Shown here: positions 1 to 64,000 of the stretch, piece after piece
Layout: every line of letters starts with the position of its first letter
Position numbering within the stretch: the stretch's first letter is position 1
Assembly: GCA_038734275.1 (NCBI GenBank)
Contig: JAVYOO010000002.1
Location: 158,911 to 222,910, forward strand
Length of the DNA stretch: 64,000 bases
Direction of reading: 5' to 3'
Source: Archaeoglobaceae archaeon
GTDB taxonomy: Archaea; Halobacteriota; Archaeoglobi; Archaeoglobales; Archaeoglobaceae
Program-made: the position numbers and the translations under genes
The notes under the pieces: model-generated
Told to the model about the DNA's origin: nothing
Seen by the model: the letters and a program-made list of their open reading frames with translations, nothing else
Databases searched by the model: none

Positions 1-10
1 ACCCGTAAAC

Positions 11-928
11 TTGGCATACTCAGTAATAACGATGGCTATAGCATGCTTTACTGGTGTATTTTTAGCCAACTTAGCCCTTGAATTCGGCTTTGCAAGGCTG
101 ATTTCGAAGCCTTTAGCCCCACTAATGAGATTTGCAAATCTGCCAACGGTTTTCGCAATTCCAGCAATAATTTCAACAGTCGATGTTCGAGGGGGCTTAA
201 GCATCGTGGGTTCTTTAAGGGAAAAGAATGGAGTTGATGATTCAGCAGTTATTGCCTATAAACTCGTAACAAGACCTTTTTCGACAGTCTTTTTCCTTTT
301 TCGCTATTATTTGCCAGTCTCCATAGCTGCTTTGGGTCTCTATGTAGGCTCAATCTACATAGTATTAAGCTTCATTTCAGCATTCATCTGCATGCTTATC
401 GGCATTGCTTATGGCAGATTGAAGGTTAAGAGGAAAGAAATCGAGCTTGAGCTGGATCAGAATTCGAAGAATAGGAACGATGCCATAAAAGCGTCCTTAA
501 AATCCGCCTTTGATATGACCAAAAAGGTTGTTTTTAGGTATGTGATCATAACTGTCGCCATCTCAGTTCTTTTGCTTTTAGGCTTCTTCGATGCTGTTTC
601 CGAGAACATAGACATTTACACGAAACAACTTGGCTTCTCCTCAAACTTCGCAGCTTTGATCTCCATACACATCTTCAGCCCCATGTCCGCTGTGCTTACT
701 GCGGGAGAGTTTTTGAGAAATGGTCTGATTGGTGTTAAGGAATCTCTAATTGCCCTTTTGATAGGTAGGTTCCTCTTTATAGCCATAATGGATTATCCAA
801 GGCATTCTTTGCCATTCTACGCTTCAATATTCCCAGTTAAGCTTGCTTCAAAGCTTGTTTTGGCTGGAATTGCTGTAAATGCGATTGCGACACCTATTTT
901 AGTAGCGGTTGTTTGGATAATTTTCTAA
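11..928 (+). CDS. polytopic membrane protein, nucleoside-recognition (Gate)-like
   Basis: This is a 305-residue, very hydrophobic protein with about seven or eight predicted membrane segments, separated by one charged cytoplasmic-looking loop near residues 138-165 that is rich in K, R and E. The pattern, including the small-residue stretches around residues 45-65, resembles archaeal membrane proteins annotated with the nucleoside-recognition (Gate) domain, whose substrates are mostly unknown. The listed start is a TTG at base 11. The frame stays open through the preceding codons to the window edge, so the true start may lie outside the window. A role in transport of a nucleoside or ion is only a family-level inference. 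Confidence 0.6.
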   Translation: MAYSVITMAIACFTGVFLANLALEFGFARLISKPLAPLMRFANLPTVFAIPAIISTVDVRGGLSIVGSLREKNGVDDSAVIAYKLVTRPFSTVFFLFRYYLPVSIAALGLYVGSIYIVLSFISAFICMLIGIAYGRLKVKRKEIELELDQNSKNRNDAIKASLKSAFDMTKKVVFRYVIITVAISVLLLLGFFDAVSENIDIYTKQLGFSSNFAALISIHIFSPMSAVLTAGEFLRNGLIGVKESLIALLIGRFLFIAIMDYPRHSLPFYASIFPVKLASKLVLAGIAVNAIATPILVAVVWIIF

Positions 929-951
929 ACCGATTACTTCTTCTTTGAATT

Positions 952-1027
952 TTAAAGCAGGATGTGAGCTTCGCACCTTGGATATCCAAATGCATGAGCG
1001 GAGATTTCAAGAGCCAGCTTTGCTTTT
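952..1027 (-). pseudogene. possible C-terminal tail remnant
   Basis: Between two plus-strand genes, the minus strand reads about 24 protein-like codons ending in a stop, including EISAHAFGYPRCEAHILL. There is no start codon, and a stop lies just upstream in frame. It could be the leftover end of a lost gene or chance. The family is not recognised. Confidence 0.2.
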
Positions 1028-1033
1028 CGCTAC

Positions 1034-1043
1034 CTTTATAAAT
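1034..1043 (+). promoter_or_regulatory. TATA-like box for the acyl-CoA dehydrogenase-like gene
   Basis: The sequence TTTATAAATT is centred about 26 bases upstream of the ATG at 1064. This is the spacing expected if transcription starts at or next to the start codon. It supports ATG 1064 over the upstream TTG at 1058. Confidence 0.55.
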
Positions 1044-1063
1044 TCACCAGTCAGTTTTTGAGC

Positions 1064-2800
1064 ATGATCCTTCTAAACCCCAAGAAGTTCAAAGGAGAAC
1101 ATTTGGATGAGAAGGCAAGAGAGCTGATCCTGAAGACGATCGAATTCTTTGAGAGCATGGGTAAAGCAAAGCTTAAGGAGAACGACAGGAAAATGGTATG
1201 GTATGACGATTTTTTGGAGTTCCAGAAACAAAACAAGATCTTCTACACCTTTTTAACTCCGCCAGAGTTCAGCAATGGCGAAACTCGCTGGGACACTTGG
1301 CGAATTTGCGATTACAATGAGGTTTTGGCTTTCTACAGCCTTGCTTACTGGTATACCTGGCAGGTGACAATTCTTGGCTTGGGGCCCATATGGATGAGCA
1401 AGAATGAGAAGATAAAGAGAGAAGTTGCAGAGATGCTCAAGAACGGCGGGGTTTTTGCCTTTGGGCTTTCAGAGCGAGAGCATGGTGCTGATATTTATGC
1501 AACTGAGACTAAACTTATTCCGCAACCAGATGGAACTTGGAAGGCTTACGGCAGAAAATACTACATCGGCAACTCAAACGTGGCAAGCATAATATCGACC
1601 TTTGCAAGGTTCGCTGAGCCCGACGGAAGCTTGCCTTATGACATGGACAAGCGAAGATTTGTTTTCTTTGCGTTGCGTAGAGATGAGAGATACTACGAGT
1701 TGATAAAAAACGTTGTCGCTTCGCAAATGTTTGTAGGTGATTTCCTGATCCACGATTATCCTGTTAGCGAAGAAGACATTCTTGAGAAGGGTGAAGAATC
1801 TTGGGATGCTGCTCTTAACACAGTTAACGTTGGCAAGTTTAACCTTGGCTGGGCTTCAATTGGAATCTGCACCCATGCTTTCTACGAAGCTTTAAACCAT
1901 GCTTCAAAGCGAGTTCTTTATGGGATCCACGTAACGGACTTTCCGCACATCAAAAGGCTTTTTGTCGACGCTTACTGCAGGCTGCTTGCGATGAAGCTCT
2001 TTGCAAGAAGGGCTTGCGATTACATGCGAGTTGCATCGCTGAACGATAGGCGTTATTTGCTTTACAACGCATTGGTCAAGTCGAAGGTTACAAGAGAAGG
2101 TGAGGAAGTGATAAACCTTCTCTGGGACGTGATAGCTGCGAAGGGCTTTGAGAAGGACACATACTTCGAGATGGCAACGAGATACATTCGAGCTTTGCCA
2201 AAGCTTGAAGGGACTGTGCATGTGAACATGGCTTTAATCCTGAAATTCCTCTACAATTACTTGTTTAATCCTGCAGAGTTCGCTGAAGTGCCAAAGATGG
2301 ATGTTGCAAAGCACGACGAGTTCTTATTCAACCAAGGAACTGCTGGAGGACTTGAAAAGGTAAGATTCCACGACTATCGAAAAGTCTATGCAGAAGTTGA
2401 CTTGCCAAATGTGAACGTTTTCAAGGAGCAGATAGATTGCTTTAGAGATTTGATCGCCAAAGCTCCGCCGAGTGCTGAGCAAATGAGGGATTTTGACTTC
2501 TTAGCAACTCTTGGCGAGCTTTTCACCTTGCTTGTCTACGGACAGCTTATCATTGAGGCTAAGAAAGTCTACGCAGGACTTTACGATGTTAGCGATGAAC
2601 TGCTCGACCAGATCTTTGAAATCTTTGTCAGAGACTTCTCCAAGTTTGCGGTAGAGCTAATGGCAAAGCCAAGCGCCACAGAGAAGCAGAAGGAGTTCTG
2701 CAGAAAGATGGTAAAGTCGCCAGTTGCGAATGCTGAGCGATTTGAAAAAGTTCTCGGCGAAGTTTATGCACTGAAGGATGCTTACGAGATGAATCCATGA
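1064..2800 (+). CDS. large acyl-CoA dehydrogenase-like flavoprotein
   Basis: This 578-residue protein belongs to the acyl-CoA dehydrogenase superfamily, whose members oxidise acyl-CoA thioesters to enoyl-CoA with FAD and pass electrons to ETF. The segment FGLSEREHGADI (about residues 135-146) is the family's flavin/substrate-binding stretch, followed by the beta-domain with GRKYYIGNSNVASI. At 578 residues it is much longer than the usual 380-residue enzymes, with the extra length mainly in the C-terminal helical region, as in a long ACAD subgroup. ATG 1064 is preferred because a TATA-like box lies 26 bases upstream. It stands alone, away from the beta-oxidation cluster at 45-49 kb, so its substrate cannot be inferred from neighbours. 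Confidence 0.8.
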   Translation: MILLNPKKFKGEHLDEKARELILKTIEFFESMGKAKLKENDRKMVWYDDFLEFQKQNKIFYTFLTPPEFSNGETRWDTWRICDYNEVLAFYSLAYWYTWQVTILGLGPIWMSKNEKIKREVAEMLKNGGVFAFGLSEREHGADIYATETKLIPQPDGTWKAYGRKYYIGNSNVASIISTFARFAEPDGSLPYDMDKRRFVFFALRRDERYYELIKNVVASQMFVGDFLIHDYPVSEEDILEKGEESWDAALNTVNVGKFNLGWASIGICTHAFYEALNHASKRVLYGIHVTDFPHIKRLFVDAYCRLLAMKLFARRACDYMRVASLNDRRYLLYNALVKSKVTREGEEVINLLWDVIAAKGFEKDTYFEMATRYIRALPKLEGTVHVNMALILKFLYNYLFNPAEFAEVPKMDVAKHDEFLFNQGTAGGLEKVRFHDYRKVYAEVDLPNVNVFKEQIDCFRDLIAKAPPSAEQMRDFDFLATLGELFTLLVYGQLIIEAKKVYAGLYDVSDELLDQIFEIFVRDFSKFAVELMAKPSATEKQKEFCRKMVKSPVANAERFEKVLGEVYALKDAYEMNP

Positions 2801-2856
2801 ATTTGGAATAAAAATTTTTTATGGTCTCGAATCAATCATTCCCTAAAATGTCTCCT

Positions 2857-3345
2857 CTAAACTAAGGATGGATATCTCTTAGACAACTCTTCCCATAACT
2901 TCCACACTCCAAATTCATTCCTCCTCACTTGCGTATCGTGAAGCAAAATCACCCCGCGATAGCTCATCTTTTTAATCCAATTTTCGAAATCGTGTTTAAC
3001 AGCTTCATAAGTGTGATAGCCATCGATGTGCAAAAGATCTATGCTTCCATCGCTGAAATACTGCAAAGCTTCATCGAAATCCATTTTCATTATTTGAGCG
3101 AAGTCCCCATAATTTTCAGTTATGTAGTTATTTACTTCTAAATAAACTGATTCATCGTAAAATCCTGAATGCGGATCTCCTTTAAAGTTGTCAACTCCGT
3201 AACAAGAACATTTCAGATTTAGCGCTTTTACAGCTTGACAGAAAGCAGAAAAAGAGTTTCCTGTGTGAACCCCGAGCTCAACAAAGATCCTTGGCCTGTG
3301 AAGTTCTGTGATGAAAAAAGCGAACGGAAGATGTTTAACCCCCAT
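2857..3345 (-). CDS. class I SAM methyltransferase domain, short
   Basis: This 162-residue protein looks like the Methyltransf_24 family. VELGVHTGNSFSAF (about residues 22-35) is motif I for SAM binding, GVDNFKGD fits motif II, and IDLLHIDGYHTYEAVKHD and VILLHDTQ fit the later motifs. Family members are often part of larger proteins linked to glycan synthesis. Here the protein stops soon after the last core motif, at KRYPSLV, where I would expect more sequence, so it may be truncated at the C-terminus. A truncated oligosaccharyltransferase lies about 1 kb away, which fits a decayed glycosylation locus. It may or may not be functional. Confidence 0.65.
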   Translation of the reverse strand: MGVKHLPFAFFITELHRPRIFVELGVHTGNSFSAFCQAVKALNLKCSCYGVDNFKGDPHSGFYDESVYLEVNNYITENYGDFAQIMKMDFDEALQYFSDGSIDLLHIDGYHTYEAVKHDFENWIKKMSYRGVILLHDTQVRRNEFGVWKLWEELSKRYPSLV

Positions 3346-3420
3346 GAGATGGATCCATGATACTCATGAGTAATTAAAAGATTATGGAAAGAGTTTTAAA
3401 GACTATAAAAAAATTCTTTT

Positions 3421-4230
3421 ATGGCTATCAAGATAACGATCAAGGGAAAGGTTCACGAAGTCGGCTATCGCCTTTTTCTTCTTGAAGAAGCTGACTCGCT
3501 TTTCATTCCGTGCTTCGACGCGAGAAATGTAAAAATCAATGGAAAAGAAGCTTTAATCGTTCTCGTTGATGGCGATAAGGAGCAGCTGGAACAGTTCATT
3601 GAATTCGTGAAAAGCAATAAACCAGAAAATGCTTTGGTTGAAGAGATAAGCGTTGAAGAGTTCAAAGGCAGAGTCAGAGACATCGAAAAGTTCAGAGCGA
3701 GCTTTAACACTTCGCAGCTTTCAAAGATCGTTCAGGTTGGAGTTAAGATGCTTGAAAAGCAGGACAAAATGCTTGAAAAACAGGATTTAATGCTCTCAAA
3801 GATGGACACCATGCTTGAAAAGCAAGAGCTGATGCTGCAAAAACAGGATTTAATGCTCTCAAAGATGGACAGCATGCTCGAGAAACAGGATTCGATGCTG
3901 CAAAAGCAGGATCTGATGCTCTCGAAGATGGACACCATGCTTGAAAAGCAGGACAAAATGCTCGAGAAACAAGACAAGATGCTTGAAAAGCAGGATACAA
4001 TGCTTGGGAAAATGGATTTGATGTTGCAAAAGCAGGATGAGACGATTAAGGAGATAAAAGAGACGAGGGTCGAGTTGAAAAAGGAGATAAAAGAGGTCAA
4101 AGAGGAAGTTAAGGTGATCTCCTCAAAGCTCGATAAGACCAATGATCTGCTGGAAAAGAGATTCGAAAGGCTTGAACAGGAGATAGAGAGAATAAAGAAG
4201 GCATTGATTAAAGCCGGAATCGAGCTTTAA
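3421..4230 (+). CDS. acylphosphatase-like domain fused to a heptad-repeat coiled coil
   Basis: Residues 1-88 resemble a degenerate acylphosphatase: KGKVHEVGYR keeps the phosphate-binding loop with the catalytic-type Arg17, and an Asn follows in DARNVKING. From residue 110 there are 14 perfect heptads of the type MLEKQDx, MLQKQDL or MLSKMDx (bases 3748-4041), then a K/E-rich coiled coil to the end. Three heptads combine into a 21-residue superrepeat, giving a 63-base DNA period visible at 3781, 3844 and 3907. The repeats imply a long oligomeric rod rather than a small cytosolic enzyme. A TATA-like GTTTTAAAGA lies about 24 bases before the ATG. Its function is unknown; the heptads may vary in number between strains. 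Confidence 0.7.
   Translation: MAIKITIKGKVHEVGYRLFLLEEADSLFIPCFDARNVKINGKEALIVLVDGDKEQLEQFIEFVKSNKPENALVEEISVEEFKGRVRDIEKFRASFNTSQLSKIVQVGVKMLEKQDKMLEKQDLMLSKMDTMLEKQELMLQKQDLMLSKMDSMLEKQDSMLQKQDLMLSKMDTMLEKQDKMLEKQDKMLEKQDTMLGKMDLMLQKQDETIKEIKETRVELKKEIKEVKEEVKVISSKLDKTNDLLEKRFERLEQEIERIKKALIKAGIEL
3748..4041 (+). repeat. in-frame tandem heptad repeats (21-base unit, 63-base superunit)
   Basis: Fourteen consecutive 21-base units encode M-L-x-K-x-D-x heptads. The unit beginning CAGGATTTAATGCTCTC recurs every 63 bases with few changes. The length divisible by three keeps the frame through any unit gain or loss. Confidence 0.9.
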
Positions 4231-4299
4231 AAATCCCGGTAAAACTTCTCTAATTCATTCAGCACTTCCAACAAACTCGGAACTCTGTTTTGCATTTTG
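4228..4299 (-). pseudogene. possible C-terminal tail remnant facing AglB fragment
   Basis: The minus strand reads KMQNRVPSLLEVLNELEKF and then YRDF and a stop, a convincing amphipathic protein tail with no start of its own. The readable frame runs on into the AglB fragment, whose own homology begins near base 4300, so a rearrangement junction may lie there. The gene of origin is not recognised. Confidence 0.25.
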
Positions 4300-5268
4300 A
4301 TTGCATACTTTACGCCATTAAGCGCTTTCGATTTTCTTAGATCAGGAATTAACTACGTTTTTGGCATCGACATTTACCTCCCAACCATAAGCGAGGCAAA
4401 ATCCTTCCAAATTTTAGATTTGATCAGCTCTTCTGGCTATCTTTTCTTCTTTTTAGCTCTGGTTTCGATTTTGATGCTTAGAAACAAGTTCTTGTTAGTG
4501 TTCTTTCTTCTATCATTTGCCCTATCGCTTCTACAGCTAAGATTTGCTGAAGTTCTTGCAATTCCGTCAGCCATTCTTGCTTCGTATACAATTTGCAATG
4601 TACTCGAAAGGCTTGAGTATCCTGTTTTCTCAAAAACAGAGAAGAAAGAAATAAAAATGAGCAAAGCTAAGAGAGCTAAAGAAAAGAAAAAAGAAGTTGT
4701 TACCATTAGAGATCACCTAACTGTCTCTGCATTTCTGCTGATCCTTGCAGCACCATGCATTATAATGTCTATTGTTGGCTTTGATATGAGCGACGATTGG
4801 AAAGCAGCGCTAAATTGGTTGAAAGAGAACGCTGAGGAACAAAATTACCTGAATGCCTACGAAAAACCCAGTTATAGTGTTTTAAGCTGGTGGGACTACG
4901 GGAACTGGATACTTTACGTAGCAAAGAAAGCTGTGGTCTGCAACAACTTTCAACTTGGAGCGGATGATGCAGCGAAATTTTTCGTTGCGGAAAGCGAAGA
5001 GGAGGCAATGAAGATCATAGAAAAGAGGGGTGTGAAGTTTGTAGTCACTGCGGAAGAGATGGGAATTTTTGAGAATAATACAAAAACAAAATTCCATGCA
5101 ATAGCGAGAATAGCTGGCTATAATCCAGATTTTATGACTGCGAAGGAGCTCTTAGCTTTCTTCAATAAAACAATGCTTTACAAGCTCCAAGTCGAGAACG
5201 CTGAAAACTTGACTCACTTTAAGCTGGTAAAAGAGTTCGGAAAAGTAAAGATATTTGAGGTTATTTAA
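4297..5268 (+). pseudogene. N-terminally truncated AglB/STT3 oligosaccharyltransferase
   Basis: The 323-residue frame matches only the second half of the archaeal oligosaccharyltransferase AglB, which transfers lipid-linked glycans to asparagine on secreted proteins. It has three or four late membrane helices, a K/E-rich loop (about residues 110-135), a last helix, then the external domain starting with SWWDYGNWI, which carries the family signature WWDYG. The N-terminal membrane half, with the acidic metal-binding motifs needed for catalysis, is absent; family members are usually over 600 residues. The only start is a weak TTG, with a stop about 20 codons upstream. I read it as a pseudogene, though a short expressed protein is possible. 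Confidence 0.7.
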
Positions 5269-5331
5269 ATTAAAATCCAAAGGAGACACAAGCTAATGGG
5301 AATTAGCTTTATATGACAAACTGAAAAAGTT

Positions 5332-5442
5332 ATGAGCGCAAAACCAGATTCGCAGTTTTGTGAAACTTGCAAAAAAGGATTTGAAAAGAAATCAGTCGAT
5401 CCAGAAAAAGTTTGGGGTAAAGAGTGTTGGAGAAATCTCTGA
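5332..5442 (+). CDS. small cysteine-containing protein, 36 residues
   Basis: An ATG at 5332 opens a 36-codon frame with Cys10, Cys13 and Cys32 (CETCKKGF ... KECWRNL), arranged like a small zinc-binding motif. A TATA-like TTTATATGA at 5308-5316 sits about 20 bases upstream. The base composition and charged residues are protein-like. I do not recognise the family, and it could be the remnant of a larger zinc-ribbon protein. Confidence 0.45.
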   Translation: MSAKPDSQFCETCKKGFEKKSVDPEKVWGKECWRNL

Positions 5443-5522
5443 TTTCCCTCAAATGATTTCAAAGATCTAAATTTTTTAATCGTCGCTTTTTATCGAAAGT
5501 GTTGGCAAAAAAGATAGGAATT

Positions 5523-6326
5523 TCAAACAAACTCAGAAAGCTTAACCCACGTGCCAACTTCAAGGAAGCTATCCTTTACGTTCTCTTCCATCTCAAGGAA
5601 CATCTTGTATGGCACTGCAAACGTGAATACATCGTCTCCAAGCAATGCTCTCGCATTAAGTCTTGCGTCCAAATCGGTAAGCCCAACTACTGCCCTTGGT
5701 TTCTCAGATCTTGCTTCTCTGTAAGCAAATATCCCGATCTGATGGCAACCAGCGCCCATTGGGATAACAACGTTCTCATTGTCTTCTCTTGCATAGTTTG
5801 CAAGAATAACCAAAGCTGAAAGCTGATGAGGATTTGCAATGAAAACAACAACTTCTGGCTCTTCTTCAACCTTGCCCAAAGGCTTGAAGACTACGTATCG
5901 CTTGGGAACGTCGACTGCTGGGATTTTTTCAACGAATTTTTTGACAAGCTCTGGGCTCTTCTTATACCTTTCGCCCTTAAGCATCTTCTCGTATTGCTCC
6001 TTCCTGAGCATGCTTTTCAAATTTTCCAGAAGCTCCTTATTCCAGTCTTCGAATCCCGTCGAAAGGAATCTGCAAAATCCCTCAATACCGCCAAGAAAGT
6101 TGTAGTATTGATTTCCAAATCCCAAACCAGTAGCTCCGCCTTGGCATCCAAAATGCTCTCTATCAAAGGCAATCACTTCACCCTTCGAAGCCCTTGCTAA
6201 AAACCAAATAACACAGCTCCATTGTCCTTCCTTAGGCTGTTTCGCATTGTTTGGCATTTCATTGCTCCAGATTATTGCTACTGGCTCATGCTTCAGCTTT
6301 AAAAGCTCAGCAATTCTGCTCTTCAT
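5523..6326 (-). CDS. DUF169 family protein
   Basis: This 267-residue protein fits the DUF169 (ArCR) family, common in archaea and anaerobes and without a settled function. Typical features are the start with LLKLKHEPVAIIWS, a conserved Cys in the QWSCVIWFLARA stretch, a second in HFGCQGGATGLGF, and a third in MGAGCHQIG. The conserved cysteines and glycine-rich loops suggest cofactor or metal binding, but this is inference. It is monocistronic, with the HEPN/MNT pair diverging from it across an 88-base gap. Start and length look normal for the family. Confidence 0.8.
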   Translation of the reverse strand: MKSRIAELLKLKHEPVAIIWSNEMPNNAKQPKEGQWSCVIWFLARASKGEVIAFDREHFGCQGGATGLGFGNQYYNFLGGIEGFCRFLSTGFEDWNKELLENLKSMLRKEQYEKMLKGERYKKSPELVKKFVEKIPAVDVPKRYVVFKPLGKVEEEPEVVVFIANPHQLSALVILANYAREDNENVVIPMGAGCHQIGIFAYREARSEKPRAVVGLTDLDARLNARALLGDDVFTFAVPYKMFLEMEENVKDSFLEVGTWVKLSEFV

Positions 6327-6414
6327 AATTTTCGTTGCTCAGCTACCTAAAAATTTTATCTTTAAGTTTGCAATCCGCACGAAATAGATTTATACTTCAC
6401 TTCCAATTTTTAAC

Positions 6415-6753
6415 ATGGAATTCTTAAAGCAAAAAGCTGTTCGATTCTATTCCAAAGCGATTGAGAGCTTTGAAAAAGGCGAGTATGACTTTGCAATGTT
6501 TTTCGTCGAGCAAAGCATTCAACTCGGACTAAAATTTCTGATTTCAAAAAAATTTGGAGAAGCCCCCAAGACGCACAGCTTGCGAATCCTATTTGAACTC
6601 GCTGAGCTTGAAGTTTTTTACAAAGAAAATCTGGACGTGCTTAGAGAAATAGAGCTTGCATATACTGCTTCAAGATACTTCGACGTTGAATACTCAAAGC
6701 AGATCGCGGAAAGGAGCATATCAATTGCAAAGAAATTTCTGGAGCTTTTATGA
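6415..6753 (+). CDS. HEPN-domain protein (toxin of HEPN/MNT pair)
   Basis: This 112-residue, all-helical protein has the typical HEPN N-terminus (KAVRFYSKAIESFEKGEYDFAMFFVEQSIQLG) pattern of an A-x-x-x-E/Q-x-x-x-L helix. It overlaps the following nucleotidyltransferase gene by four bases (ATGA), so the two are translationally coupled. In known pairs the HEPN protein acts as an RNase toxin and the MNT partner as antitoxin, sometimes by AMPylating it. The Rx4-6H RNase motif is not obvious here; ASRYFDVEYSK occupies the region where it is usually found, so nuclease activity is uncertain. Confidence 0.8.
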   Translation: MEFLKQKAVRFYSKAIESFEKGEYDFAMFFVEQSIQLGLKFLISKKFGEAPKTHSLRILFELAELEVFYKENLDVLREIELAYTASRYFDVEYSKQIAERSISIAKKFLELL

Positions 6754-7079
6754 TCGAATACTATCGCAAACTAAAAGAGAATGAGAAATTCTTTGCAAAA
6801 GCCTTTGAAATTGCAGAAGAGATAAAGAAAAAAGCTGAGAAGCTTTTTGAAGACTGCGAAGTTTTTATAGTCGGTAGTTTCGCAAGAGGGGAGCACAGGC
6901 TTAATTCAGATCTCGATTTGTTGATCGTTTCAACAAAAATACCTGCAAAGCTGAATTTTGAGGATTACTGCAAGTTCGTGAGGGCTTTAACTGAAGATGA
7001 CCGCATAAACATACATCTGCTGAACAGGGAGAGATTTGAAGAGATAAAGAGATTTTACGAGCCCATGATCAGAGTTTGA
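6750..7079 (+). CDS. MNT-type minimal nucleotidyltransferase
   Basis: This 109-residue protein carries the pol-beta nucleotidyltransferase signature GSFARGEHRLNSDLDLLIV (about residues 42-60), with GS and the two metal-binding aspartates DLD. It is the size of stand-alone MNT antitoxins. The start overlaps the HEPN gene stop by four bases. The third catalytic acid is probably in the DRINIHLL strand. The pair probably forms a type VII-like toxin-antitoxin module. Confidence 0.85.
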   Translation: MIEYYRKLKENEKFFAKAFEIAEEIKKKAEKLFEDCEVFIVGSFARGEHRLNSDLDLLIVSTKIPAKLNFEDYCKFVRALTEDDRINIHLLNRERFEEIKRFYEPMIRV

Positions 7080-7125
7080 TTAGTCGATGGTAAACCTTAT
7101 ATTTGTTTACCTATTATGTGAAGAC

Positions 7126-7335
7126 ATGGAGTATACTACAGTCTCTGCGAAGATACCCAAAAGTCTAAAAGAAAAACTAAAAGAATACAACATAAAACCT
7201 GGACCCGTGATCAGGAAAGCTTTGGAAGAAGAGGTCAGAAAAAGGATTCTTGTGGAAATCGAAGAGAAAGCGAAGAAGCTCAGTTCAGCTTTAAAGGAGA
7301 TAGAGGATGAGGAAGTGCTGAGCTTTGATTTTTGA
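7126..7335 (+). CDS. VapB-like antitoxin without a toxin partner
   Basis: This 69-residue protein starts TTVSAKIPKSLKEKLKEY, the beta-strand and first helix of a ribbon-helix-helix/VapB-type DNA-binding domain, followed by a charged helix that would bind a toxin. I choose ATG 7126 over the upstream frame start at 7087 because a TATA-like CCTTATATTT at 7095-7104 sits 26 bases before it. No PIN-domain toxin follows; the next 84 bases hold only a short spurious frame. It is an orphan antitoxin, or serves a toxin elsewhere. Confidence 0.7.
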   Translation: MEYTTVSAKIPKSLKEKLKEYNIKPGPVIRKALEEEVRKRILVEIEEKAKKLSSALKEIEDEEVLSFDF

Positions 7336-7419
7336 TAGGCGTGGAATATCTCTTTTGATATTTTTGTTTTAAAAGCCGCTCTTTGGTGTGAGGAGGTTAT
7401 GTATCGATCGTCTATTTAC

Positions 7420-8100
7420 TTATCTTTGTGTTTTTGGTGAACATTCGACCAGTCCTATGAATTTCTTTATTCCACCAGCAAGCACAACGATGTATTCCAT
7501 CGCTTTCTCGCATGCAAGCTTAATTCTTTCCTTTTCCACCCCAGGAACACCGCAGGCAACGATTAGCACGTCTTTCGTTGTATTGCTGACCATTGTTAGC
7601 CTTGAATCCCTGTAAGGATAGACGTGCAAAATTTTCTCTTCATCAGCGAGCACGATTTGGTTCTCGTTCAAAAATTCATCCTTTCCACCTATCGGGCTGA
7701 AAATTTCATCTTTCTTTGCATATCTTAGCTCAAGATTGCCTTTTATCTTGGCAATGTCGTATAAGCCAATCGGAATCAGAGTTTCCATGCTTGCTATGTT
7801 TCCAGCATCGACAACGTTGTTTATCACCGGAATCTCTCCTTTAAGCCCTCTCCTCAGCAAAGCCTCACTGCTTGGTCTTTGCTTCGTTGGATCAATGCCA
7901 ATTCGCCAGTAAAAGTCTCTAAATGCTCTAACGACTGGATCATCTTTGAGCTTTTCGACGCTATATTTTTCTTTCAGCTTTTCAAGCACTTCTCTGAGCA
8001 GCTTCATCGACTCGCTATCCTTCTTCGCCACTTCTACACCACGAACTTCTGCAATGGAGACAAAGATTTTTGGCTCTTTTAATTTGATCTCGAAGTTCAC
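7420..8100 (-). CDS. B3/B4 tRNA-binding domain protein
   Basis: This 226-residue stand-alone protein matches the B3/B4 domain of phenylalanyl-tRNA synthetase beta chains. Typical segments are FRDFYWRIGIDPTKQRPSSEALLRR and INNVVDAGNIASMETLIPIGLYD, corresponding to the editing-type pocket. Stand-alone versions may act in trans on mischarged tRNA or bind amino acids, but this is not established. Translation appears to start at GTG 8100, immediately after the stop of the MazG-like gene, with GAGGTGAG as ribosome site, so the two form an operon. Confidence 0.8.
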   Translation of the reverse strand: MNFEIKLKEPKIFVSIAEVRGVEVAKKDSESMKLLREVLEKLKEKYSVEKLKDDPVVRAFRDFYWRIGIDPTKQRPSSEALLRRGLKGEIPVINNVVDAGNIASMETLIPIGLYDIAKIKGNLELRYAKKDEIFSPIGGKDEFLNENQIVLADEEKILHVYPYRDSRLTMVSNTTKDVLIVACGVPGVEKERIKLACEKAMEYIVVLAGGIKKFIGLVECSPKTQR

Positions 8101-8427
8101 CTAACTCACCTCTAACTTATCTAAAGCAAATCTCTCCTCATTCTTGGCCATCTTCTCTCTCACAGCTTTTTCGAGATCTAAGCCAGCTATGTCGCATAGA
8201 AAGAGCAGGTAGATAAAGATGTCTGCAACTTCATCCGCTATTTCTGAGCTTTTCTTCTCAAGAACGTTCTTTTCCTCTTCGAGATCCCTTGTCCACTGAA
8301 ATAGCTCGAGAAGTTCACAAGCTTCGATTGCAATTGAGATTGCAAGATTCTTTGGCGTGTGGAACTTAAGCCAGTCTCTTTTATCCCTGAATTGCCTTAA
8401 ATTTTCTAAAATGCTTTCAAGATCCAT
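8101..8427 (-). CDS. MazG-like nucleotide pyrophosphohydrolase
   Basis: This 108-residue all-alpha NTP pyrophosphatase shows the MazG/RS21-C6 metal-binding pattern: [11 protein letters not shown] (about residues 35-45), then [14 protein letters not shown] (about 63-76), giving the ExxE and ExxD pairs. These enzymes hydrolyse (d)NTPs, often non-canonical ones, to monophosphates in house-cleaning. It is the first gene of a two-gene operon with the B3/B4-domain protein. Confidence 0.87.
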
Positions 8428-8499
8428 GGTCTGTGCTTTGCTGCGAGCTTAAAAAGGATTGGGAAATTCTTTAAATCCCAACTTAAAGATTTTAAAAGG

Positions 8500-9420
8500 A
8501 TGAGAGAATTCATTGAAGAGAAAATAAGGGAAATAAGAGAAACTGTTGGGGACAAAAAGGCAATTATAGCCCTTTCTGGCGGAGTTGACAGCTCAACTAC
8601 AGCAATTCTTGCTCATAAAGCGATTGGGGATAAACTATATGCCGTATTCGTAAACACCGGACTTTTAAGAAAAGGTGAGCCCGAGTTCGTCGTTAAAACC
8701 TTTAAAGAAGACTTTGGGTTGAATTTGATTTATGTCAATGCCCAGAAAAGATTTTTCGATGCACTTAGAGGTGTTGTGGATCCAGAACAGAAGAGAAAGG
8801 TTATAGGAAAGGTTTTCATCGATGTTTTTGAAGAAGTTGCAAAGGAGATCGGAGCAGAGTTCCTGATCCAGGGCACAATTGCTCCCGACTGGATCGAAAG
8901 TAAAGGAGGAATAAAGAGTCATCACAACGTTGGGGGATTGCCTGAAAGGTTGAATTTGAAGATAATTGAGCCTTTGAGAGATCTATACAAAGACGAAGTG
9001 AGGGAGCTTGCAAAGGAGCTTGGATTGCCTGAGAAGATCTATAGAAGGATGCCTTTCCCCGGCCCGGGACTCGCTGCGAGGGTCGTTGGTGAAGTAACTC
9101 CAGAGAAGGTAAGGATCGTAAGAGAAGCAAATGCGATAGTTGAAGAAGAGATCGAAAAAGCCCAACTAAAGCCCTGGCAGGCTTTTGCTGTGCTCTTGGG
9201 CGTTAAAACGGTAGGTGTTCAGGGCGATATAAGGGCTTATAAAGAAACAATTGCTGTAAGGGTTGTTGAAAGCCTTGATGGAATGACTGCGAATGCTATG
9301 AATTTGCCATTTGAAGTTCTGCAAAGGATTGCCTTCAGAATTGTAAGCGAAATTCCCGAAGTTGGAAGAGTTTTGTATGATGTGACTAATAAACCGCCAG
9401 CAACGATCGAGTTCGAGTGA
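8500..9420 (+). CDS. guaAB: GMP synthase subunit B (ATP-PPase/amination domain)
   Basis: This 306-residue protein is the synthetase half of the split archaeal GMP synthase, which adenylates XMP and aminates it to GMP. The PP-loop is [14 protein letters not shown] (about residues 22-35), [13 protein letters not shown] fits the family, and the C-terminal dimerisation domain has [13 protein letters not shown] and ends in [10 protein letters not shown], as usual. The glutaminase partner follows two bases later, so the two subunits are co-expressed. TATA-like AT-rich sequence lies upstream. Confidence 0.95.
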
Positions 9421-9421
9421 T

Positions 9422-9985
9422 ATGATCCTCATCCTTGAGAATTATGGTCAGTATACGCACAGGATCTGGAGAACGCTAAGAGAGATTGGTGCAAAAGCTG
9501 AAATCATAGCAAACACGACAGCGATTGAGGAAATAAAAGCAAAGAAACCCTCAGGGATAATATTTAGCGGTGGTCCAACGCTTGAAAGAGCGGGAAACTG
9601 CTGGAAGATCCTCGAAAGATATGAGGAATTCGGGATCCCAATACTCGGCATCTGCTTAGGACATCAGCTGATTGCAAAACATTTCGGTGGAGTGGTTGAT
9701 AGAGGAAACAAGGCTGAATATAGCCTCGTGGAAGTCGAGATCATCGAAGAGAACGAGATCTTCAAAGGGCTACCGGAGAGGCTTAGAGTTTGGGCAAGCC
9801 ACATGGATGAGGTTAAAAAGCTCCCAGAGAGCTTTGAATTGCTTGCGAGAAGCGAATTTTGCGAAGTCGAAGCCATGAGGCACAAATCTTTGCCGATCTA
9901 CGGCATTCAGTTCCATCCTGAGGTTGCTCACACGGAGAAGGGTAAGGAAATCTACAAGAACTTTGTTTCGATTTGTAAAAGCTGA
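9422..9985 (+). CDS. guaAA: GMP synthase subunit A (glutamine amidotransferase)
   Basis: This 187-residue class I glutamine amidotransferase releases ammonia from glutamine for the amination subunit encoded just upstream. The catalytic Cys is in [15 protein letters not shown] (about residues 75-89), and the His/Glu pair is in [15 protein letters not shown] near the C-terminus. Length is normal for the archaeal stand-alone subunit. Confidence 0.95.
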
Positions 9986-10083
9986 AGCCTTTGAATTTTA
10001 GCTCCTGATTTTTATTTACGCTTTAAACGCATTGAAATCTTCTATGATTTTAATTTACAGAAACAATTTGATGAAATTTCTTG

Positions 10084-10743
10084 CTAAAAAGAAAATTTCG
10101 AATTTTGTTCATCACCCGAGAAGTTATTGATCCCAGATTCGGGAACCAAGGATTTTAACTGAATTTTGTTCGGAACCCGTGGAACCTCTATGACTTCGAA
10201 AGTTACGTTCTTTTTTTCAATGCAGTCTCTGATAACCCTCTCTCGAGCCGTCAGATTGCTCTTTCCGGTTTTAACTTCAGCAAAAATTATTTTTTCAAGT
10301 CTCCCTTCACTTAGGCCTTGGAAAATTACGAGGTCGATAGGAGAACCTATAAAACGGACATCTTTAGGATTATATTTGAATTCCGGGAAAAATGGAACCA
10401 GATGTTCTGTCACCTTCTCCTTAATAACTGATGTGCTTTTCTCAACTGCTTCCTTCCTTATTCTCTCCTCTTCTTTTTTCTTCCAAGTTTCAAATAGGTT
10501 TTTAGCCGTCCTTTCCGCCAGTTCTGAATAGTTCTTTTTCATTCTTTCCAACTCTTCAACATACAACCTCTTCAATCTTTCAATTTCCTCATTGTATCTC
10601 GCTGAAATTGTTTTGAGCTCTCTTTCTTTCCATTCTTCATAAAGTTTTATAGATCTGGATTCAATCTCACCCTTTAGTCTGATATACTGGATCGAGTAAT
10701 AAACCAGAACGAGTATTAGGAAGAAGAGCACGATCTCTAACAT
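10084..10743 (-). CDS. membrane-anchored Holliday junction resolvase-related endonuclease-like protein
   Basis: Starting at ATG 10743 (preceded by GGTGGGAGG), the 219-residue protein begins with one membrane helix (LEIVLFFLILVLVYYSIQYI), followed by a roughly 100-residue coiled coil rich in E, K and R. The C-terminal domain fits the Endonuc_Holl/restriction-endonuclease-like fold: GSPIDLVIF and IIFAEVKTGKSNL supply the D and E-x-K metal-binding residues. The longer reading from 10797 is unlikely because it would precede the membrane helix with an unrelated stretch and lacks a ribosome site. The true substrate is unknown. Confidence 0.7.
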   Translation of the reverse strand: MLEIVLFFLILVLVYYSIQYIRLKGEIESRSIKLYEEWKERELKTISARYNEEIERLKRLYVEELERMKKNYSELAERTAKNLFETWKKKEEERIRKEAVEKSTSVIKEKVTEHLVPFFPEFKYNPKDVRFIGSPIDLVIFQGLSEGRLEKIIFAEVKTGKSNLTARERVIRDCIEKKNVTFEVIEVPRVPNKIQLKSLVPESGINNFSGDEQNSKFSF

Positions 10744-10771
10744 CCTCCCACCTAATTTAGTTGCTGCACCA

Positions 10772-10898
10772 TTGCACATAACCCTTTCTTCAGACAATTA
10801 CGACTGGCTAAAGAAAAACGTCTCCAATGCCTCAGCCTTCATCGATCAGCTCGTTAAAACCGTTAAAGACCAAATTCAGCCTGCCTTTGTGCTCGTAA
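10772..10898 (+). pseudogene. possible antitoxin-like N-terminal remnant next to tRNA-Ser
   Basis: The plus strand reads HITLSSDNYDWLKKNVSNAS and then FIDQLVKTVKD, which looks like the DNA-binding N-terminus of small archaeal antitoxins. It has only a TTG start, no promoter box, and runs into the tRNA gene, where the frame makes no sense. I read it as a remnant next to the 3' end of the tRNA. Confidence 0.35.
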
Positions 10899-10901
10899 AA
10901 G

Positions 10902-10982
10902 CGCTGGGGGTGGGATTCGAACCCACGCGGGCAAAGCCCAACAGCTTAGCAGGCTGTCGCCTTACCACTCGGCAACCCCAGC
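10902..10982 (-). tRNA. tRNA-Ser (anticodon GCT)
   Basis: Read on the minus strand, the acceptor arms GCTGGGG (from 10982) and CCCCAGC pair fully, followed by discriminator G at 10902. The anticodon stem ACAGC/GCTGT encloses the loop CTGCTAA, giving anticodon GCT. The long variable arm GGGC-TTT-GCCC is typical of serine tRNA, and the T arm is GTGGG-TTCGAAT-CCCAC. CCA is not encoded, and no intron is visible. Confidence 0.96.
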
Positions 10983-11005
10983 TTAGAACTTTTTAGGATC
11001 ATTCT

Positions 11006-11016
11006 GGATATAAGAT
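11006..11016 (-). promoter_or_regulatory. TATA box of tRNA-Ser
   Basis: On the minus strand the sequence ATCTTATATCC is centred about 29 bases before the tRNA 5' end, the expected archaeal spacing. Confidence 0.55.
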
Positions 11017-11156
11017 TTTTCTCGAACATCTATAAAAACCTCACTTTCTTCCGCAATTGATATATACAAAAAACCTTTTTTGTAATTTTTGTTTTTATCA
11101 AATCGCTCTGGACGTTTCTTAGGACAAACGGACAAAGCTAATCTGCAAAAACAAAA

Positions 11157-11167
11157 GTTATAAATAC
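11157..11167 (+). promoter_or_regulatory. TATA box of acyl-CoA synthetase gene
   Basis: GTTATAAATAC is centred 27 bases before the ATG at 11188, so the transcript should be leaderless or nearly so. An imperfect CGTTT/AAACG inverted repeat lies about 30 bases further upstream. Confidence 0.6.
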
Positions 11168-11187
11168 TGAATGCTTCATAATTTATT

Positions 11188-12909
11188 ATGGCTTCGGTGT
11201 ATGGAGAGAATATTAGAGATGTAGATGTTTCAAAGATTCCAAAACCTTGGCTCAAGGCCTACGACAGCGGTGTTAAACCCCACATCGATTATCCAGTAAT
11301 ACCCCTATACAAGCTATATGAAAACAATGCAAAAAAGTTTCCGGATAAGGTTGCATTCGATTTCTACGGAACAAAAATAACTTTTAAACAGCTTGACGAA
11401 GCTTCAAAGAAAATAGTATCCTTCCTCTATGATATGGGAGTGGAAAAGGGAGATAGGGTCGTAGTTGGTCTGCCAAATACTCCCCACTACCCAATAGTTG
11501 CAAATGCGATTTTGAGAGCAGGAGGCATAATGGTTCAATGTAATCCGATTTATCCACCCAGAGAACTGAAGCACGTTGTAAAGGATAGTGGTGCAGAACT
11601 CATGTTCGCGATAGAGAACATGTATCCTAATCTTAAACCGCTTTTGGAAGAAGGGTTGTTCAAAAAGCTGATTATATGTAAAATAGAGGACTATCTTAGA
11701 TTCCCGTTAAATGCTCTGTTTAAGGCATTCGTAAAGAAAAAGAGATTTGGAGAAATAAAAATCGAGCCCAGAAGTGAAGTTATGGACTATATGGACCTGA
11801 TGAAATATCCTAAAAACGATAAAACAGTTGAAGTAGATCCTAAAAATGATGTTGCGGTCTTCCAGTATACAGGTGGAACAACAGGTTTGCCGAAAGGTGC
11901 TATGCTGACGCACTTTAATCTGGTGGCAAATGCGCATCAAGTAGCAAGCTGGGATCCAAAAGCTGGTCCAAATGATGTCTATCTCGGTGCACTGCCAGCC
12001 TTCCACAGCTACGGCTTTACGATGGCAAATGCAGGAGTTCTACTCGGAGGCAAAATAGTCTTAATTCCTGATCCAAGAGAATTCAGCATATACCTTAAAT
12101 TAATACAGAAGCACAAAGTTACGACATTCCCCGGTGTTCCAACGATGTATATAGCCCTTTTGCAGGATCCAAAGCTGACAAAATACGATCTTTCTTCGAT
12201 TAGAGCTTGCATAAGCGGTGCTGCACCGCTTCCAGTTGAAGTTAAAAAGAAATGGGAGGAGGTAACTGGAGGCAAACTCGTAGAAGGCTATGGCCTGAGC
12301 GAAGCTTCGCCTGTTACGCATTGCAATCCATTATACGGACTGAATAAAGCCGGAAGCATTGGAATTCCAATGCCGGATACTCTTGCTGTAGTTGTCGACG
12401 ATGATGGCAACATCTTGCCTCCTGGGCAAGTAGGAGAACTTGCAATTTACGGACCACAGGTTATGAAAGGATACTGGATGATGGAGAACGAGACCGCAAA
12501 AGTTCTAATCAACGGCTGGTTGCTCACCGGGGACATGGCGAAGATGGATGAAGACGGATACTTCTACATTGTCGACAGAAAGAAAGACCTGATAATCGCT
12601 GGAGGCTACAACATATATCCGAGAGAAGTTGAAGAAGTGCTCTATGAGCATCCCGCTGTGCTCGAAGCAGCGGTGATCGGCGTGCCAGATCCTTATCGTG
12701 GGGAAACTGTGAAGGCTTTCATACAGCTGAAGCCTGAGTATAAGGGTAAGGTGAAGGAGGAGGACATTTTAAACTTCTGCAGGGATAAGCTGGCTCCTTA
12801 CAAGGTGCCAAAGCTGATCGAGTTCAGAGATGAACTTCCGAAGTCTCTTGTTGGAAAAGTTCTGAGAAGAGCTCTGAAAGAGGAAGAGCTGAAGAAGAGA
12901 GGGGGCTAA
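11188..12909 (+). CDS. long-chain acyl-CoA synthetase (AMP-forming)
   Basis: This 573-residue member of the ANL adenylating family activates fatty or other carboxylic acids to CoA thioesters. The P-loop is QYTGGTTGLPKGAMLTH (about residues 231-247), the adenine motif is VEGYGLSEASPV, the hinge region is LLTGDMAKMDEDGYFYIVDRKKD, and the C-terminal catalytic Lys lies in LPKSLVGKVLRR. The organisation is that of FadD-type ligases. It is transcribed alone from a leaderless-type promoter and would supply the beta-oxidation cluster at 45-49 kb. Substrate chain length cannot be read from sequence. Confidence 0.9.
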   Translation: MASVYGENIRDVDVSKIPKPWLKAYDSGVKPHIDYPVIPLYKLYENNAKKFPDKVAFDFYGTKITFKQLDEASKKIVSFLYDMGVEKGDRVVVGLPNTPHYPIVANAILRAGGIMVQCNPIYPPRELKHVVKDSGAELMFAIENMYPNLKPLLEEGLFKKLIICKIEDYLRFPLNALFKAFVKKKRFGEIKIEPRSEVMDYMDLMKYPKNDKTVEVDPKNDVAVFQYTGGTTGLPKGAMLTHFNLVANAHQVASWDPKAGPNDVYLGALPAFHSYGFTMANAGVLLGGKIVLIPDPREFSIYLKLIQKHKVTTFPGVPTMYIALLQDPKLTKYDLSSIRACISGAAPLPVEVKKKWEEVTGGKLVEGYGLSEASPVTHCNPLYGLNKAGSIGIPMPDTLAVVVDDDGNILPPGQVGELAIYGPQVMKGYWMMENETAKVLINGWLLTGDMAKMDEDGYFYIVDRKKDLIIAGGYNIYPREVEEVLYEHPAVLEAAVIGVPDPYRGETVKAFIQLKPEYKGKVKEEDILNFCRDKLAPYKVPKLIEFRDELPKSLVGKVLRRALKEEELKKRGG

Positions 12910-13004
12910 ATCTATTTTTATTCTTTTGTTTTGGTTTATACCTTTCCATAAGCCTTATATCAGAGTTCGGAAAATTTTTTAAGTTTTGATTGTTAATAAA
13001 TGAT

Positions 13005-13628
13005 ATGAACACGCTGAAGTTCCGAAATGTGGAAATAACTTGGCTGAAGCATGCTGGTTTCAGACTTAAAGGCTCGAAAGTCATTTACATCGATCCATAC
13101 GAGGTTCCTGAAGGGCAAGAAAAGGCGGATCTCATTCTCGTGACTCACGACCACTTTGACCATCTGGACATGAAGTCGATCAGAAATCTTGCAAAAAAGG
13201 ACACAACTATTGTTCACCCAAAAGCTTGCTCGATAAAGGGTTTTGAAAGCTTTGCCATGACTGAAAACCAAACTGTAAATATCAAAGGCGTTGAGATCAC
13301 CGCTGTGCCCGCATACAATGTCGACAAGCCATTTCACAAGAGTGGTGGTTTGGGCTACATTGTAAACCTTGACAGCGTCAAAGTATACCATGCAGGCGAC
13401 ACGGATCGGATTCCAGAGATGAAAAAGATCACTGTTGACATCGCTTTACTTCCCGCTGGCGGAACTTATACGATGGATCTAAGCGAAGCTATTAAGGCTA
13501 CTCAGGACATCAAAGCGGAAGTCTACATACCAATGCATTACGGGGCGATTCCGAACACTAAGGCTAACCCATTGGAATTCAAGGCCAAAGTCCCCAAAGC
13601 AGTAATACTTGAGCCTTTACTGCGATGA
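13005..13628 (+). CDS. metallo-beta-lactamase-fold hydrolase
   Basis: This 207-residue protein belongs to the UPF0173/UlaG-like branch of the MBL superfamily. The metal ligands are seen in THDHFDHLD (about residues 46-54), with later ligands in YHAGDTD and MHYG. ATG 13005 is preferred over the upstream TTG at 12990. The 3' end overlaps the convergent UPF0179 gene by 12 bases. The substrate is unknown. Confidence 0.85.
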   Translation: MNTLKFRNVEITWLKHAGFRLKGSKVIYIDPYEVPEGQEKADLILVTHDHFDHLDMKSIRNLAKKDTTIVHPKACSIKGFESFAMTENQTVNIKGVEITAVPAYNVDKPFHKSGGLGYIVNLDSVKVYHAGDTDRIPEMKKITVDIALLPAGGTYTMDLSEAIKATQDIKAEVYIPMHYGAIPNTKANPLEFKAKVPKAVILEPLLR

Positions 13629-14078
13629 CTCTCGCTGAAGCTCGGCAACAACCACGTTAAAGCCAAGAGTGCATTTTTCTGGAGCTTCGCCAATAATCTT
13701 GCTTACAATAACAACTTCTCCATTTTTCAGCTCTACTGGATGACAAAGATTGAACATACTGCACTCGTAGTGATCGCAAACCCGCTCTTCATATTTCATC
13801 TTTGCCCCTTCCGCAAGATTTGAGTCAACGAGAGCTATTATTGGCAGTTCGATCACTTCAACAGCAACAACACCATCTTCATGCAATGCACACTCCTGAA
13901 CGGTGCCATCACGTAAGCCGACGATCTTATACTTTGCCCCCTCTCTCAGCCTTAAGCATGCCTTCTTTATCTTACAATTTTCGCATTCTGGCTTTCCACC
14001 GAGAAAAATAAACTCAAGTCCTATTTTAGCCCAGTTTTTTCCGCATAAGGTAATGATCTTGTTAACTTCACCATCCAT
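13617..14078 (-). CDS. UPF0179 cysteine-rich protein
   Basis: This roughly 153-residue protein is of the archaeal UPF0179 family, with no established function. It holds two cysteine clusters, CENCKIKKAC (near residue 30) and CDHYECSMFNLC (near residue 105), which could bind an Fe-S cluster or zinc, plus a conserved late Cys in PEKCTLGF. Of the candidate starts, ATG 14078 has GGTGAT a few bases upstream; 14084 and TTG 14090 are also possible. It converges on and overlaps the MBL-fold gene. Confidence 0.85.
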   Translation of the reverse strand: MDGEVNKIITLCGKNWAKIGLEFIFLGGKPECENCKIKKACLRLREGAKYKIVGLRDGTVQECALHEDGVVAVEVIELPIIALVDSNLAEGAKMKYEERVCDHYECSMFNLCHPVELKNGEVVIVSKIIGEAPEKCTLGFNVVVAELQRESSQ

Positions 14079-14173
14079 CAGCATCACCAATTTTTTTGCT
14101 ATCTCAAAATATTTTAAGCTTTGCTTCTCGAAGAAATTAAGAAAGTATTTAAATAAATCCCGAAGCTTTAGCC

Positions 14174-15532
14174 ATGGATCAGAAAAAGCTCGTGCTTATT
14201 GCATCAACAATAGCCTCTTTCTTAACACCCTTTATGGGCTCTGCTGTAAATCTTGCTTTACCAAGCATTGAAAAGGAATTCGAGCTCGATGCAATCTTCT
14301 TAGCCTGGATCACAACCGCATTTTTGCTTTCCACCGCAATGTTCCTCGTGCCAATGGGAAGACTGGGGGACATTAAGGGAAGAAAGTCTCTTTTCGTCCT
14401 TGGGCTTCTTATATTCACTCTCTCATCTCTCCTATGCTCCCTTGCCATTTCGGGAGAGTCCTTAGTCGTTTTCAGGTTTTTACAAGGCATTGGGTCTGCA
14501 ATGATCGCAAGCACGGGCGTAGCGATGCTCACTTCAGCCTATCCGCCACAGGAAAGGGGTAAAGTGATTGGAATCAACACATCCGCAGTTTACGTTGGTC
14601 TCTCTTCAGGACCAATTCTCGGTGGTCTAATAACCCAGCATCTCGGCTGGAGAGCTCTATTTCTCTTTCCACTATTCATTGCATTCTTTGCCATTTTTGC
14701 AATTTTAAAAGTGAAACAGGAATGGGCAGAAGCCAAAGGAGAGAAATTCGACCTAACTGGTTCCCTAATGTATACAATTTCCCTCTTCATGCTGATCTAC
14801 GGCTTTTCTCATCTTCCAGAGACGCTTGGATTTCTGCTTGTAATTGGGGGAATTTTAGCTCTAATTCTTTTTGCTTTAATTGAAGGCAGAACTTCAGAGC
14901 CAGTGCTTAACGTGAAAATGTTCCGCAAAAATACAGTCTTTGCAATGTCTAATCTCGCAGCACTGTTGAACTACTCCGCAACCTTTGCGGTAGCGTTTTT
15001 AATGAGCCTTTATCTTCAATATATCAAAGAGCTAAGCCCACAGGAAGCGGGATTGATCTTGCTTGCTCAGCCAGTGGTGATGGCTCTGTTTTCGCCAATT
15101 GCCGGAGCGTTGTCTGACAGAATTGAACCGAGAATTGTTGCCTCAATCGGCATGGCGCTCACAGCATTGTCGCTTTTCCTTTTCTCTATAATAAGCTACG
15201 AGACTCCCATGGAGTATATCATAGGAAATCTGATCCTCATAGGCTTCGGCTTCGGACTATTCTCCTCACCAAATACAAACGCTGTTATGAGTTCGGTTGA
15301 GAGAAAATTCTATGGATTGGCTTCTGCAACTCTTGCAACGATGCGTGTCATTGGACAGGCTTTCAGCATGGGCTTGGTGACTCTGATCTTTGCTTTGCTT
15401 ATAGGAAAATCGAGAATTCCAGAAGTGCTTCCCGATTTCATCATCGCATTGAAAACCGCCTTCGTAGTCTCTGCGGTTCTCTGCATTTTCGGTGTTTTTG
15501 CCTCACTTGCAAGGGGCAAAGTGAGGAATTAG
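14174..15532 (+). CDS. MFS drug-type exporter (DHA2-like)
   Basis: This 452-residue membrane protein has about 14 predicted helices. It begins with SFLTPFMGSAVNLALPSIEKEF and has the loop GRLGDIKGRK after helix 2 and the motif C-like GPILGGLITQHLGWRALF, all typical of the EmrB/QacA proton-antiport family. It would expel an unknown hydrophobic compound. It is transcribed alone, and its stop lies just before the convergent SRP RNA 3' end. Confidence 0.85.
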   Translation: MDQKKLVLIASTIASFLTPFMGSAVNLALPSIEKEFELDAIFLAWITTAFLLSTAMFLVPMGRLGDIKGRKSLFVLGLLIFTLSSLLCSLAISGESLVVFRFLQGIGSAMIASTGVAMLTSAYPPQERGKVIGINTSAVYVGLSSGPILGGLITQHLGWRALFLFPLFIAFFAIFAILKVKQEWAEAKGEKFDLTGSLMYTISLFMLIYGFSHLPETLGFLLVIGGILALILFALIEGRTSEPVLNVKMFRKNTVFAMSNLAALLNYSATFAVAFLMSLYLQYIKELSPQEAGLILLAQPVVMALFSPIAGALSDRIEPRIVASIGMALTALSLFLFSIISYETPMEYIIGNLILIGFGFGLFSSPNTNAVMSSVERKFYGLASATLATMRVIGQAFSMGLVTLIFALLIGKSRIPEVLPDFIIALKTAFVVSAVLCIFGVFASLARGKVRN

Positions 15533-15846
15533 TGGTGGGCGCGCCTCGGGTCGATCCGCTGTGTCCGCTGTGCGGAGCAATGCACCCCTCCTCCCCGCAC
15601 CCCCAGAAGCGCCGGTCGTTCGGAGTGGGCTTGCTCCCTTCCGGGCCTCAGCCGGTGCCTCCGATTAATACGGCGAACCTCTCCTCCGAGAAGTCCGCCG
15701 TAACCGCCGACCCTCCAGGACGAGGATTCTACGGAAATGCAATGCTCCACTTTCAGCGGGCATGCGGACCTTCCCTCGGCTTCGGCTCCCGCATATCGAC
15801 GGTTTCGGGTTACAGGGGACGCCGAGTCCCCCAGCCTAGCCCACCA
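15533..15846 (-). ncRNA. archaeal signal recognition particle (7S) RNA
   Basis: This is a roughly 312-base GC-rich block in AT-rich surroundings. The ends pair as GGTGGGC (5', near 15845) with GCCCACC (3', near 15534), forming helix 1. Near the 5' end, read on the minus strand, are CGGCGTCCCCTGTAACCCG and GAAACCGTCGATATG, conserved in archaeal SRP RNAs. Further along, GGCCCGGAAGGGAGCAAGCC is the domain IV (helix 8) element that binds SRP54. End positions are estimated to within a few bases. Coding frames drawn across this block are artefacts. Confidence 0.96.
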
Positions 15847-15864
15847 TTTAATGGTTGAAACCAA

Positions 15865-15874
15865 GATATTTAAG
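15865..15874 (-). promoter_or_regulatory. TATA box of SRP RNA
   Basis: On the minus strand CTTAAATATC is centred about 25 bases before the inferred RNA 5' end at 15845-15846. Confidence 0.5.
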
Positions 15875-15918
15875 TTTTCGTTCATGAAAATTTTCCAAAT
15901 AAGTGAGCATGCTGATCG

Positions 15919-16767
15919 CTACTGGCTGTAATGCTCCTTTTGTGGGTGAATTTCATTGATAAGGCTCAATTCAAAGATTTCACTCCTTTTCGGAATTCTT
16001 TCTATATAACCAAGTTCTTTCATGAATTTGGCGAGTTTTAAAGTGCTCTCGATATACTTTTCAGGCAAGGATGAGCAGTATTTGGGGCTTAGCTCAACAA
16101 TCTTGCGAATTTCGTCGAGTTTTAATTCGCCCTTAAAGCTCCTGTAAATTTTCTGCACCGCAAAATCTCTTGCTTCTCTTAGCAAATTGCAAGCCCATTC
16201 ATGCTTTATTAAGAAATCTGCAAGAAGTTCTACGTTTTCTTCATAAAAATCCCTTTTCACGACGATTCCATAGCTTGGATTCCAGCTCCAGAGTTCTGCA
16301 GGTTTGCAGACGATCTTTGCACCGTATTTCTCAGCCAAAACCGCCAAATTCGGAGTTCCACAGACAAAATCAACATGCTGGTCAATGAAGTCGTTCAAAA
16401 GCATCTCCGCATAAGGGTAATTGACGACCTCAAAATTTGCTTTAATACTTCGGAGCACTACATCGTGCATTGTTCCCGTGGCAAGAGTTCCAACTCTTTT
16501 CCCCTCAAGACACTCTGGAAATTCTCCTTCAGCCCTTCCAGCGATAACCGTGCCCTCAACGTGTCCACCTGCAATGCAGACCAAATTCAGCCCGCGGTTT
16601 TTTGCATAGATCACAGGAGTTAGTCCAACATAGGCTAAATCAATTCTGTTTGTCTCGAATGCCCTCATGATCTCAATTCCAGTGCTAAATAGCTTCCATT
16701 CTGCTTTAAACCGCTCTTTCAGAATATGAGATGTGTGATAAGCTGTCGAAAGGAACGCAATTCTCAT
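15919..16767 (-). CDS. substrate-binding-like protein without signal peptide
   Basis: This 282-residue protein has the fold pattern of NitT/TauT or MqnA-type periplasmic binding proteins: RIAFLSTAYHTSHILKERF at the start, then IMRAFETNRIDLAYVGLTP and VGTLATGTMHDVVLRS. Unlike transport proteins it has no signal peptide or lipobox, and no ABC permease or ATPase gene is nearby. It directly follows the radical SAM gene with a stop/start overlap, so it is probably part of the same cytoplasmic pathway, perhaps binding the substrate or product. ATG 16767 or GTG 16776 could be the start. Confidence 0.65.
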   Translation of the reverse strand: MRIAFLSTAYHTSHILKERFKAEWKLFSTGIEIMRAFETNRIDLAYVGLTPVIYAKNRGLNLVCIAGGHVEGTVIAGRAEGEFPECLEGKRVGTLATGTMHDVVLRSIKANFEVVNYPYAEMLLNDFIDQHVDFVCGTPNLAVLAEKYGAKIVCKPAELWSWNPSYGIVVKRDFYEENVELLADFLIKHEWACNLLREARDFAVQKIYRSFKGELKLDEIRKIVELSPKYCSSLPEKYIESTLKLAKFMKELGYIERIPKRSEIFELSLINEIHPQKEHYSQ

Positions 16768-16768
16768 C

Positions 16769-17638
16769 TCAATCACTCAAAAGCTCTCTGATCGGAAAAC
16801 AGCTCCCACATTTTGCACAGCCCGCAATTGTTTTCCTTGGGTCTAAATCGCAGTTCTTGACAATTTTGAGCCATTCACTGTAAATTCTCTTAGCGTCTTC
16901 AACACTCGGTGGTGGTAGAGTTTCGAGTTCAGAGCCAAATAGCGGACGAAAAGCTCTCGGCAGAGGAATTGCCCCAACTTCTGCTATAGCTTCGCAACCT
17001 TTTATCGTTTCTTCGGCAGGCTCAAGTCCGATTAGGATCCATGAAGCGCTCTGGTTTTCACCAAAAATCTCTACAGCATTCTCAAGAGCTTCTAAATACT
17101 TATCCCTTGGATAAGCCCGATCCTTCCCGGGAATCATACTCTTCCTTGCGGATTCGCTAAAAGCTTCGATGTTAATGTAGATCGAATCGATTCCCGCATT
17201 TTTAAGCTTCAGCATATCTTCCTTTCCAACAGGGGTTATCTCTATGCCAATTGGGAGATCGCTTACCGCCTTAATGCATTCTGCTGTTTTTGCATAAAGC
17301 TTCACAAGTGCATTTTCATCTAAAGTGCCAGAATTGATGTTCACGTCTTCTGGCTCCACAATACCCTCAAATCCATCAAGATCGACGAACTTTCTGAGCT
17401 CAGCATTGTTTAAAATCTCCTTTATCGCCATAGCAAGATCTTCAGGCTTATGAGTCACTATCTCCTTGCCGATGTCTATTATGCAGAATTTACAGCCCGC
17501 TCTCTCCGCTTTAAATCTACAGGCATTTGTCAAAGCAAGGGCTAAGCTTGATCTCCCATGAAGTCTTATAAGCTCTCCCGCCTTCGTTGAATGCCAGTTC
17601 GGCTCAAAAACAGTCGGTCTGCATACCTTTTGCTCCAT
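16769..17638 (-). CDS. radical SAM protein, main domain
   Basis: This 289-residue protein has an atypical radical SAM cluster motif CX8CX2C, CRFKAERAGCKFC (about residues 38-50). It is preceded by IRLHGRSSLALALTNA, which resembles the start of the radical domain in MSMEG_0568-type radical SAM proteins; this comparison is from memory. Further barrel segments include PIGIEITPVGKEDML and SIYINIEAFSE, and the C-terminus has CAKCGSC, a possible auxiliary-cluster or zinc site. The preceding 95-residue gene in another frame looks like the missing N-terminal domain (see that entry). A lipoyl synthase-like role (LipS-type) is another, weaker possibility. Confidence 0.7.
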   Translation of the reverse strand: MEQKVCRPTVFEPNWHSTKAGELIRLHGRSSLALALTNACRFKAERAGCKFCIIDIGKEIVTHKPEDLAMAIKEILNNAELRKFVDLDGFEGIVEPEDVNINSGTLDENALVKLYAKTAECIKAVSDLPIGIEITPVGKEDMLKLKNAGIDSIYINIEAFSESARKSMIPGKDRAYPRDKYLEALENAVEIFGENQSASWILIGLEPAEETIKGCEAIAEVGAIPLPRAFRPLFGSELETLPPPSVEDAKRIYSEWLKIVKNCDLDPRKTIAGCAKCGSCFPIRELLSD

Positions 17639-17891
17639 TTCTCAGGATCCAGCCCTTTCCATCGATTTTCCTGAATTCAAATGGCGATCTCTCAAGGAAT
17701 GGCTGTAATACTCCCGCATTAACGACGAATTCCTCTTTTTGCCCGGGATTTACAATAAAATTTCTACCGCTTCCCGCAACTCCCGCTCTCGACTTTCCTC
17801 TTGTAGGATAAGCTTTAAGAGACACTCCTTCTTCACTCGTTTTAATGCCGTGGCATAGTAGTTCGATCTTGATCTCAGCTTTTTTGTGCAT
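17604..17891 (-). CDS. N-terminal domain of the radical SAM protein, in a shifted frame
   Basis: This 95-residue frame starts at ATG 17891, about 22 bases after a TATA-like CTTTTAAATCC (17907-17917, minus strand). It has beta-rich sequence with GRNFIVNPGQKEEFVVN and ends DGKGWILRNGAKG..., overlapping the radical SAM frame by 35 bases. Removing one base from the four-base run at 17628-17631 would join the two frames as ...ILRNGAKVCRPTVFEP, continuing straight into the next protein. So this is either a frameshifted single gene or two separately translated chains. Confidence 0.6.
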   Translation of the reverse strand: MHKKAEIKIELLCHGIKTSEEGVSLKAYPTRGKSRAGVAGSGRNFIVNPGQKEEFVVNAGVLQPFLERSPFEFRKIDGKGWILRNGAKGMQTDCF

Positions 17892-17934
17892 AGCCAAATT
17901 CGCCAAGGATTTAAAAGTTCATTGAGAGCAAATA

Positions 17935-19704
17935 TTAAAGAGGTATTGCCCTTAAATAAACCCTCTGGAAATCTCTTTCAGTGGATAATTCCACGTATTC
18001 CACTTTTTTCGCAACTCTTTCAATTTCATCTCTTTGTTTAACTGATTTAAGCGCAATTTTTGCACCGCTGACCGCTGAATCGCCAGCAAATATAACTTCA
18101 CCATTTTTCGGTAGTAAGCCAATTATTCGAGCGTTCTCTAAGTCAACGTGTTTGCCAAAAGATCCCGCAAGGTAAATTCTATCAATCTTTTCTGGATTAA
18201 TTCCAAATCTATCTGCTAAAATCGTCCATCCTGCCTTTATTGCCGCTTTCGCGAGTAAAAACTCATTTATGTCCTTTTCGTTTACAGTTATGTCTTTTCC
18301 AAATTCCGTCTCTTCTGCTCTCGCAATTATAAACTTCGGAACACCATCCCTTATTATCCTGATGCTATCTTTTGAAAACTTCCCATTTCTGTTTATGAAA
18401 CCATTTTTGAAAAGCTCTGCGACGAGATCGATCATTCCACTACCACAAATCCCTTTGGGCCTCTGATTATCAATTGTTTTATAAAAAACCTCCTCCCCTT
18501 TAATTTCAACCTCTTCTATCGCCCCACTCACTGCCTTCATTCCAAAAGTAATGTGTGCCCCCTCAAATGCTGGTCCAGATGGAGTTGAGCACGCTAAAAT
18601 TCTTTCCCTGTTACCCAGCAGGATCTCAGTATTGGTTCCAATGTCTATAACCATCGAAATCTCTTCGGAGTTGTAAATTTTCGTGAGAAGAAGATTAGCT
18701 GTTGCGTCTGCTCCAATAAACCCTGCAATCAGCGGTAAAGAAGTTACCATACCTTCTGGATTTATATTCAGACCAATCTCTCTTGAAGGATAACTTATTC
18801 CTTCGGTAACCGCAGGAGTAAATGGTGCCGTGCCGATGAACTTCGGAGTGATACCAAAAAAGATGTGATGCATCACCGAGTTTCCTACAACTACAGCTTC
18901 GTATATGCTTTCGGGAGAAACTTTTACCATTTCACAAAGCTCTTCTATGAGTTTGTTCAACGCTTCTACAACTAATTTTTGCAATCTCACCAGATTTTCC
19001 TCATTTTTTGCGTAGCTTATCCTCGAAACTATGTCTTCGCCAAAGGCTACCTGAGGATTTTCTGCATAAGCCCTTGCAACGGTTTTTCCACTCTTCAAAT
19101 CTACGAGATGGCAGACTAACTTTGAAGAACCTATGTCAATTGCAAGCCCAAAAAGATTATCGCTTTCTCTGCTTTCAACTGAAATAAGCCTGTTTTTCCA
19201 TAAAACAGCGTTTATTTCCCATTTATTCAGTCTCAGGAGCTCCGGAAGTTTTTTAAGCAAATTCAATGATACTTCAATATCTCCAAGTTTGCTTCTGAGC
19301 CTATCCAAGTCGCTTCTAACGTCTTTGAGATTTGGTTGTTCAAGAGAGATGGGAATTTTTCTAACCACGGTTTCAAGCTCTATTTCAGGCTCAATTGTGG
19401 ATTCCTCTACTTTTCTCTTTTCAAGTCTGCTCTCTTTTGGAATGAAAATTATGGAGTCAGAAAGAACCTTTGTCTGACACGCAAGCCTGTAATTTTGCTG
19501 GATTTCCTCTGATTTCAGGATTTTTCTTTCCGACTCTGTGAGCTCACCAACTTTGCCCTTGATTAAAACCACTTTGCACTTTCCACAAACCCCTCTGCCT
19601 CCACAGTCGGATCTTATGCCAATATTCGAATCTCTGGCTATTTCAAGCAGAATTCCTTCTTTGCTTTCCACGGTTCTGCCAACCGGTTCAAATGTTACCT
19701 TCAT
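17935..19704 (-). CDS. mtoD: corrinoid-protein reactivator (RACE/RamA-like, MtoD candidate)
   Basis: This 589-residue protein uses ATP to restore inactive Co(II) corrinoid to Co(I). Residues 1-95 are a plant-type [2Fe-2S] ferredoxin domain with CGGRGVCGKC and a later Cys in RLACQTK. From about residue 180 comes an ASKHA-type ATPase core: LAIDIGSSKLVCHLVDL, VVGNSVMHHIFFGI, MVIDIGTNTEILLGN and YLAGSFGKHVD. The N-terminal [2Fe-2S] architecture resembles bacterial RACE proteins. It overlaps the MtrH-like gene by four bases (ATGA), supporting service to the corrinoid protein of this operon. The Mto assignment is from operon context. Confidence 0.85.
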   Translation of the reverse strand: MKVTFEPVGRTVESKEGILLEIARDSNIGIRSDCGGRGVCGKCKVVLIKGKVGELTESERKILKSEEIQQNYRLACQTKVLSDSIIFIPKESRLEKRKVEESTIEPEIELETVVRKIPISLEQPNLKDVRSDLDRLRSKLGDIEVSLNLLKKLPELLRLNKWEINAVLWKNRLISVESRESDNLFGLAIDIGSSKLVCHLVDLKSGKTVARAYAENPQVAFGEDIVSRISYAKNEENLVRLQKLVVEALNKLIEELCEMVKVSPESIYEAVVVGNSVMHHIFFGITPKFIGTAPFTPAVTEGISYPSREIGLNINPEGMVTSLPLIAGFIGADATANLLLTKIYNSEEISMVIDIGTNTEILLGNRERILACSTPSGPAFEGAHITFGMKAVSGAIEEVEIKGEEVFYKTIDNQRPKGICGSGMIDLVAELFKNGFINRNGKFSKDSIRIIRDGVPKFIIARAEETEFGKDITVNEKDINEFLLAKAAIKAGWTILADRFGINPEKIDRIYLAGSFGKHVDLENARIIGLLPKNGEVIFAGDSAVSGAKIALKSVKQRDEIERVAKKVEYVELSTERDFQRVYLRAIPL

Positions 19705-20570
19705 ATTGGTATAAAATCCTTTGTTCTTGCAAAGTTTCTGTATGCAATGTTCAGCATGTAAACTGCTGGGAATACGAGCTTTGAATCCTCAATTGGACCA
19801 TATAATGCAAAATCCAAGCCAAATGCTATCTGGAGTGTATTTGCAACAACTACCGCGAACTTTTCCGATTCCTTTCCAAGCAGGTTCCTTAGCCCTTTCC
19901 AGCTCGCGATTGCATTGTGTGCCCCAGAACCGCATGGAAAACCAAAATTCTTCTTTATCTCTACTCCTGCCTTTATCGCCGCTGGAAGACTTGGAACGTC
20001 CATTACAAATGTGTCGACAAGCGGTTTATTGATCCCAGCAATTTCGAGCTTTGGCAAAAGCTTCTGAAAGGCTTCAACTCGTGCCTTGCTACTGAGAACG
20101 TTCATCGTGTAAGTAAGCACAATCGCAGATTCAACACCGCTCTCCTTTAGAGCTATAAGCTCTCTATCCTTTACTTCAGGAGATATAGAGTTGTAGATAA
20201 CTCTTTTCTCAAGCCCCGCCTCTTTTACAAATTTGAGCGCAGAGATTTTTATGTCTGGCATTGCTGAGTCTATCAAAAATGGCTTTTCTGTAATTGATGC
20301 AACAAAATCGATGTATTTTCTCAGAGCTTCTTCACTCATTCCCACAACGTCAACTATCCCCGGAATTTCAGTTTTTTCGCTCAGTTCTTCCTGTTCTTTT
20401 ATCAGCTTTTCTGCAAGCTCTCTGTTGAAGTGCCCCTTTTTCTCGTCCTCAACGATCTTATGTCCTTTATAAAATATGCTCCCTATAAGCAGGGTTTTGC
20501 TCTCCCCAGGATTCCCTCCAACTTTTATTCCACAAATTTCGAAGATTTTTGGTTGTGCAAACCTCAGCAT
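19701..20570 (-). CDS. mtoA: MtrH-like methyltransferase (MtoA candidate)
   Basis: This 289-residue protein is of the MtrH family, TIM-barrel enzymes that move a methyl group between a corrinoid and a tetrahydropterin. Typical stretches are ICGIKVGGNPGESKTLLIGS, DVVGMSEEALRKYIDF, KPFLIDSAMPDIKI and GFPCGSGAHNAI. No other Mtr subunits are present, so it is not part of the methanogen membrane complex. In the Mto system such a protein moves the methyl group from the corrinoid protein to tetrahydromethanopterin. The start has GAGGTGG upstream and overlaps the end of the MFS gene by seven bases. Confidence 0.87.
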   Translation of the reverse strand: MLRFAQPKIFEICGIKVGGNPGESKTLLIGSIFYKGHKIVEDEKKGHFNRELAEKLIKEQEELSEKTEIPGIVDVVGMSEEALRKYIDFVASITEKPFLIDSAMPDIKISALKFVKEAGLEKRVIYNSISPEVKDRELIALKESGVESAIVLTYTMNVLSSKARVEAFQKLLPKLEIAGINKPLVDTFVMDVPSLPAAIKAGVEIKKNFGFPCGSGAHNAIASWKGLRNLLGKESEKFAVVVANTLQIAFGLDFALYGPIEDSKLVFPAVYMLNIAYRNFARTKDFIPI

Positions 20571-21799
20571 TTTTCCACCTCCTTAGCATATTTTGCACCA
20601 AATAAGACCACTGCGGTTGCAAAGAAATGCAAAAATGCTGCTAAATAGAGAGCAGAGAGATAAGATGTCGTAGCATCTCTTATTAATGAGCCCAAATAAG
20701 GACCAATGATTGAAGAAGTCATCACAGAAGTGTTCAAAAGTGCAGTAATCCTTCCTGTGAACTTCTTTCCAAAGAAGGTTGGGACTGCAGTGAAATGCAC
20801 CGTTGGCTCACCGCCAAGACAAAAGTAAACCAGAATTCCAAAAACCAGGACGAGTAATGCATCTGAATACGTTATTGCGAAAACAAATATCATCACTCCC
20901 GCAACAGCGTAGAGAATCGGCAAAACTTTGAAAGGTCCTCCTGCCCTGTCGTTAAAGGCACCCCAGAATAAGGAGCCGAAAGCACTACCAATTGCAGTTA
21001 TGCTGAGAAATAACGGGATAAAGTGGTTTGAAATATACTCTGGACTAAAAGAATCCCTGGACAAACCCTCTAAAACAATTGTTGCTACATTCATTAGAAT
21101 CAGAAACCATGCGGTTGCAGTTGAGAACATCACGGTAAAAAGAATCCAGAATCTCGTATCCTTTAAAGCGTCACCGAGCGACGAGTCGGTTTCGGATTTA
21201 GAAGCTTCAGGAACACACCAAAATAATACGCCAACTACGTAAAATGTTGCAAATATTATAAATCCCAGCACGATGAAGGTAGTTTGGAGACCATGGTTAA
21301 TTATAAGAAAAGCCACAAGAGGGGAGATAAAAAGTGGTGAAATATTCTGTCCAAAGATTGAAATTCCGAATGCTTTTCCTATGTTTTCAGGAAACCATCT
21401 TGCAATAACCACCGGATAAGTTCCTACAAAGAAACCCGCTCCAATCCCAACAACAAAGCTTCCTGCATACCAGAACAGCTTTGCAATTTCCCACTCAGCA
21501 TAGCTAAAGGCCATCGAAATGATATACATCCCAAGCAGGTAAGCAAGCCCGGATATAGCAACTGTTGGCTTTGGTCCAAATCTGTCGGCCAAAAATCCTG
21601 CAACGAGCTGAAAAATTAACATTCCAAGCCCAATTAGCGAGGCAGATAAGACTACTGGAGAGATTTCATTTAGAGAATATCTCTCTATTATGTAAGGGTA
21701 AAACTGACTCCATACCAAGGAAACCATCGCAAAAACCAAGAGAAAGGCGACTGTTGCTGGATAGAGATTTTTATGCTTCTCGCTTAAACCAAAGTTCAT
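20564..21799 (-). CDS. MFS carrier within the methyltransferase operon
   Basis: This 411-residue protein has 12 predicted helices and resembles the OFA (oxalate/formate antiporter-like) branch of the major facilitator family. FLADRFGPKPTVAI is the conserved loop after helix 2, and ARWFPENIGKAFGI follows helix 4. It lies between the URO-D-type methyltransferase gene and the MtrH-like gene, with overlaps or tight spacing, so its cargo is probably the methylated substrate or the demethylated product. Confidence 0.85.
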   Translation of the reverse strand: MNFGLSEKHKNLYPATVAFLLVFAMVSLVWSQFYPYIIERYSLNEISPVVLSASLIGLGMLIFQLVAGFLADRFGPKPTVAISGLAYLLGMYIISMAFSYAEWEIAKLFWYAGSFVVGIGAGFFVGTYPVVIARWFPENIGKAFGISIFGQNISPLFISPLVAFLIINHGLQTTFIVLGFIIFATFYVVGVLFWCVPEASKSETDSSLGDALKDTRFWILFTVMFSTATAWFLILMNVATIVLEGLSRDSFSPEYISNHFIPLFLSITAIGSAFGSLFWGAFNDRAGGPFKVLPILYAVAGVMIFVFAITYSDALLVLVFGILVYFCLGGEPTVHFTAVPTFFGKKFTGRITALLNTSVMTSSIIGPYLGSLIRDATTSYLSALYLAAFLHFFATAVVLFGAKYAKEVEKC

Positions 21800-21826
21800 G
21801 TAGCCACCGGATAAATAAAAAATTAT

Positions 21827-23080
21827 TTAATATTTTCCATACTTCTTCACGGCATCCAGCATTGCCTTTACATTCTCGGGCTTTGCATCTCTTGAAAGTC
21901 CACCGTCGACACCTGGCCAGATCATCATCCCGCCCTCTTTGCAATCCTCAAGAAGCTTTTTCATGAACTCCTCAACTTTTTGTGGAGTTCCGCTGATTAG
22001 CAGAGAGTTTGGAGGACCACTTACAAGAATGATGTGGTTATCAAGGACTTCTCTAACCTTTCTTGGGTCTGTTTTTTCAAAAACGCCGACTATTTTACCC
22101 TTAGGCGCTTCGAGCAAAGTTTCCAGATGTGCATCATGTTTACCTTCGAAAAGAACAAACGGCGTTAGACCCATTTTTATTACTTCCTTGAAAACATCGT
22201 TCAGTGCAGGCCAGTAGAATTCGTTGTATAGCTTTGGATTTAAATATTCATTCAGGTGGAGCGGGAAGAAACACTCAACGATTTCTGTTCCAAAAATCTG
22301 CTTTCTTATTTCTTTAGGTGGAGCTGAGCAGGCGGCAGCTTTTATTATTAACGGCTTGACTGCTTCGACAGCCTGCTTTACCTTGTCCCCGTGTCTGTAG
22401 AGATCCATTACTACGTTCTTTATATCTCTCAAAAAGTCACCAATTAAGTCAAGTGGGGCATACCCCCAGGACATTGGAATCGTTGGATATCCAAGCTTTG
22501 CAAGCTCTACAGAGACATCAGCCATGAAGGCTCCAAATCTTGCAAGCTCAGCTCCGTATTTAACAAGCGCAGCATTGTATTCTGCTGATCCAACTTTGCC
22601 AAGCTTTTTATTGATTCTTGGCATGGCAACTTTATTTATGAACTCAAGTGGATTCTCAATGAGCTGGTCGTACTCGCTTGCTTTCATGATTTCCTTACCT
22701 ATGAATTGTGGATGAGCGTTTTTGTCGAGTTCATAGCCGGGCCATTTAGAGTAAACGTCTCCAAGTGCAAGATGAGTTGCTCCAAGGATGAATCTTGCAG
22801 CTGAGGACATATCGGGCTGTTCAAGTAGGGCAATTGTGTAAATCATGCCCTCAAGCCCAGCAATAACTGTGAATGTGTCGAAGTCAAAATCTCTTGCAAC
22901 CTTCAGCCAAGCGGACTTGCACTTTGAATAATCGAAGAGAACTTCATGAGTTGTATATCCCGCATAAGCTCCGTGCCAAACTGCAGTTGCCCCCGTGACT
23001 GGCACTCTGTCGGGTTCCTTACCATTTATCACGTCCTCTATTCTTTTAAGCTTCTCCTTTCTCGTATTTTCAGAATCCAT
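21827..23080 (-). CDS. mtoB: URO-D-family corrinoid methyltransferase (MtoB candidate)
   Basis: This 417-residue protein is of the uroporphyrinogen decarboxylase/MtaA-type superfamily, which includes zinc-dependent corrinoid methyltransferases. Features are the N-terminal INGKEPDRVPVTG (about residues 12-24), the central FFPLHLNEYLNPKLYNEFYWP and the C-terminal GGMMIWPGVDGGLSRDAKPENVKAM, the usual end of the barrel. In this operon it would take a methyl (perhaps O-methyl from methoxylated aromatics) and load it onto the corrinoid protein encoded just upstream, whose stop is one base away. Substrate is inference; MtaA/MtbA-type use of coenzyme M is less likely next to an MtrH-like partner. Confidence 0.82.
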   Translation of the reverse strand: MDSENTRKEKLKRIEDVINGKEPDRVPVTGATAVWHGAYAGYTTHEVLFDYSKCKSAWLKVARDFDFDTFTVIAGLEGMIYTIALLEQPDMSSAARFILGATHLALGDVYSKWPGYELDKNAHPQFIGKEIMKASEYDQLIENPLEFINKVAMPRINKKLGKVGSAEYNAALVKYGAELARFGAFMADVSVELAKLGYPTIPMSWGYAPLDLIGDFLRDIKNVVMDLYRHGDKVKQAVEAVKPLIIKAAACSAPPKEIRKQIFGTEIVECFFPLHLNEYLNPKLYNEFYWPALNDVFKEVIKMGLTPFVLFEGKHDAHLETLLEAPKGKIVGVFEKTDPRKVREVLDNHIILVSGPPNSLLISGTPQKVEEFMKKLLEDCKEGGMMIWPGVDGGLSRDAKPENVKAMLDAVKKYGKY

Positions 23081-23081
23081 T

Positions 23082-23717
23082 TTAACTCACCCCCAGCAAG
23101 GCCTTGATCTTCTTAACACCGACAGCTGCATCATCCGCCCATTCGTCGGCTTGGGTGTAATTCTTGACTTCTTCACTTGTTCTTCCGCCTCCAACGATAA
23201 TCTTAACTCTGTCTCTTAGACCAGCTTCTTTTATTGCATCAATGGTTCTCTTCATGCTCTCTATTGCTTCGGTAAGCAAACCACTAAGTCCAACAATTTG
23301 TGGATTATACTGCTTTATGGCGTCAACAAATGCCTGCGGAGGCTGATCTACGCCTAAATCGACTACTTCAAATCCTTCAGCTTCAAGCAAGGCTATGACG
23401 ATGTTCTTTCCTATATCATGCACATCTCCTTCAACACTGCCAATGACAACCTTTCCTCTGCTCTCCGCTTTCTTATCGCCGAGCAAAGGCTTCAAGAGTT
23501 CCATGACTTGCTTTAGAATCTCTCCTGCCATTATTAGATCCGAGACGAAGTATCTGCCCTCTTCAAATCGCTTTCCGATTATTTCTGTTGCTTTTCTGAT
23601 GTCCTCAAGAATCTTAAACGGGTCTTCTTTGTTCTCTATTCTCTTTTTGGCAATTTCTATCACTTTCTGCTCATCAAGATCTGCAAGAGCCCTTACAAAT
23701 TCGTCTCCTAAATTCAT
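23082..23717 (-). CDS. mtoC: corrinoid (methyl-carrier) protein (MtoC candidate)
   Basis: This 211-residue protein has an N-terminal helical cap and a C-terminal B12-binding Rossmann domain. GDVHDIGKNIV carries the cobalt-ligating His (DxHxxG), followed by VGLSGLLTEAI and IIVGGGRTSEE, which complete the pocket. It matches the MtaC/MtbC/MttC size. I choose ATG 23717, which has AAGGTGG six bases upstream, over GTG 23726. It would carry the methyl group between the URO-D-type and MtrH-like enzymes. Confidence 0.92.
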   Translation of the reverse strand: MNLGDEFVRALADLDEQKVIEIAKKRIENKEDPFKILEDIRKATEIIGKRFEEGRYFVSDLIMAGEILKQVMELLKPLLGDKKAESRGKVVIGSVEGDVHDIGKNIVIALLEAEGFEVVDLGVDQPPQAFVDAIKQYNPQIVGLSGLLTEAIESMKRTIDAIKEAGLRDRVKIIVGGGRTSEEVKNYTQADEWADDAAVGVKKIKALLGVS

Positions 23718-23780
23718 GGCAACCACCTTAATTTATTCAAATACCTTCAAAATAAAGCTTTTTAAGAATGTGTTCATAAC

Positions 23781-23794
23781 AATAAAATTTTATT
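23781..23794. promoter_or_regulatory. perfect 14-base AT palindrome upstream of mtoC
   Basis: AATAAAATTTTATT reads the same on both strands and sits about 65 bases before the corrinoid-protein start, in the only gap (115 bases) inside the operon. It could be an operator or simply AT-rich promoter sequence. Confidence 0.3.
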
Positions 23795-23832
23795 TCAAGT
23801 AAAATTTTGTGGACATGCAAAAGGTTAAAAAA

Positions 23833-25014
23833 TCATTTAACTTTAGGCGGTTCTGGAATCAGGAATGCGAAAATGCCCTGAATTGCAAACAGAAGTGCTG
23901 AAACTGCAAAGGCGGTTGTAAAACCATAAATCACTGCAATTGGAGCGATTATAAAAGGTGTGCTCACAAAAGCTCCTATGCACAGGAATGTGTTTATTAC
24001 TCCCGCAGAACCACCGACCCATTCTGGTTTCATTTTAGAATCAACTGCTGGCAGATAAGCTGGTAAAGCCATCCAGTGGGGAATAACTCCACCAGCTAAG
24101 AAGCCAGCAATTGTTATTGCAATCCAGAGCACAGTAATTTCGCCAATGAGCCAGCCAAGGTAAACAAGAACTGAGAAGGCTACTGACAGCAATAAGATGT
24201 ATAACCTTACACCACCAGTTTTTGAACTCAGAATCGGGAAAATCAGCGAGCCTATCCAGCCAGACCAAGTTATCATGGCAACTATCGCCCCAGCGGTTGC
24301 AATGTCTATGCCCTTTTCCATAGCTGCAGCGGTTGTGAAGAGGGCTTGGAATGGAACCATGCCCGCCATTGCTGTGAAAGTTCCGAGAGAGGTTGCAAGA
24401 ATTGCCTTATTTGTGAGTGATTTCTTGGCTCCTTCAAGAACGTTTGCCTTTGGAATCGTAACTCCAGGAGGTGCATCCCTTACTAATACGATAAAGAAGA
24501 TCGCTGCCAAGCAGATTAGGATTCCCCCGTATAGATTTATCTCACTCCAACTATTGAAATAGGGAGCCAGAGTTAAGCCCAATGAAAGCCAGATCATTAG
24601 AGCAGTCATGTAGATCCCTGTAGCAAGCCCTACTTGCTGTGGCGGGAACCAGGCACTTATGATCTTTGGAAGATTTACAAGTGTGAACCCTAATCCGATA
24701 CCGAGCAATATTTGGGCCAAAATCAGAGAACTGAAATCTATGCTCTGAGCTTTCAAAAATGTTCCAACTGCTGCTACGAGAACACCTGCTGTCGCAGTCG
24801 CTCTAATACCGAACTTATCAGCAATGATACCTGCTGGAAATGCCAGAATACCTGCGATGAGCCATGGAACTGTAAAAGCCAATGAATATTGAGTCTGGTC
24901 GACACCATAAAGCTTTATCAGAATAGGTGCAAGCGTTCCCATTGCATACCATGCAAATACCAATGAGCCAAACAGGAACCAGGAAACTGCAAGAATTATC
25001 CATTTACTTCTCAT
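23833..25014 (-). CDS. MFS carrier at the head of the methyltransferase operon
   Basis: This 393-residue protein has 12 predicted helices, with FPAGIIADKFGIRATATA as the family loop after helix 2 and SAWFPPQQVGLATGIYMT after helix 4. ATG 25014 is chosen because GGAGGTGAT lies just before it. It lies on the same strand as the corrinoid system and 115 bases upstream of it. It may import methoxylated aromatics or export their demethylated products; the sequence does not settle direction. Confidence 0.83.
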   Translation of the reverse strand: MRSKWIILAVSWFLFGSLVFAWYAMGTLAPILIKLYGVDQTQYSLAFTVPWLIAGILAFPAGIIADKFGIRATATAGVLVAAVGTFLKAQSIDFSSLILAQILLGIGLGFTLVNLPKIISAWFPPQQVGLATGIYMTALMIWLSLGLTLAPYFNSWSEINLYGGILICLAAIFFIVLVRDAPPGVTIPKANVLEGAKKSLTNKAILATSLGTFTAMAGMVPFQALFTTAAAMEKGIDIATAGAIVAMITWSGWIGSLIFPILSSKTGGVRLYILLLSVAFSVLVYLGWLIGEITVLWIAITIAGFLAGGVIPHWMALPAYLPAVDSKMKPEWVGGSAGVINTFLCIGAFVSTPFIIAPIAVIYGFTTAFAVSALLFAIQGIFAFLIPEPPKVK

Positions 25015-25088
25015 CTCATCACCTCCAAGCAAAAGAGGGAATAGGATTTTGGAAATAAAATCTGTTATGAAGTTGTTATGAAAAAGGT

Positions 25089-25688
25089 TCAGTTCAGAAC
25101 TCGTATAAAGATCCTCTCACCGCTTATCTCGAATTCCGCCTTCACGCCCAGCTGTTCATAGACGCTCTTTATAATCGACTTCGTGACTACCACGTTTTCT
25201 GGGACAGTTCGAAATATGAATTCGTTCTCCTTAACCCTCTTAAACTCCCCTCCTCCACCGAATTCAATCGTTTTTAAAACTTCTTCCGCTTTCTCTGTGC
25301 TTTTTGTATTCTCCCCCCACTTGTGCCAGATGTAGAAAAGATTTGCAAAGCCTCGAATACCTTTCAAAAATTCCTCATCCTTTTCTATTTCTTCTGCAGA
25401 ATACTTCTCCTGAACCTTCTTCATTAAAACCCTGTATAGCTCCTTGTCCATGATCACGTATTGCTTCATTTCAACGTTGTAAATGTGATATGCAATCCTT
25501 TCGAAGTCCTTGGGAAGCTTATCAATGCTATAACCAGCAACCCTGAAGGCTTTAAAAACTCTCCAGTAAATTTCCAAAGCGTTGCGGAAGATCTGGCTAT
25601 AGCTTTCAAATCCCTCTTTGAGCAAGTCTTCAAGCATTTTCAACTCGCTGTCTGTCAGTGCAACAGTGATTCTGTGAAAAAGCCTCAT
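25089..25688 (-). CDS. ribbon-helix-helix regulator, candidate for the methyltransferase operon
   Basis: This 199-residue protein starts RITVALTDSELKMLEDLLKE, followed by GFESYSQIFRNALEIYW, a classical RHH DNA-binding domain (residues 6-40). The following region has no family I recognise, and a glycine-rich stretch near residue 148 leads into a final beta-strand-rich domain that could bind an effector. It lies on the same strand just upstream of the first MFS gene, 74 bases away. I infer a role in controlling the operon or itself. Confidence 0.65.
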   Translation of the reverse strand: MRLFHRITVALTDSELKMLEDLLKEGFESYSQIFRNALEIYWRVFKAFRVAGYSIDKLPKDFERIAYHIYNVEMKQYVIMDKELYRVLMKKVQEKYSAEEIEKDEEFLKGIRGFANLFYIWHKWGENTKSTEKAEEVLKTIEFGGGGEFKRVKENEFIFRTVPENVVVTKSIIKSVYEQLGVKAEFEISGERIFIRVLN

Positions 25689-25717
25689 GCTCTTCGGTAT
25701 TTTACGTAATTTTAAGG

Positions 25718-25758
25718 TTTTGCATAGTCACTTTGAAGCAAACATTCAATTTTGCATA
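25718..25758. promoter_or_regulatory. direct repeat TTTTGCATA upstream of RHH regulator
   Basis: Two exact copies of TTTTGCATA occur at 25718-25726 and 25750-25758, 32 bases apart, close to three helical turns. They lie in the gap before the regulator gene and are a candidate site for it. Confidence 0.4.
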
Positions 25759-25776
25759 AAATTTATCTAAATTTTT

Positions 25777-26226
25777 TCATTCAAGACCATTTATTATGCT
25801 ATAAACCCTTTCCACAATCGAATCGAGCATCAATTCAAGCTCAGGAGACATTTTCTCTGAAATCGTATAGGGCTCCTTAACCCCGATGCCAATTACTACC
25901 AATTTTTTTGGCACAGATAAATTCAGAGCCTTCATGAGTTCAATTGTCTCTGGAAGTCCCGCATAATGCGGAGATTTGGAAAATCGAATCTTTAAGTCCT
26001 CCAAATTGTCAATTAAAACGATCTCTCCCACTTTACCCTTAATGCTGTCCACAACAAAAACAGTCTCGTGACCAGCAATGTAGTCGATCAGCGTATAGCC
26101 CATTCTTTCCAAGATTTTTACTTCAAAACCTTCAGCTTCAAGCTTCTCTTTCAGCTTTTCGCCAACAATTAAGCCAATTCGGTCGTCTGAGTAAATCGGA
26201 TTGCCCAAAAATAAAATTAAAGGCAT
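25777..26226 (-). CDS. hydrogenase maturation protease
   Basis: This 149-residue protein resembles the HyaD/HycI endopeptidases, which trim the C-terminus of [NiFe]-hydrogenase large subunits after metal insertion. It starts LILFLGNPIYSDDRIGLIVGE, with the Asp of SDDRIG fitting a nickel ligand and DSIKGKVG later. It lies 10 bases after the large-subunit gene, whose product has a removable tail after its last Cys/His motif. Confidence 0.88.
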   Translation of the reverse strand: MPLILFLGNPIYSDDRIGLIVGEKLKEKLEAEGFEVKILERMGYTLIDYIAGHETVFVVDSIKGKVGEIVLIDNLEDLKIRFSKSPHYAGLPETIELMKALNLSVPKKLVVIGIGVKEPYTISEKMSPELELMLDSIVERVYSIINGLE

Positions 26227-26236
26227 AAAATAAAAA

Positions 26237-27691
26237 TTAATGAATAACTCTCAGCAGTTCTCCATTGGTGTTGTAGATATAAATGGGCACAGGCATTGAG
26301 CCCGGCAATGTGTGAGTTCCGCAGGCATTGCATGGATCGTAGGCTCTGAATGCCATTTCTACCATGTTCAGCAGTCCATCGTTCACAACTCCGCCTTTGA
26401 TCAAGCTTCTCGCTGCCTTGTCAACAGACATCGAAATCCTGCCGATGTTGTGCTGTGTGGCGACGAGCAAGTTCGCCCTCTTAATCACTCCTCTCTCGTC
26501 GGTCTCGTAGTGATGGATCAAAGTCCCTCTTGGTGCCTCAACAACTCCAATGCCAACACTTGGTTTTTCGGTTGGCAGATTTCTTACGTTCTGGTCCAAA
26601 ATATCTGGATCGTTAGCGAGCTCCTTTATGCGTTCAGCAGCATAGAGCATTTCAATGACTCTCGCCCAGTGCATCGCAAGAGTTTGATGAGCTGGCTTTC
26701 CAAGTTTTTCGAACATCTCTTCGTAGGCTTCCTGAGCCAATGGTGTTGCCATGCCCTCAGCTGCGTTAAGCCTTGCAAGCGGTGCTACCGCATATATTCC
26801 GCTCTGCTCCCCGTCAATAAGCCCTTTCCAGCCGATCTTCCTCAAATAGGGGAACGTCATGTAGCTCCAAGGCTCCACATGTTCAGCGATGTAATCCAAG
26901 TAGTTGTGCACATCGAACTTTGCATATTCTTTGCCATTCGGATCAACAACTCTAAGCATGCCGTCGTAGAAGTTTACCCGATTCTTGTTGTCGACGAGAC
27001 CCATGTAGTATGTGCGATGAGTGTAAGCATCGCTCGTGATCAAGTCTAAATACTTCTTGTTTTTCAGCACTATGTCCTTGAAAACGTTCAGAGTGAATTG
27101 GGCAAATTCAACTCCCTGCTCTCCAAGGGCTTTTAGATCTTTAACGATCTCCTCATTTAAAGGCTTTGAAATTCCTCCAGGAACTCCAAAGACTGGGTGA
27201 ATTGTTTTGCCACCAATTCTCTCCATCATCTGCCTAATGCTCTTTCTCATCCCTATTACCTTGAGCCCAACTTCCTGCCCAACCTTTTTGATCACTCCAA
27301 CAACGTTTCTCTCCTCCTTTGGAGCATCTGGTCCAACAATGAAGTCAGGACCTCCGAGGATGTAAACGTGCAAGGCATGGTCTTCAAGCATGAAAAGGTT
27401 GTAGAAGAGTTCCCTGATCTTCTTTGCCGCTACAGGTGGATCAACCTTGTAGAGGTCGTCTAAAGCCTTAGTAGAGGCCATGTGGTGTGCTGTCGGGCAA
27501 ACACCGCATATTCTTGATGTAATCTGTGGCATGTCTTCTGCATGTCTGCCTTCGGCAAACTTTTCAAAACCTCTGAACTCTGGGACTTGGAAAAATGCTC
27601 TAACGCAATTTCCTTTGTCGTCAAGAATTATTACGATCTTTCCATGTCCTTCAAGTCGGGTAATTGGGTCAATAACGATCTCCTTGCTCAT
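26237..27691 (-). CDS. mvhA: F420-non-reducing hydrogenase large subunit (MvhA)
   Basis: This 484-residue [NiFe]-hydrogenase large subunit carries both active-site cysteine pairs: RICGVCPTAHH (about residues 60-70) and DPCNACGTH near the C-terminus. About 24 residues follow the final His and would be removed by the adjacent protease. The N-terminus IDPITRLEGHGKI is typical. It is co-transcribed with mvhG and mvhD (overlap of four bases with mvhG) and would split H2 in a cytoplasmic Mvh-type module. Confidence 0.95.
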   Translation of the reverse strand: MSKEIVIDPITRLEGHGKIVIILDDKGNCVRAFFQVPEFRGFEKFAEGRHAEDMPQITSRICGVCPTAHHMASTKALDDLYKVDPPVAAKKIRELFYNLFMLEDHALHVYILGGPDFIVGPDAPKEERNVVGVIKKVGQEVGLKVIGMRKSIRQMMERIGGKTIHPVFGVPGGISKPLNEEIVKDLKALGEQGVEFAQFTLNVFKDIVLKNKKYLDLITSDAYTHRTYYMGLVDNKNRVNFYDGMLRVVDPNGKEYAKFDVHNYLDYIAEHVEPWSYMTFPYLRKIGWKGLIDGEQSGIYAVAPLARLNAAEGMATPLAQEAYEEMFEKLGKPAHQTLAMHWARVIEMLYAAERIKELANDPDILDQNVRNLPTEKPSVGIGVVEAPRGTLIHHYETDERGVIKRANLLVATQHNIGRISMSVDKAARSLIKGGVVNDGLLNMVEMAFRAYDPCNACGTHTLPGSMPVPIYIYNTNGELLRVIH

Positions 27692-28719
27692 ATCTCAACC
27701 ACCTCCTTTATTCGCTTCGGCTTCTTTATCCCTGCCTTATGGCTGAGCTTTGAAGCAGCAAGAGAATATCTGTAAATAGTTCCGATCCAATCCGGAATGC
27801 CATCAAAAGCTTTCTTGATCTCCTTTTCCTCCACTGGCGAATAATCGAGAATACTTCCGAAATAAGAGATTGCCTTGCCACCGTAGTCAACAATGCCGTC
27901 AAGCAATCCAAAGCAACCAGTGCAGGGCATGTTGCCTTTGATGCAAAGCGCTGTGCACCCGCCTCTTGTAACTGGACCCATGCATAGGAATCCCTGAGCA
28001 AGCAAACACTTGTTTGGCTCAGGCTTAGCTTTGTCCGGTCTCTTGAATTCCTTAACAAGGACTTTTTCAGGCTTTGTTTCATTCAAGGAACATTCGTCAC
28101 AAAGCGATCTGTTTGAAGCACCAACTATTGCCCCCTTTGGAGGTAAATTACCGCTCAGCAACGCCTGCAGAGCATTCCAGAAAACATCTGGAGTTGGTGG
28201 GCAACCCGGAATATAATAGTCAACATCTATAACCTTGTCAAGCGGTAGAAGAACTGGAAGTGGTTCTGGAAGTTCAAGCTCAGCCTTCATTTTCGCTTCT
28301 GGAATGTTGACGATAATCTTCTTTGTTGGCAAAACTTCTTTTGGATTTTCGATCGTCGGGACTTCTAAATACTTTCTTTCGAGAGCTTCATCCAGATTGT
28401 AAAGATTTGCAAGCCCCGGAATTCCGCCCCAAGCAGAGCAAGCACCATAGGCTATAACGATCTTCGACTTCTTCCTGAGCAGTTTTACCATCTCCTCGTG
28501 CTCCTTCAGCCTAATCCCGCCGTTGATTAGCGCAACAGTGATTGAGCCATCTGGAAGCTTTTCAACATCTTCTCTCTTGAAATCCATCGCAACTGGACAG
28601 AATACGATATCAACAGCCTCGAAGACTTTCAGCAGTCTCTCCGCTAAGTCTACGAAAGATTCCTCACAGCCACCGCATGAAGCACACCAATACCACGCTA
28701 CCTTTGGCTTCTCGCTCAT
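27688..28719 (-). CDS. mvhG: F420-non-reducing hydrogenase small subunit (MvhG)
   Basis: This 343-residue protein begins KVAWYWCASCGGCEESFVDL, the proximal [4Fe-4S]-binding motif of group 3 small subunits. Further cysteines occur in YIPGCPPTPDVF, SLCDECSL and the CLLAQGFLCMGPVTRGGC to CIKGNMPCTGCFG region, enough for the three clusters of the electron wire. It lacks a Tat signal, so the enzyme is cytoplasmic. Four-base overlaps join it to mvhA and mvhD. Confidence 0.94.
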   Translation of the reverse strand: MSEKPKVAWYWCASCGGCEESFVDLAERLLKVFEAVDIVFCPVAMDFKREDVEKLPDGSITVALINGGIRLKEHEEMVKLLRKKSKIVIAYGACSAWGGIPGLANLYNLDEALERKYLEVPTIENPKEVLPTKKIIVNIPEAKMKAELELPEPLPVLLPLDKVIDVDYYIPGCPPTPDVFWNALQALLSGNLPPKGAIVGASNRSLCDECSLNETKPEKVLVKEFKRPDKAKPEPNKCLLAQGFLCMGPVTRGGCTALCIKGNMPCTGCFGLLDGIVDYGGKAISYFGSILDYSPVEEKEIKKAFDGIPDWIGTIYRYSLAASKLSHKAGIKKPKRIKEVVEI

Positions 28720-29153
28720 TCTCTCACCTCCAAATTGGGCTTCAGTGGACCAAGTTTCTTCAGCTGAGCGACCATTTCATTCACAACTTGCACCCATCTG
28801 CTCGCCTCCGCAGCTGAGATCCATTCAAGTCTAAAGCGTTCTTGCTCAATTCCCATTGTCTCGAGAAGCTTTCTAAAAAGCTCGAATCTTCTGTAGGCTT
28901 TGTAATTTCCCTCGATGTAGTGGCAATCAGCAGGTGGATGACATCCCGCAACAATTACACCGTCTGCCCCGTCAGCGAACGCCTGAAGAACGAACTGCGG
29001 GTCAACTCTACCAGAGCACATGACTCTAATGATCCGAACGTTCGGCGGATAGCTCATTCTGCTTGTTCCCGCGAGATCTGTGGCTGCATAAGTGCACCAG
29101 TTACATGCATATACAACGATCTTTGGCTCAAATTCTCCTTTAGAGTCAGACAT
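28716..29153 (-). CDS. mvhD: MvhD electron-transfer subunit
   Basis: This 145-residue [2Fe-2S] protein links Mvh hydrogenases to HdrA. Its cysteines are seen in VYACNWCTYAATDLAG, VMCSGRVDPQFV and VAGCHPPADCHY, as in MvhD/FlpD proteins. The start overlaps the upstream HdrA gene by eight bases. Its presence between the hydrogenase genes and HdrA suggests a physical complex. Confidence 0.94.
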   Translation of the reverse strand: MSDSKGEFEPKIVVYACNWCTYAATDLAGTSRMSYPPNVRIIRVMCSGRVDPQFVLQAFADGADGVIVAGCHPPADCHYIEGNYKAYRRFELFRKLLETMGIEQERFRLEWISAAEASRWVQVVNEMVAQLKKLGPLKPNLEVRE

Positions 29154-31098
29154 TCATCTCACCTCCAAAAACCGCTCTCGTTTGAGCCAAAAGCTGAATG
29201 TCCTTGAAGCCAAGATGTTGCATTGCACCACTCGGACATGCTGCATTGCACGTTCCACAACCCATGCAAAGGGCTTTTTCAACATATGCAATCCTGTCCC
29301 CGTTCACTTTCTTTATTGAGATCGCTGAATAGGGGCAAACACCAACACAGATCGCGCAACCACTGCATTTCTCCTCATTAACCTGGGCAATCATTGGCTC
29401 TATTGTTATTTTACCCTTTGAAAGCAAAGACATTGCCTTCGCAGCTGCAGCGGAACCCATTCTGATGCTTTCAAGAATGTTCTTTGGCCCGGTAATGCAT
29501 CCAGCAAGGAATATGCCCTTGGTTGGAGCTTCAACTGGAGCAAGCTTCAAGTGAGCCTCTCTTACAAAGCCTTCGCCACCACAGCTTACTCTCGTTACCG
29601 CAATTAGCTCCTCTATGTCTCTTGGCGGAAGCATGCCTATTGAGAGCACAATCGCATCCACGGGTATTCTGATGTTCTCCTGAATTGTGTATTCAAAGAC
29701 GTCTATAAACAATCCCTCAGGTGTTATCGAAACCTTTGGGATCTTGTCTTCGAATTTTATGAACTGAACAAGCTTTTTGCCCGCCTCCTCATAAAGCGTC
29801 TCGTCGCTTCCATAGGTCATTATGTCTTTGTAAAGGATATAAACGTTCGTATCTGGATATTTCTCCTTGATCTTGATTGCACTGTTAATTGCGGTGGTGC
29901 AACACATTCTTGAGCAGTATTCCTTTGCTCCGGGGGTTGTGTTTCTCGAGCCTACGCACTGGATAAAGGCTATGCTTTTTGGAACTTTGCCTCCAATAAT
30001 GAGCTCTCCTTTGGTTGGGCTTTCGGGATCGAGCAATCTTTCGAGCTGGAATAGCGTTATTATGTTCTGATGGAGTCCATAGCCGTATTCACCCTTGAAG
30101 GGTCTGTATGGATCGTAACCCGTAGCAATAATCACCGACCCTACCTTTAACTCTATTGTCTTCGGCTCTTCTTTCAGATTTATTGCTCCGAATCTGCAAA
30201 CTTTTTCGCATTCTCCGCATTTAACGCAAACTCTGTAGTCGATTGCATAGTAAGGCGGATAGGCATTGCTAAACGGCAGAAAGATCGCTTTCCTTTTATT
30301 CAAACCGAAGTTGTATTCATTCGAAACCTCTATTGGGCAAACTTCTTCACATTCCCCGCATAGTGTGCATTTCTCATTAACGTATCTCGGGTTAATTCTG
30401 ATTTTGGCATTGTAATTTCCAGCAAAGCCACTCAGCTGAATAAGCTCAGCATTCGTCAAAACCTGAATTCTCGGGCAATCCTTAATTCTGTCAAACATCT
30501 TGCTCACAACGTCCGGTCCTTTCGTTTTTGGATCTATGTAACCTATTAAAGCCGCTTTACCTCCTATAGTGGGAGCTTTTTCAACCAGATAAACGTTAAA
30601 TCCGTAGTTTGCAAGCTCCAGTGCTGCTCTCATTCCCGCAACTCCACCACCCAATACGAGAGCGCTTGGTTCTGCCTTTACTTCGAGCTCTTCCAATGGT
30701 TCGAGATGTCTTGCTTTTGCCACAGCCATTCTAACGATCTCCTTTGCCTTTTCAGTAGCCTTCTCCTTGTCGTGATGCACCCAGGAGCAGTGTTCTCTGA
30801 TGTTCGCCATCTCGAGCAAGTATTTGTTTAGCCCCGCCTCGCTTACAGCGGTTCTGAAAGTGATCTCATGCAGAGATGGTGAGCATGCAGATACAACAAC
30901 CCTGTTCAAATTGTGAGCCTTTATGTCTGCCTTTATGAGATCCTGTCCAGGCTCGGAGCACATGAAAACGTAATCCTTTGCAACAACCACATTTGGTAGA
31001 GTTTTGGCAAATTCCGCCACCTTCTTCACGTCAACTGTTCCCGCAATATTAAAACCGCAGTGACATACATAAACTCCTATTCTTGGCTCTTCAGTCAT
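29146..31098 (-). CDS. hdrA: HdrA-type flavin and iron-sulfur protein
   Basis: This 650-residue protein resembles full-length HdrA. It has an N-terminal YVCHCGFNIAGTV domain, an FAD-binding Rossmann loop (LVLGGGVAGMRAALEL, about residues 147-162), inserted ferredoxin motifs CTLCGECEEVCP and CVKCGECEKVC, and two more at the C-terminus, CSGCAICVGVCP and CMGCGTCNAACP. HdrA is the site of flavin-based electron bifurcation in methanogens. QmoB of sulfate reducers is a close relative. The start overlaps the second HdrA-like gene by four bases. Confidence 0.88.
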   Translation of the reverse strand: MTEEPRIGVYVCHCGFNIAGTVDVKKVAEFAKTLPNVVVAKDYVFMCSEPGQDLIKADIKAHNLNRVVVSACSPSLHEITFRTAVSEAGLNKYLLEMANIREHCSWVHHDKEKATEKAKEIVRMAVAKARHLEPLEELEVKAEPSALVLGGGVAGMRAALELANYGFNVYLVEKAPTIGGKAALIGYIDPKTKGPDVVSKMFDRIKDCPRIQVLTNAELIQLSGFAGNYNAKIRINPRYVNEKCTLCGECEEVCPIEVSNEYNFGLNKRKAIFLPFSNAYPPYYAIDYRVCVKCGECEKVCRFGAINLKEEPKTIELKVGSVIIATGYDPYRPFKGEYGYGLHQNIITLFQLERLLDPESPTKGELIIGGKVPKSIAFIQCVGSRNTTPGAKEYCSRMCCTTAINSAIKIKEKYPDTNVYILYKDIMTYGSDETLYEEAGKKLVQFIKFEDKIPKVSITPEGLFIDVFEYTIQENIRIPVDAIVLSIGMLPPRDIEELIAVTRVSCGGEGFVREAHLKLAPVEAPTKGIFLAGCITGPKNILESIRMGSAAAAKAMSLLSKGKITIEPMIAQVNEEKCSGCAICVGVCPYSAISIKKVNGDRIAYVEKALCMGCGTCNAACPSGAMQHLGFKDIQLLAQTRAVFGGEMNV

Positions 31099-32429
31099 TT
31101 AACCACCTCCGTTGGGCAGGAAAACCTTTTTGCTATTAGCGCAGCCCTCGCTGCCGCAGCACTTGCTTCAGTCACAGAATCGGGAATATCCTTCGCTCCC
31201 GCCACCGCTCCAACAACAAAGATCCCCTCAACTGTTGTTGAGACTGGATCCAGATAGGGATCCTTTAGCTTGATAAATCCGTCGGGAGTTAACTCAACAG
31301 GCAGTGGGAGCTTCGAGTTTGGAGTTATTGCTACTGAAAGGACAACCATGTCGTATTCATCTGCCTTCAAATAGCTCTCAGCCGTGTCTTCGTAGATAAT
31401 TTTCAAATTCTTAGTCTCTGGAATTTCATCGATCCTTACAACTTTGCCACGGATATAGTTGATTCCGAATTCCTTCTTGGCTCTCTCCAAAAACTCATTA
31501 AAGCCTTTTCCAAATGCTCTTATGTCCATGTAGTAAATCGTGCACTGAACTTCGGGCAAATGCTCTTTTGCAAGGATTGCCTGCTTGGTTGCGGCCATGC
31601 AGCAGTAGGCTGAACAGTAGTGGTTAAACCTTATGTCTCTTGATCCAACACACTGGATCCATGCAATCCTCTTTGGATGCTTTCCATCAGATTTCCTAAC
31701 AATTTCACCGTTTGTCGGTCCAGTAGCTGAGACGAGTCTCTCGAACTCAAGGTTAGTATAAACATTCTGGTGTTTACCATAGCCCAATTCAGGTAAGTTC
31801 CTTGGGTCGTAAAGCTCCATTCCTGTAGCAACTATGACTGCTGCGACGTTTAACTCCAGAATCTCTGGCTGTTGATCGTATCTAATGGCTTTTGTTGGGC
31901 AGTTTCTTTCGCACACACCACATATCGGCCCTTTTGCCTTCTCCTTTACTTTAGGAGGTGGATTCAATCTCATGCAATGCTCCGCATCGATGACAGCTCT
32001 TTTAGGCACAGCCTGTGGAAACATTATATAGATCGCTCTTCGAGTTGACAATCCCATGTTGTATTCATTCGGTACATCTTTAACGGGGCATTTCTCCGTG
32101 CAAACTCCGCATCCATTGCACTTGCTCCAGTCCACGTAAGTGGGTTTTTTGAGAATTTTAACCTTGAAATTTCCTGCTCTACCGCTTATTTCTTGGACCT
32201 CTGAGTTCATAATGAGCTTTATATTTGGATACCTAAGCAAAGCTGCCATTTTTGGAGCTAAAATGCATGAAGCGCAGTCAAGAGTGGGGAAAGTCTTATC
32301 GAGGTAAGCCATTTTTCCTCCAACACTCGGAGCTTTGTCCACCAAGTAAACATCAATTCCTTGTTCAGCCAGATCCAATGCTGCCTGAATTCCCGCAACT
32401 CCTCCGCCTACAATTAAAACCGAACTCAT
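31095..32429 (-). CDS. short HdrA-like (QmoA/HdlA-like) subunit
   Basis: This 444-residue protein starts with VLIVGGGVAGIQAALDLAEQ, an FAD-binding loop, then a standard ferredoxin motif CNGCGVCTEKCP and a second, spread-out one ending GPICGVCERNCP. It lacks the N-terminal domain and C-terminal ferredoxins of the neighbouring HdrA, so it resembles QmoA. ATG 32429 has AGGTGAT upstream and is preferred over TTG 32435. Two HdrA-type chains of different length side by side is the QmoA/QmoB arrangement. Confidence 0.8.
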   Translation of the reverse strand: MSSVLIVGGGVAGIQAALDLAEQGIDVYLVDKAPSVGGKMAYLDKTFPTLDCASCILAPKMAALLRYPNIKLIMNSEVQEISGRAGNFKVKILKKPTYVDWSKCNGCGVCTEKCPVKDVPNEYNMGLSTRRAIYIMFPQAVPKRAVIDAEHCMRLNPPPKVKEKAKGPICGVCERNCPTKAIRYDQQPEILELNVAAVIVATGMELYDPRNLPELGYGKHQNVYTNLEFERLVSATGPTNGEIVRKSDGKHPKRIAWIQCVGSRDIRFNHYCSAYCCMAATKQAILAKEHLPEVQCTIYYMDIRAFGKGFNEFLERAKKEFGINYIRGKVVRIDEIPETKNLKIIYEDTAESYLKADEYDMVVLSVAITPNSKLPLPVELTPDGFIKLKDPYLDPVSTTVEGIFVVGAVAGAKDIPDSVTEASAAAARAALIAKRFSCPTEVVK

Positions 32430-32431
32430 CT

Positions 32432-33550
32432 TCAATCACCTCTAAAGTATCCTGCACGTGCTCCGATATAATAAGCGATTACCTTGTAAAGCCAGTGGGT
32501 GTGCTTTCCAAATGCAAATTCGAGCAATAGGAATGGTATCGTAAAGCTCAGGAAGAGTGCAAGGGCAATGTAGGCGTAGAATACCATCCCAAGATCATAG
32601 AGCACAAATACGAGCAGAATCATCAGAGCTACTGGAAGTAATGTTATTAGAGACATCCAGTCAGTCGGATGTGTGAATTTCTTGTAATACCAGTGTGTTT
32701 TTTCACCTGCAGTCAATCTCTTCATAACAGGAGATGCTACACCAATCAAGAAGGTCAAAGACGCTGCGTATATCAGCAGTCTGGAGATAACTTTGAAATC
32801 GAAGAATTTAGGAACGAGCAGGTATAGAATTCCAAGCAGTATGAAAAGACCTAAGCCAATTAGTATCAGAGTATGTTCGAGTATTCTTTCCCTCTTATGC
32901 GCCACTTTCATTGCATCGCTTTCAACTCTAATGAAAAAGTTTGCTATATACTTCAATGATTTAATCAAGCCAACTTCTTTCTTTTTGTCTTTACTCATGA
33001 ACTTATAGGCCCTATAGCCGTTCGAAGCAAGTATTGCAACGCTTATAACGAAAACAATAGCAACAGGGATTAAAAGTTTCGAAAGAACTACGAGCTTACC
33101 TGTAGAGGCGTATGATACAATGCTCTGCCAGAAGAATCCAAAGTAGAGAAGCAGTGAAAGACCCAAGATTGCAAGGTAGGCCATGAGCTTAGAGGCAAAT
33201 GAAGAAGTGTTCCACCACTTCGTAATACCAGTCCAGTCGTATTTAATCGACTGATATCTCCTTATTGCTGCCAAAATCTCTGAGGGGCTTGCTCCTCTCG
33301 GGCAGCTGTCTGTGCAGTCACCATGGAGATTGCATGACCAAGGAGAGATATCGCCGAGGATTTTCTCTTCCACTCCAAGCTGTGTATATCGAATGGCTCT
33401 TCTGAAACTTACATCGAGCTCTTCTGAGAGCGGACAAACCGCAGTGCATGAACCACACTGGTAGCATTCAAGTAGACTTTTTCCACCGAGTTTAAAGACT
33501 TCTCTGTTTACATTTGGATTTATTGAAATAAACTCACTTCCACCAACCAT
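32432..33550 (-). CDS. HdrC-like iron-sulfur/cytochrome b-type membrane protein (QmoC-like)
   Basis: The N-terminal 110 residues form an HdrC-like domain with CYQCGSCTAVCP and a second motif CNLHGDCTDSCP, in which the second canonical Cys is His. The remaining sequence has about six membrane helices with several histidines, like the heme b domain of HdrE/NarI. This fusion is the architecture of QmoC, which links Hdr-type proteins to menaquinone. Start is uncertain: ATG 33550 is chosen (372 residues), but GTG 33595 is possible. It is first in the operon. Confidence 0.78.
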   Translation of the reverse strand: MVGGSEFISINPNVNREVFKLGGKSLLECYQCGSCTAVCPLSEELDVSFRRAIRYTQLGVEEKILGDISPWSCNLHGDCTDSCPRGASPSEILAAIRRYQSIKYDWTGITKWWNTSSFASKLMAYLAILGLSLLLYFGFFWQSIVSYASTGKLVVLSKLLIPVAIVFVISVAILASNGYRAYKFMSKDKKKEVGLIKSLKYIANFFIRVESDAMKVAHKRERILEHTLILIGLGLFILLGILYLLVPKFFDFKVISRLLIYAASLTFLIGVASPVMKRLTAGEKTHWYYKKFTHPTDWMSLITLLPVALMILLVFVLYDLGMVFYAYIALALFLSFTIPFLLLEFAFGKHTHWLYKVIAYYIGARAGYFRGD

Positions 33551-33595
33551 CCAAACCACTCTCCGTCTCGACCAAGTCTTTTTAACGTTTTTCAC

Positions 33596-33754
33596 AGAAA
33601 TTTTGGGTATTTAAATCTAACGTGTGCAGGAAATATATATATTTTTCTAATTAAACACTAATAAAAATTATTATTAATTATTGTTATAGTTATGAGATAA
33701 CTAAACACTTACAAAGGCTCACAAAAGTATATAACCTTACAACCGCCTTAGATT
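33596..33754. promoter_or_regulatory. divergent promoter region between hydrogenase operon and RuBisCO
   Basis: This very AT-rich gap contains TATA-like boxes for both sides: GTATATAA at 33727-33734, 24 bases before the RuBisCO ATG, and, on the minus strand, GATTTAAATAC near 33607-33617. TAAACACT occurs twice (near 33652 and 33704) and could be a shared regulatory site. Confidence 0.5.
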
Positions 33755-35053
33755 ATGGGATACAAAGATTATGTGGACAAAAATCACGAACCAAGCTACA
33801 CGAAGGAGATCTTGGTCTCCTTCAGAGTAAAGCCTGCTGAAAATTTCACAATTGAAGAATGTGCGGGAGCAATAGCTGCTGAGAGTAGCACTGGAACTTG
33901 GACAACGCTAACAGATTGGTTTGATGGAAAAAGAGTCAGAGATCTATCTGCAAAAGCTTATGAATTCCAAAAACTGGGAGATCACTGGAATGTAAAAATT
34001 GCCTACCCTTTGGAGCTTTTTGAGACCGCAAATATCCCGGGATTGCTTGCTTCAGTTGCGGGGAACATATTCGGAATGCGAAGGGTTGAAAAGCTCAGAG
34101 TTGAAGACATCTACATTCCAAAGGCATTTCTAAGCAATTTTAAGGGACCTTTTAAAGGTTTGGAGGTTAAGAAGATCTTTAAAGTCGATAGACCAATTGT
34201 TGGAACAGTTCCAAAGCCAAAAGTCGGCTATTCTGTTGAAGAGGTTGAAAAGCTTGCTTATGAATTGCTTTCGAGCGGTCTCGACTATATAAAGGACGAT
34301 GAGAATTTAACAAACCCGAGCTTTTGCAAATTCGAAGAGAGGGGCAGAAGAATAATGAAGGTGATCGAAAGAGTTGAAAATGAAACTGGAGAAAAAAAAG
34401 CTTGGTTTGCGAATATAACCGCGGATATAAGAGAAATGGAAAAAAGGTTGAAATTTGTTGCGGATCTTGGAAATCCATATGTTATGGTTGACGTTGTTAT
34501 CACGGGTTGGAGCGCGCTTACTTACATTCGCGATCTTGCAGAAGACCATGGTCTGGCGATCCATGGCCATAGGGCAATGCATGCAGCATTTACAAGGCAC
34601 GACCACGGCATTTCGATGTTCACTCTCGCAAAGCTTTATCGCATTATCGGCATAGATCAGCTCCATATTGGCACTGCAGGCTATGGAAAGCTCGAAGGGA
34701 AGAAATTAGAGACTATAGAACTTGCAAATGTTTTAAGGAACGAAAAATACCCCTCAAGTGATGAAATTCATTTTGAACAGGAATTTGGGAGCATTAAACC
34801 GGCAATGCCAACTTCTTCTGGCGGACTACACCCCGGAGTTCTTCCCGGTGTTGTAGAAGCACTTGGCAAGGATCTCGTGCTTCAGATTGGTGGTGGTGTG
34901 CTTGGACATCCAGATGGAGCAAAAGCTGGAGCGATTGCAGTCAGACAGGCTTTGGATGCAATCATGAGCGGTGTATCGATTCAGGAGTTTGCTAAAAGCC
35001 ATAAAGAGCTTGCAAGAGCCCTTGAAAAGTGGGGTTTTGGTGCTCCAATCTGA
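33755..35053 (+). CDS. rbcL: ribulose-bisphosphate carboxylase, type III
   Basis: This 432-residue large chain resembles archaeal form III RuBisCO, which converts ribulose-1,5-bisphosphate from nucleoside breakdown plus CO2 into 3-phosphoglycerate. The active-site loop reads TVPKPKVG, the carbamylated lysine lies in DYIKDDENL, HGHRAMHAA holds the catalytic His, and the C-terminal loops SSGGLHPG and GGGVLGHPDG bind phosphate. Catalytic residues look intact. There is no small subunit, as expected. AMP phosphorylase and ribose-1,5-bisphosphate isomerase are not in the window. Confidence 0.95.
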   Translation: MGYKDYVDKNHEPSYTKEILVSFRVKPAENFTIEECAGAIAAESSTGTWTTLTDWFDGKRVRDLSAKAYEFQKLGDHWNVKIAYPLELFETANIPGLLASVAGNIFGMRRVEKLRVEDIYIPKAFLSNFKGPFKGLEVKKIFKVDRPIVGTVPKPKVGYSVEEVEKLAYELLSSGLDYIKDDENLTNPSFCKFEERGRRIMKVIERVENETGEKKAWFANITADIREMEKRLKFVADLGNPYVMVDVVITGWSALTYIRDLAEDHGLAIHGHRAMHAAFTRHDHGISMFTLAKLYRIIGIDQLHIGTAGYGKLEGKKLETIELANVLRNEKYPSSDEIHFEQEFGSIKPAMPTSSGGLHPGVLPGVVEALGKDLVLQIGGGVLGHPDGAKAGAIAVRQALDAIMSGVSIQEFAKSHKELARALEKWGFGAPI

Positions 35054-35077
35054 TTTTTATTTTTGAAGGGTTAAAAT

Positions 35078-35394
35078 TCAAGTTCTAAGCACTTTCGAAT
35101 ATCTTTCGACAAATTCTTTAGGATTTAGCACTTCAAATAAGCATTGCAGTAGCGGTAATTATCGCGTCTGGAAGCTTTAAACCTGTCTCTCTTAGCTTAG
35201 CGGATATTTTTGCAACCTCAGGATCTACATTCCTGACTTTATATCTTTGCAAAAGGTGTTCATAAAATTTTTTGCTTCGAACTCCTCTTTGTTCCTATAG
35301 AATCCAACGAGAACCTCAGATATCACAATTGGCGAAACAAATGCCTCGATCAATCCATCGTCGATTGCATCGAGTAGTATACTTAAAATACCGA
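35078..35394 (-). pseudogene. decayed VapC-type PIN-domain toxin
   Basis: The minus strand reads three fragments of one PIN protein in different frames. ILSILLDAIDDGLIEAFVSP to ISEVLVGFYRNKEEF comes first. After a frameshift, RNVDPEVAKISAKLRETGLK and then LPDAIITATAMLI follow. After a second break with loss of about 15-20 codons, FEVLNPKEFVERYSKVLRT ends the gene. The N-terminus with the first catalytic Asp is missing where the phosphatase gene ends. Order and content fit VapC, so I call it a dead toxin gene. No antitoxin is next to it. Confidence 0.8.
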
Positions 35395-36159
35395 CAGCTC
35401 AACTCCAAATTTCTTCACAAATTCAAAACCATCACACCATTTTTCCCTTGGGTCCAATTTCAGCACCGCAAAGTTTGCAAGCCCATAAGGATTTGCACAT
35501 GAGCCAAGAGTTACAACCATTCCTCCTTGCTCAACCCTCAGCACTTTGTATGGCTCATGAGATCGAACGACAAGCCTGACTCCGAGCTTTTCAAAAAGGT
35601 TCCGAGTTGCTTTTTTTCCGAAGAAGAACATCACTCCTCTTTTAAAGTTCTCTCCACATTCCTCCCTTTCCCAAGGATCGTTCCAGAGCATTTCAAGAGC
35701 CAGATCTTCATCAGGATTTCTTATCCCGCTAAGATCACTTCTGCATGGAACACCACCATGGACAAGCCAGATTTCATTGTTTAGGATCGCTGAATAAGGC
35801 ATTTTTTCCCATAGATCGATTATAGCTCGATATATCTCTTCTCCATTCTCATACTGGCTCAACTGCCACGGCAGTTCGTGTGGATAAACGTCTTCAGTTT
35901 CATGATTTCCTCTCAGCAGTATTGCCTTATCCTCTACAAAAAGTCTCAGAATTCGCTCATAAACTTCCAAAGGCTCTTCACCACGATCAGCATAATCACC
36001 AAGAAAAATTGCTTTTCCAGCAATTATCTCTTCAATTAAGTCCAAAGCTTCAAGATCTGCATGAATGTCGCCGATGATCGTGCACCTCTTTTCATTTAAC
36101 TCAAGCATCTTTCCCCTCATCAGCTTCTTAGCTTCGTCGATCAATTCAAGTAGATCCAT
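35383..36159 (-). CDS. PPP-type metallophosphatase (Ser/Thr phosphatase-like)
   Basis: This 258-residue protein has the full PPP motif set: GDIHADLEA (GDxH), FLGDYADRGEEPLEVYERIL (GDxxDRG), LLRGNHETEDVYP (GNHE) and the later LVHGGVP and SHEP histidines. These bind two metal ions for phosphoester hydrolysis. It is probably a protein phosphatase, but the substrate is unknown. Its C-terminus abuts the VapC remnant. Confidence 0.87.
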   Translation of the reverse strand: MDLLELIDEAKKLMRGKMLELNEKRCTIIGDIHADLEALDLIEEIIAGKAIFLGDYADRGEEPLEVYERILRLFVEDKAILLRGNHETEDVYPHELPWQLSQYENGEEIYRAIIDLWEKMPYSAILNNEIWLVHGGVPCRSDLSGIRNPDEDLALEMLWNDPWEREECGENFKRGVMFFFGKKATRNLFEKLGVRLVVRSHEPYKVLRVEQGGMVVTLGSCANPYGLANFAVLKLDPREKWCDGFEFVKKFGVELSVF

Positions 36160-36210
36160 ACCAAAAATGAGGTATCAATCCTTAAATACCTTTTACTACA
36201 ACTAAGATTG

Positions 36211-37107
36211 ATGAAACACCTCATTTCAATCGAGGATCTTACAAAGCAGGAGATACTAAAAATTTTGGATAAAGCTGAGGAATTTGAAGACGTTGCCCTC
36301 GGAATAAGAAAATGCAGAATTCTTGAGGGAAAAATACTCGCAAATCTCTTTTTTGAGCCTTCAACAAGAACAAGGATAAGCTTTGAGACTGCAATGAAAA
36401 GACTCGGCGGAGAGGTCGTGAATATTTCTGCTCAGGAAGCGAGCAGTATAGCCAAGGGAGAAACGCTTGCAGACACGATAAAAGTCGTATCCAATTACTG
36501 CGACGCCATAGTCATCCGTCACCCCCTTGAAGGAGCTGCGAGATTTGCAGCTGAAAATTCTGCCGTTCCTGTTATAAATGCGGGCGACGGAGCAGGACAG
36601 CATCCAACCCAGACACTTCTAGATTTATATACAATCAGAAAGGAGTGCAGAAAGCTTGAGGGGATTTCCATAGCTCTTGTTGGTGATCTTAAATATTCAA
36701 GAACAATTCACTCCCTAATAAAGGCATTAACACTTTTCGACACAAAAATATACCTTGTGAGCCCCGAAATTTTGAGTTTACCAGAAGATTTTCTTGAAGA
36801 GCTGAATGGAGACATTAAAAGGGCGAAGTTGGAAGATATCATAGGAGAAATAGACGTTCTTTATGTTACGAGGATCCAGAAAGAGAGATTTCTCGATGAA
36901 GAGGAATACCGAAAAGTTGCAGGAAGCTACAGAATAACTACTGCTACGGTTGAAAAAATGAAGGAAAGTGCGATAATTCTTCATCCACTTCCAAGGGTTG
37001 ATGAGATAGATGTTAAAGTCGATTCGATGAGACAGGCGAGATATTTCAAACAGGCATTCTATGGTGTGCCCGTTAGAATGGCCATACTTTCAGAGGTGAT
37101 GCTATGA
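36211..37107 (+). CDS. pyrB: aspartate carbamoyltransferase, catalytic chain
   Basis: This 298-residue enzyme joins carbamoyl phosphate and aspartate in pyrimidine synthesis. The phosphate-binding loop is FFEPSTRTRISFETAMKRLG (about residues 48-67), the aspartate-side region is HPTQTLLDLYTI, and LHPLPRVDEID lies near the end. ATG 36211 is chosen although an in-frame TTG precedes it. It overlaps pyrI by four bases. Confidence 0.96.
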   Translation: MKHLISIEDLTKQEILKILDKAEEFEDVALGIRKCRILEGKILANLFFEPSTRTRISFETAMKRLGGEVVNISAQEASSIAKGETLADTIKVVSNYCDAIVIRHPLEGAARFAAENSAVPVINAGDGAGQHPTQTLLDLYTIRKECRKLEGISIALVGDLKYSRTIHSLIKALTLFDTKIYLVSPEILSLPEDFLEELNGDIKRAKLEDIIGEIDVLYVTRIQKERFLDEEEYRKVAGSYRITTATVEKMKESAIILHPLPRVDEIDVKVDSMRQARYFKQAFYGVPVRMAILSEVML

Positions 37108-37568
37108 AGGAGAGAGAACTCGTAGTAAGCAAGATCCGAGAGGGGACCGTGATAGATCACATTCCAGCTGGAAAGGCCCTACTTGTGCTTAAAATACTTG
37201 GAATCGATGAAAGAACAAAAGAAACGGTTTCAATGGCTTTAAATGTTCCAAGTAAAAAAATGGGAAGGAAGGACATCGTAAAGGTCGAGGGACTTTTCAT
37301 AAAAGAAGAGGAATTGAATAAAATCGCATTAATAGCACCGAACGCTACGATCAATCTTATAAGAGATTACGAAATCGAGAAAAAATTCAAAGTTAAGCTT
37401 CCAGAAGTTGTAAAGGGCATTTTGAGATGCCCAAATCGGATGTGTATATCTAACAGCAAAGAACCGATCAAATCAATCTTTTATGTTAAAGTTCAGGACA
37501 ACGAGGTTTTTGCAAAATGCCATTATTGCGGGAGAAGAATTAGAGAACTGGCAGAGTTTCTGCTTTAG
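37104..37568 (+). CDS. pyrI: aspartate carbamoyltransferase, regulatory chain
   Basis: This 154-residue chain binds allosteric nucleotides in its N-terminal domain (VSKIREGTVIDHIPAGKALL) and structural zinc through four cysteines, CPNRMC (residues 112-117) and CHYC (near 142). It overlaps pyrB by four bases, allowing assembly of the allosteric holoenzyme. dtdA follows after two bases. Confidence 0.96.
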   Translation: MKERELVVSKIREGTVIDHIPAGKALLVLKILGIDERTKETVSMALNVPSKKMGRKDIVKVEGLFIKEEELNKIALIAPNATINLIRDYEIEKKFKVKLPEVVKGILRCPNRMCISNSKEPIKSIFYVKVQDNEVFAKCHYCGRRIRELAEFLL

Positions 37569-37570
37569 CC

Positions 37571-38398
37571 ATGAAGCTGGTTGTTTGTTCCACACAGGAT
37601 CCCGCATCCCTTAATATAATGTCTCATCTATTGACGATGGTTAGCTTCGAAAAGAAGAAGCTCGGAAACTACATCTTTCACGTTGCAGATGAATTTGCAG
37701 TGGTAGAAGTTGATGAGAGGCTTATATATGCTGACAATATTGATCAAAAGCTCTCGAAGTTTTTTGAGTTTGATGAAATTTTGTTTGCATCGAGACACAG
37801 CAGTAAAGATGGTAGAAAGATAATCACAGCCCACGTTTCTGGGAATGTCGCTGAGAACACCTACGGTGGTTTGCCAAAAAGCTTAGCAAAGCCCTCTCCG
37901 ATTACAATGAAGAACTTTGTCTTGGCTTTAAAGAAAAGACTTAGCAAAATAACGGACTTTGAGTTCACACTGGAAGCAACCCACCACGGACCTTCGGAGA
38001 TCTCAAAGCCATCCGCATTTTACGAAATAGGTTCCACCGAAGTTGAGTGGGAAGACGGCTCAGCTGGCGAAGTTGTTGCTGAAGCAATCTTTGAGGCGAT
38101 TAAAGAGTCAAGAAGGGACTGGAAGATCGCTGTTGGCATCGGCGGAACTCATTATGTGCCAAGGCAGACTGAAATTATTCTTGACACCGTTTTCACCTTT
38201 GGACACAACTTCGCGAAGTATACTTTTGAAAAGCTCGATTCTGAAATGATTCAAAAAGCTATAGAGCTAAGCAATGCTGAATATCTGATCTACGACGATA
38301 AATCGACAACTTCGAAGATCAAAAGTCTTTTCAATGAGCTCAAGGGAGTTGAAATTCTAAAGGCTAAGGAAGCAAAAAAGTTTAAGCTTGAGGTCTAA
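37571..38398 (+). CDS. dtdA: D-aminoacyl-tRNA deacylase, archaeal type
   Basis: This 275-residue protein is the archaeal DtdA family, which removes D-amino acids from mischarged tRNA. Conserved segments are STQDPASLNIMSHLL at the start, FASRHSS, LEATHHGPSEISKPSAFYEIG and VGIGGTHYVPRQTEI, which hold metal-binding histidines. It follows pyrI by two bases and overlaps the convergent TIGR00266 gene by four. Confidence 0.92.
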   Translation: MKLVVCSTQDPASLNIMSHLLTMVSFEKKKLGNYIFHVADEFAVVEVDERLIYADNIDQKLSKFFEFDEILFASRHSSKDGRKIITAHVSGNVAENTYGGLPKSLAKPSPITMKNFVLALKKRLSKITDFEFTLEATHHGPSEISKPSAFYEIGSTEVEWEDGSAGEVVAEAIFEAIKESRRDWKIAVGIGGTHYVPRQTEIILDTVFTFGHNFAKYTFEKLDSEMIQKAIELSNAEYLIYDDKSTTSKIKSLFNELKGVEILKAKEAKKFKLEV

Positions 38399-39057
38399 CG
38401 TCTTTGTGGCGGTAGTAGCGAGGATAACCAGCCTATATACTCTGCTATTGATCTTGTTTGAATCCAGACTTTTCCTTTTCCGTTGAATTCCGCAACAAGC
38501 CCTTCTCCACTAAGAAGAGTTGCCTTTAAGCCTCCTGCTTTTCTAATCTTAAAGTCCAAAGTTTCTTCAAATGCCACAATGTGCCCTGTGTCGACTGAGA
38601 GTGATCCATCGACGTTTATCTCCTCAATACCACCAAATGAGGATAAAAATAGGTCTCCACTTCCCTCAAGCTTAAGCAAAAATAATCCTTCGCCAGCAAA
38701 GAACGTCTTGGCTCCTCCCCACTTTATATCAATATCTATGCTTGGCGAAGAAGCTAAAAAAGCCCCGCTTTGAGCGTATAATTTCCCTGAAAGCTTTATG
38801 TAGGCAATATCGCCATTGTAACTCGGTGCCAAGCCAAGAAGACCCTTGCCCCTCGAAATAAACCTGTTAACAAGAAATGATTCTCCGCCGAGAATGCTCC
38901 TTTTAAGCCCGCCAAAAAGTCCGCCCTTCATTTCGGGCGAGATCTCGACATTTCGCATGTAAACCATTGCTCCAGATTCCGCAAGCACTTCCTCATTGTT
39001 ATCGAGTTCAAGCTCAAGAAGGCTATAGCTTGGTCTTGACAAAATTCTGTGCTTCAT
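38395..39057 (-). CDS. TIGR00266/AIM24-family protein
   Basis: This 220-residue beta-rich protein fits the TIGR00266 (AIM24) family. Glycine-rich stretches such as EMKGGLFGGLKRSILGGES and GKGLLGLAPSYNGDIAYI are typical. Family members have a double-stranded beta-helix fold and no firm biochemical role. No membrane segment or signal peptide is seen. Confidence 0.85.
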   Translation of the reverse strand: MKHRILSRPSYSLLELELDNNEEVLAESGAMVYMRNVEISPEMKGGLFGGLKRSILGGESFLVNRFISRGKGLLGLAPSYNGDIAYIKLSGKLYAQSGAFLASSPSIDIDIKWGGAKTFFAGEGLFLLKLEGSGDLFLSSFGGIEEINVDGSLSVDTGHIVAFEETLDFKIRKAGGLKATLLSGEGLVAEFNGKGKVWIQTRSIAEYIGWLSSLLPPQRR

Positions 39058-39142
39058 GCTTAAGCTTTGAGCAGAAATTTAATAAATTTTTCTTAGATTT
39101 TGCTCTCTGAAAAATATTTAAAGTTATCTGCACTGTGCTTCT

Positions 39143-40060
39143 GTGGTTGAAAAATTTGAGGGTTGTATTCTTGGACTTGCAATCGGCGATGCTCTCGGAA
39201 TGCCCGCTGAGGGGATGAGCAGGGACAAAATAAGGCTCAATTTCGGTGAAATTCGAGAATTTCTGCCTTCTCCGTATGGTGATCTAAAGGCGGGGCAATG
39301 GACTGATGACACGGAACAGACAATACTTCTTGCAGAATCCATACTTGAGACTGTTTACTTTGATCCTGCAAATTTTGCTGAAAAGCTTAAGAAATGGTAT
39401 ACTTCTGGTGGCAGAAGAATTGGTCCAACTACAAGGATTGCGATTATAAATCTGCTACGTGGAGCAACATGGCAAAATTCAGGAGTTTTTTCCGACACAT
39501 GTGGTTCTGCAATGCGCGTAGCACCAATAGGGCTTGTTTATCATTTCAATCTGAACCTCGTTGAAAGATATGCTGAGATTTCTTCGATCGTCACTCATGC
39601 AGGAACCGCTGCAATTGCGGGTGCAATAGCGGTGGCAATAGCGATTGCATGCAAGGTTCTTGACTTCAAAGATGATGAACTAATTGAAGAAGTGATTAAA
39701 AGATTGGAAAAGCGTGATCAGCTTTTGTCAGACAAAATAAAGTTTGCATACGAGATTAGAGATAAGGAGCTTGATTACGCAATCGAAAAACTTGGCAACT
39801 CAATCTATGTGCTCGATGCAGTTCCTATGGCATTCTACTGCGTCTTTTCTTCTGAGAATTTTGAGGATGCGATTATTAAGTCTGCAAACTGTGGGGGAGA
39901 TACTGATTCAATTTCTGCAATAACTGGGGCTATAAAGGGTGCTGAAGGAGTAAATAAAATTCCAAATAGGTTTATAAACGGTTTAGAGGATCCAGAATTT
40001 CTCAAAGACCTCGCAGACAGACTTTACGAACTTCATGAGAGAATAGTAAAGATAATTTAG
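39143..40060 (+). CDS. ADP-ribosylglycohydrolase family protein
   Basis: This 305-residue protein matches the DraG/ARH family, which removes ADP-ribose from proteins or small molecules. The metal sites appear as LGLAIGDALGMPAEG (about residues 9-23), AGQWTDDTEQTI, SDTCGSAMRVAP and NCGGDTDSISAITGAI near the C-terminus. The start is GTG 39143. purP follows after four bases. Whether it acts on proteins is not known here. Confidence 0.9.
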   Translation: MVEKFEGCILGLAIGDALGMPAEGMSRDKIRLNFGEIREFLPSPYGDLKAGQWTDDTEQTILLAESILETVYFDPANFAEKLKKWYTSGGRRIGPTTRIAIINLLRGATWQNSGVFSDTCGSAMRVAPIGLVYHFNLNLVERYAEISSIVTHAGTAAIAGAIAVAIAIACKVLDFKDDELIEEVIKRLEKRDQLLSDKIKFAYEIRDKELDYAIEKLGNSIYVLDAVPMAFYCVFSSENFEDAIIKSANCGGDTDSISAITGAIKGAEGVNKIPNRFINGLEDPEFLKDLADRLYELHERIVKII

Positions 40061-40064
40061 CAAT

Positions 40065-41195
40065 ATGGCAACTGAGATCATGAATCCAAAAGAGGTTGTG
40101 GAAGACTACAAAGACGTGACCATTGGAATCTTCGGTTCCCACTCAGCGAAGGAGATCGGGGTTTCTGCAAAAGCATGGGGATTTAAAACAGCAATTGTTG
40201 TGCAAAAAGGTCGTGATAAGCTCTACACAAAATACAACAGACATCTTTACGATCATGTTATCGTCTTGGAATCCTTCAAGGAAATGCTAAATGAAGAGGT
40301 TCAGGAAAAGCTCATCGAACTCAACACAGTAATGATCCCGAACAGAAGCTTTGCGGTCTACGTTGGATACGAAGGCATTGAGAAGAAGCTAAAAGTGCCG
40401 ATATATGGAAACAGATTTTTGCTTAGAGCAGAAGAAAGAAATGAAGCGAAAAATCAGTATTACTTGCTTGAAAAGGCTAAAATAAGGTTTCCAAAGGAGT
40501 TCAAGTCTCCCGAAGAAATAGATCGGCTTGCTATTGTGAAGGTTCAGCAGGCAAAAAATCCGCTTGAGAGGGCATTTTTCTACGCTGTTTCGCCCGAAGA
40601 CTACTACAGACAGGCTGAAGAGTTGTTAAAAGCGGGAGTTATCAATGAAGAGGGACTAAAGAGGGCAAGAATAGAAGAGTTCGTTTTGGGAGCAAGATTT
40701 AATGCAAACTTCCACAGCTATGCTCTCAAGGACGTCTTTGGAAATTTCGACTTCGTCGGCTTTAGCGATCGCAGACAAGTAAATCTGCAAGGTTTCCTTA
40801 ATCTGCCCGCAAGAGATCAGCTGAAGATCAACGTGCCAGTTAGAAATGAAGAGATCGGTCACTTTGGAGTCACAATGAGAGAGAGCAAGCAAGAAGTAGT
40901 TTACGAGTATGCTGAGAGACTAATAGCTACTTGCATTGAAGAATTCCCTCCGGGAATCATAGGATTATTTGGGCTTCAGGGAGCGGTTGCTTATTCACCA
41001 AATGATGAGCTTGAATTTGTAGTCTTCGACGTTTCTTTCAGAGTCCCCGGGGATCCAGCGATTGGTCCAACTTCTCCTGAAATGAGGAATCTGTCTCTAA
41101 AGCATGGAATCAGGATTGAAGATCCGTTAGATTTAACCATGCTTGAAATAAAGAAGGCTATGGAACTTGAAAGGATTGAAGAGATTGTAACTTAA
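40065..41195 (+). CDS. purP: formate-dependent FAICAR synthetase PurP
   Basis: This 376-residue ATP-grasp enzyme formylates AICAR with formate and ATP in archaeal purine synthesis, replacing the PurH transformylase. It begins with VTIGIFGSHSAKEIGVSAKA, typical of PurP N-termini, then VMIPNRSFAVYVGY, and the C-terminal VVFDVSFRVPGDPAIGP is the metal/nucleotide region. It would use formate. Confidence 0.92.
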   Translation: MATEIMNPKEVVEDYKDVTIGIFGSHSAKEIGVSAKAWGFKTAIVVQKGRDKLYTKYNRHLYDHVIVLESFKEMLNEEVQEKLIELNTVMIPNRSFAVYVGYEGIEKKLKVPIYGNRFLLRAEERNEAKNQYYLLEKAKIRFPKEFKSPEEIDRLAIVKVQQAKNPLERAFFYAVSPEDYYRQAEELLKAGVINEEGLKRARIEEFVLGARFNANFHSYALKDVFGNFDFVGFSDRRQVNLQGFLNLPARDQLKINVPVRNEEIGHFGVTMRESKQEVVYEYAERLIATCIEEFPPGIIGLFGLQGAVAYSPNDELEFVVFDVSFRVPGDPAIGPTSPEMRNLSLKHGIRIEDPLDLTMLEIKKAMELERIEEIVT

Positions 41196-41295
41196 ATTCT
41201 AAAACTCAACTCAATTTCTAAAAAATATGTAGAATTTCTTAAAGTAAAAAAGAAAGATTAATAAAGTTAAGTCATTACAACGACATGGTGATAAA

Positions 41296-42465
41296 ATGGA
41301 AGTCAAATCCAGAATAAAAAAGGTTGCTGTTCTCGGAGCGGGATTGATGGGCCACGGAATTGCGGAAGTCTGCGCCATGGCAGGATATGAAGTAAAAATG
41401 AGAGACATAAAGCAAGAGTTCTTGGACAAAGGAATGAACATGATAAGGGATAGTCTGCAGAAGATGGAAGCCAAAGGAAAACTAAAGGAGCCGGCAAATA
41501 CAATTCTTGCAAGAATAAAGCCTGTGTTAAGTCTTGAAGAAGCTGTTAAAGATGCAGATCTTATAATAGAGGCAATTCCAGAAGTATTCGAGTTGAAAGT
41601 TCAGACATTCCAGGAATGCGACAAATTGGCAAAACCCGATTGTATTATTACGAGCAACACATCCACGATGAGCATAACAGAACTCTCAAAGGCAACCAAT
41701 AGACAGGATAAGTTTGCTGGACTGCATTTCTTCAACCCAGTTGTCCTGATGAGACTTGTTGAGGTCATAAGGGGCGAAAAGACGAGTGAAGATGTGATGA
41801 AGCTACTTGTTGACTTCGTAAAGAGTATTGGAAAAGTGCCAGTAAGAGTAGAGAAGGATGTTCCGGGATTCATTGCAAACAGAGTAGTTGCACCGAGCAG
41901 TGTGTTGCTTCTTGGAATAATTGAAAAAGGCGTTGCTACTCCAGAAGAAGTTGATGCAAAGATGAAGAGCATGGGACAGCCAATGGGACCATTTGAGTTG
42001 ATGGACTACGTTGGTATTGATACGCAATATCATGTTCTCAAATACTACGAAAAGACCGTTAGCCCCGACTACAAACCACCCGAGTTCCTCGAAAAGATGG
42101 TCAAGGAAGGCAAACTCGGTGCAAAGACTGGCAAAGGATGGTATGACTGGAGTGCGGGAAGACCGCAGATCGACGAGAGCAAGGCATCTGAGAAGATAAA
42201 CCCAATGGATTTCATGTATGTTGAAATAAATGAAGCGGTTAAGCTTGCTGAGATGGGCGTAGCTACGCCAAAGGATATCGACACCGCTGTAAAGCTCGGA
42301 TACAACAGACCCTTCGGTCCTTTAGAGTTTGCAAGGAACTTGAACGACGTCGAAATCGCGCAGAGACTTGAAGAGCTTGCCAAATTCTACGGAAAGAAAA
42401 TATTTGAGCCTGCAAAGACTTTGAAGGAAGGAAAGCTTGCAAAGTTGCTCGAAGGATATGAATAA
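41296..42465 (+). CDS. 3-hydroxyacyl-CoA dehydrogenase
   Basis: This 389-residue NAD-dependent enzyme has the loop VLGAGLMGHGIAEVCAMAGY (about residues 13-32), SNTSTMSITELS and HFFNPVVLMRLVEVI, with the catalytic His in HFFNP, and two C-terminal domains, GPFELMDYVGIDTQYHV and GPLEFARN. It oxidises 3-hydroxyacyl-CoA to 3-ketoacyl-CoA. GGTGATAAA is a good ribosome site at 41285-41295. It is a paralogue of the one at 48682 and lies outside that operon. Confidence 0.93.
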   Translation: MEVKSRIKKVAVLGAGLMGHGIAEVCAMAGYEVKMRDIKQEFLDKGMNMIRDSLQKMEAKGKLKEPANTILARIKPVLSLEEAVKDADLIIEAIPEVFELKVQTFQECDKLAKPDCIITSNTSTMSITELSKATNRQDKFAGLHFFNPVVLMRLVEVIRGEKTSEDVMKLLVDFVKSIGKVPVRVEKDVPGFIANRVVAPSSVLLLGIIEKGVATPEEVDAKMKSMGQPMGPFELMDYVGIDTQYHVLKYYEKTVSPDYKPPEFLEKMVKEGKLGAKTGKGWYDWSAGRPQIDESKASEKINPMDFMYVEINEAVKLAEMGVATPKDIDTAVKLGYNRPFGPLEFARNLNDVEIAQRLEELAKFYGKKIFEPAKTLKEGKLAKLLEGYE

Positions 42466-42503
42466 AACTTATTTAAAATTTTAAAATTTTTATTTTAAAA
42501 TTT
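42466..42503. terminator. shared AT-rich terminator between convergent genes
   Basis: The 38-base gap between converging genes consists of A and T runs on both strands (TTTTATTTTAAAATTTT), suitable for archaeal T-tract termination in both directions. Confidence 0.35.
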
Positions 42504-42758
42504 TCAACTTACATCAAGCAATTCAATGCCCTCTTCGGTCAGTTTGAACTTGCCGCCTTCTTCCTTTACAAATCCTTCTTTTATTAGCCAATCCAGGTTG
42601 AACTTAATTTGAAATTCTGACAGAGTAAGCACACCCTTCAGTTCTTCCATTGTCTTTCCATGAATACCAATTGCTCGAACAATTTCACGCCTCGCAGGAC
42701 TTAGAGATGCCTTAAAAAGTCTTTCATGATGCTCCTTATCCCTAACCTTTTCTGCCAT
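42504..42758 (-). CDS. small winged-helix DNA-binding protein
   Basis: Starting at ATG 42758, this 84-residue protein has an ArsR-like winged helix: SPARREIVRAIGIHGKTMEE, then LTLSEFQIKFNLDWLIKEGF as the recognition helices and GGKFKLTEEGIELLD as the wing. The longer reading to 42830 adds an unlike N-terminus. Its target is unknown; it converges on the hydroxyacyl-CoA dehydrogenase gene. Confidence 0.7.
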   Translation of the reverse strand: MAEKVRDKEHHERLFKASLSPARREIVRAIGIHGKTMEELKGVLTLSEFQIKFNLDWLIKEGFVKEEGGKFKLTEEGIELLDVS

Positions 42759-42864
42759 AGTTAATCTTTGACATTTGGAAATATTAAATTTTTTGGTGTT
42801 TTGCTGAATGTTGAAAAGATTGCATTTCACGTTCCCAGGACTAATCTACAAACGGAGGTGACAA

Positions 42865-42948
42865 ATGCAAATTTCAGAGAAGATTGTAGATCTAATAGAG
42901 TTCCGAAACCTTAGGGATTACAAAGAACTTTACGTGGTCAAACTCTGA
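42865..42948 (+). CDS. 27-residue small frame with strong ribosome site
   Basis: ATG 42865 follows GGAGGTG at ideal spacing and opens a 27-codon frame, MQISEKIVDLIEFRNLRDYK..., ending in TGA. It sits upstream of ftr but ends before the ftr TATA box. It could be a real microprotein or a gene remnant. Confidence 0.35.
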   Translation: MQISEKIVDLIEFRNLRDYKELYVVKL

Positions 42949-43000
42949 GAAAATTGAAAAGATTTAAATCTCAACTTAGCGAATAGCGAATGGTGATTGT

Positions 43001-43894
43001 ATGAAAGTGAATGGCGTTGAAGTTGAGGAAACCTTTGCTGAGGCCTTCGACATAAAAATTGCGAGGGTTTTGATAACTGCATACGACTACTATTGGGCTT
43101 GGGTTTCCGCGAATGAGGCGACTGGCTTTGGAACTTCAGTGATCATGTGCCCCGCAGAAGCGGGAATTGAAAAGAAGGCCCTGCCTTCTGAGACTCCGGA
43201 TGGAAGACCCGGCTACTATATTCAGATCTGTCACATGAGCAAAAAGGGCTTGGAAGAACAATTGCTTGCAAGAATTGGGCAGTGCGTGCTCACAGCTCCA
43301 ACCACTGCTGCATTTAATGGCTTGCCCGAAGTGCAGGACAAGTTCGACACTGGCTTCAAGCTGAAGTTCTTCGGAGATGGCTATGAGAGAGAAGTTGAAG
43401 TTGGTGGTAGAAAGTGTTATGCTGTGCCGATGATGCAGGGCGAATTCATCGTTGAAAGCCATTTCAGCTATGTTAACGGAATTGCTGGTGGAAACTTCTT
43501 CATCTTGGGTGAAACACAACCATCTGCACTGGCTGCGGCAAAGGCTGCTGTAGATGCAATTGCAGACGTTGAAGGCGTGATCACTCCCTTCCCGGGAGGA
43601 ATTGTTGCTTCTGGATCAAAGGTTGGAGCAAACAAATACAAGTTCCTTAAAGCTTCAACAAATGAAAAATACTGCCCAACGCTTCGCGACAAAGTTGAAG
43701 GCTCACAGATTCCTCCAGGGGTTAAGGCTGTTTACGAGATCGTAATCAATGGATTGAACATTGAGGCAGTGAAAAAGGCAATGAAAGTTGGTATTCTTGC
43801 AGCCACCAAAATACCCGGAGTTGTCAAGATAACAGCAGGAAATTACGGTGGAAAGCTCGGGAAGCACATAATAAATCTCAGAGACTTGTTCTAA
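43001..43894 (+). CDS. ftr: formylmethanofuran:tetrahydromethanopterin formyltransferase
   Basis: This 297-residue enzyme transfers the formyl group between methanofuran and tetrahydromethanopterin in the C1 pathway of Archaeoglobales and methanogens. Start and typical stretches are VEETFAEAFDIKIARVLITA, NEATGFGTSVIMCPAEAGIE, TPDGRPGYYIQICHM and FPGGIVASGSKVG. TATA GATTTAAATC is at 42961-42970. It shares its carrier with the methyltransferase operon at 18-25 kb. Confidence 0.97.
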   Translation: MKVNGVEVEETFAEAFDIKIARVLITAYDYYWAWVSANEATGFGTSVIMCPAEAGIEKKALPSETPDGRPGYYIQICHMSKKGLEEQLLARIGQCVLTAPTTAAFNGLPEVQDKFDTGFKLKFFGDGYEREVEVGGRKCYAVPMMQGEFIVESHFSYVNGIAGGNFFILGETQPSALAAAKAAVDAIADVEGVITPFPGGIVASGSKVGANKYKFLKASTNEKYCPTLRDKVEGSQIPPGVKAVYEIVINGLNIEAVKKAMKVGILAATKIPGVVKITAGNYGGKLGKHIINLRDLF

Positions 43895-43899
43895 TTTTT

Positions 43900-44625
43900 A
43901 TGAAAACTATTTTATTAATTTCTGCTCTTGATCCGAGTGGTGGGGCTGGTGCTGTTGCGGATATAAAAACCGCGAAAACAATCGGATTTTTTCCATTTTC
44001 TGTGATTACTGCTTTAACAGTTCAGAACAGCTATAAGGTCTCTTCAGTTCATCCAGTTCCATCGGAAGTTATTAAAGAACAACTCCTGGCTATAGTTGAT
44101 GACTTTAAAATCCATGCAGTTAAAATTGGGGTTGTTCCAAATTTGGAGATTGCAAAAGCTGTTTCTGAATTTATACAGGAGCTTGAATGCCCCAAGGTTC
44201 TTGATCCTGTGCTTGAGGCAAGCGTTGGTGGTAAACTTGGAGATAGATCTGCCTACGAGCTATTAATGCCACGTGTCAGCGTAATCACGCCTAATTATAC
44301 CGAAGCAAGGCTTTTTGGATCAAAAATCGATCCTGAAGAACTTGCTTTAGAGCTTTTCAAAAAGTTTGGTTGCTCTGTTGTAATAACTGGAGGAGAGCTG
44401 AAGGGAAGGGATATCGTTTGCGACAAAGGAAACATTTACAGCGTCGATGCAGAGCTAATCGCGAATAGTTTCCACGGCACCGGATGCGTTTACAGCTCTG
44501 CTCTGGCTTGTTATTTGGCTATGGGAGATCTTGAGTTTGCAGTTAGAAGGGCAAGAATTTTTGTGCTTAAGAGTGTTAAAAAAGGGCAGAAATTAGGAAA
44601 AGGTCGTCCTTTTGTCAACCCTTGA
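43900..44625 (+). CDS. thiD: hydroxymethylpyrimidine (phosphate) kinase ThiD
   Basis: This 241-residue ribokinase-fold protein begins ISALDPSGGAGAVADIKTA, the HMP-binding loop (usually SGGAGIQAD), with VLDPVLEASVGG and FHGTGCVYSSAL near the end as anion hole. It acts in thiamine synthesis. It lacks the ThiE or ThiN fusion seen in some archaea. It starts five bases after ftr, so the two may be cotranscribed. Confidence 0.9.
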   Translation: MKTILLISALDPSGGAGAVADIKTAKTIGFFPFSVITALTVQNSYKVSSVHPVPSEVIKEQLLAIVDDFKIHAVKIGVVPNLEIAKAVSEFIQELECPKVLDPVLEASVGGKLGDRSAYELLMPRVSVITPNYTEARLFGSKIDPEELALELFKKFGCSVVITGGELKGRDIVCDKGNIYSVDAELIANSFHGTGCVYSSALACYLAMGDLEFAVRRARIFVLKSVKKGQKLGKGRPFVNP

Positions 44626-44667
44626 ACTTTGTTTTGCTCTAAAAAAAGATAAATATTGGAGCAAATT

Positions 44668-44684
44668 TTTCACATTATGCGAAA
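44668..44684. promoter_or_regulatory. imperfect operator-like site at regulator start
   Basis: TTTCACATTATGCGAAA overlaps the regulator's start codon. The right arm TGCGAAA is identical to that of the perfect palindrome at 45171-45187, and the left arm differs at one or two positions. Autoregulation is a plausible reading. Confidence 0.45.
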
Positions 44685-45165
44685 GCAGAATCTTGACGAT
44701 ACCGATAAAAAGATAATTCAATTGATACTCCAAGGCAAAACGCAGAGTGAGATCGCTGAGAAAGTCGGTGTGACATTACGAACTGTCCAGAACAGAATAA
44801 AGTCTTTAGAAGAGCAGGGTTTTTTGATCAAACTAAAAGAAGGATATTGGATTGCGAACTATCAAAAGCTTGGCTTAAGCATGCTTGCAGTAGTTTTAAT
44901 AGACTTTGATATAGAGTCGAAGAGCAAGTTGGATGAGATAATAGAACACTTCAAAAAACTGGACTTTGTTGAAAACATTTTTGAGACGGTTGGTTCCCAA
45001 TACGATCTCTGTCTAATTGTTCGCTACAGAGACGTGGAGGAATTCAGAGAAGAAAGAAGAAAATTTATGGAGTGGTTCAAGAAACACGGTATCAGAATAA
45101 ACCATCTGCATACCTACATTGCATCGAAGACACACAAGGATCACAGAAGGACAATAATTCTTTAA
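44677..45165 (+). CDS. Lrp/AsnC-type regulator
   Basis: This 162-residue protein has an N-terminal helix-turn-helix, GKTQSEIAEKVGVTLRTVQN (about residues 23-42), then a RAM-type effector domain including VENIFETVGSQYDLCLIVR. ATG 44677 is 25 bases after the TATA-like AGATAAATATT. A perfect palindrome lies right after its stop and a similar imperfect site overlaps its start, so it probably regulates the beta-oxidation operon that follows and itself. The effector may be acyl-CoA or an amino acid. Confidence 0.82.
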   Translation: MRKQNLDDTDKKIIQLILQGKTQSEIAEKVGVTLRTVQNRIKSLEEQGFLIKLKEGYWIANYQKLGLSMLAVVLIDFDIESKSKLDEIIEHFKKLDFVENIFETVGSQYDLCLIVRYRDVEEFREERRKFMEWFKKHGIRINHLHTYIASKTHKDHRRTIIL

Positions 45166-45170
45166 ATCTA

Positions 45171-45187
45171 TTTCGCAAAATGCGAAA
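45171..45187. promoter_or_regulatory. perfect inverted repeat upstream of thiolase operon
   Basis: TTTCGCA-AAA-TGCGAAA is a palindrome with seven-base arms and a three-base centre. It lies directly before the TATA-like stretch TTTTTTAATTTA (45189-45200) and 32 bases before ATG 45219. This is the right place for an Lrp-type regulator to control initiation. Confidence 0.6.
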
Positions 45188-45218
45188 GTTTTTTAATTTA
45201 TGAGGCTTGTTTAATGTA

Positions 45219-46376
45219 ATGAAGGTAGGAGTTGTTGGTGTAGGATGTTCAAAGTTTGGGCAAAGAGATGTCACAATACAGGAGCTCGCTTTTGAAGCGG
45301 TTAGCGAAGCCCTGAAAGATGCTCAATTGAGCCAAGAAGACATAGAGATGAGCGTAGTCGGTTGCGTCGGCACAAGAGGCTATGAACTAATGCCCGCTGT
45401 GGTTGTGAACGAATACTGTGGTTTTGCAGGCAAGGGACCGATAAGGGTTGAAGCTGCATGTGCAACGGGAAGTGCGGCGGTTTATACTGCATATTCCTCG
45501 ATAAAAGCGGGAATAGCAGACATTGCAATAGCCATAGGCGTTGAAAAGATGAGCGAAGTTGACACCGCAACTTCTGCTGCGATTGGGGGCAGAGCGGGCA
45601 ACTACTTATGGGAATTTCACTTTTATGGCACAACGTTTCCCGCTTACTATGCGATGCATGCAACCGCCCACATGGCTAAGTTCGGCACAACTGAAAAGCA
45701 AATGGCTCTTGTAGCTGTTAAAGCGCATAGAAACGCTGCAAAGAATCCAAAAGCCCATTTCCAGAAGGAGATCACCGTGGAAGACGTGCTGAAGTCGAGA
45801 ATGATTACTTATCCATTAAAGCTCTACGACTGCTCCCCTATAGGAGATGGTGCATCAGCTGCGATTTTGGCAAGTGAGAAGGCTGTTAAGGAGCATGGCT
45901 TCGATCCAGTATGGATCGAAAGTGTTGGCTATTCCTCAGACACATCAAACATGAGCATGCGAGAAAGCTATGTTGGGCTTAAGGCAACACGAATGGCTGC
46001 TGAGATGGCTTATAAGGGCGCAAAGATCACAGAACCGTTAAACAGCTTCGATTTGGCCACAGTTCATGACTGCTTCACCATTGCTGAGATTATGGCATAC
46101 GAAGATCTTGGATTCTGCAAGAAAGGCGAAGGAGGAAAATTCATAGAAAACGGCGAGTCCGACTTCGGGGGCAAAATACCAGTGAACACCTTCGGCGGAC
46201 TTAAGGCAAAAGGGCATCCATTGGCTGCAACAGGAGTTGCAATGGTTTATGAGGTTGTTAAACAGCTCCGTGAAGAAGCTGGAAACCTTCAGGTTGATCT
46301 GAAGCATTACAGAGCTCTTACGCACAACGTTGGCGGAACTGGACATTTCTGCTGGGTTTTCATTCTCGGGAGGTGA
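45219..46376 (+). CDS. thiolase / acetyl-CoA acetyltransferase
   Basis: This 385-residue protein has the archaeal thiolase pattern: VGVGCSKFGQRDVTIQELAF, the nucleophile Cys in RVEAACATGSAAVYTAYSS (about residues 79-97), HDCFTIAEI and GLKAKGHPLAATG, with the GHP histidine. It lacks the usual late CG motif, as do SCP2-type thiolases paired with DUF35 proteins. It would cleave 3-ketoacyl-CoA. ATG 45219 is preferred over TTG 45207 from the promoter position. GGGAGGTGAT at its end is the ribosome site for the next gene. Confidence 0.9.
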   Translation: MKVGVVGVGCSKFGQRDVTIQELAFEAVSEALKDAQLSQEDIEMSVVGCVGTRGYELMPAVVVNEYCGFAGKGPIRVEAACATGSAAVYTAYSSIKAGIADIAIAIGVEKMSEVDTATSAAIGGRAGNYLWEFHFYGTTFPAYYAMHATAHMAKFGTTEKQMALVAVKAHRNAAKNPKAHFQKEITVEDVLKSRMITYPLKLYDCSPIGDGASAAILASEKAVKEHGFDPVWIESVGYSSDTSNMSMRESYVGLKATRMAAEMAYKGAKITEPLNSFDLATVHDCFTIAEIMAYEDLGFCKKGEGGKFIENGESDFGGKIPVNTFGGLKAKGHPLAATGVAMVYEVVKQLREEAGNLQVDLKHYRALTHNVGGTGHFCWVFILGR

Positions 46377-46380
46377 TAAC

Positions 46381-46773
46381 GTGATTGTGGAAAGCAGAGA
46401 ATTGAGAATGAAGCATCGAATACCTGTAGTAAAGACAGAACGTTTCTGGAAGGGGCTTGAAGAAGGCAAGGTGTTCAAAACAGTTTGCAAGTGCGGAAAA
46501 AGCTACTATCCGCCGAGAGCAGAATGTGTTTGCGGTGCAACAACAGAATGGGCTGAAGTGAGTGGAGAAGGAATTGTGGAATGCTTTACTGTCGTTCATT
46601 CCATTCCCGCAGGCTACGAGTGGAGCAAGCCATACAGAATTGTGATTGCAAGCTTTGGAGATGTTAAGATTATGGGCTGGAGCAATGATGAATTAAAAGT
46701 TGGAGATCGTGTTTCGCTTTACACTGCAAAAGATGAAAGCGGAGTTTGGAAGGTTTGGTTTAAGAAGGTTTGA
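46381..46773 (+). CDS. DUF35 OB-fold/zinc-ribbon partner of thiolase
   Basis: Starting at GTG 46381, directly after GGGAGGTGATAAC, this 130-residue protein contains a rubredoxin-like zinc ribbon CKCGKSYYPPRAECVCG (about residues 38-54) and a C-terminal OB fold. In methanogens and other archaea DUF35 proteins form complexes with thiolase, sometimes with HMG-CoA synthase. Here its position directly after thiolase supports that role. The frame extended back into the thiolase gene is spurious. Confidence 0.88.
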   Translation: MIVESRELRMKHRIPVVKTERFWKGLEEGKVFKTVCKCGKSYYPPRAECVCGATTEWAEVSGEGIVECFTVVHSIPAGYEWSKPYRIVIASFGDVKIMGWSNDELKVGDRVSLYTAKDESGVWKVWFKKV

Positions 46774-46782
46774 GGTGGTCTT

Positions 46783-47934
46783 ATGGTTGATTTTAAGCTG
46801 ACTGAAGAGCAGGAAGACATAAGGAGAGCTGCAAGGGAGTTTGCTGAAAAGGAGTTTACAAAGGAATTGATTGAGGAATGCGACAGAGAAGAGAAGTATC
46901 CGATGGAGATCATGAAGAAGGCGAGAAAGCTCGGATTTTCTACTCTTAAGATCCCTGAAGAATACGGAGGGATGGGTTTAACGCTCTTCGAGGAATGCCT
47001 TGTTACAGAAGAATTCTACAGAGTTAGTCCCGGGCTTGGAAACGCATGCATGAGCTCTACTTTTGGCACCGAGCTTCTTGAATTGTTTGGAAACGAAGAG
47101 CAGAAAGAAAAATACCTTCGCTGGATAACCGAAAAAGATGGAATATCTGCGATGGCATCAACCGAGCCAGGAGCGGGAAGCGATGTTGCAAGCGTGAAGA
47201 CTAAAATTGTAAAAGATGGAGACGAGTGGGTTATAAACGGAACCAAGACCTTTATTACAAATGGCACAATCTGTGACTTTGTTTTTGTCCTTGGAAGAAC
47301 CTTTGAAGGCAAAAAGAGACATGAAGGGCTGACTTTTGCAATCGTTGAAAGCAAATCAAAGGGATTCAAGGCTACTAAGATTAAGAACAAGCTTGGCTTG
47401 AGGGCAAGCGACACTGCAGAAATCGTGCTGAAAGATGTCAGAGTTCCTGAGGAGAATATTCTCGGTGAACCGGGGCAGGGGTTCTATCAGCTCATGGAAT
47501 TCTTTAACCATACACGCCCAAGAGTAGCGGCACAGGGAGTTGGGATAGCTCAGGGTGCTTTGGAACTTGCAATCAACTACGTGAAGCAAAGAAAACAATT
47601 CGATCAGCCCATAGGAGCTTTTCAGCACACTCAGTTCAAGCTTGCTGAGATTGCAACGAGAATACAGGCTGCGAGGCTTTTGACTTGGCAGGCGGCATGG
47701 TATTGTAGTATTGGCCAAGCTCGCCCCGAGCTTTCTTCAATGGCAAAGTGGTTTGCTGGAGAGACAGCGGTGATGGCCGCTGACTGGTGCGTGCAGTTCC
47801 ATGGAGGCTATGGCTACATAGGCGAGTATCCCGCGGAGCGCTATTACAGGGATGCAAAGATCGTCGAGATTTACGAGGGTGCAAAGGAAATACAAAAACA
47901 GATCATTGCTAGACAACTTCTGGGGAGATTATGA
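46783..47934 (+). CDS. acyl-CoA dehydrogenase
   Basis: This 383-residue protein of normal family length begins DFKLTEEQEDIRRAAREFAE and carries the flavin signature ISAMASTEPGAGSDVASVKT (about residues 121-140) and INGTKTFITNG. The catalytic Glu is in KIVEIYEGAKEIQKQIIARQ near the end. It performs the first oxidation step of the cycle. It is transcribed with the other genes of the cluster, and its stop overlaps the next gene by four bases. ETF is not in the window. Confidence 0.95.
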   Translation: MVDFKLTEEQEDIRRAAREFAEKEFTKELIEECDREEKYPMEIMKKARKLGFSTLKIPEEYGGMGLTLFEECLVTEEFYRVSPGLGNACMSSTFGTELLELFGNEEQKEKYLRWITEKDGISAMASTEPGAGSDVASVKTKIVKDGDEWVINGTKTFITNGTICDFVFVLGRTFEGKKRHEGLTFAIVESKSKGFKATKIKNKLGLRASDTAEIVLKDVRVPEENILGEPGQGFYQLMEFFNHTRPRVAAQGVGIAQGALELAINYVKQRKQFDQPIGAFQHTQFKLAEIATRIQAARLLTWQAAWYCSIGQARPELSSMAKWFAGETAVMAADWCVQFHGGYGYIGEYPAERYYRDAKIVEIYEGAKEIQKQIIARQLLGRL

Positions 47935-48677
47935 ACGTCCTTTATAATGTTGAAGGAAAAATAGGGATTGCAACGCTCAATAGACCAGAGAAACTCAATG
48001 CTCTGGACACGAAAACAAGAGAAGAGCTTAAAGAGACTATCGAAAGAGCTGAAAAGGAGGTGAGAGTCTTAATAATTACTGGCACTGGAAAAGCCTTTGC
48101 TGCTGGAGCTGACATAAATGAGCTCGTAAAGCGAGATCCTCTGATGGCAATAGAGGCTACAAAGCTTGGAACTGAGCTTTTTGCTAAAATTGAAGAACTC
48201 GAGATCCCAGTCATCGCAGCGATCAATGGTTTGGCATTGGGTGGTGGCTTGGAGCTTGCCATGGCCTGTGATATAAGGATAGCAAGCACAAATGCAAAAT
48301 TCGGTCAGCCAGAAATAAACATAGGAATATTTCCTGGTGGTGGAGCCACGCAAAGACTTCCAAGACTTGTGGGAATGGGGATGGCAAAGAAATTGGTGTT
48401 AACTGGGGAGATGATCAGTGCTGAAGAAGCATATCGAATCGGACTCATTGAGGAGCTCGTAGCACCCGAAAAACTAATGGACAGAGCAAAAGAAGTTGCG
48501 AACAAAATTGCCGAGAAGTCAGCGATAGCAGTAAAACTTGCAAAGAAGGCTTTGAATGCTTCAATGAATACTCCACTAAGAGAGGGGCTCAGATATGAAG
48601 CAAGCCTGTTCTCGATCCTTTTCGCAAGTGAGGAGGCGAAGAAGTTAATGAGGGATTTTCTCGAGAAAAGGAGGTGA
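47931..48677 (+). CDS. enoyl-CoA hydratase
   Basis: This 248-residue crotonase-family protein contains GKAFAAGADINELVKRD and INGLALGGGLELAMACDIRI (oxyanion hole), then GQPEINIGIFPGGGATQRLP, whose two acidic or polar residues activate water. It hydrates enoyl-CoA to 3-hydroxyacyl-CoA. Four-base overlap with the acyl-CoA dehydrogenase gene. Confidence 0.94.
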   Translation: MNVLYNVEGKIGIATLNRPEKLNALDTKTREELKETIERAEKEVRVLIITGTGKAFAAGADINELVKRDPLMAIEATKLGTELFAKIEELEIPVIAAINGLALGGGLELAMACDIRIASTNAKFGQPEINIGIFPGGGATQRLPRLVGMGMAKKLVLTGEMISAEEAYRIGLIEELVAPEKLMDRAKEVANKIAEKSAIAVKLAKKALNASMNTPLREGLRYEASLFSILFASEEAKKLMRDFLEKRR

Positions 48678-48681
48678 TCTT

Positions 48682-49593
48682 ATGTTTAAATGTGTTGGAG
48701 TTGTCGGTTTTGGGTTGATGGGGACCCAGATATCTCAATTTTTTGCCCAGCAGGGAATTGAGGTTGTTGCAGTAGATTCAAGGAAAGAAGCTCTGGATAA
48801 GGGAATGGAGGCCATTAAGAACGGTAGATTTGGTGTCAGAAAACTTGTTGAGAAGGGAAAGTTAAGCGAAAAAGAAGCTGAGGCCATAATAAACAGGATT
48901 AAAACCTCGATGAACTATGCAGATCTTAAAGAATGCGATCTGATAATCGAGGCCGTTTACGAGGATGTGGAATTAAAGCTTAAAATCTTGAAGGAGATCA
49001 GTTCCATCTGTGATGCTGTAATTGGATCAAACACATCTTCGATTAGCATCACAAAACTGTCTTCTGCAGTAAAAGATCCAAGCAGATTTTTAGGCATTCA
49101 CTTCTTCAATCCCGCTCAGGTTCAGAAGCTTGTTGAGCTGATCGAGGGGTTGCTGACAGATAAGAAGCTCGTGATTGATATAAAGAACTGGCTAACAAGC
49201 CTTGGAAAGGTTGCAGTAGTTGTTAAGGATTCTCCAGGATTTGCAACAACGAGACTCGGGCTAATACTTGGTAAAGAAGCTCTTTTAATGCTTCAGGAAG
49301 GAATAGCAACTCCCCAGGACATAGACATAGCCATGATGCTCGGCTACGGGTATTCGATGGGACCAATAGAAACCGGAGATCTCGTCGGGCTTGATACAAG
49401 GCTTAGAATCTACGAGGCGATGTTCCAGATGACAAAAGATCCGAAATGGGCTCCGCCAAAGTTATTGATCCAGCTTGTTGATGCAGGCTATTTGGGAGAT
49501 CCAAGTGTTAAACCTGGAAGCAAAGGCGGAGTTTACGAGTTCTACGGGCAGGAAAGAGCAACGCAGGTGTTGAAAAAGCTTGGAATTAGATAA
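48682..49593 (+). CDS. 3-hydroxyacyl-CoA dehydrogenase, last in beta-oxidation cluster
   Basis: This 303-residue NAD enzyme has GVVGFGLMGTQISQFFAQQG at the N-terminus, GSNTSSISITKLS and the catalytic His in LGIHFFNPAQVQKLVEL. It has a single C-terminal dimerisation domain (MGPIETGDLVGLDTRLRIYE), so it is shorter than the paralogue at 41296. It completes a full beta-oxidation spiral with its four neighbours. A GGAGGTGAT site precedes the start. Confidence 0.93.
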   Translation: MFKCVGVVGFGLMGTQISQFFAQQGIEVVAVDSRKEALDKGMEAIKNGRFGVRKLVEKGKLSEKEAEAIINRIKTSMNYADLKECDLIIEAVYEDVELKLKILKEISSICDAVIGSNTSSISITKLSSAVKDPSRFLGIHFFNPAQVQKLVELIEGLLTDKKLVIDIKNWLTSLGKVAVVVKDSPGFATTRLGLILGKEALLMLQEGIATPQDIDIAMMLGYGYSMGPIETGDLVGLDTRLRIYEAMFQMTKDPKWAPPKLLIQLVDAGYLGDPSVKPGSKGGVYEFYGQERATQVLKKLGIR

Positions 49594-49633
49594 TTCTGAG
49601 ATAAATTTTTTAATCTTCTGAGTAATTTTTTGC

Positions 49634-50341
49634 GTGTATGGCATCTACAAGCTCGAGGACTTATCCATAGAGTTTCAGGAGTTGAGAATTAAAGCTGAGA
49701 AATACAACGATTATTACTGCTACTTTCGAACTTTTCGCGATTCGAAAGTTGAAAAACTTATCTTTAGCGACGCGGAGGTTTACGTTAATCCCGTTGAGCC
49801 TGTGAACTTGCCAAAAAACATAACAAACTATCTATACATCGGATTCCGAAAGCCCGTGCTCATTGCACCGGTTTCAAAAGCTGAGATCTATCTTACGTTT
49901 CCAATTGAGATTGGGGTTATTATAAAAAAGAATGGTGAATTTGAAGACATAGATGTATTCAGCTTCCTGAATGCAAAATACACGTTATATGGTGAGCCAA
50001 AAGGTGGTGTGATTGCAAGATACTGGGAAAGCGAAGTATTCGGCAAAATTCCTGAAGTGGAACCCTTCAAAGAGGGGATTATGAAGCTCAGGATATCGAA
50101 CCTCTCAAATAGCTGGTGCGAAGTGTCTAAGGCTGTGTTCGATGTTTATGGTATGAAGATCTATTACAACAAGAATGCTGTTTCAAGCGTTGCAGAGATG
50201 AGAATTCATTCAAGACGTGTTGCAGACACATCTTTTTTCGATGAGCCCCTTTTTGGGGACATGAAAAAATCGATCGAGTTATACTCTGCAAGAACAATAC
50301 CGATCCTTAGCACGAAATTCACGATGGAGTGGGGTTTATGA
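49634..50341 (+). CDS. DUF432 family protein
   Basis: This 235-residue protein fits DUF432, an uncharacterised archaeal family. Conserved-looking stretches are YVNPVEPVNLPKNITNYLYI, FPIEIGVIIKK and KYTLYGEPKGGVIARYW. It starts with GTG 49634, and its stop overlaps the start of the channel gene by four bases (ATGA), so the two are translationally coupled. Other archaea also place DUF432 beside MscS genes. Confidence 0.75.
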   Translation: MYGIYKLEDLSIEFQELRIKAEKYNDYYCYFRTFRDSKVEKLIFSDAEVYVNPVEPVNLPKNITNYLYIGFRKPVLIAPVSKAEIYLTFPIEIGVIIKKNGEFEDIDVFSFLNAKYTLYGEPKGGVIARYWESEVFGKIPEVEPFKEGIMKLRISNLSNSWCEVSKAVFDVYGMKIYYNKNAVSSVAEMRIHSRRVADTSFFDEPLFGDMKKSIELYSARTIPILSTKFTMEWGL

Positions 50342-51195
50342 TCACCGAAATTCTCAACTGGACTGTTAAAATCATGGAATATCCACTATATGAGAACGTT
50401 ACAGTGAGAGACGTTATATTTGCCTTCATAGTCATTCTAATCGCCTTTATAATTGCTAAATTCATTGCAATCAGCCTTAGAAGATCTCTTGCAGATAAGA
50501 TGAGAAAAGATCAACTCGAATTGCTTATTAAATTCGTCTATGCAGTTATCTTGCTTATTGCCATAGTAACTGTAACTCCGATCCTTGGCGTAAGCCTTAC
50601 TGGCTTACTTGTTGCTGGTGGAATTGCAGGTATAGTCATAGGTTTCGCAAGCCAGAAAGTTGTCTCGAATTTGCTTTCTGGGTTATTTCTAATTGCTGAG
50701 AGACCCATAAAGATTGGAGATCAGATCGTAGTAGGTAACATCGCGGGCTTTGTTGAAGACATGAACATAATGTCCACAATAGTAAGAACCTACGATGGGC
50801 TATACGTTAGAATACCAAACGAGACACTATTCACATCAAACATCACGAATCCAGTTGCAAATGTGGCAAGAAGATTTGAATACACGATAAGCATTCGTTA
50901 CACAGACGATGCTAATAAAGCAATCGAGATAATAAAGAGGCTAATCGAAGAGCATCCATTTGCACTGAAGAACCCTCCGCCGAGAGTATTCGTAGACAGC
51001 CTTGGCGAAAATGGTGTAAATATTCTTGTGAGAATCTGGGCACCATCCACGATATGGCTGGATGTAAAGATGGAACTACTCTGGAAAATAAAGATCGAAC
51101 TAGAGAAAAATGGAATCAATATCGCCTTTCCGCAGAGAGTTCTATGGTTTGGGAAAGAATTGGGGGGTCAAGATAAAGTTGAGCGGAGTGATTGA
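50338..51195 (+). CDS. MscS-type mechanosensitive channel
   Basis: This 285-residue protein has three predicted membrane helices; TM3 includes LLVAGGIAGIVIGFASQKVVSNLLSG, the pore helix. The beta-domain with RPIKIGDQIVVGNIAGFVED and IPNETLFTSNITN follows. It opens under membrane tension to relieve osmotic pressure. ATG 50338 is the coupled start; GTG 50329 is also in frame. Confidence 0.93.
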   Translation: MITEILNWTVKIMEYPLYENVTVRDVIFAFIVILIAFIIAKFIAISLRRSLADKMRKDQLELLIKFVYAVILLIAIVTVTPILGVSLTGLLVAGGIAGIVIGFASQKVVSNLLSGLFLIAERPIKIGDQIVVGNIAGFVEDMNIMSTIVRTYDGLYVRIPNETLFTSNITNPVANVARRFEYTISIRYTDDANKAIEIIKRLIEEHPFALKNPPPRVFVDSLGENGVNILVRIWAPSTIWLDVKMELLWKIKIELEKNGINIAFPQRVLWFGKELGGQDKVERSD

Positions 51196-51213
51196 GCCCA
51201 TATTTCTTTTTCT

Positions 51214-51265
51214 ATGATGAAAACAAAAAATTTATTTCGTTAATGATGAAAACCAAAAAATTTAA
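51214..51265. repeat. two 21-23-base direct repeats upstream of sucC
   Basis: ATGATGAAAACAAAAAATTTA (51214-51234) is repeated almost exactly as ATGATGAAAACCAAAAAATT at 51243, 29 bases later. The second copy ends at the TATA-like region about 27 bases before ATG 51290. They are likely duplicated regulator or TFB-binding sites. CTGA boxes of C/D RNAs are missing. Confidence 0.5.
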
Positions 51266-51289
51266 CTTTCTCCTTGAAATCTGGGTGGC

Positions 51290-52432
51290 ATGAAATTGCA
51301 CGAATATCAGGCAAAGCAGATCCTCGAAAAGCACGGCATAAAAATCCCCAACGGAGCTTTAGCTGAAAATTTACAGGATGTCAGAAGAATTGCAGAAGAG
51401 CTGGGTGGGAAAGTTGTTCTAAAAGCCCAGGTTCTTGTTGGTGGCAGAGGTAAGGCTGGAGGTATAAAAAAGGCATTAAGTGTTGATTCCGCAGTTGAAA
51501 TTGCGGAAAAAATGTTCGGATCATCTCTTAAAGGAGAAATCGTTAAAAAAATTTACTTAGAAGAGCTAATTGAGATAAAAGAGGAGTGGTATCTGAGCAT
51601 AGCTCTTGACAGAGTTGAAAAATGTTATTCACTCATTTTTAGCACTGCGGGTGGGATTGACATCGAAGAGATCGCACAGAAGTTTCCTGAAAAGATCGTA
51701 AAGGTTAAGATCGATCCTCGCTGGGGGCTTTGGGATTATCAGATCAGGGAAGTGCTTAGCAGGGCAAAGATCAGCTCAGAACTGTGGAAAGAACTCAGCA
51801 ATATAATAAAAGCACTTTACAAGATCTTTTTGGAATACGAGGCGGAACTCGTCGAAATAAACCCGCTTGTTTTAACACCAAATGGGCTAATTGCTGCAGA
51901 TGCAAAGATCAGCATCGACGACAACGCTCTTTTTAGACACAAAGATCTCGAAGCTCTGCGTGAATACGGTGGAGTTGATGAAGTCGAAAGAAAAGCTCTT
52001 GCAGAGGGATTGAACTACGTAAAGCTTGACGGCTATGTTGGAGTAATAGCGAACGGCGCAGGCATGGCGATGGCGACGATGGATCTGATCTACTTGGAGG
52101 GCGGTAAGCCAGCAAATTTCCTCGATATCGGCGGTGGAGCGGGAGCGGAGACAACGAAGAAGGCGTTTGAAATTCTTAGCATGGATAAAAACGTTAAGGT
52201 GATCTTCATGAACATCTTCGGCGGAATAACGAGATGCGACGAGGTTGCGATGGGGATTGTGAAGGCTTTTAAAGAATTAAATCCGAGTGTTCCAATTATC
52301 CTCAGGCTTTCTGGCACGAATGAAGAAGAAGGGAGAAGAATAATCGAAAAAGAGCTATCTGGCAGGGTGGAGATCGTTGGGACAATGGAAGAAGGAGCAA
52401 GAAGAGCGGTGGAGGTGGCAAAATGGCAATAA
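51290..52432 (+). CDS. sucC: succinyl-CoA synthetase, beta chain
   Basis: This 380-residue ATP-grasp protein begins [17 protein letters not shown] and has [13 protein letters not shown], the nucleotide-binding glycine loop GIIANG-like [17 protein letters not shown] and [16 protein letters not shown]. It interconverts succinyl-CoA and succinate with nucleotide synthesis. It overlaps sucD by ten bases. Confidence 0.95.
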
Positions 52433-53292
52433 TAGTAGATGAGAGCACAAAAGCAATAGTTCAGGGAATCACGGGTAGTCAGGGTAGATTTCATGCTGAG
52501 CGAATGCTGAAGTATGGCACCAAGATCGTCGCGGGAGTTACGCCAGGCAAGGGTGGAGAGAAGCTCTTTGGAGTCCCGATCTTCAATACAGTGAGCGAAG
52601 CGGTTCGTGAAACTGGAGCAAATGCAAGCGTAATATTTGTTCCCGCAAGCTTTGCCACGGATGCGATCATGGAGGCTGTGAATGCGGGGATTAAGGTAGT
52701 GGTATGCATAACCGAGGGAATTCCAGTTCACGACGAGCTAAAGGCTTATTTAAGGGTAAAAGAAGCGGGAGCGATTCTTGTTGGTCCCAATTGCCCCGGG
52801 GTTATATCTCCGGGCAAATGCCATCTCGGAATAATGCCGACGCATGTCTTCAAGGAAGGGAACGTTGGAGTTGTTTCAAGAAGTGGAACGTTAACCTATC
52901 AGATCTCCTATAACCTTACTTCTCTTGGCATTGGGCAATCTACAGTGGTGGGCATAGGCGGAGACAGGATAGTAGGACTAACATTTGCAGAAGTTCTTGA
53001 GATGTTTGAAAAGGATAAGCAGACTGAAGCGATCGTGCTAATCGGAGAGATAGGTGGGCGAGATGAAGAGAGGACCGCGGAGTTCATAAAAGAGAACATA
53101 AGCAAACCAGTCGTTGGTTACATTGCGGGAATTACCGCGCCACCCGGTAAAAGAATGGGGCATGCGGGAGCGATCATAGAAGGTGGTGTTGGAACCGCGG
53201 AGTCAAAGATCAGAGCTTTGAAGGCTGTAGGGGTTGAAGTTGGCAAAACTCCGAAAGAGGTTGCGGAGCTCGTTGCCAAAAAGCTCAAATGA
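52423..53292 (+). CDS. sucD: succinyl-CoA synthetase, alpha chain
   Basis: This 289-residue protein has the CoA-binding domain [18 protein letters not shown] and [20 protein letters not shown], and the phosphorylated His in [20 protein letters not shown] near residue 245. It forms the complex with sucC. The S4/methyltransferase gene starts within its last four bases. Confidence 0.95.
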
Positions 53293-53933
53293 GACTTGAT
53301 CTCTGGCTTGTTAAAGAAGGGTATTTCAAAACGAGAAATAGAGCTAAGATCGCCATAAAGCAGGGACTTGTAAGAGTTAATGGAGTGGTTGTTAAAAAGC
53401 CCTCTGCAGAAGTCAATGAGAGCTACATGATCGAAGTTCTTGACGACAAGCCCGCTGGCTACTGGAAGCTGAAGCATTTGGACGAGACTTTTGGAATTTT
53501 CAAAGGCGATGAGGTTGTGCTGGATCTTGGAAGCTCTGCGGGCGGATTTCTGCTTTATGCACGCGAGAGAGCGAAGTTTGTATATGGCATTGAGTTCAGC
53601 AAGGAATTCGAAGAAGCCCTTAAAGAGCTTGAAAGCCTTGGAAACGTCAAAATATTTATAGAAGATGCTTTTAAGTTCGACATTAGCAAAATCGAGCATG
53701 TTGATGTTATTTTGAACGATCTAACTTTGCCCTTCGCCTCTTCGATGACCGCCTTGAGAAGATTTTTGCCCAAATTGAAGCCAGATGGCAAAATTCTATT
53801 TGTGCATAAGCTCAGTAAAGGAAATGAGGCAGATTTTAAAGGCTTTGAGATCATTGCTTTTGAGAGGGCTAAGGACAAGAGGGAAGTTTATTACCTGATT
53901 AAGCCTATTGAGCTCTGTAAATCTGAACAATAA
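53289..53933 (+). CDS. S4-domain SAM methyltransferase (TlyA/FtsJ-like)
   Basis: This 214-residue protein has an S4 RNA-binding domain ([20 protein letters not shown], then [17 protein letters not shown]) and a Rossmann methyltransferase domain with [19 protein letters not shown] (motif I) and FIEDAFKF. This is the layout of TlyA-type 2'-O-rRNA methyltransferases or S4/FtsJ proteins. Known catalytic K-D-K-E residues are only partly visible, so target and activity are uncertain. Confidence 0.8.
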
Positions 53934-53963
53934 AAATGCCTTTTTGACTCCAAACTTTTTTAA

Positions 53964-54154
53964 TTTAACCTTAAAAATGAATTAAAACAACTCTTCTTGT
54001 AGATTACTTGAATACTGATCGTGTTCTTGATACATATCCATTAGTGACCGACAAAAACATTAGGATTTTCGCCAAAGAGGGTCAATATTTACGAAGAAGA
54101 TATAAAGAGCGACCCACAATTTTAAATGTTGGATTTTGCAAAATCTATAAATAA
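53964..54154 (+). pseudogene. possible remnant with open frame but no start
   Basis: The gap of about 235 bases between the S4 gene and serA holds a frame of about 60 codons with protein-like sequence (LLVDYLNTDRVLDTYPLVTD) and RIFAKEGQYLRRRYKERPTI. It has no ATG or GTG start; only a weak TTG. It may be the tail of a degraded gene. I do not recognise the family. Confidence 0.25.
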
Positions 54155-54169
54155 AATAAAATTTTGGAG

Positions 54170-55753
54170 CTATAGTTCAACATAAGTCGCATCTATTATT
54201 CCATCAAGCTTTAGCATCTCCTTCAGCACTTCTTCTGTTGGTGGATCGTCTACAAGCAGTAGCATTAGCTGAACTCCACCAGGCTTGTCACCTTTTCTTC
54301 CCACGATCATTCCTGCGATGTTTATGTTATTCTTTCCGAACAATGTGCCCACCCTACCTATCACTCCCGGCTTATCTTCGTGCAAAGATATGATATAATG
54401 CCCCTTTGGAATGAAGTTCACATGATATACGTCAATTCTGAGCAGTCTGTATTCCTTTCCAAAGCAAGTTCCCGCAAAAGAGATGCTCTTTCCATCGCTT
54501 TCGATCTCAACTTCCAATAGACTCTCGTAGTTTTCAACTTTTTCAACAACACTGGTCTCGACTTTTATCCTCCTCTCCTCAGCTATCTTCTTCGCGGAGA
54601 TAAGATTTATCCCTGCACCCAATGTTTTTTCAAGTAGCCCCTGAAGTAACGCTCTGACCACAAATTCTTTGTTTTTCTCTGCAATTTTGCCACTGAATTT
54701 TAACTTCACGTTTCTTATAACTCCACCAAGTCTTGCACTTGCAATTTTACCCATTTTTTCGGCGAGTAGCATATATGGGTGTATAAACTCGAACTCTGCC
54801 GGTTCTATCGACGGTAAGTTCACTGCATTTTTTACTGGCAAACCTTTTGCAAGATTTATGATATCTTCAGCAACAATTAGTCCTACACTGAGTTGAGCCT
54901 CTTCGGTTGAGGCTCCGAGATGCGGTGTGGTAATTACGTTTTCAAAGGTAAATATGGGGCTGTTGAAATCCGGAGGCTCTTTTTCAAAAACATCGAGCGC
55001 TACTCCTCCTATTTTTCCATTCTGAAGCCCTTCTATGAGAGCTTTTTCATCTATAATCCCTCCTCTCGCTGTATTTACTATTAAAACTCCCTTTTTCATT
55101 AAATCTATTTGTTCCTTCTTTATCAACCCCATGGTCTCTTTTGTTTTGGGAACGTGCAGAGTGATTATATCTGATTCTTTAAGTAGTGTCTCAAAGTCTA
55201 CGAGTTTTATTCCGATTTGTTGAGCTCTTTCTGGTGGTATATAGGGATCGAATGCTAGAACATTCATTTCAAGTGCTTTGCACCTTTTTGCAACTTCAAA
55301 GCCAACTCTTCCGAGCCCAATTACACCAATGGTTTTACCACGAAGTTCAATTCCAGTAAACTTCTTTCTATCCCATTTCTTCTCTTTCATCGACAAATAA
55401 GCCTGTGGAATTTTTCTTGCCAAAGCAAATATCAGTGCTATTGTGTGTTCTGCAGTTGAAATCGTATTTCCTCCCGGGGCATTTACAACTACAATCCCCC
55501 GTGCAGTTGCACTCTCAAGATCGATGTTGTCAACCCCAACACCGGCTCTTCCAATTATCTTCAGATTCTTTGCTTTCTCTATTATATCTCTATCAACTTT
55601 TACTTGGCTTCTTACAATTAGAGCATCGTAATTCTGGATTATATTCAGTATTTCTTCCTTTTTGAGCCCTGTTTTTACGTCAACTTCTAAACCTTCTTTT
55701 TTCATTAATTCCACAGCTTCATCGCTGATGTGTTCTGCAACCAGCACTCTCAT
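54170..55753 (-). CDS. serA: D-3-phosphoglycerate dehydrogenase
   Basis: This 527-residue enzyme of the long SerA type starts serine synthesis from 3-phosphoglycerate. Substrate and NAD domains show RAGVGVDNIDLESATARGI, GKTIGVIGLGRVGFEVAKRC and the catalytic HLGASTEEAQ. An intervening domain (about residues 320-440) and a C-terminal ACT domain (HEDKPGVIGRVGTLFGKNNI) for serine feedback follow. A TATA-like box TTTTATACC near 55779-55787 favours ATG 55753 (GTG 55762 is possible). Confidence 0.93.
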   Translation of the reverse strand: MRVLVAEHISDEAVELMKKEGLEVDVKTGLKKEEILNIIQNYDALIVRSQVKVDRDIIEKAKNLKIIGRAGVGVDNIDLESATARGIVVVNAPGGNTISTAEHTIALIFALARKIPQAYLSMKEKKWDRKKFTGIELRGKTIGVIGLGRVGFEVAKRCKALEMNVLAFDPYIPPERAQQIGIKLVDFETLLKESDIITLHVPKTKETMGLIKKEQIDLMKKGVLIVNTARGGIIDEKALIEGLQNGKIGGVALDVFEKEPPDFNSPIFTFENVITTPHLGASTEEAQLSVGLIVAEDIINLAKGLPVKNAVNLPSIEPAEFEFIHPYMLLAEKMGKIASARLGGVIRNVKLKFSGKIAEKNKEFVVRALLQGLLEKTLGAGINLISAKKIAEERRIKVETSVVEKVENYESLLEVEIESDGKSISFAGTCFGKEYRLLRIDVYHVNFIPKGHYIISLHEDKPGVIGRVGTLFGKNNINIAGMIVGRKGDKPGGVQLMLLLVDDPPTEEVLKEMLKLDGIIDATYVEL

Positions 55754-55872
55754 GACATCCACTCTAAAAGCCCAGGTATAAAAACTATGCGATTTCTATC
55801 AAGAACCCTCATTGTTTAAAAATCCTTTAAAATTCATTGGAATTATTGTAGAGATTTCAAATTTATTTGAGC

Positions 55873-56616
55873 TCACTGAAGAAATCTATGCTCAGTTGAT
55901 GGACTGTTCGTTAGTTTCTCGATTGCTTTTCGAACGATTTCAAGACAAATCTTCGCATTTTCTTTCGCTCTTCCTATAATCACCTCGTAATCAACAATTT
56001 CGTTTCTAACTCCATGAGCATAATTGTCCATGGTGCATATCACTGCATATCGAATTCCAAGTTCCTTGGCAACCGTTGCCTCACTGCCAGCGGTCATACC
56101 GACACAATCTGCAAAGTTCTTTATCATCGCTATTTCTGCTCTTGTTTCAAGTCTCGGGCCACGAGTTTGAAAATACACGCCTTTGTCTATGACGGGTAAA
56201 TTCGAGATCTTCTTAGCTGTCTCAATGAGAACCTGTCGAATCGATTCGTCAAATCCAGGCGTTATATAAACGAGCGAGTCGTTAAAGACGCTTACAGAAT
56301 TGAATAGATCTATGTAGTCGTGCGGTATGATCAAGGCAGGAATTTCGATGTCTTCTCTCAGACAACCCGCAGAACCGAGACCGATCACTTTATCTACACC
56401 CAGAATTTTAAAAGCATAGAAATTTGCTTGATGATTTATAACATGGGGAGGCTTGTTTTTCCTTCTACCATGTCTCTGGATTACCGCAACCTCTACACCG
56501 TTTAAATTTCCTAAATCGACTTCTGCAGTTCCAAATGGGGTTTTTAGTTCCATCTCTCTTTTCTCTTTCAAAAACTCGTTTTCAAGTAGCAAAGTTCCCC
56601 CAATAACTCCTATCAT
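55873..56616 (-). CDS. methylthioadenosine/purine nucleoside phosphorylase family
   Basis: This 247-residue protein has the MTAP-type pattern: MIGVIGGTLLLENEFL, VIQRHGRRKNKPPHVINHQA (phosphate and base site), GLGSAGCLREDI, YFQTRGPRLETRAEIAMIK and MTAGSEATVAKELGIRYAVI. Whether it uses methylthioadenosine, methylthioinosine or guanosine is not decided. ATG 56616 has GGAGGT upstream and overlaps the PRTase stop by four bases, so the two form a purine salvage pair. Confidence 0.88.
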   Translation of the reverse strand: MIGVIGGTLLLENEFLKEKREMELKTPFGTAEVDLGNLNGVEVAVIQRHGRRKNKPPHVINHQANFYAFKILGVDKVIGLGSAGCLREDIEIPALIIPHDYIDLFNSVSVFNDSLVYITPGFDESIRQVLIETAKKISNLPVIDKGVYFQTRGPRLETRAEIAMIKNFADCVGMTAGSEATVAKELGIRYAVICTMDNYAHGVRNEIVDYEVIIGRAKENAKICLEIVRKAIEKLTNSPSTEHRFLQ

Positions 56617-57224
56617 CTTCTCAACCTCCAATATGTTTTCCCAGAATCCTGAAATCTTTCGATTACTCTTCTTTTTTCCAGAATCTGAATTATTTCAGTT
56701 AATTTCATTGGTTGAGAAATTTCGAGATTTATTGGATCCAATTTGAACTCGGAAAACAAAGCATTTTTTATTCCCCAAAAATCTTGCTCTCCCTTTTCGA
56801 GAATCCTCAAGACGAGTGCAGATAGTTCCTCCACCAAGTTCCATGGGAAAATTATCCATACATTCTCCGGAACGTATTCTCCAAGATAGTCTGGGATGAA
56901 TTCTGAGCTTTGAAACATTAAAAGAGCTCCGGTTTTTATTTCATCTGCCTTTACTCTCTGAAGAGTTCTTTTCATTGTCTTTCCTGTGTTTACAAAGTCA
57001 TCTACGATTAGAGCCCTTTTCACAGAAACCTCCTCTTTTAGTTTTAAATCAATACTAACTACGTCTACACCAAGGTAGTCGCTTAAGATCATTGAAGCGA
57101 ACCAGCCACCTTTTGCGGGTGCAATGATCTTTTCTGGTCTAAAGGTGTCTTCAAGAACCTGTATTGCTAATTTCCTGCACAAAAGTTCAGCGTATTCCCA
57201 GTTCAACACGACGTAGCGATCCAT
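56613..57224 (-). CDS. purine phosphoribosyltransferase-like protein with C-terminal winged helix
   Basis: This 203-residue protein has the PRPP-binding loop ALIVDDFVNTGKTMKRTL (about residues 90-107) and IIAPAKGGWFASMILSDYLG near residue 33. From about residue 165 a winged-helix-like tail (KLTEIIQILEKRRVIERFQD) follows, uncommon in catalytic PRTases, so it may act as a regulator or a salvage enzyme. It is followed by the MTAP-family gene and preceded by the polymerase subunit gene, which ends next to its start. Confidence 0.83.
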   Translation of the reverse strand: MDRYVVLNWEYAELLCRKLAIQVLEDTFRPEKIIAPAKGGWFASMILSDYLGVDVVSIDLKLKEEVSVKRALIVDDFVNTGKTMKRTLQRVKADEIKTGALLMFQSSEFIPDYLGEYVPENVWIIFPWNLVEELSALVLRILEKGEQDFWGIKNALFSEFKLDPINLEISQPMKLTEIIQILEKRRVIERFQDSGKTYWRLRR

Positions 57225-58679
57225 TCAACCACCATTGAAGTTAAGCCTGCCTATTCTGTCTCCGAGATAAACAGCAACGTTGCATGGCATCGGGTTAAGA
57301 TTTACCTTCTTTTGAAATTCAGTTTGCGATTGCCAAGTGGATGAGTTTACAAGAAAAACACCTCTATAAAAACCAATTCCGAACGTATGGACATGACCAC
57401 TATGGATTACATCCGGTATTTCCTCGATAACAAGATTGTCTTCCCTTTCTGGTGCTATTGGACTCCTACCACCGTATAGCGGACATAAATGACGTCTTTT
57501 TAAAAGTTCTTCCATTCCCTTATGTGGAGCATCGTAGCTTAGTCTGGGAATCTTCGTTACAATGTCATCAAGACTTCGACCATGATACACAAGAACCCTG
57601 ACACCATTCAGATCAAGAAGAGCAGGATTACCAACGCTCATTACATTTTTGGGAAAGAGAGTTTCAAATTCGTTGGGCAGTGGTGGTTGTGGTTCTGCTT
57701 GACGGACCGCATCGTGATTGCCCGGGGAGATTATGAGCTCCACGTCTTTTCTAATTTCATCAAGATTTTCCGCAGCATATTCGTATTGTTGGTAAATGTC
57801 TATTATTGCCAATTCCTTTTCTTGTTCTGGATAAACGCCCACCCCATCCACTATGTCCCCAGCCAGAATGACGTATTTTATCTTTTCTGCAATTTCATTC
57901 AATTTTTCATCCTGACATTCACAGTTAAGCCATTCGACAAATTTTTTCCATTTCTCTTGAAGAAAACCCTTACTACCGAAATGTGTATCCGATATGAACA
58001 CTATCCCAAAATTTATTGTCTTTTTATCTCCATTCACAGGAACATCTGGAAAGATTATTCTGTCTGCCACAAGCGAACTCCCTTTTAGTGTTCCCGTGAC
58101 TCCTATTACCTCATCACCGAGCAATTCTCTTGCAATTTCCGCATTTTTTCCATTTGCAATACAGTTAATCGTCCCAGTCTGATCTTCCAGTTCAATTAAA
58201 AAATGATCTTTTCGTTCGATTACATTTGAAACTATACCTACAATACTAACAATCTCCCCTTTAACTCTACCGAGATTTCTGATCTGTGTAGGCTGAATTC
58301 TGTTTTTCAAAATTTTGGAAATCTTTTCAAGTCTGGAGTTAAAGTAGGCCACAAAATCTTCAACTTTTCCCTCAACAATTGAAGTTCTAAAATCTCTGAG
58401 GATTCTAATTCCTTGATCAGTCTTGAATTCAGCCTGCTTTTTAGTTTCTGGGCTTTTTATTGTTTTGGGCTGAGTAAGAATTGCTCTAACATCCTCCTCA
58501 CTTATTATAAACTTATTTTTTGCGATTTTACAAACCTCCTCTATAATGGCTTCTGGATCTTCAGAGGAGCAGATAAGTTGGGCCGCCTCAGGACTTATGT
58601 TGTGCCCCCGAACAAGAAGTTTTTTGGCAACAGTAACTGGATCGATATTTTTAACTACCCTCTGCCCCCCTTCATTCAT
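57225..58679 (-). CDS. polB: DNA polymerase D small subunit (DP1) with exonuclease
   Basis: From ATG 58679 this is 484 residues, normal for short DP1 proteins. The centre has an OB fold (ISKILKNRIQP... GRVKGEIVSIVGIVSN), and the C-terminal half is a calcineurin-like phosphoesterase, the 3'-5' exonuclease, with FISDTHFGSKGF, LAGDIVDGVGVYPEQ, SPGNHDAVR and HSGHVHTFGIG holding the metal ligands. The reading back to 58907 lies within the signal peptidase gene and is not credible. Its start codon overlaps that of the signal peptidase by two bases. Confidence 0.92.
   Translation of the reverse strand: MNEGGQRVVKNIDPVTVAKKLLVRGHNISPEAAQLICSSEDPEAIIEEVCKIAKNKFIISEEDVRAILTQPKTIKSPETKKQAEFKTDQGIRILRDFRTSIVEGKVEDFVAYFNSRLEKISKILKNRIQPTQIRNLGRVKGEIVSIVGIVSNVIERKDHFLIELEDQTGTINCIANGKNAEIARELLGDEVIGVTGTLKGSSLVADRIIFPDVPVNGDKKTINFGIVFISDTHFGSKGFLQEKWKKFVEWLNCECQDEKLNEIAEKIKYVILAGDIVDGVGVYPEQEKELAIIDIYQQYEYAAENLDEIRKDVELIISPGNHDAVRQAEPQPPLPNEFETLFPKNVMSVGNPALLDLNGVRVLVYHGRSLDDIVTKIPRLSYDAPHKGMEELLKRRHLCPLYGGRSPIAPEREDNLVIEEIPDVIHSGHVHTFGIGFYRGVFLVNSSTWQSQTEFQKKVNLNPMPCNVAVYLGDRIGRLNFNGG
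58644..58655 (+). promoter_or_regulatory. TATA-like box of signal peptidase, inside the DP1 gene
   Basis: GATATTTTTAAC is centred about 29 bases before ATG 58678 and lies within the coding sequence of the divergent DP1 gene. The mirrored DP1 box, CTTTAAGAAC on the minus strand at 58701-58710, lies inside the signal peptidase gene. Confidence 0.4.
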
Positions 58680-59232
58680 GGAAAGAGCTAAGGTTATTGA
58701 GTTCTTAAAGGATTTGGTCTCAACAATTGCAATAGTAGCCATAATAATATTTCTTGGAATTGCTATTACCGGATGTTGGCCCTTTATGGTTGCGGTCGAA
58801 TCGGGAAGCATGGAACCAAATCTCATGCCCGGAGATGTAGTTATACTCATGCACCCCTCCAGAGTTGGGCTTAAAACATGGGAAGATGGAAAGAAATCCG
58901 GATACATGAGCTTTGGAGACTATGGGGATGTGATAGTCTACTACCCAAACGGACACGGAAAAGCCATAATTCATAGAGCGATTGCATACGTCAACGCTTC
59001 AGAGAATATCCCAGTTCTAAGTGGAGGTAAGCTCTCCAGAACGGAAGAAGTTGCCGAGATTTCCGGATACATCACCCAGGGGGATGCAAACAGAATTCCC
59101 GATCAGCTGGCAGTGGTTAGATCGCAAAGCGGATTAGATAGAATTCTACCGGTGCAAGAAGAATGGATTGTAGGTGTTGCAAAGCTTAGGATTCCACTTA
59201 TAGGTTATCTTAGACTACTTATCCCCATATAA
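58678..59232 (+). CDS. signal peptidase I, archaeal type
   Basis: This 184-residue protein has one N-terminal membrane helix (LVSTIAIVAIIIFLGIAI), the catalytic Ser in VAVESGSMEPNLMPGDVV (about residues 39-56), a His in AIIHRAIAY where bacteria use Lys, and an Asp in ITQGDANRIPD. This Ser-His-Asp set is typical of the archaeal and ER forms. It removes signal peptides at the membrane's outer face. The start ATG overlaps the divergent DP1 start; the reading from 58546 is not supported. It converges on and overlaps sepS by 18 bases. Confidence 0.9.
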   Translation: MERAKVIEFLKDLVSTIAIVAIIIFLGIAITGCWPFMVAVESGSMEPNLMPGDVVILMHPSRVGLKTWEDGKKSGYMSFGDYGDVIVYYPNGHGKAIIHRAIAYVNASENIPVLSGGKLSRTEEVAEISGYITQGDANRIPDQLAVVRSQSGLDRILPVQEEWIVGVAKLRIPLIGYLRLLIPI

Positions 59233-60825
59233 TGCCCGAACTTTAACGAACATTGGTCCGCGAACATCTATTTTTCCACCTCTCCACAGAATGTAGTTTC
59301 TGACATTTTCCTGAATTGTTAGATTTACACTTGAAAGAGCTTCAACGTTTCTAATTCTGACAAGAACACTTTCTTTTTCTTTAATTGCGTAATCCTCAAT
59401 TCTTTTCGCTGCGAGAAGAGAGAATGAGTTGATATACCTTATACCGCATCTAATACCCTCTTCAAATAACTTTCTAAATTCCTCAGTTTCGGGGACTCCA
59501 TAAACGCTTCCGTCATGCACGACGATTTCATTTGCAAATGCGGGTCCGCACAGCTTTGAATTTGGCTCATCCTCTTCGACATATACTTTCACTTCTTTTC
59601 CGTATAACTCCCCCTCAAAAGCTAGAAAACTGCAGGGACTGAGGGCATTTGCATTCTTTATAGCGGTTTCGACAATTTTTCTGGCGATCTCAAATCCCGT
59701 TGATGTATTTGGAACTTCTTTTACTTTGATAGCCCTCGCAATTTCAAGATCGCTTAACCTTATCTCGCCATAGAGCTGTGGATAAACGAGCTTTCTGACA
59801 TCTTCATAGCCAAATAAGATCATTGCAAGCCTTTCAACACCGAGACCCAGGTTCATAACAGGGTAGTCTATATCATATTCAGCCAGAGCGGTCGGAGAGT
59901 AAACACCAAAAGTTGCAACTTCAACCCATCCATCGCTATATTTTGTCTTGGATCCAACAAGCTTCGGATAAAATGCATATACTTCTGTTTGAGTTGAAGG
60001 TATGTAATACTTACTTCTCTTCTCATCTGGCTTGAATTTGAATTTTTCAAAGCCGAATTGTCTTAGCAGAGCTTCTGCAACCGCTTTTCCATCATCCACT
60101 GTTATATCTTCGTCAACAACAACACAACTTGCGGAGAAATAACTGTATAGTCGTGTTGCATCCTCCCCCTGTTCTTTTCTGAAGCATCTGTCTACACTAA
60201 AGAGTTTTATCGGTAAAGGAAGCTTATCTGCAATTTCGCTAAGGGTTATGAACCATCCGGTTGTCATATGGCTACGAAGGGTTAGTTTGCTAGGCTCGGG
60301 CTTTAACTCCTTGAATTCGGGAAAGACTTCATCGATCACCCTTATTGCTGTTAGATCATCAACTCCAAGCACTTTTGCTATCTCATAGCTAAGATCGTCC
60401 CCATCAATTCGACCCTTTTTATAAGAATGAAACACTTTCCTTAATTCCTCTTCATCTATGTCCTTTCCGATTATTTTTTTAATTTTCTCGATCCTGTCCA
60501 GAGAAATTCCAACATTGGGTTTTGGAAGGGATGCCAAGTAGAAACATCGATCAAGAACAGCCAAAGCTTCCTTTCCAAACTGTTTTTTCACATGCACGTC
60601 TTCGACGATTAAAGGATTTACAACTTCCTTAAAGCCCATCGATAGATATGCTCTCCTGAGCATTTCAATGGTTTTAAAAAGCGGATGTTCTTCGCCATAA
60701 GAATATCCTAACCGTGGATAAGTTTTGTTTGGATTAAAATTCTCAATTATCTCCTTTCCACTCAGCCAAGCCTTTTCAAAGTCTTTTCCTGCAAGCTCTT
60801 TGAACTTTCTTGCGTTAAATTTCAT
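59215..60825 (-). CDS. sepS: O-phosphoseryl-tRNA(Cys) synthetase
   Basis: This 536-residue class II synthetase charges tRNA-Cys with O-phosphoserine, the first step of the tRNA-dependent cysteine route of methanogens and Archaeoglobales. Motif 2-like RCFRKEQGEDATRLYSYFSA, the phosphoserine site region SHMTTGWFITLSE and motif 3-like NLGLGVERLAMILFGYEDV are clear. ATG 60825 begins MKFNARKFKELAG. The partner SepCysS is not in the window. Confidence 0.96.
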   Translation of the reverse strand: MKFNARKFKELAGKDFEKAWLSGKEIIENFNPNKTYPRLGYSYGEEHPLFKTIEMLRRAYLSMGFKEVVNPLIVEDVHVKKQFGKEALAVLDRCFYLASLPKPNVGISLDRIEKIKKIIGKDIDEEELRKVFHSYKKGRIDGDDLSYEIAKVLGVDDLTAIRVIDEVFPEFKELKPEPSKLTLRSHMTTGWFITLSEIADKLPLPIKLFSVDRCFRKEQGEDATRLYSYFSASCVVVDEDITVDDGKAVAEALLRQFGFEKFKFKPDEKRSKYYIPSTQTEVYAFYPKLVGSKTKYSDGWVEVATFGVYSPTALAEYDIDYPVMNLGLGVERLAMILFGYEDVRKLVYPQLYGEIRLSDLEIARAIKVKEVPNTSTGFEIARKIVETAIKNANALSPCSFLAFEGELYGKEVKVYVEEDEPNSKLCGPAFANEIVVHDGSVYGVPETEEFRKLFEEGIRCGIRYINSFSLLAAKRIEDYAIKEKESVLVRIRNVEALSSVNLTIQENVRNYILWRGGKIDVRGPMFVKVRALYGDK

Positions 60826-60844
60826 AGGCAAGTTTTGGCAGTAA

Positions 60845-60854
60845 AGTTATTTAT
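60845..60854 (+). promoter_or_regulatory. TATA box of rnp4
   Basis: AGTTATTTAT is centred about 25 bases before GTG 60874. This supports a leaderless GTG start for the RNase P protein rather than the TTG at 60835, which lies before the box. Confidence 0.5.
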
Positions 60855-60873
60855 CTTTGTCGTAATTACCCAT

Positions 60874-61197
60874 GTGCTTAAAAGGGAAAAGAGAAGGGAA
60901 AAAGAGATAGCTTTGGAAAGGGTTGTATATCTGATTAAAAGAGCTGAAGAGTTTAAAAATATCGATTATGAACTGTCAAGGCGATACATTGAGCTATCAA
61001 AAAAGATTGCAACGAAATATCGCGTAAGAATCCCCAAAGAGTATAAGTTATATTTCTGCAAAAAATGTTTATACCCTTACAAAAGCGATAAATTTCGAGT
61101 AAGAATTAATAAATCCGCGGTTGTTATAACCTGCCTGAACTGTATGCACGTAAGAAGATTTCAACTGAAGGGAGATCGAAATGTTCGAAGGACTTGA
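60874..61197 (+). CDS. rnp4: RNase P protein component 4 (Rpr2/Rpp21)
   Basis: This 107-residue protein matches the archaeal Rnp4 subunit of RNase P, which assists removal of tRNA 5' leaders. The helical N-terminus (ERVVYLIKRAEEFKNID) is followed by a zinc ribbon with CKKCLYPY and TCLNCMHVRRF. GTG 60874 is chosen from promoter position. It diverges from sepS across 48 bases and its end overlaps the next gene by 17 bases. Confidence 0.92.
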   Translation: MLKREKRREKEIALERVVYLIKRAEEFKNIDYELSRRYIELSKKIATKYRVRIPKEYKLYFCKKCLYPYKSDKFRVRINKSAVVITCLNCMHVRRFQLKGDRNVRRT

Positions 61198-62488
61198 AAA
61201 GATTTGTGATGTTTACATGATCGAAACCTATGCATATGACGAAACTCCAAAGCCAGTAGCACCAAAACCAGCGGATTTTGTCGTTGTAAAACCAAAAAAT
61301 ACAGTCGAAGTTTCCGAAATATTAAGGTTTGCAAACGATCGTAAAATACCTGTTTTTATTCGTGGCGGCGGAACAGGGCTAAGCGGTGGAGCAATTCCAA
61401 CAAGAAAAGGAATCCTCTTATCAACTGAAAAGATGCGAAATATTGAGATTGATAAGAGAAACAGAGTTGCGATTTGCCAAGCAGGAGTAACGCTTGAGGA
61501 GTTATCTCGAAATGCTGAAAAAGAGGGGCTCAGCTTTCCTCCACGCCCAGGAGCTGAAAGTGCCACTGTAGGAGGTATGATAGCCACAAATGCTGGAGGG
61601 GTAAGAGCTCTAAAGTTTGGGGTCATGAGAAATTACGTACTAGGTATGGAAGTCGTTCTTCCAGATGGGAGAATCCTAAATCTTGGTGGGAAAACTCTTA
61701 AAAGTTCTTCAGGTTACTCTTTGCTTCATTTAATGATAGGAAACGAGGGGACGCTTGGTGTTATTACAAAGGCAATAATAAGGCTTCTTCCTCCGCTTAG
61801 AGATATGACAATGCTTGCAATACCATTCAAAAGTGTGGAGAACGCCTTAAATTTTGCCATAGAAACGTCTTTATCTTTTACACCGCTGGCAATGGAGTTC
61901 ATGGATAAAAAGGCTGTTGAAATTGGGGAAACTGTCAGTGGAAAAAGATGGGTAAGTAAAGAGGGCAATGCTCATATAATAGCGATTCTCGAAAACAGAG
62001 AAGAAGCTGAGAAAGTTGCAGACATCGCATACAATCACGGAGCTATAGACATTTTTGTGCCAAGTCAAAGAGAGCAGAAAGACCTCCTTGAACTTCGAGG
62101 CAAAATTTATTTTGGATTAAAGGATAAAATCATCGAAATACTTGACGTTTGCATACCTCCTGCAGAGATAGCAGAATTTTTGAGAAGAAGTGAAGAACTT
62201 GCCAGGAAATATGGGATTGAGCTGATAACTTACGGGCATCTGGGAGATGGTAATTTGCACCAGCATCCGCTTTTGTTCGATGGATGGGAAAAAAGTTATC
62301 CAAAGTTCAGAAAAGAAATTCTGAAACTTGGTATCGAATTTGGCGGAGTTATAAGCGGTGAACACGGTATAGGGGTGCTGAAGAAAGAGGAGCTCAGGGA
62401 GTTCTATCCGGAGCAATATAATCTGATGCTTGAAATAAAGAAGATATTTGATCCCAATTTTATTCTGAATCCAGACAAAATATTTTAG
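61181..62488 (+). CDS. FAD-linked oxidase, glycolate oxidase/D-lactate dehydrogenase type
   Basis: This 435-residue protein fits the GlcD/D-2-hydroxyacid dehydrogenase family. The FAD (PCMH) loop reads IRGGGTGLSGGAIPTRKGIL (about residues 60-79), with RPGAESATVGGMIATNAGGV and SGYSLLHLMIGNEGTLGVIT, and the C-terminal catalytic part has YGHLGDGNLHQHP and ISGEHGIGVLK. It would oxidise glycolate, D-lactate or a related acid and pass electrons to an unknown acceptor; no GlcE, GlcF or Fe-S partner is near. Confidence 0.9.
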   Translation: MFEGLEKICDVYMIETYAYDETPKPVAPKPADFVVVKPKNTVEVSEILRFANDRKIPVFIRGGGTGLSGGAIPTRKGILLSTEKMRNIEIDKRNRVAICQAGVTLEELSRNAEKEGLSFPPRPGAESATVGGMIATNAGGVRALKFGVMRNYVLGMEVVLPDGRILNLGGKTLKSSSGYSLLHLMIGNEGTLGVITKAIIRLLPPLRDMTMLAIPFKSVENALNFAIETSLSFTPLAMEFMDKKAVEIGETVSGKRWVSKEGNAHIIAILENREEAEKVADIAYNHGAIDIFVPSQREQKDLLELRGKIYFGLKDKIIEILDVCIPPAEIAEFLRRSEELARKYGIELITYGHLGDGNLHQHPLLFDGWEKSYPKFRKEILKLGIEFGGVISGEHGIGVLKKEELREFYPEQYNLMLEIKKIFDPNFILNPDKIF

Positions 62489-63147
62489 GGCTCAACAATC
62501 GTGCCTATTTTTTCACCTTTTAGAACTCTAAGGATGTTTTCAGGTTCCCCCTTGAAAACGATCGTTTTTATTTTGCTCCTCTCTATTATTTTTGTAGATA
62601 ATATATCCATCACAACGTTTGCTCCAGCTTCCATTGATAAATTGGAGATCAGCTTCACGAGTTCTGAAGACTTGATTTTTTCTAACTTTTTAGCATTTGG
62701 GTTCTTTTTAGGATCCTCAGAATAGACACCGTCTACAGAAGTTGCATTTAAAAAGAGGTCTGCCTTTACAAACTCCGCAAGAAGTGCTGAAGTCGCATCG
62801 GTAGTGTGCCCGGGAAAAGTTCCACCCATAACAACTGCCTTATAGCTTTTACTTAGTTCTTCAGCTTCTATAAAGTTTTCAGGAATCTTTTTTGCAGAAT
62901 TTTTCATAGCATAAGCAAGAAGCATTGCATTGATCCGGGTGACTGCTATCCCTAAATAATCGCACATAGTTTCATTCGCCCCGAGCTCTCTCGCCTTTTT
63001 TATTATCTCTCTTGCAAGTTTTCCACCACCCACTACTACGAAAAGCTCATTTTCATCTGAAATTCTGTCGAGAACATCAGCATAACTCTTTATTCTTTGA
63101 GCATCCCCTTCAAAAACCGAACCACCAAGTGAAATGACTACACGCAT
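62485..63147 (-). CDS. pyrH: UMP kinase
   Basis: This 220-residue amino acid kinase-fold protein fits archaeal PyrH: VISLGGSVFEG at the start, VVGGGKLAREIIKKARE for ATP/UMP binding, YLGIAVTRINAML, and VVMGGTFPGHTTDATSALLA. It converts UMP to UDP. It overlaps the convergent oxidase gene by four bases. Confidence 0.94.
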   Translation of the reverse strand: MRVVISLGGSVFEGDAQRIKSYADVLDRISDENELFVVVGGGKLAREIIKKARELGANETMCDYLGIAVTRINAMLLAYAMKNSAKKIPENFIEAEELSKSYKAVVMGGTFPGHTTDATSALLAEFVKADLFLNATSVDGVYSEDPKKNPNAKKLEKIKSSELVKLISNLSMEAGANVVMDILSTKIIERSKIKTIVFKGEPENILRVLKGEKIGTIVEP

Positions 63148-63210
63148 GAAAAAAGTTCAAGTTTGCCTTTTATATTTTTTGGCATGAATTTTGAGATAGG
63201 TAGATAGTAA

Positions 63211-63219
63211 TTTATAACC
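63211..63219 (+). promoter_or_regulatory. TATA box of gyrA
   Basis: TTTATAACC is centred about 23 bases before GTG 63238, consistent with a leaderless GTG start. Confidence 0.5.
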
Positions 63220-63237
63220 TCTCATGGTTATTTTTCT

Positions 63238-64000
63238 GTGGCACTAACAAGAGATATTGCGGATGAGCTCAGAGATTCATACATAGACTATGCAATGAGC
63301 GTTATCGTGGGAAGAGCTTTGCCAGACGTTAGAGATGGACTTAAACCGGTGCAGAGAAGAATTTTGTATGCGATGTTCGAAATGGGACTAAGGAGCGACA
63401 GACAGTTTAGAAAGTGTGCAAGAATAGTGGGAGAAGTTTTGGGTAAGTATCATCCGCACGGCGATGCAGCTGTTTATGATGCTCTGGTTAGACTTGCACA
63501 AGACTTCACGATGAGATATCCCCTTATTGAAGGTCAGGGTAATTTTGGTAGTGTTGATGGCGACTCCCCAGCGGCGATGCGTTATACAGAGGCAAGACTT
63601 TCAAAAATAGCTGAAGAAATGCTGGCAGATATCGATAAGGAGACGGTAGATTTCGTACCTAATTTCGATGCAACTTTACAAGAGCCAATCGTATTGCCGT
63701 CTAAAATCCCAAATTTGCTCATTAATGGTTCAAGCGGGATAGCGGTTGGAATGGCAACAAACATTCCTCCTCACAATCTAGTAGAAGTCTGCTCAGCCAT
63801 AGTTCAATACATAAAAAATCCACAAATCACACTTGAAGAGCTCATGGAGTTTATAAAGGGGCCTGATTTTCCGACTGGGGGGGTAATAGTTGGTATTGAT
63901 GGAATCGTTGAAGCCTACAGAAGTGGTAGAGGCAAAATAACAGTTCGGGGAAAAGTGGAATTAGAAGAAGATAGGATTGTAATAAAGGAAATTCCCTACA
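63238..64000 (+). CDS. gyrA: DNA gyrase subunit A (5' part)
   Basis: The frame starts at GTG 63238 and runs off the window end after 254 codons. It reads [20 protein letters not shown], then [20 protein letters not shown] and [17 protein letters not shown], with the DNA-cleaving tyrosine in [10 protein letters not shown] at about residue 116. Gyrase makes negative supercoils. In archaea it is restricted to certain lineages, including Archaeoglobales. gyrB is not seen in the window. Confidence 0.95.

Follow-up and report, generated by a model that had tools for sequence, protein, structure and literature searches.

What does a corrinoid methyltransferase operon do in a heat-loving archaeon of the family Archaeoglobaceae, and where does the methyl group that it handles go? 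The operon lies in a 64,000-nucleotide stretch of DNA (the window, G000:C2:158911-222910) from a genome of 1.73 Mb in 12 contigs, 99.46% complete and with 0% contamination. We consider it likely that this is a complete Mto operon of an mcr-positive Archaeoglobaceae methanogen, which would carry methyl groups from methoxyl groups to methane, with a ribbon-helix-helix (RHH) protein probably in control. A reading made from the sequence only had placed seven genes on one strand between 17935 and 25688, separated by short gaps or overlapping, and all the open reading frames were found there:

25089..25688, minus strand: RHH protein, candidate mto regulator, with a CopG-type N-terminus and a C-terminal alpha-beta-beta domain.
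23833..25032, minus strand: MFS transporter 1 (Pfam), probable start ATG 25014.
23082..23726, minus strand: MtoC-like corrinoid protein, cobalamin motif DVHDIG, 80% identity to AF_0006.
21827..23080, minus strand: MtoB-like O-demethylase, an MT1 of the URO-D superfamily, 82% identical to AF_0007.
20564..21799, minus strand: MFS transporter 2, between mtoB and mtoA.
19701..20570, minus strand: MtoA-like methyl-corrinoid:pterin methyltransferase of the MtrH family, distinct from the MtrH of the same genome.
17935..19704, minus strand: MtoD-like reductive activase of the RACo type, with 2Fe-2S and ASKHA parts.

From the RHH gene through MFS1, mtoC and mtoB to MFS2 the gaps are 56, 106, 1 and 27 nt, and mtoA and mtoD follow with overlaps of 7 and 4 nt. 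Judging by the Shine-Dalgarno positions, MtoC probably starts at an ATG 9 nt within the listed frame, and MFS1 18 nt within its frame. The families first assigned by eye have Pfam matches far above chance: B12-binding (1e-27) and B12-binding_2 (1e-16) for MtoC, URO-D (4e-14) for MtoB, MtrH (9e-101) for MtoA, RACo domains (5e-84) for MtoD, and MFS_1 (1e-34 and 9e-32) for the two carriers. NCBIfam models mostly score below their equivalog cut-offs on the mto genes, which is expected since the Mto system has no model of its own.

A maximum likelihood tree of 43 rows was built for the demethylase, leaving out Methermicoccus MtoB and bacterial MtvB/OdmB/VdmB. It contains an MtoB clade with 100/100 support that holds the window protein, SKYB18, JZ_75 and A. 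fulgidus AF_0007, and the window protein is nested there among other Archaeoglobaceae proteins. Other proteins of the operon are also related to those of A. fulgidus (G040), with identities of 63% for MtoA, 60% for MtoD, 54% for MFS2 and 43% for the RHH protein. MtoA shares 70% identity with PDB 8z9u, against about 40% with the window genome's own MtrH; the latter is encoded in a separate, complete mtr operon, and MtoA thus stands outside the Mtr complex. The locus combines an MT1 of the MtoB clade, a corrinoid protein with a cobalamin motif, a non-Mtr MT2 of the MtrH family and a RACo-type activase, with linkage of A, B, C, D and MFS genes. The operon belongs to the known Mto family, with methoxylated aromatics as the substrate predicted by homology. 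The resemblance to Mto that had been proposed from the letters is borne out by this grouping and by a gene order equal to that of AF_0006-0010; AF_0006-13 were induced during growth of A. fulgidus on 2-methoxyphenol (PMC8359953). O-demethylation assays were run on purified Methermicoccus MtoB/C/D (PMC8630106).

The gene set and order of the window are repeated in independent genomes of the family, where mto is present in 8 of 55. The order RHH-C-B-MFS-A-D is common to G033, G045, G001 and G040; the last we take to be A. fulgidus VC-16, and its mto cluster lies at the place expected for AF_0006-0010. An Asgard archaeon, Jordarchaeum, has RHH-C-B-MFS(-A) as far as its contig end. MFS2 sits between mtoB and mtoA in Jordarchaeum and in all Archaeoglobaceae loci that span the interval, while MFS1 is linked to mto in the closest relatives only. 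An identical MtoB protein is encoded in the Archaeoglobales MAG JZ-3_D_bin_138 (L034). The mtoB1 and mtoB2 genes of A. fulgidus (L022:8181-9431 and L022:14126-15373) do not differ in their first 60 nt, whereas identity is 45-75% in the middle and 83-98% in the final 400 nt, a pattern that suggests gene conversion. The JZ_75 MAG (L024/L025) has an identical stretch running into the start of mtoB and near-identical ends, and both contigs break there. One member of the phylum has four mtoB-like genes close together (G161:C3:304433-312964).

The first gene of the operon had been read as an RHH regulator, and this is upheld for the family more firmly than for the window copy. In the alignment of 8 proteins of this family, 7 match Pfam RHH_1 (best 4e-11), whereas the protein encoded in the window gives no RHH_1 match. 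The structure model has an N-terminal helix-helix, with the strand unresolved in the monomer, and a PDB sequence search returned only CopG, at E 0.4. In a Foldseek search with the model the top matches were designed proteins, followed by H-NOX and TRAPP/Bet3 at E 0.03-0.2. This is suggestive of a V4R/H-NOX/TRAPP fold for the C-terminal domain, by a weak match that is not secure, and Pfam gives no V4R match in the protein. V4R occurs in the aromatic-sensing domains of XylR/DmpR. With a strong full-length match (E below 1e-80) as the definition of a homologue, the RHH protein is present in exactly the 8 mto-positive genomes and in 0 of the 47 others. The homologue of the JZ_75 MAG (G009), 68% identical, is encoded at G009:C8:158177-158767 (L131:8177-8773), away from the mto contig ends; the regulator gene can thus be unlinked from mto.

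The DNA upstream of MFS1 and of mtoC carries elements on which such a protein could act:

25064..25082, minus strand: direct repeat TTCATAAC-N3-TTCATAAC, candidate operator upstream of MFS1, with an 11-bp period and 0 mismatches.
23762..23779, minus strand: inverted repeat TTATGAA-CACA-TTCTTAA, candidate operator upstream of mtoC, with one mismatch to the consensus.
23749..23757, minus strand: TATA-like box directly downstream of the inverted repeat, its position relative to the repeat being kept in relatives.

The inverted repeat TTATGAA-N-TTCATAA precedes mtoC in the Archaeoglobaceae mto loci that were read and in Jordarchaeum; the second mtoC of A. fulgidus is without it. The pattern TTATGAA-N(3-6)-TTCATAA was searched genome-wide in the 55 Archaeoglobaceae genomes. 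Both matches in A. fulgidus are at mto, before mtoC and before the MFS gene AF_0008. G033 and G045 have one match each, upstream of mtoC, and G009 has one upstream of an mtoC truncated by the contig end; the mtoC site of G001 shows a 1-bp deletion relative to the pattern. For G000 and G004 the search gave one 3-base-spaced site off mto (G000:C1:468027), and among mto-less genomes a 4-base-spaced site occurs in a single case, G023. A reversed control pattern matched in five genomes (G023, G031, G042, G035 and G015), so isolated chance matches do happen. In the 64 kb of the window the mtoC site is the sole one with at most one mismatch, where 0.1 are expected. The core of the direct repeat has a single match per genome in G000 (1.73 Mb), G003 and G004, upstream of MFS1, and six chance-like matches in six other genomes. 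Half-sites are 11 bp apart in both the inverted and the direct arrangement, and the site adjoins the TATA-like box.

The co-occurrence of the RHH protein with mto, together with the conservation of the sites, leads us to propose that the protein binds them. It looks like a dedicated mto regulator, and it could act by repression or by activation. An alternative that touches regulation only is that the sites bind some other factor or are a promoter element, the RHH protein acting elsewhere. The pairing of protein and sites is a prediction, and no matching site lies ahead of the RHH gene in the window, which leaves some room for this idea. It is nevertheless rather doubtful: protein and sites occur together in mto-positive genomes and are both common to Jordarchaeum, and half-sites spaced one helical turn apart fit pairs of RHH dimers.

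The fate of the methyl group depends on the host. Its genome encodes complete McrBDCGA (L130) and MtrEDCBAFGH (L129), whose subunits match specific models, nearly all over the curated cut-off, with McrD just under. Mto, complete Mtr and complete Mcr are thus found together in one genome, which also encodes an MtaCBA set with a RamA-type activase (L128). DsrA was not found in it, and MTTB trimethylamine methyltransferase was found in none of the 14 genomes searched, this one included. By gene content the host is a methanogen; in contrast to A. fulgidus, it is not a sulfate reducer. This fits what has been published on the Ca. Methanomixophus / Ca. Methanoglobus group. The sequence-only reading, right about Mto itself, had overlooked both this methanogen gene content and the conserved candidate operator. 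Two mcr-positive relatives (G009 and G001; L080 and L081) encode fusions of about 598 aa that join an MtaA-like domain to a corrinoid-binding domain; such a fusion was not found in the window genome.

The electron supply may be encoded next door:

25777..26226, minus strand: hydrogenase maturation protease, a neighbour outside mto.
26237..33595, minus strand: MvhA-MvhG-MvhD-HdrA-HdrA-QmoC cluster, the upstream neighbour of mto.

The junction of mto and the Mvh cluster is kept in two relatives (L026/L034 and L027/L035), and methane-forming Ca. M. hypatiae expresses an Mvh-Hdr-Qmo cluster of the same type at a high level (PMC10945360). Beside the QmoC end lies a type III RubisCO gene (window 33755-35053, plus strand). 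On the other side, downstream of mtoD (window 15919-17906, minus strand), a 100-aa reading frame overlaps a radical SAM gene (MSMEG_0568-like); the MSMEG_0568-like model begins about 96 residues before the radical SAM frame, and the two frames may represent one gene that is split or has a frameshift. L034 and L035 show this arrangement as well. This interval also holds a solute-binding-protein-like gene (SsuA/NMT1), by eye without an obvious signal peptide. The radical SAM and solute-binding-protein genes were left out of the operon because their linkage to mto is confined to the closest relatives.

The proposed pathway would begin with the MFS carriers, which may bring methoxylated aromatics inward, export hydroxylated products, or both. 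MtoB would enable attack on the aryl methyl ether by MtoC in its Co(I) state; the products would be CH3-Co(III)-MtoC and a phenol, and MtoA would pass the methyl group from MtoC to tetrahydromethanopterin. MtoD would re-reduce inactive Co(II)-MtoC at the expense of ATP. From CH3-H4MPT the methyl group would most likely reach CH3-CoM through the sodium-pumping Mtr and then methane through Mcr, since the genome has both complexes in full; for this step, and for the direction of carbon flow, gene content is our guide. Electrons could be supplied by H2, by way of the neighbouring Mvh-Hdr-Qmo complex, or by oxidation of part of the methyl groups. The upstream RHH protein would probably control mtoC and the MFS genes through sites of the TTATGAA-N4-TTCATAA type beside the TATA box.

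A genuine Mto system that feeds methyl groups through the Wood-Ljungdahl branch to acetyl-CoA or CO2, as was proposed for A. fulgidus, and not to methane, is an unlikely alternative. Such a fate has a precedent, as A. fulgidus runs Mto without Mcr (PMC8359953; McrA was not found in G040), and MtoA delivers to H4MPT, an intermediate shared by both routes. The window genome, however, has intact Mcr and Mtr and no DsrA. Moreover, mto is present in 4 of the 5 mcr-positive genomes of its genus, and both DsrA-positive members of that genus are without mcr and without mto in the available sequence.

Two readings concern the substrate of the URO-D protein, and both were rejected. The first is a Cdm-type methyltransferase that dehalogenates haloalkanes (chloromethane): Cdm has the same three-part architecture, and CdmB is the best solved relative over the full length. 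The substrates of CdmB are haloalkanes, not methoxy aromatics (PMC13222342); with CdmB as sister to MtoB, a shift of substrate within the URO-D superfamily is possible. This identity is very improbable here, as CdmB clusters with Lokiarchaeal proteins in the sister group and outside the MtoB clade, the window protein is close to the methoxyphenol-induced AF_0007, and two MFS carriers fit aromatics rather than a gas. Lokiarchaeal MtoC-MtoB-like gene pairs (L046, L047 and L048), whose MtoB homologue clusters with CdmB, are candidate haloalkane systems, which fits what the 2026 Cdm paper reports for Asgard archaea. The second reading takes the protein for a methylcobamide:CoM methyltransferase of the MtaA/MtbA type, part of a system for methanol or methylamines. 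Here the shared Pfam family and weak matches to MtaA/MtbA models count for next to nothing against the phylogeny that had been named beforehand as a check (the genome's own MtaA, part of its separate MtaCBA set, is placed far from MtoB) and the absence from the window MtoB of the HxC...C motif that this MtaA has. In MtaA/MtbA enzymes this motif provides the zinc ligands.

No report of Mto in mcr-positive Archaeoglobi was found in the searchable literature, where coverage is incomplete and absence is not proof, nor was an identified regulator or operator for archaeal mto. Proven methanogenesis in cultivated Archaeoglobi has so far been from methylamines, and methanol has been proposed. With a complete Mto operon beside Mvh-Hdr-Qmo in mcr-positive genomes, a direct route to methane is predicted for methoxylated aromatics in hot springs. 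The predicted route enters at H4MPT and so uses the sodium-pumping Mtr; entry at this point is the energetic question raised for Methermicoccus. A wider reading can be offered tentatively: methanogenic Archaeoglobi might subsist in part on lignin-type methoxyl groups through a self-regulated mto cassette, shared with Jordarchaeum (presumably by transfer) and functionally coupled to Mvh-Hdr-Qmo. The cassette of this tentative reading would comprise an RHH regulator whose second domain senses aromatics, an 18-bp operator with half-sites spaced by one helical turn, two carriers and MtoABCD. The candidate regulator-operator pair could also be used to recognise functional mto loci in genomes.

Among known systems, CdmBCA of Acetobacterium dehalogenans likewise pairs a URO-D-type MT1 and its corrinoid protein with an MT2 that depends on a pterin, but it belongs to a separate clade and has another substrate, and MFS carriers are not mentioned in the accessible part of its description. 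Ca. Methanoglobus hypatiae and Ca. Methanomixophus resemble the host as Archaeoglobaceae with Mcr and Mvh-Hdr-Qmo; Ca. Methanomixophus also has Mtr, M. hypatiae is without DsrAB, and the substrates described are methylamines and methanol, respectively (PMC10945360, PMC7380581). A term search of these two texts did not find Mto. Methermicoccus shengliensis (BP07_RS03235-60) has MtoA, B, C, D and MFS carriers in a methanogen, as the window does. Its operon reportedly includes an unnamed transcriptional regulator, and entry of the methyl group at H4MPT was proposed (PMC8630106). It differs, by description and not by sequence comparison, in having two MtoB proteins, MtoB1 and MtoB2, and a different arrangement of the cluster. 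The closest counterpart is AF_0006-AF_0013 of A. fulgidus VC-16, with the same C-B-MFS-A-D order, the same upstream RHH gene and the same candidate operator. A. fulgidus differs by an additional C-B pair, by the presence of Dsr and by the lack of Mcr and Mtr, whereas the window has an additional MFS gene between the regulator and mtoC and adjoins the Mvh-Hdr-Qmo cluster.

Follow-up and report, generated by a model that had tools for sequence, protein, structure and literature searches.

Two divergent genes meet head to head near the right end of the 64,000-nucleotide stretch of archaeal DNA analysed here (the window). The gene on the minus strand encodes DP1, the small subunit of PolD, and the one on the plus strand a putative signal peptidase (SPase). 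The features of the junction are as follows.

57225–58679, minus strand: DP1 (PolD small subunit) gene, with its ATG at 58679–58677 and its stop codon at 57225–57227.
58644–58657, plus strand: candidate SPase BRE/TATA element GATATTTTTAACTA, within DP1 codons 8–12, its TTTAA starting at −28 of the SPase ATG.
58665–58670, minus strand: GGGGGG in DP1 codons 4–5, with the same codons in the loci L001–L005.
58677–58680, both strands: CATG holding both start codons, in all eight members of one clade.
58678–59232, plus strand: S26 SPase gene, with its ATG at 58678–58680.
58704–58717, minus strand: proposed DP1 BRE/TATA element CCAAATCCTTTAAG, within SPase codons 9–14.

The DP1 protein scored 581.6 bits against NF003118 (cut-off 445) and 67.6 bits against PF04042 (cut-off 29.1). 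The product of the plus-strand gene passed PF10502 (S26) with 23.1 bits against a cut-off of 22.9 and narrowly missed the archaeal signal peptidase I family TIGR02228 (50.0 bits, cut-off 51.85); by these profiles, it is annotated as an S26 signal peptidase. In the genome of the window (1.73 Mb in 12 contigs), the profile search gave one match for DP1, and the archaeal signal peptidase profile matched SPase only, in two pieces and below the cut-off. Both genes thus look single-copy. A sequence-only reading of this DNA had claimed that the two start codons overlap, and this is borne out: CAT at 58677–58679 and ATG at 58678–58680 are read directly in the sequence, and both genes belong to known families. 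The two coding sequences share 2 bp (58678–58679), so that two genuine genes on opposite strands overlap at their 5′ ends. On each strand, the presumed transcription start within CATG offers a pyrimidine–purine step (CA). An earlier SPase start was ruled out, as in L003, L004, and L005 its frame is open no further than −75. A DP1 start deeper in SPase (ATG at +28 or +31, found in seven of the eight clade species) was also rejected; it is missing in the genome of the window and falls in the proposed TATA box. At its other end, SPase overlaps the convergent SepRS gene (sepS) by 18 bp (59215–59232), and hence overlaps a neighbour at both ends. The latter overlap measures 14–36 bp in all eight clade species and 4 bp in L009, L010, L011, and L072, while in L017 the two genes lie 19 bp apart.

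Chance is an unlikely source of the overlap, judged by how uncommon such pairs are in the genome of the window. The 55 divergent pairs predicted in 362 kb (21% of the genome) had gaps of at least 45 bp save two (−36 and +4 bp). We doubted that these two are true overlaps, since the HdrA2 and HisRS profiles align only from residues 40 and 26 of the called proteins, respectively, so that their starts were probably called too far upstream. The simple gene caller overlooked the DP1–SPase overlap itself, extending DP1 to 58811 and dropping SPase; further overlaps may therefore have been overlooked, and the number found is a minimum. Conservation of the arrangement in eight species is the stronger evidence.

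This conservation was examined in relatives, of which the best 80 of 205 were surveyed; L001–L050 represent 49 of 60 genomes, with 11 genomes standing outside the comparison. Rows were excluded where no ATG was found (L107 and L111) or where the genes were more than 400 bp apart (L049, L126, L139, and L140), and SPase starts were picked by hand in one sequence set and by rule in another. The resulting 45 non-redundant Archaeoglobaceae junctions fell into three classes. In 8, all from the genus of the window, CATG is the DP1 start. In 28 (close), the DP1 ATG lies 17–21 bp from the SPase ATG, behind a Shine–Dalgarno (SD)-like stretch. In the remaining 9 (distant), DP1 is at least 67 bp away, one of them having no assigned DP1 start (L097, excluded from the DP1 freeze tests and from the tree). 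On a DP1 tree of 44 rows, from which the first 20 residues had been removed, the eight CATG species formed one clade with a support of 100/100. The L009 group was its nearest neighbour (90/76), and L011 and L034, which belong to the same genus, branched outside both. The L009 group, L011, L034, and L017 all retain an internal DP1 ATG with an SD-like core. An in-frame CATG ATG was also present in seven of the 28 close junctions (L009, L010, L017, L018, L020, L032, and L072); in L009, L010, L072, and L017, which are near the clade on the tree, it stands alongside the internal ATG. The base before the SPase ATG was C in 36 of the 45 junctions, compared with 28% of 175 upstream regions of the genome of the window. 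The minus-strand ATG is therefore nearly free, and a matching frame is its sole requirement. One distant junction, L026, is peculiar: its DP1 starts with MITKDVD 67 bp to the left of the SPase ATG, and a copy of the promoter that would read as MVIKDID-like remains before SPase, as if a duplication had separated the two functions.

The CATG ATG was the only ATG of DP1 before codon 16 in all eight species of the clade. A later DP1 start, which would undo the overlap, had no candidate in seven of them, where DP1 codons 2–20 contain no in-frame ATG, GTG, or TTG; in L007, it keeps two, TTG (codon 5) and ATG (codon 16).

The promoters were then considered. A promoter motif trained on 175 upstream regions of the genome of the window was gAAAAaTTTATAaA, and its start position was most often −35 from the ATG, which is the geometry of leaderless genes. 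It picked out both TATA-like boxes at the places given in the sequence-only reading. The SPase box at −34 to −21 scored 6.32 bits, a score attained by 3.1% of 3000 control ATGs internal to coding sequences and by 53% of the 175 ordinary upstream regions; by score, it is an average promoter. Taking as leaderless a gene that has a TATA element about 24–30 bp before its ATG and no SD, SPase belongs to this type, as no SD core precedes it in the 8 or the 28. The element, GAYA..TTTAA, occurred at −28 in all of the 8 and at −28 to −32 in 27 of the 28. The DP1 codons beneath it were synonymously frozen: among the sequences having the residue, K10 was AAA in 36/36, I12 was ATC in 30/30, and I9 was ATT in 25/25. 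These three ranked 1, 2, and 4, respectively, of 286 DP1 columns in the 36 junctions of the 8 and the 28, and DP1 Ser codons 236, 369, and 381 also stood high in this test (3rd, 5th, and 6th). The element was present in five of the 9 junctions beyond the reach of DP1, which argues that the peptide is not what maintains it. A VK or IK near the DP1 N-terminus was found in 36/36 DP1 proteins of the 8 and the 28 and in 1/8 distant ones; this N-terminal peptide would then be the promoter read as protein.

The proposed DP1 box, at −38 to −25, is weak by score. Its 3.36 bits were attained by 12.6% of the 3000 controls and by 70% of the 175 upstream regions, and its score was 3.2–3.4 bits across the 8. 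It nevertheless lies under a synonymous freeze. SPase codons 8–14 (58699–58719) were the most synonymously frozen SPase stretch in the 8, with z up to approximately 8.5 when measured against windows beyond codon 30, and this window stayed on top in all eight leave-one-out runs. Codon 8 was GAG in five of the 8, and codons 9–14 read TTC ATA AAG GAT TTG GTC, save that TTA replaces ATA in the window and GTG replaces GTC in L005. In the 28 close junctions, the frozen SPase block was located further in, at codons 17–22 (z 7.9), whereas the 9 distant junctions gave z of at most 0.4; comparing the 8 and the 28 with the 9 is also a comparison of different lineages. When random sets of 9 were drawn from the 28, the top window did not move beyond codon 24 in 94 of 100 draws, and the small number of distant cases thus does not account for their missing freeze. 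These tests take the sequences as exchangeable, and the remainder of the gene served as the reference for each junction window because relatedness raises all columns. With codon freeze under both boxes, and an SPase free of it in the distant junctions, the earlier claim that each promoter lies in the coding sequence of the other gene gains strong comparative support, which is stronger evidence than the motif score. The two boxes are also separate and, as claimed, intertwined: their TATA centres are crossed by 56 bp, with the presumed starts between them.

SD motifs distinguished the classes as well. No SD core was found before the DP1 or the SPase start in any of the eight clade species. An SD-like core (at least four bases of GGAGGTGAT) preceded the internal DP1 ATG in 23 of the 28 close junctions, and the other five had G-runs of 5–6. 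The absence of an SD core before either start makes leaderless or nearly leaderless transcripts likely in the 8. The claim of leaderless promoters gains from this and from the placement of the SPase element; the DP1 box, for its part, is weak by score but synonymously frozen. The GGGGGG of DP1 is probably a relic of the SD of the relatives. It has been lost in L006–L008 and is kept in five species, where no start codon follows close behind. Of 33 conserved glycine columns of DP1, only four had identical codons in L001–L005; two of these form GGGGGG and two lie at the 3′ end of the gene. A relic alone may not account for this retention, and SD-led initiation could still occur there. The terminal codons GGT GGT (57222–57233), identical in L001–L005, lie where the ATG of the next gene abuts the DP1 stop codon, and may serve as its SD.

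From the computed arrangement, clade, synonymous freeze, and absence of SD cores, we infer transcription starts, leaderless translation, an order of events, and steric exclusion, and propose the following model. The junction quite probably consists of two crossed, mutually embedded core promoters of divergent housekeeping genes, in which DP1, having lost an SD-led internal ATG, came to start further upstream, at its own transcription start. TBP and TFB would bind one box or the other. SPase transcription would begin at or near 58678, at or beside its own ATG, and be leaderless; DP1 transcription would begin within a few bases of 58679, in the same CATG, and both mRNAs are probably translated leaderless in the 8. 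In the close-gene relatives, motif positions suggest that the DP1 mRNA carries a short SD leader of about 15–50 nt, and the DP1 promoter would tend to lie deeper in SPase, at codons 17–22. In the clade of the window, the internal ATG may have disappeared through a deletion or a single-codon change; the TATA box is 3 bp nearer to the SPase ATG in the clade than in L009. The in-frame minus-strand ATG of C-ATG would then have taken over as the start, and the former leader would have become DP1 codons 2–7. With the boxes crossing by 56 bp, there would hardly be room for two initiation complexes at once.

A fuller reading can be offered tentatively, with the odds somewhat against it: the approximately 80 bp of 58641–58720 would comprise two N-termini and two crossed core promoters, each initiation would pick DP1 or SPase, and the additional N-terminal stretch of DP1 (roughly V-[VI]-K-x-I-D) would be the translated promoter of the neighbour and no functional part of the polymerase.

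Other explanations were weighed against this model. DP1 might have a leadered transcript, from a promoter about 75 bp into SPase, and be translated from CATG without an SD or, after GGGGGG, from an unusual start codon, for instance GUA at codon 8. The best minus-strand motif in the window, GAAATATTATTATG, does lie at about +75 of SPase, and its 6.8 bits exceed the score of the DP1 box; SPase I23 in this region is ATA in 5/5 (rank 5 of 147), the GGGGGG codons are the same in L001–L005, and GTA follows six bases behind. In the 8, however, only L001, L003 (4.3 bits), and L002 (2.1 bits) had a site near +75 among their three best, six-codon SPase windows from codons 14–24 reached z of at most 2.1, codon 8 reads GTT in L006 and ACT in L007, and L006–L008 have lost the G-run. 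GUA is not known to be an efficient start codon, and we regard a leadered DP1 as improbable. Still less credible is a freeze arising from something other than promoters, such as translation of a signal anchor or mRNA structure at gene starts, with the overlap as a harmless accident. Codon use at the 5′ ends of genes is often special, and SPase codons 17–24 are within a presumed membrane segment; but the same SPase region is not frozen in the 9 distant relatives, even though random sets of that size keep the signal, and BRE/TATA-like motifs with appropriate spacing are among the frozen nucleotides.

A true regulatory switch might operate in addition to the crossed promoters, if an initiation complex on one box shuts out the other and the expression of DP1 is thereby linked to that of SPase. 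In its favour, the boxes cross by 56 bp and flank both presumed starts. Competition of opposed polymerases at E. coli bidirectional promoters, as described in PMC12825309, provides a parallel. Relatives with separated genes, however, live without such exclusion, and we consider a switch rather unlikely. Mutual exclusion of the complexes would follow from box geometry, and regulation through it is suggested by that geometry only.

An SPase match was found in 47 of 50 loci around DP1 in relatives (49 genomes). With named records added, SPase was near to and divergent from DP1 in 113 of 130 loci among the matches listed, which are redundant between collections. The 17 loci without an adjacent divergent SPase among those matches included four distinct ones of Archaeoglobaceae (L029, L031 = L096, L033, and L078). 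Of ten records with Methanosarcina in their titles, nine had no nearby SPase among the matches listed, and in the tenth, L126, it was more than 1 kb off. The pairing also occurs in further members of the phylum, among them Methanolobus, Methanohalophilus, and Methanoperedens, where the gaps are mostly about 50–300 bp; judged by these sequences, it is old. The proposal that the junction links replication to secretion is not supported, as the neighbourhood is old and, at most gaps outside Archaeoglobaceae (about 50–300 bp), the boxes presumably need not cross. In several euryarchaeal groups, DP1 is located near cdc6 and origins, according to PMC2643942, and an excerpt of PMC2841640 gives orc1 as HVO_0001 and polD1 as HVO_0003 in H. 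volcanii. The present DP1 likewise lies in a conserved neighbourhood, but its conserved neighbour is SPase, and the best cdc6/orc1 match is about 45 kb away.

Known divergent arrangements were compared with the junction. In the P. furiosus bidirectional promoter, as outlined in an excerpt of PMC6640164, starts 49–50 bp apart surround one TATA box. Both systems have divergent starts set by TATA boxes, but DP1–SPase has two separate boxes crossed by 56 bp with the starts between them, and not one TATA midway between starts about 50 bp apart. The P. furiosus geometry is matched by other genes of the genome of the window: in four of the five tightest credible divergent pairs (gaps 45–54 bp), the best TATA centres of both strands were within 4 bp of each other, suggesting one shared box in effect and a minimum spacing for leaderless divergent genes. 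The four pairs, with gaps of 45–51 bp, are located on contig C2 (e.g. C2:346997/347043). Overlaps of coding sequences at their starts on opposite strands are known and rare: a survey of 58 prokaryotic species, as excerpted from PMC2174442, counted 331 divergent overlaps against 1890 convergent and 12737 codirectional ones, and 274 of the 331 were at least 5 nt long. The DP1–SPase overlap differs from these in being conserved across eight species, with promoters that can be located by codon freeze. Among the literature matches listed, no title or abstract opening concerned the DP1–SPase junction or start-site mapping in Archaeoglobales.

The junction is an unusually compact yet understandable genome design in heat-loving archaea, and no known switch. 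Should a complex on one box indeed preclude a complex on the other, a secretion gene would, purely by the layout of the DNA, influence how much of a replicative polymerase subunit is made. The natural series of junctions suggests a path from SD-led to leaderless initiation, with an SD leader at the outset, then a free in-frame ATG in CATG, and then the loss of the internal ATG. Core promoters of archaea can, moreover, be sought through codon freeze within opposing genes.
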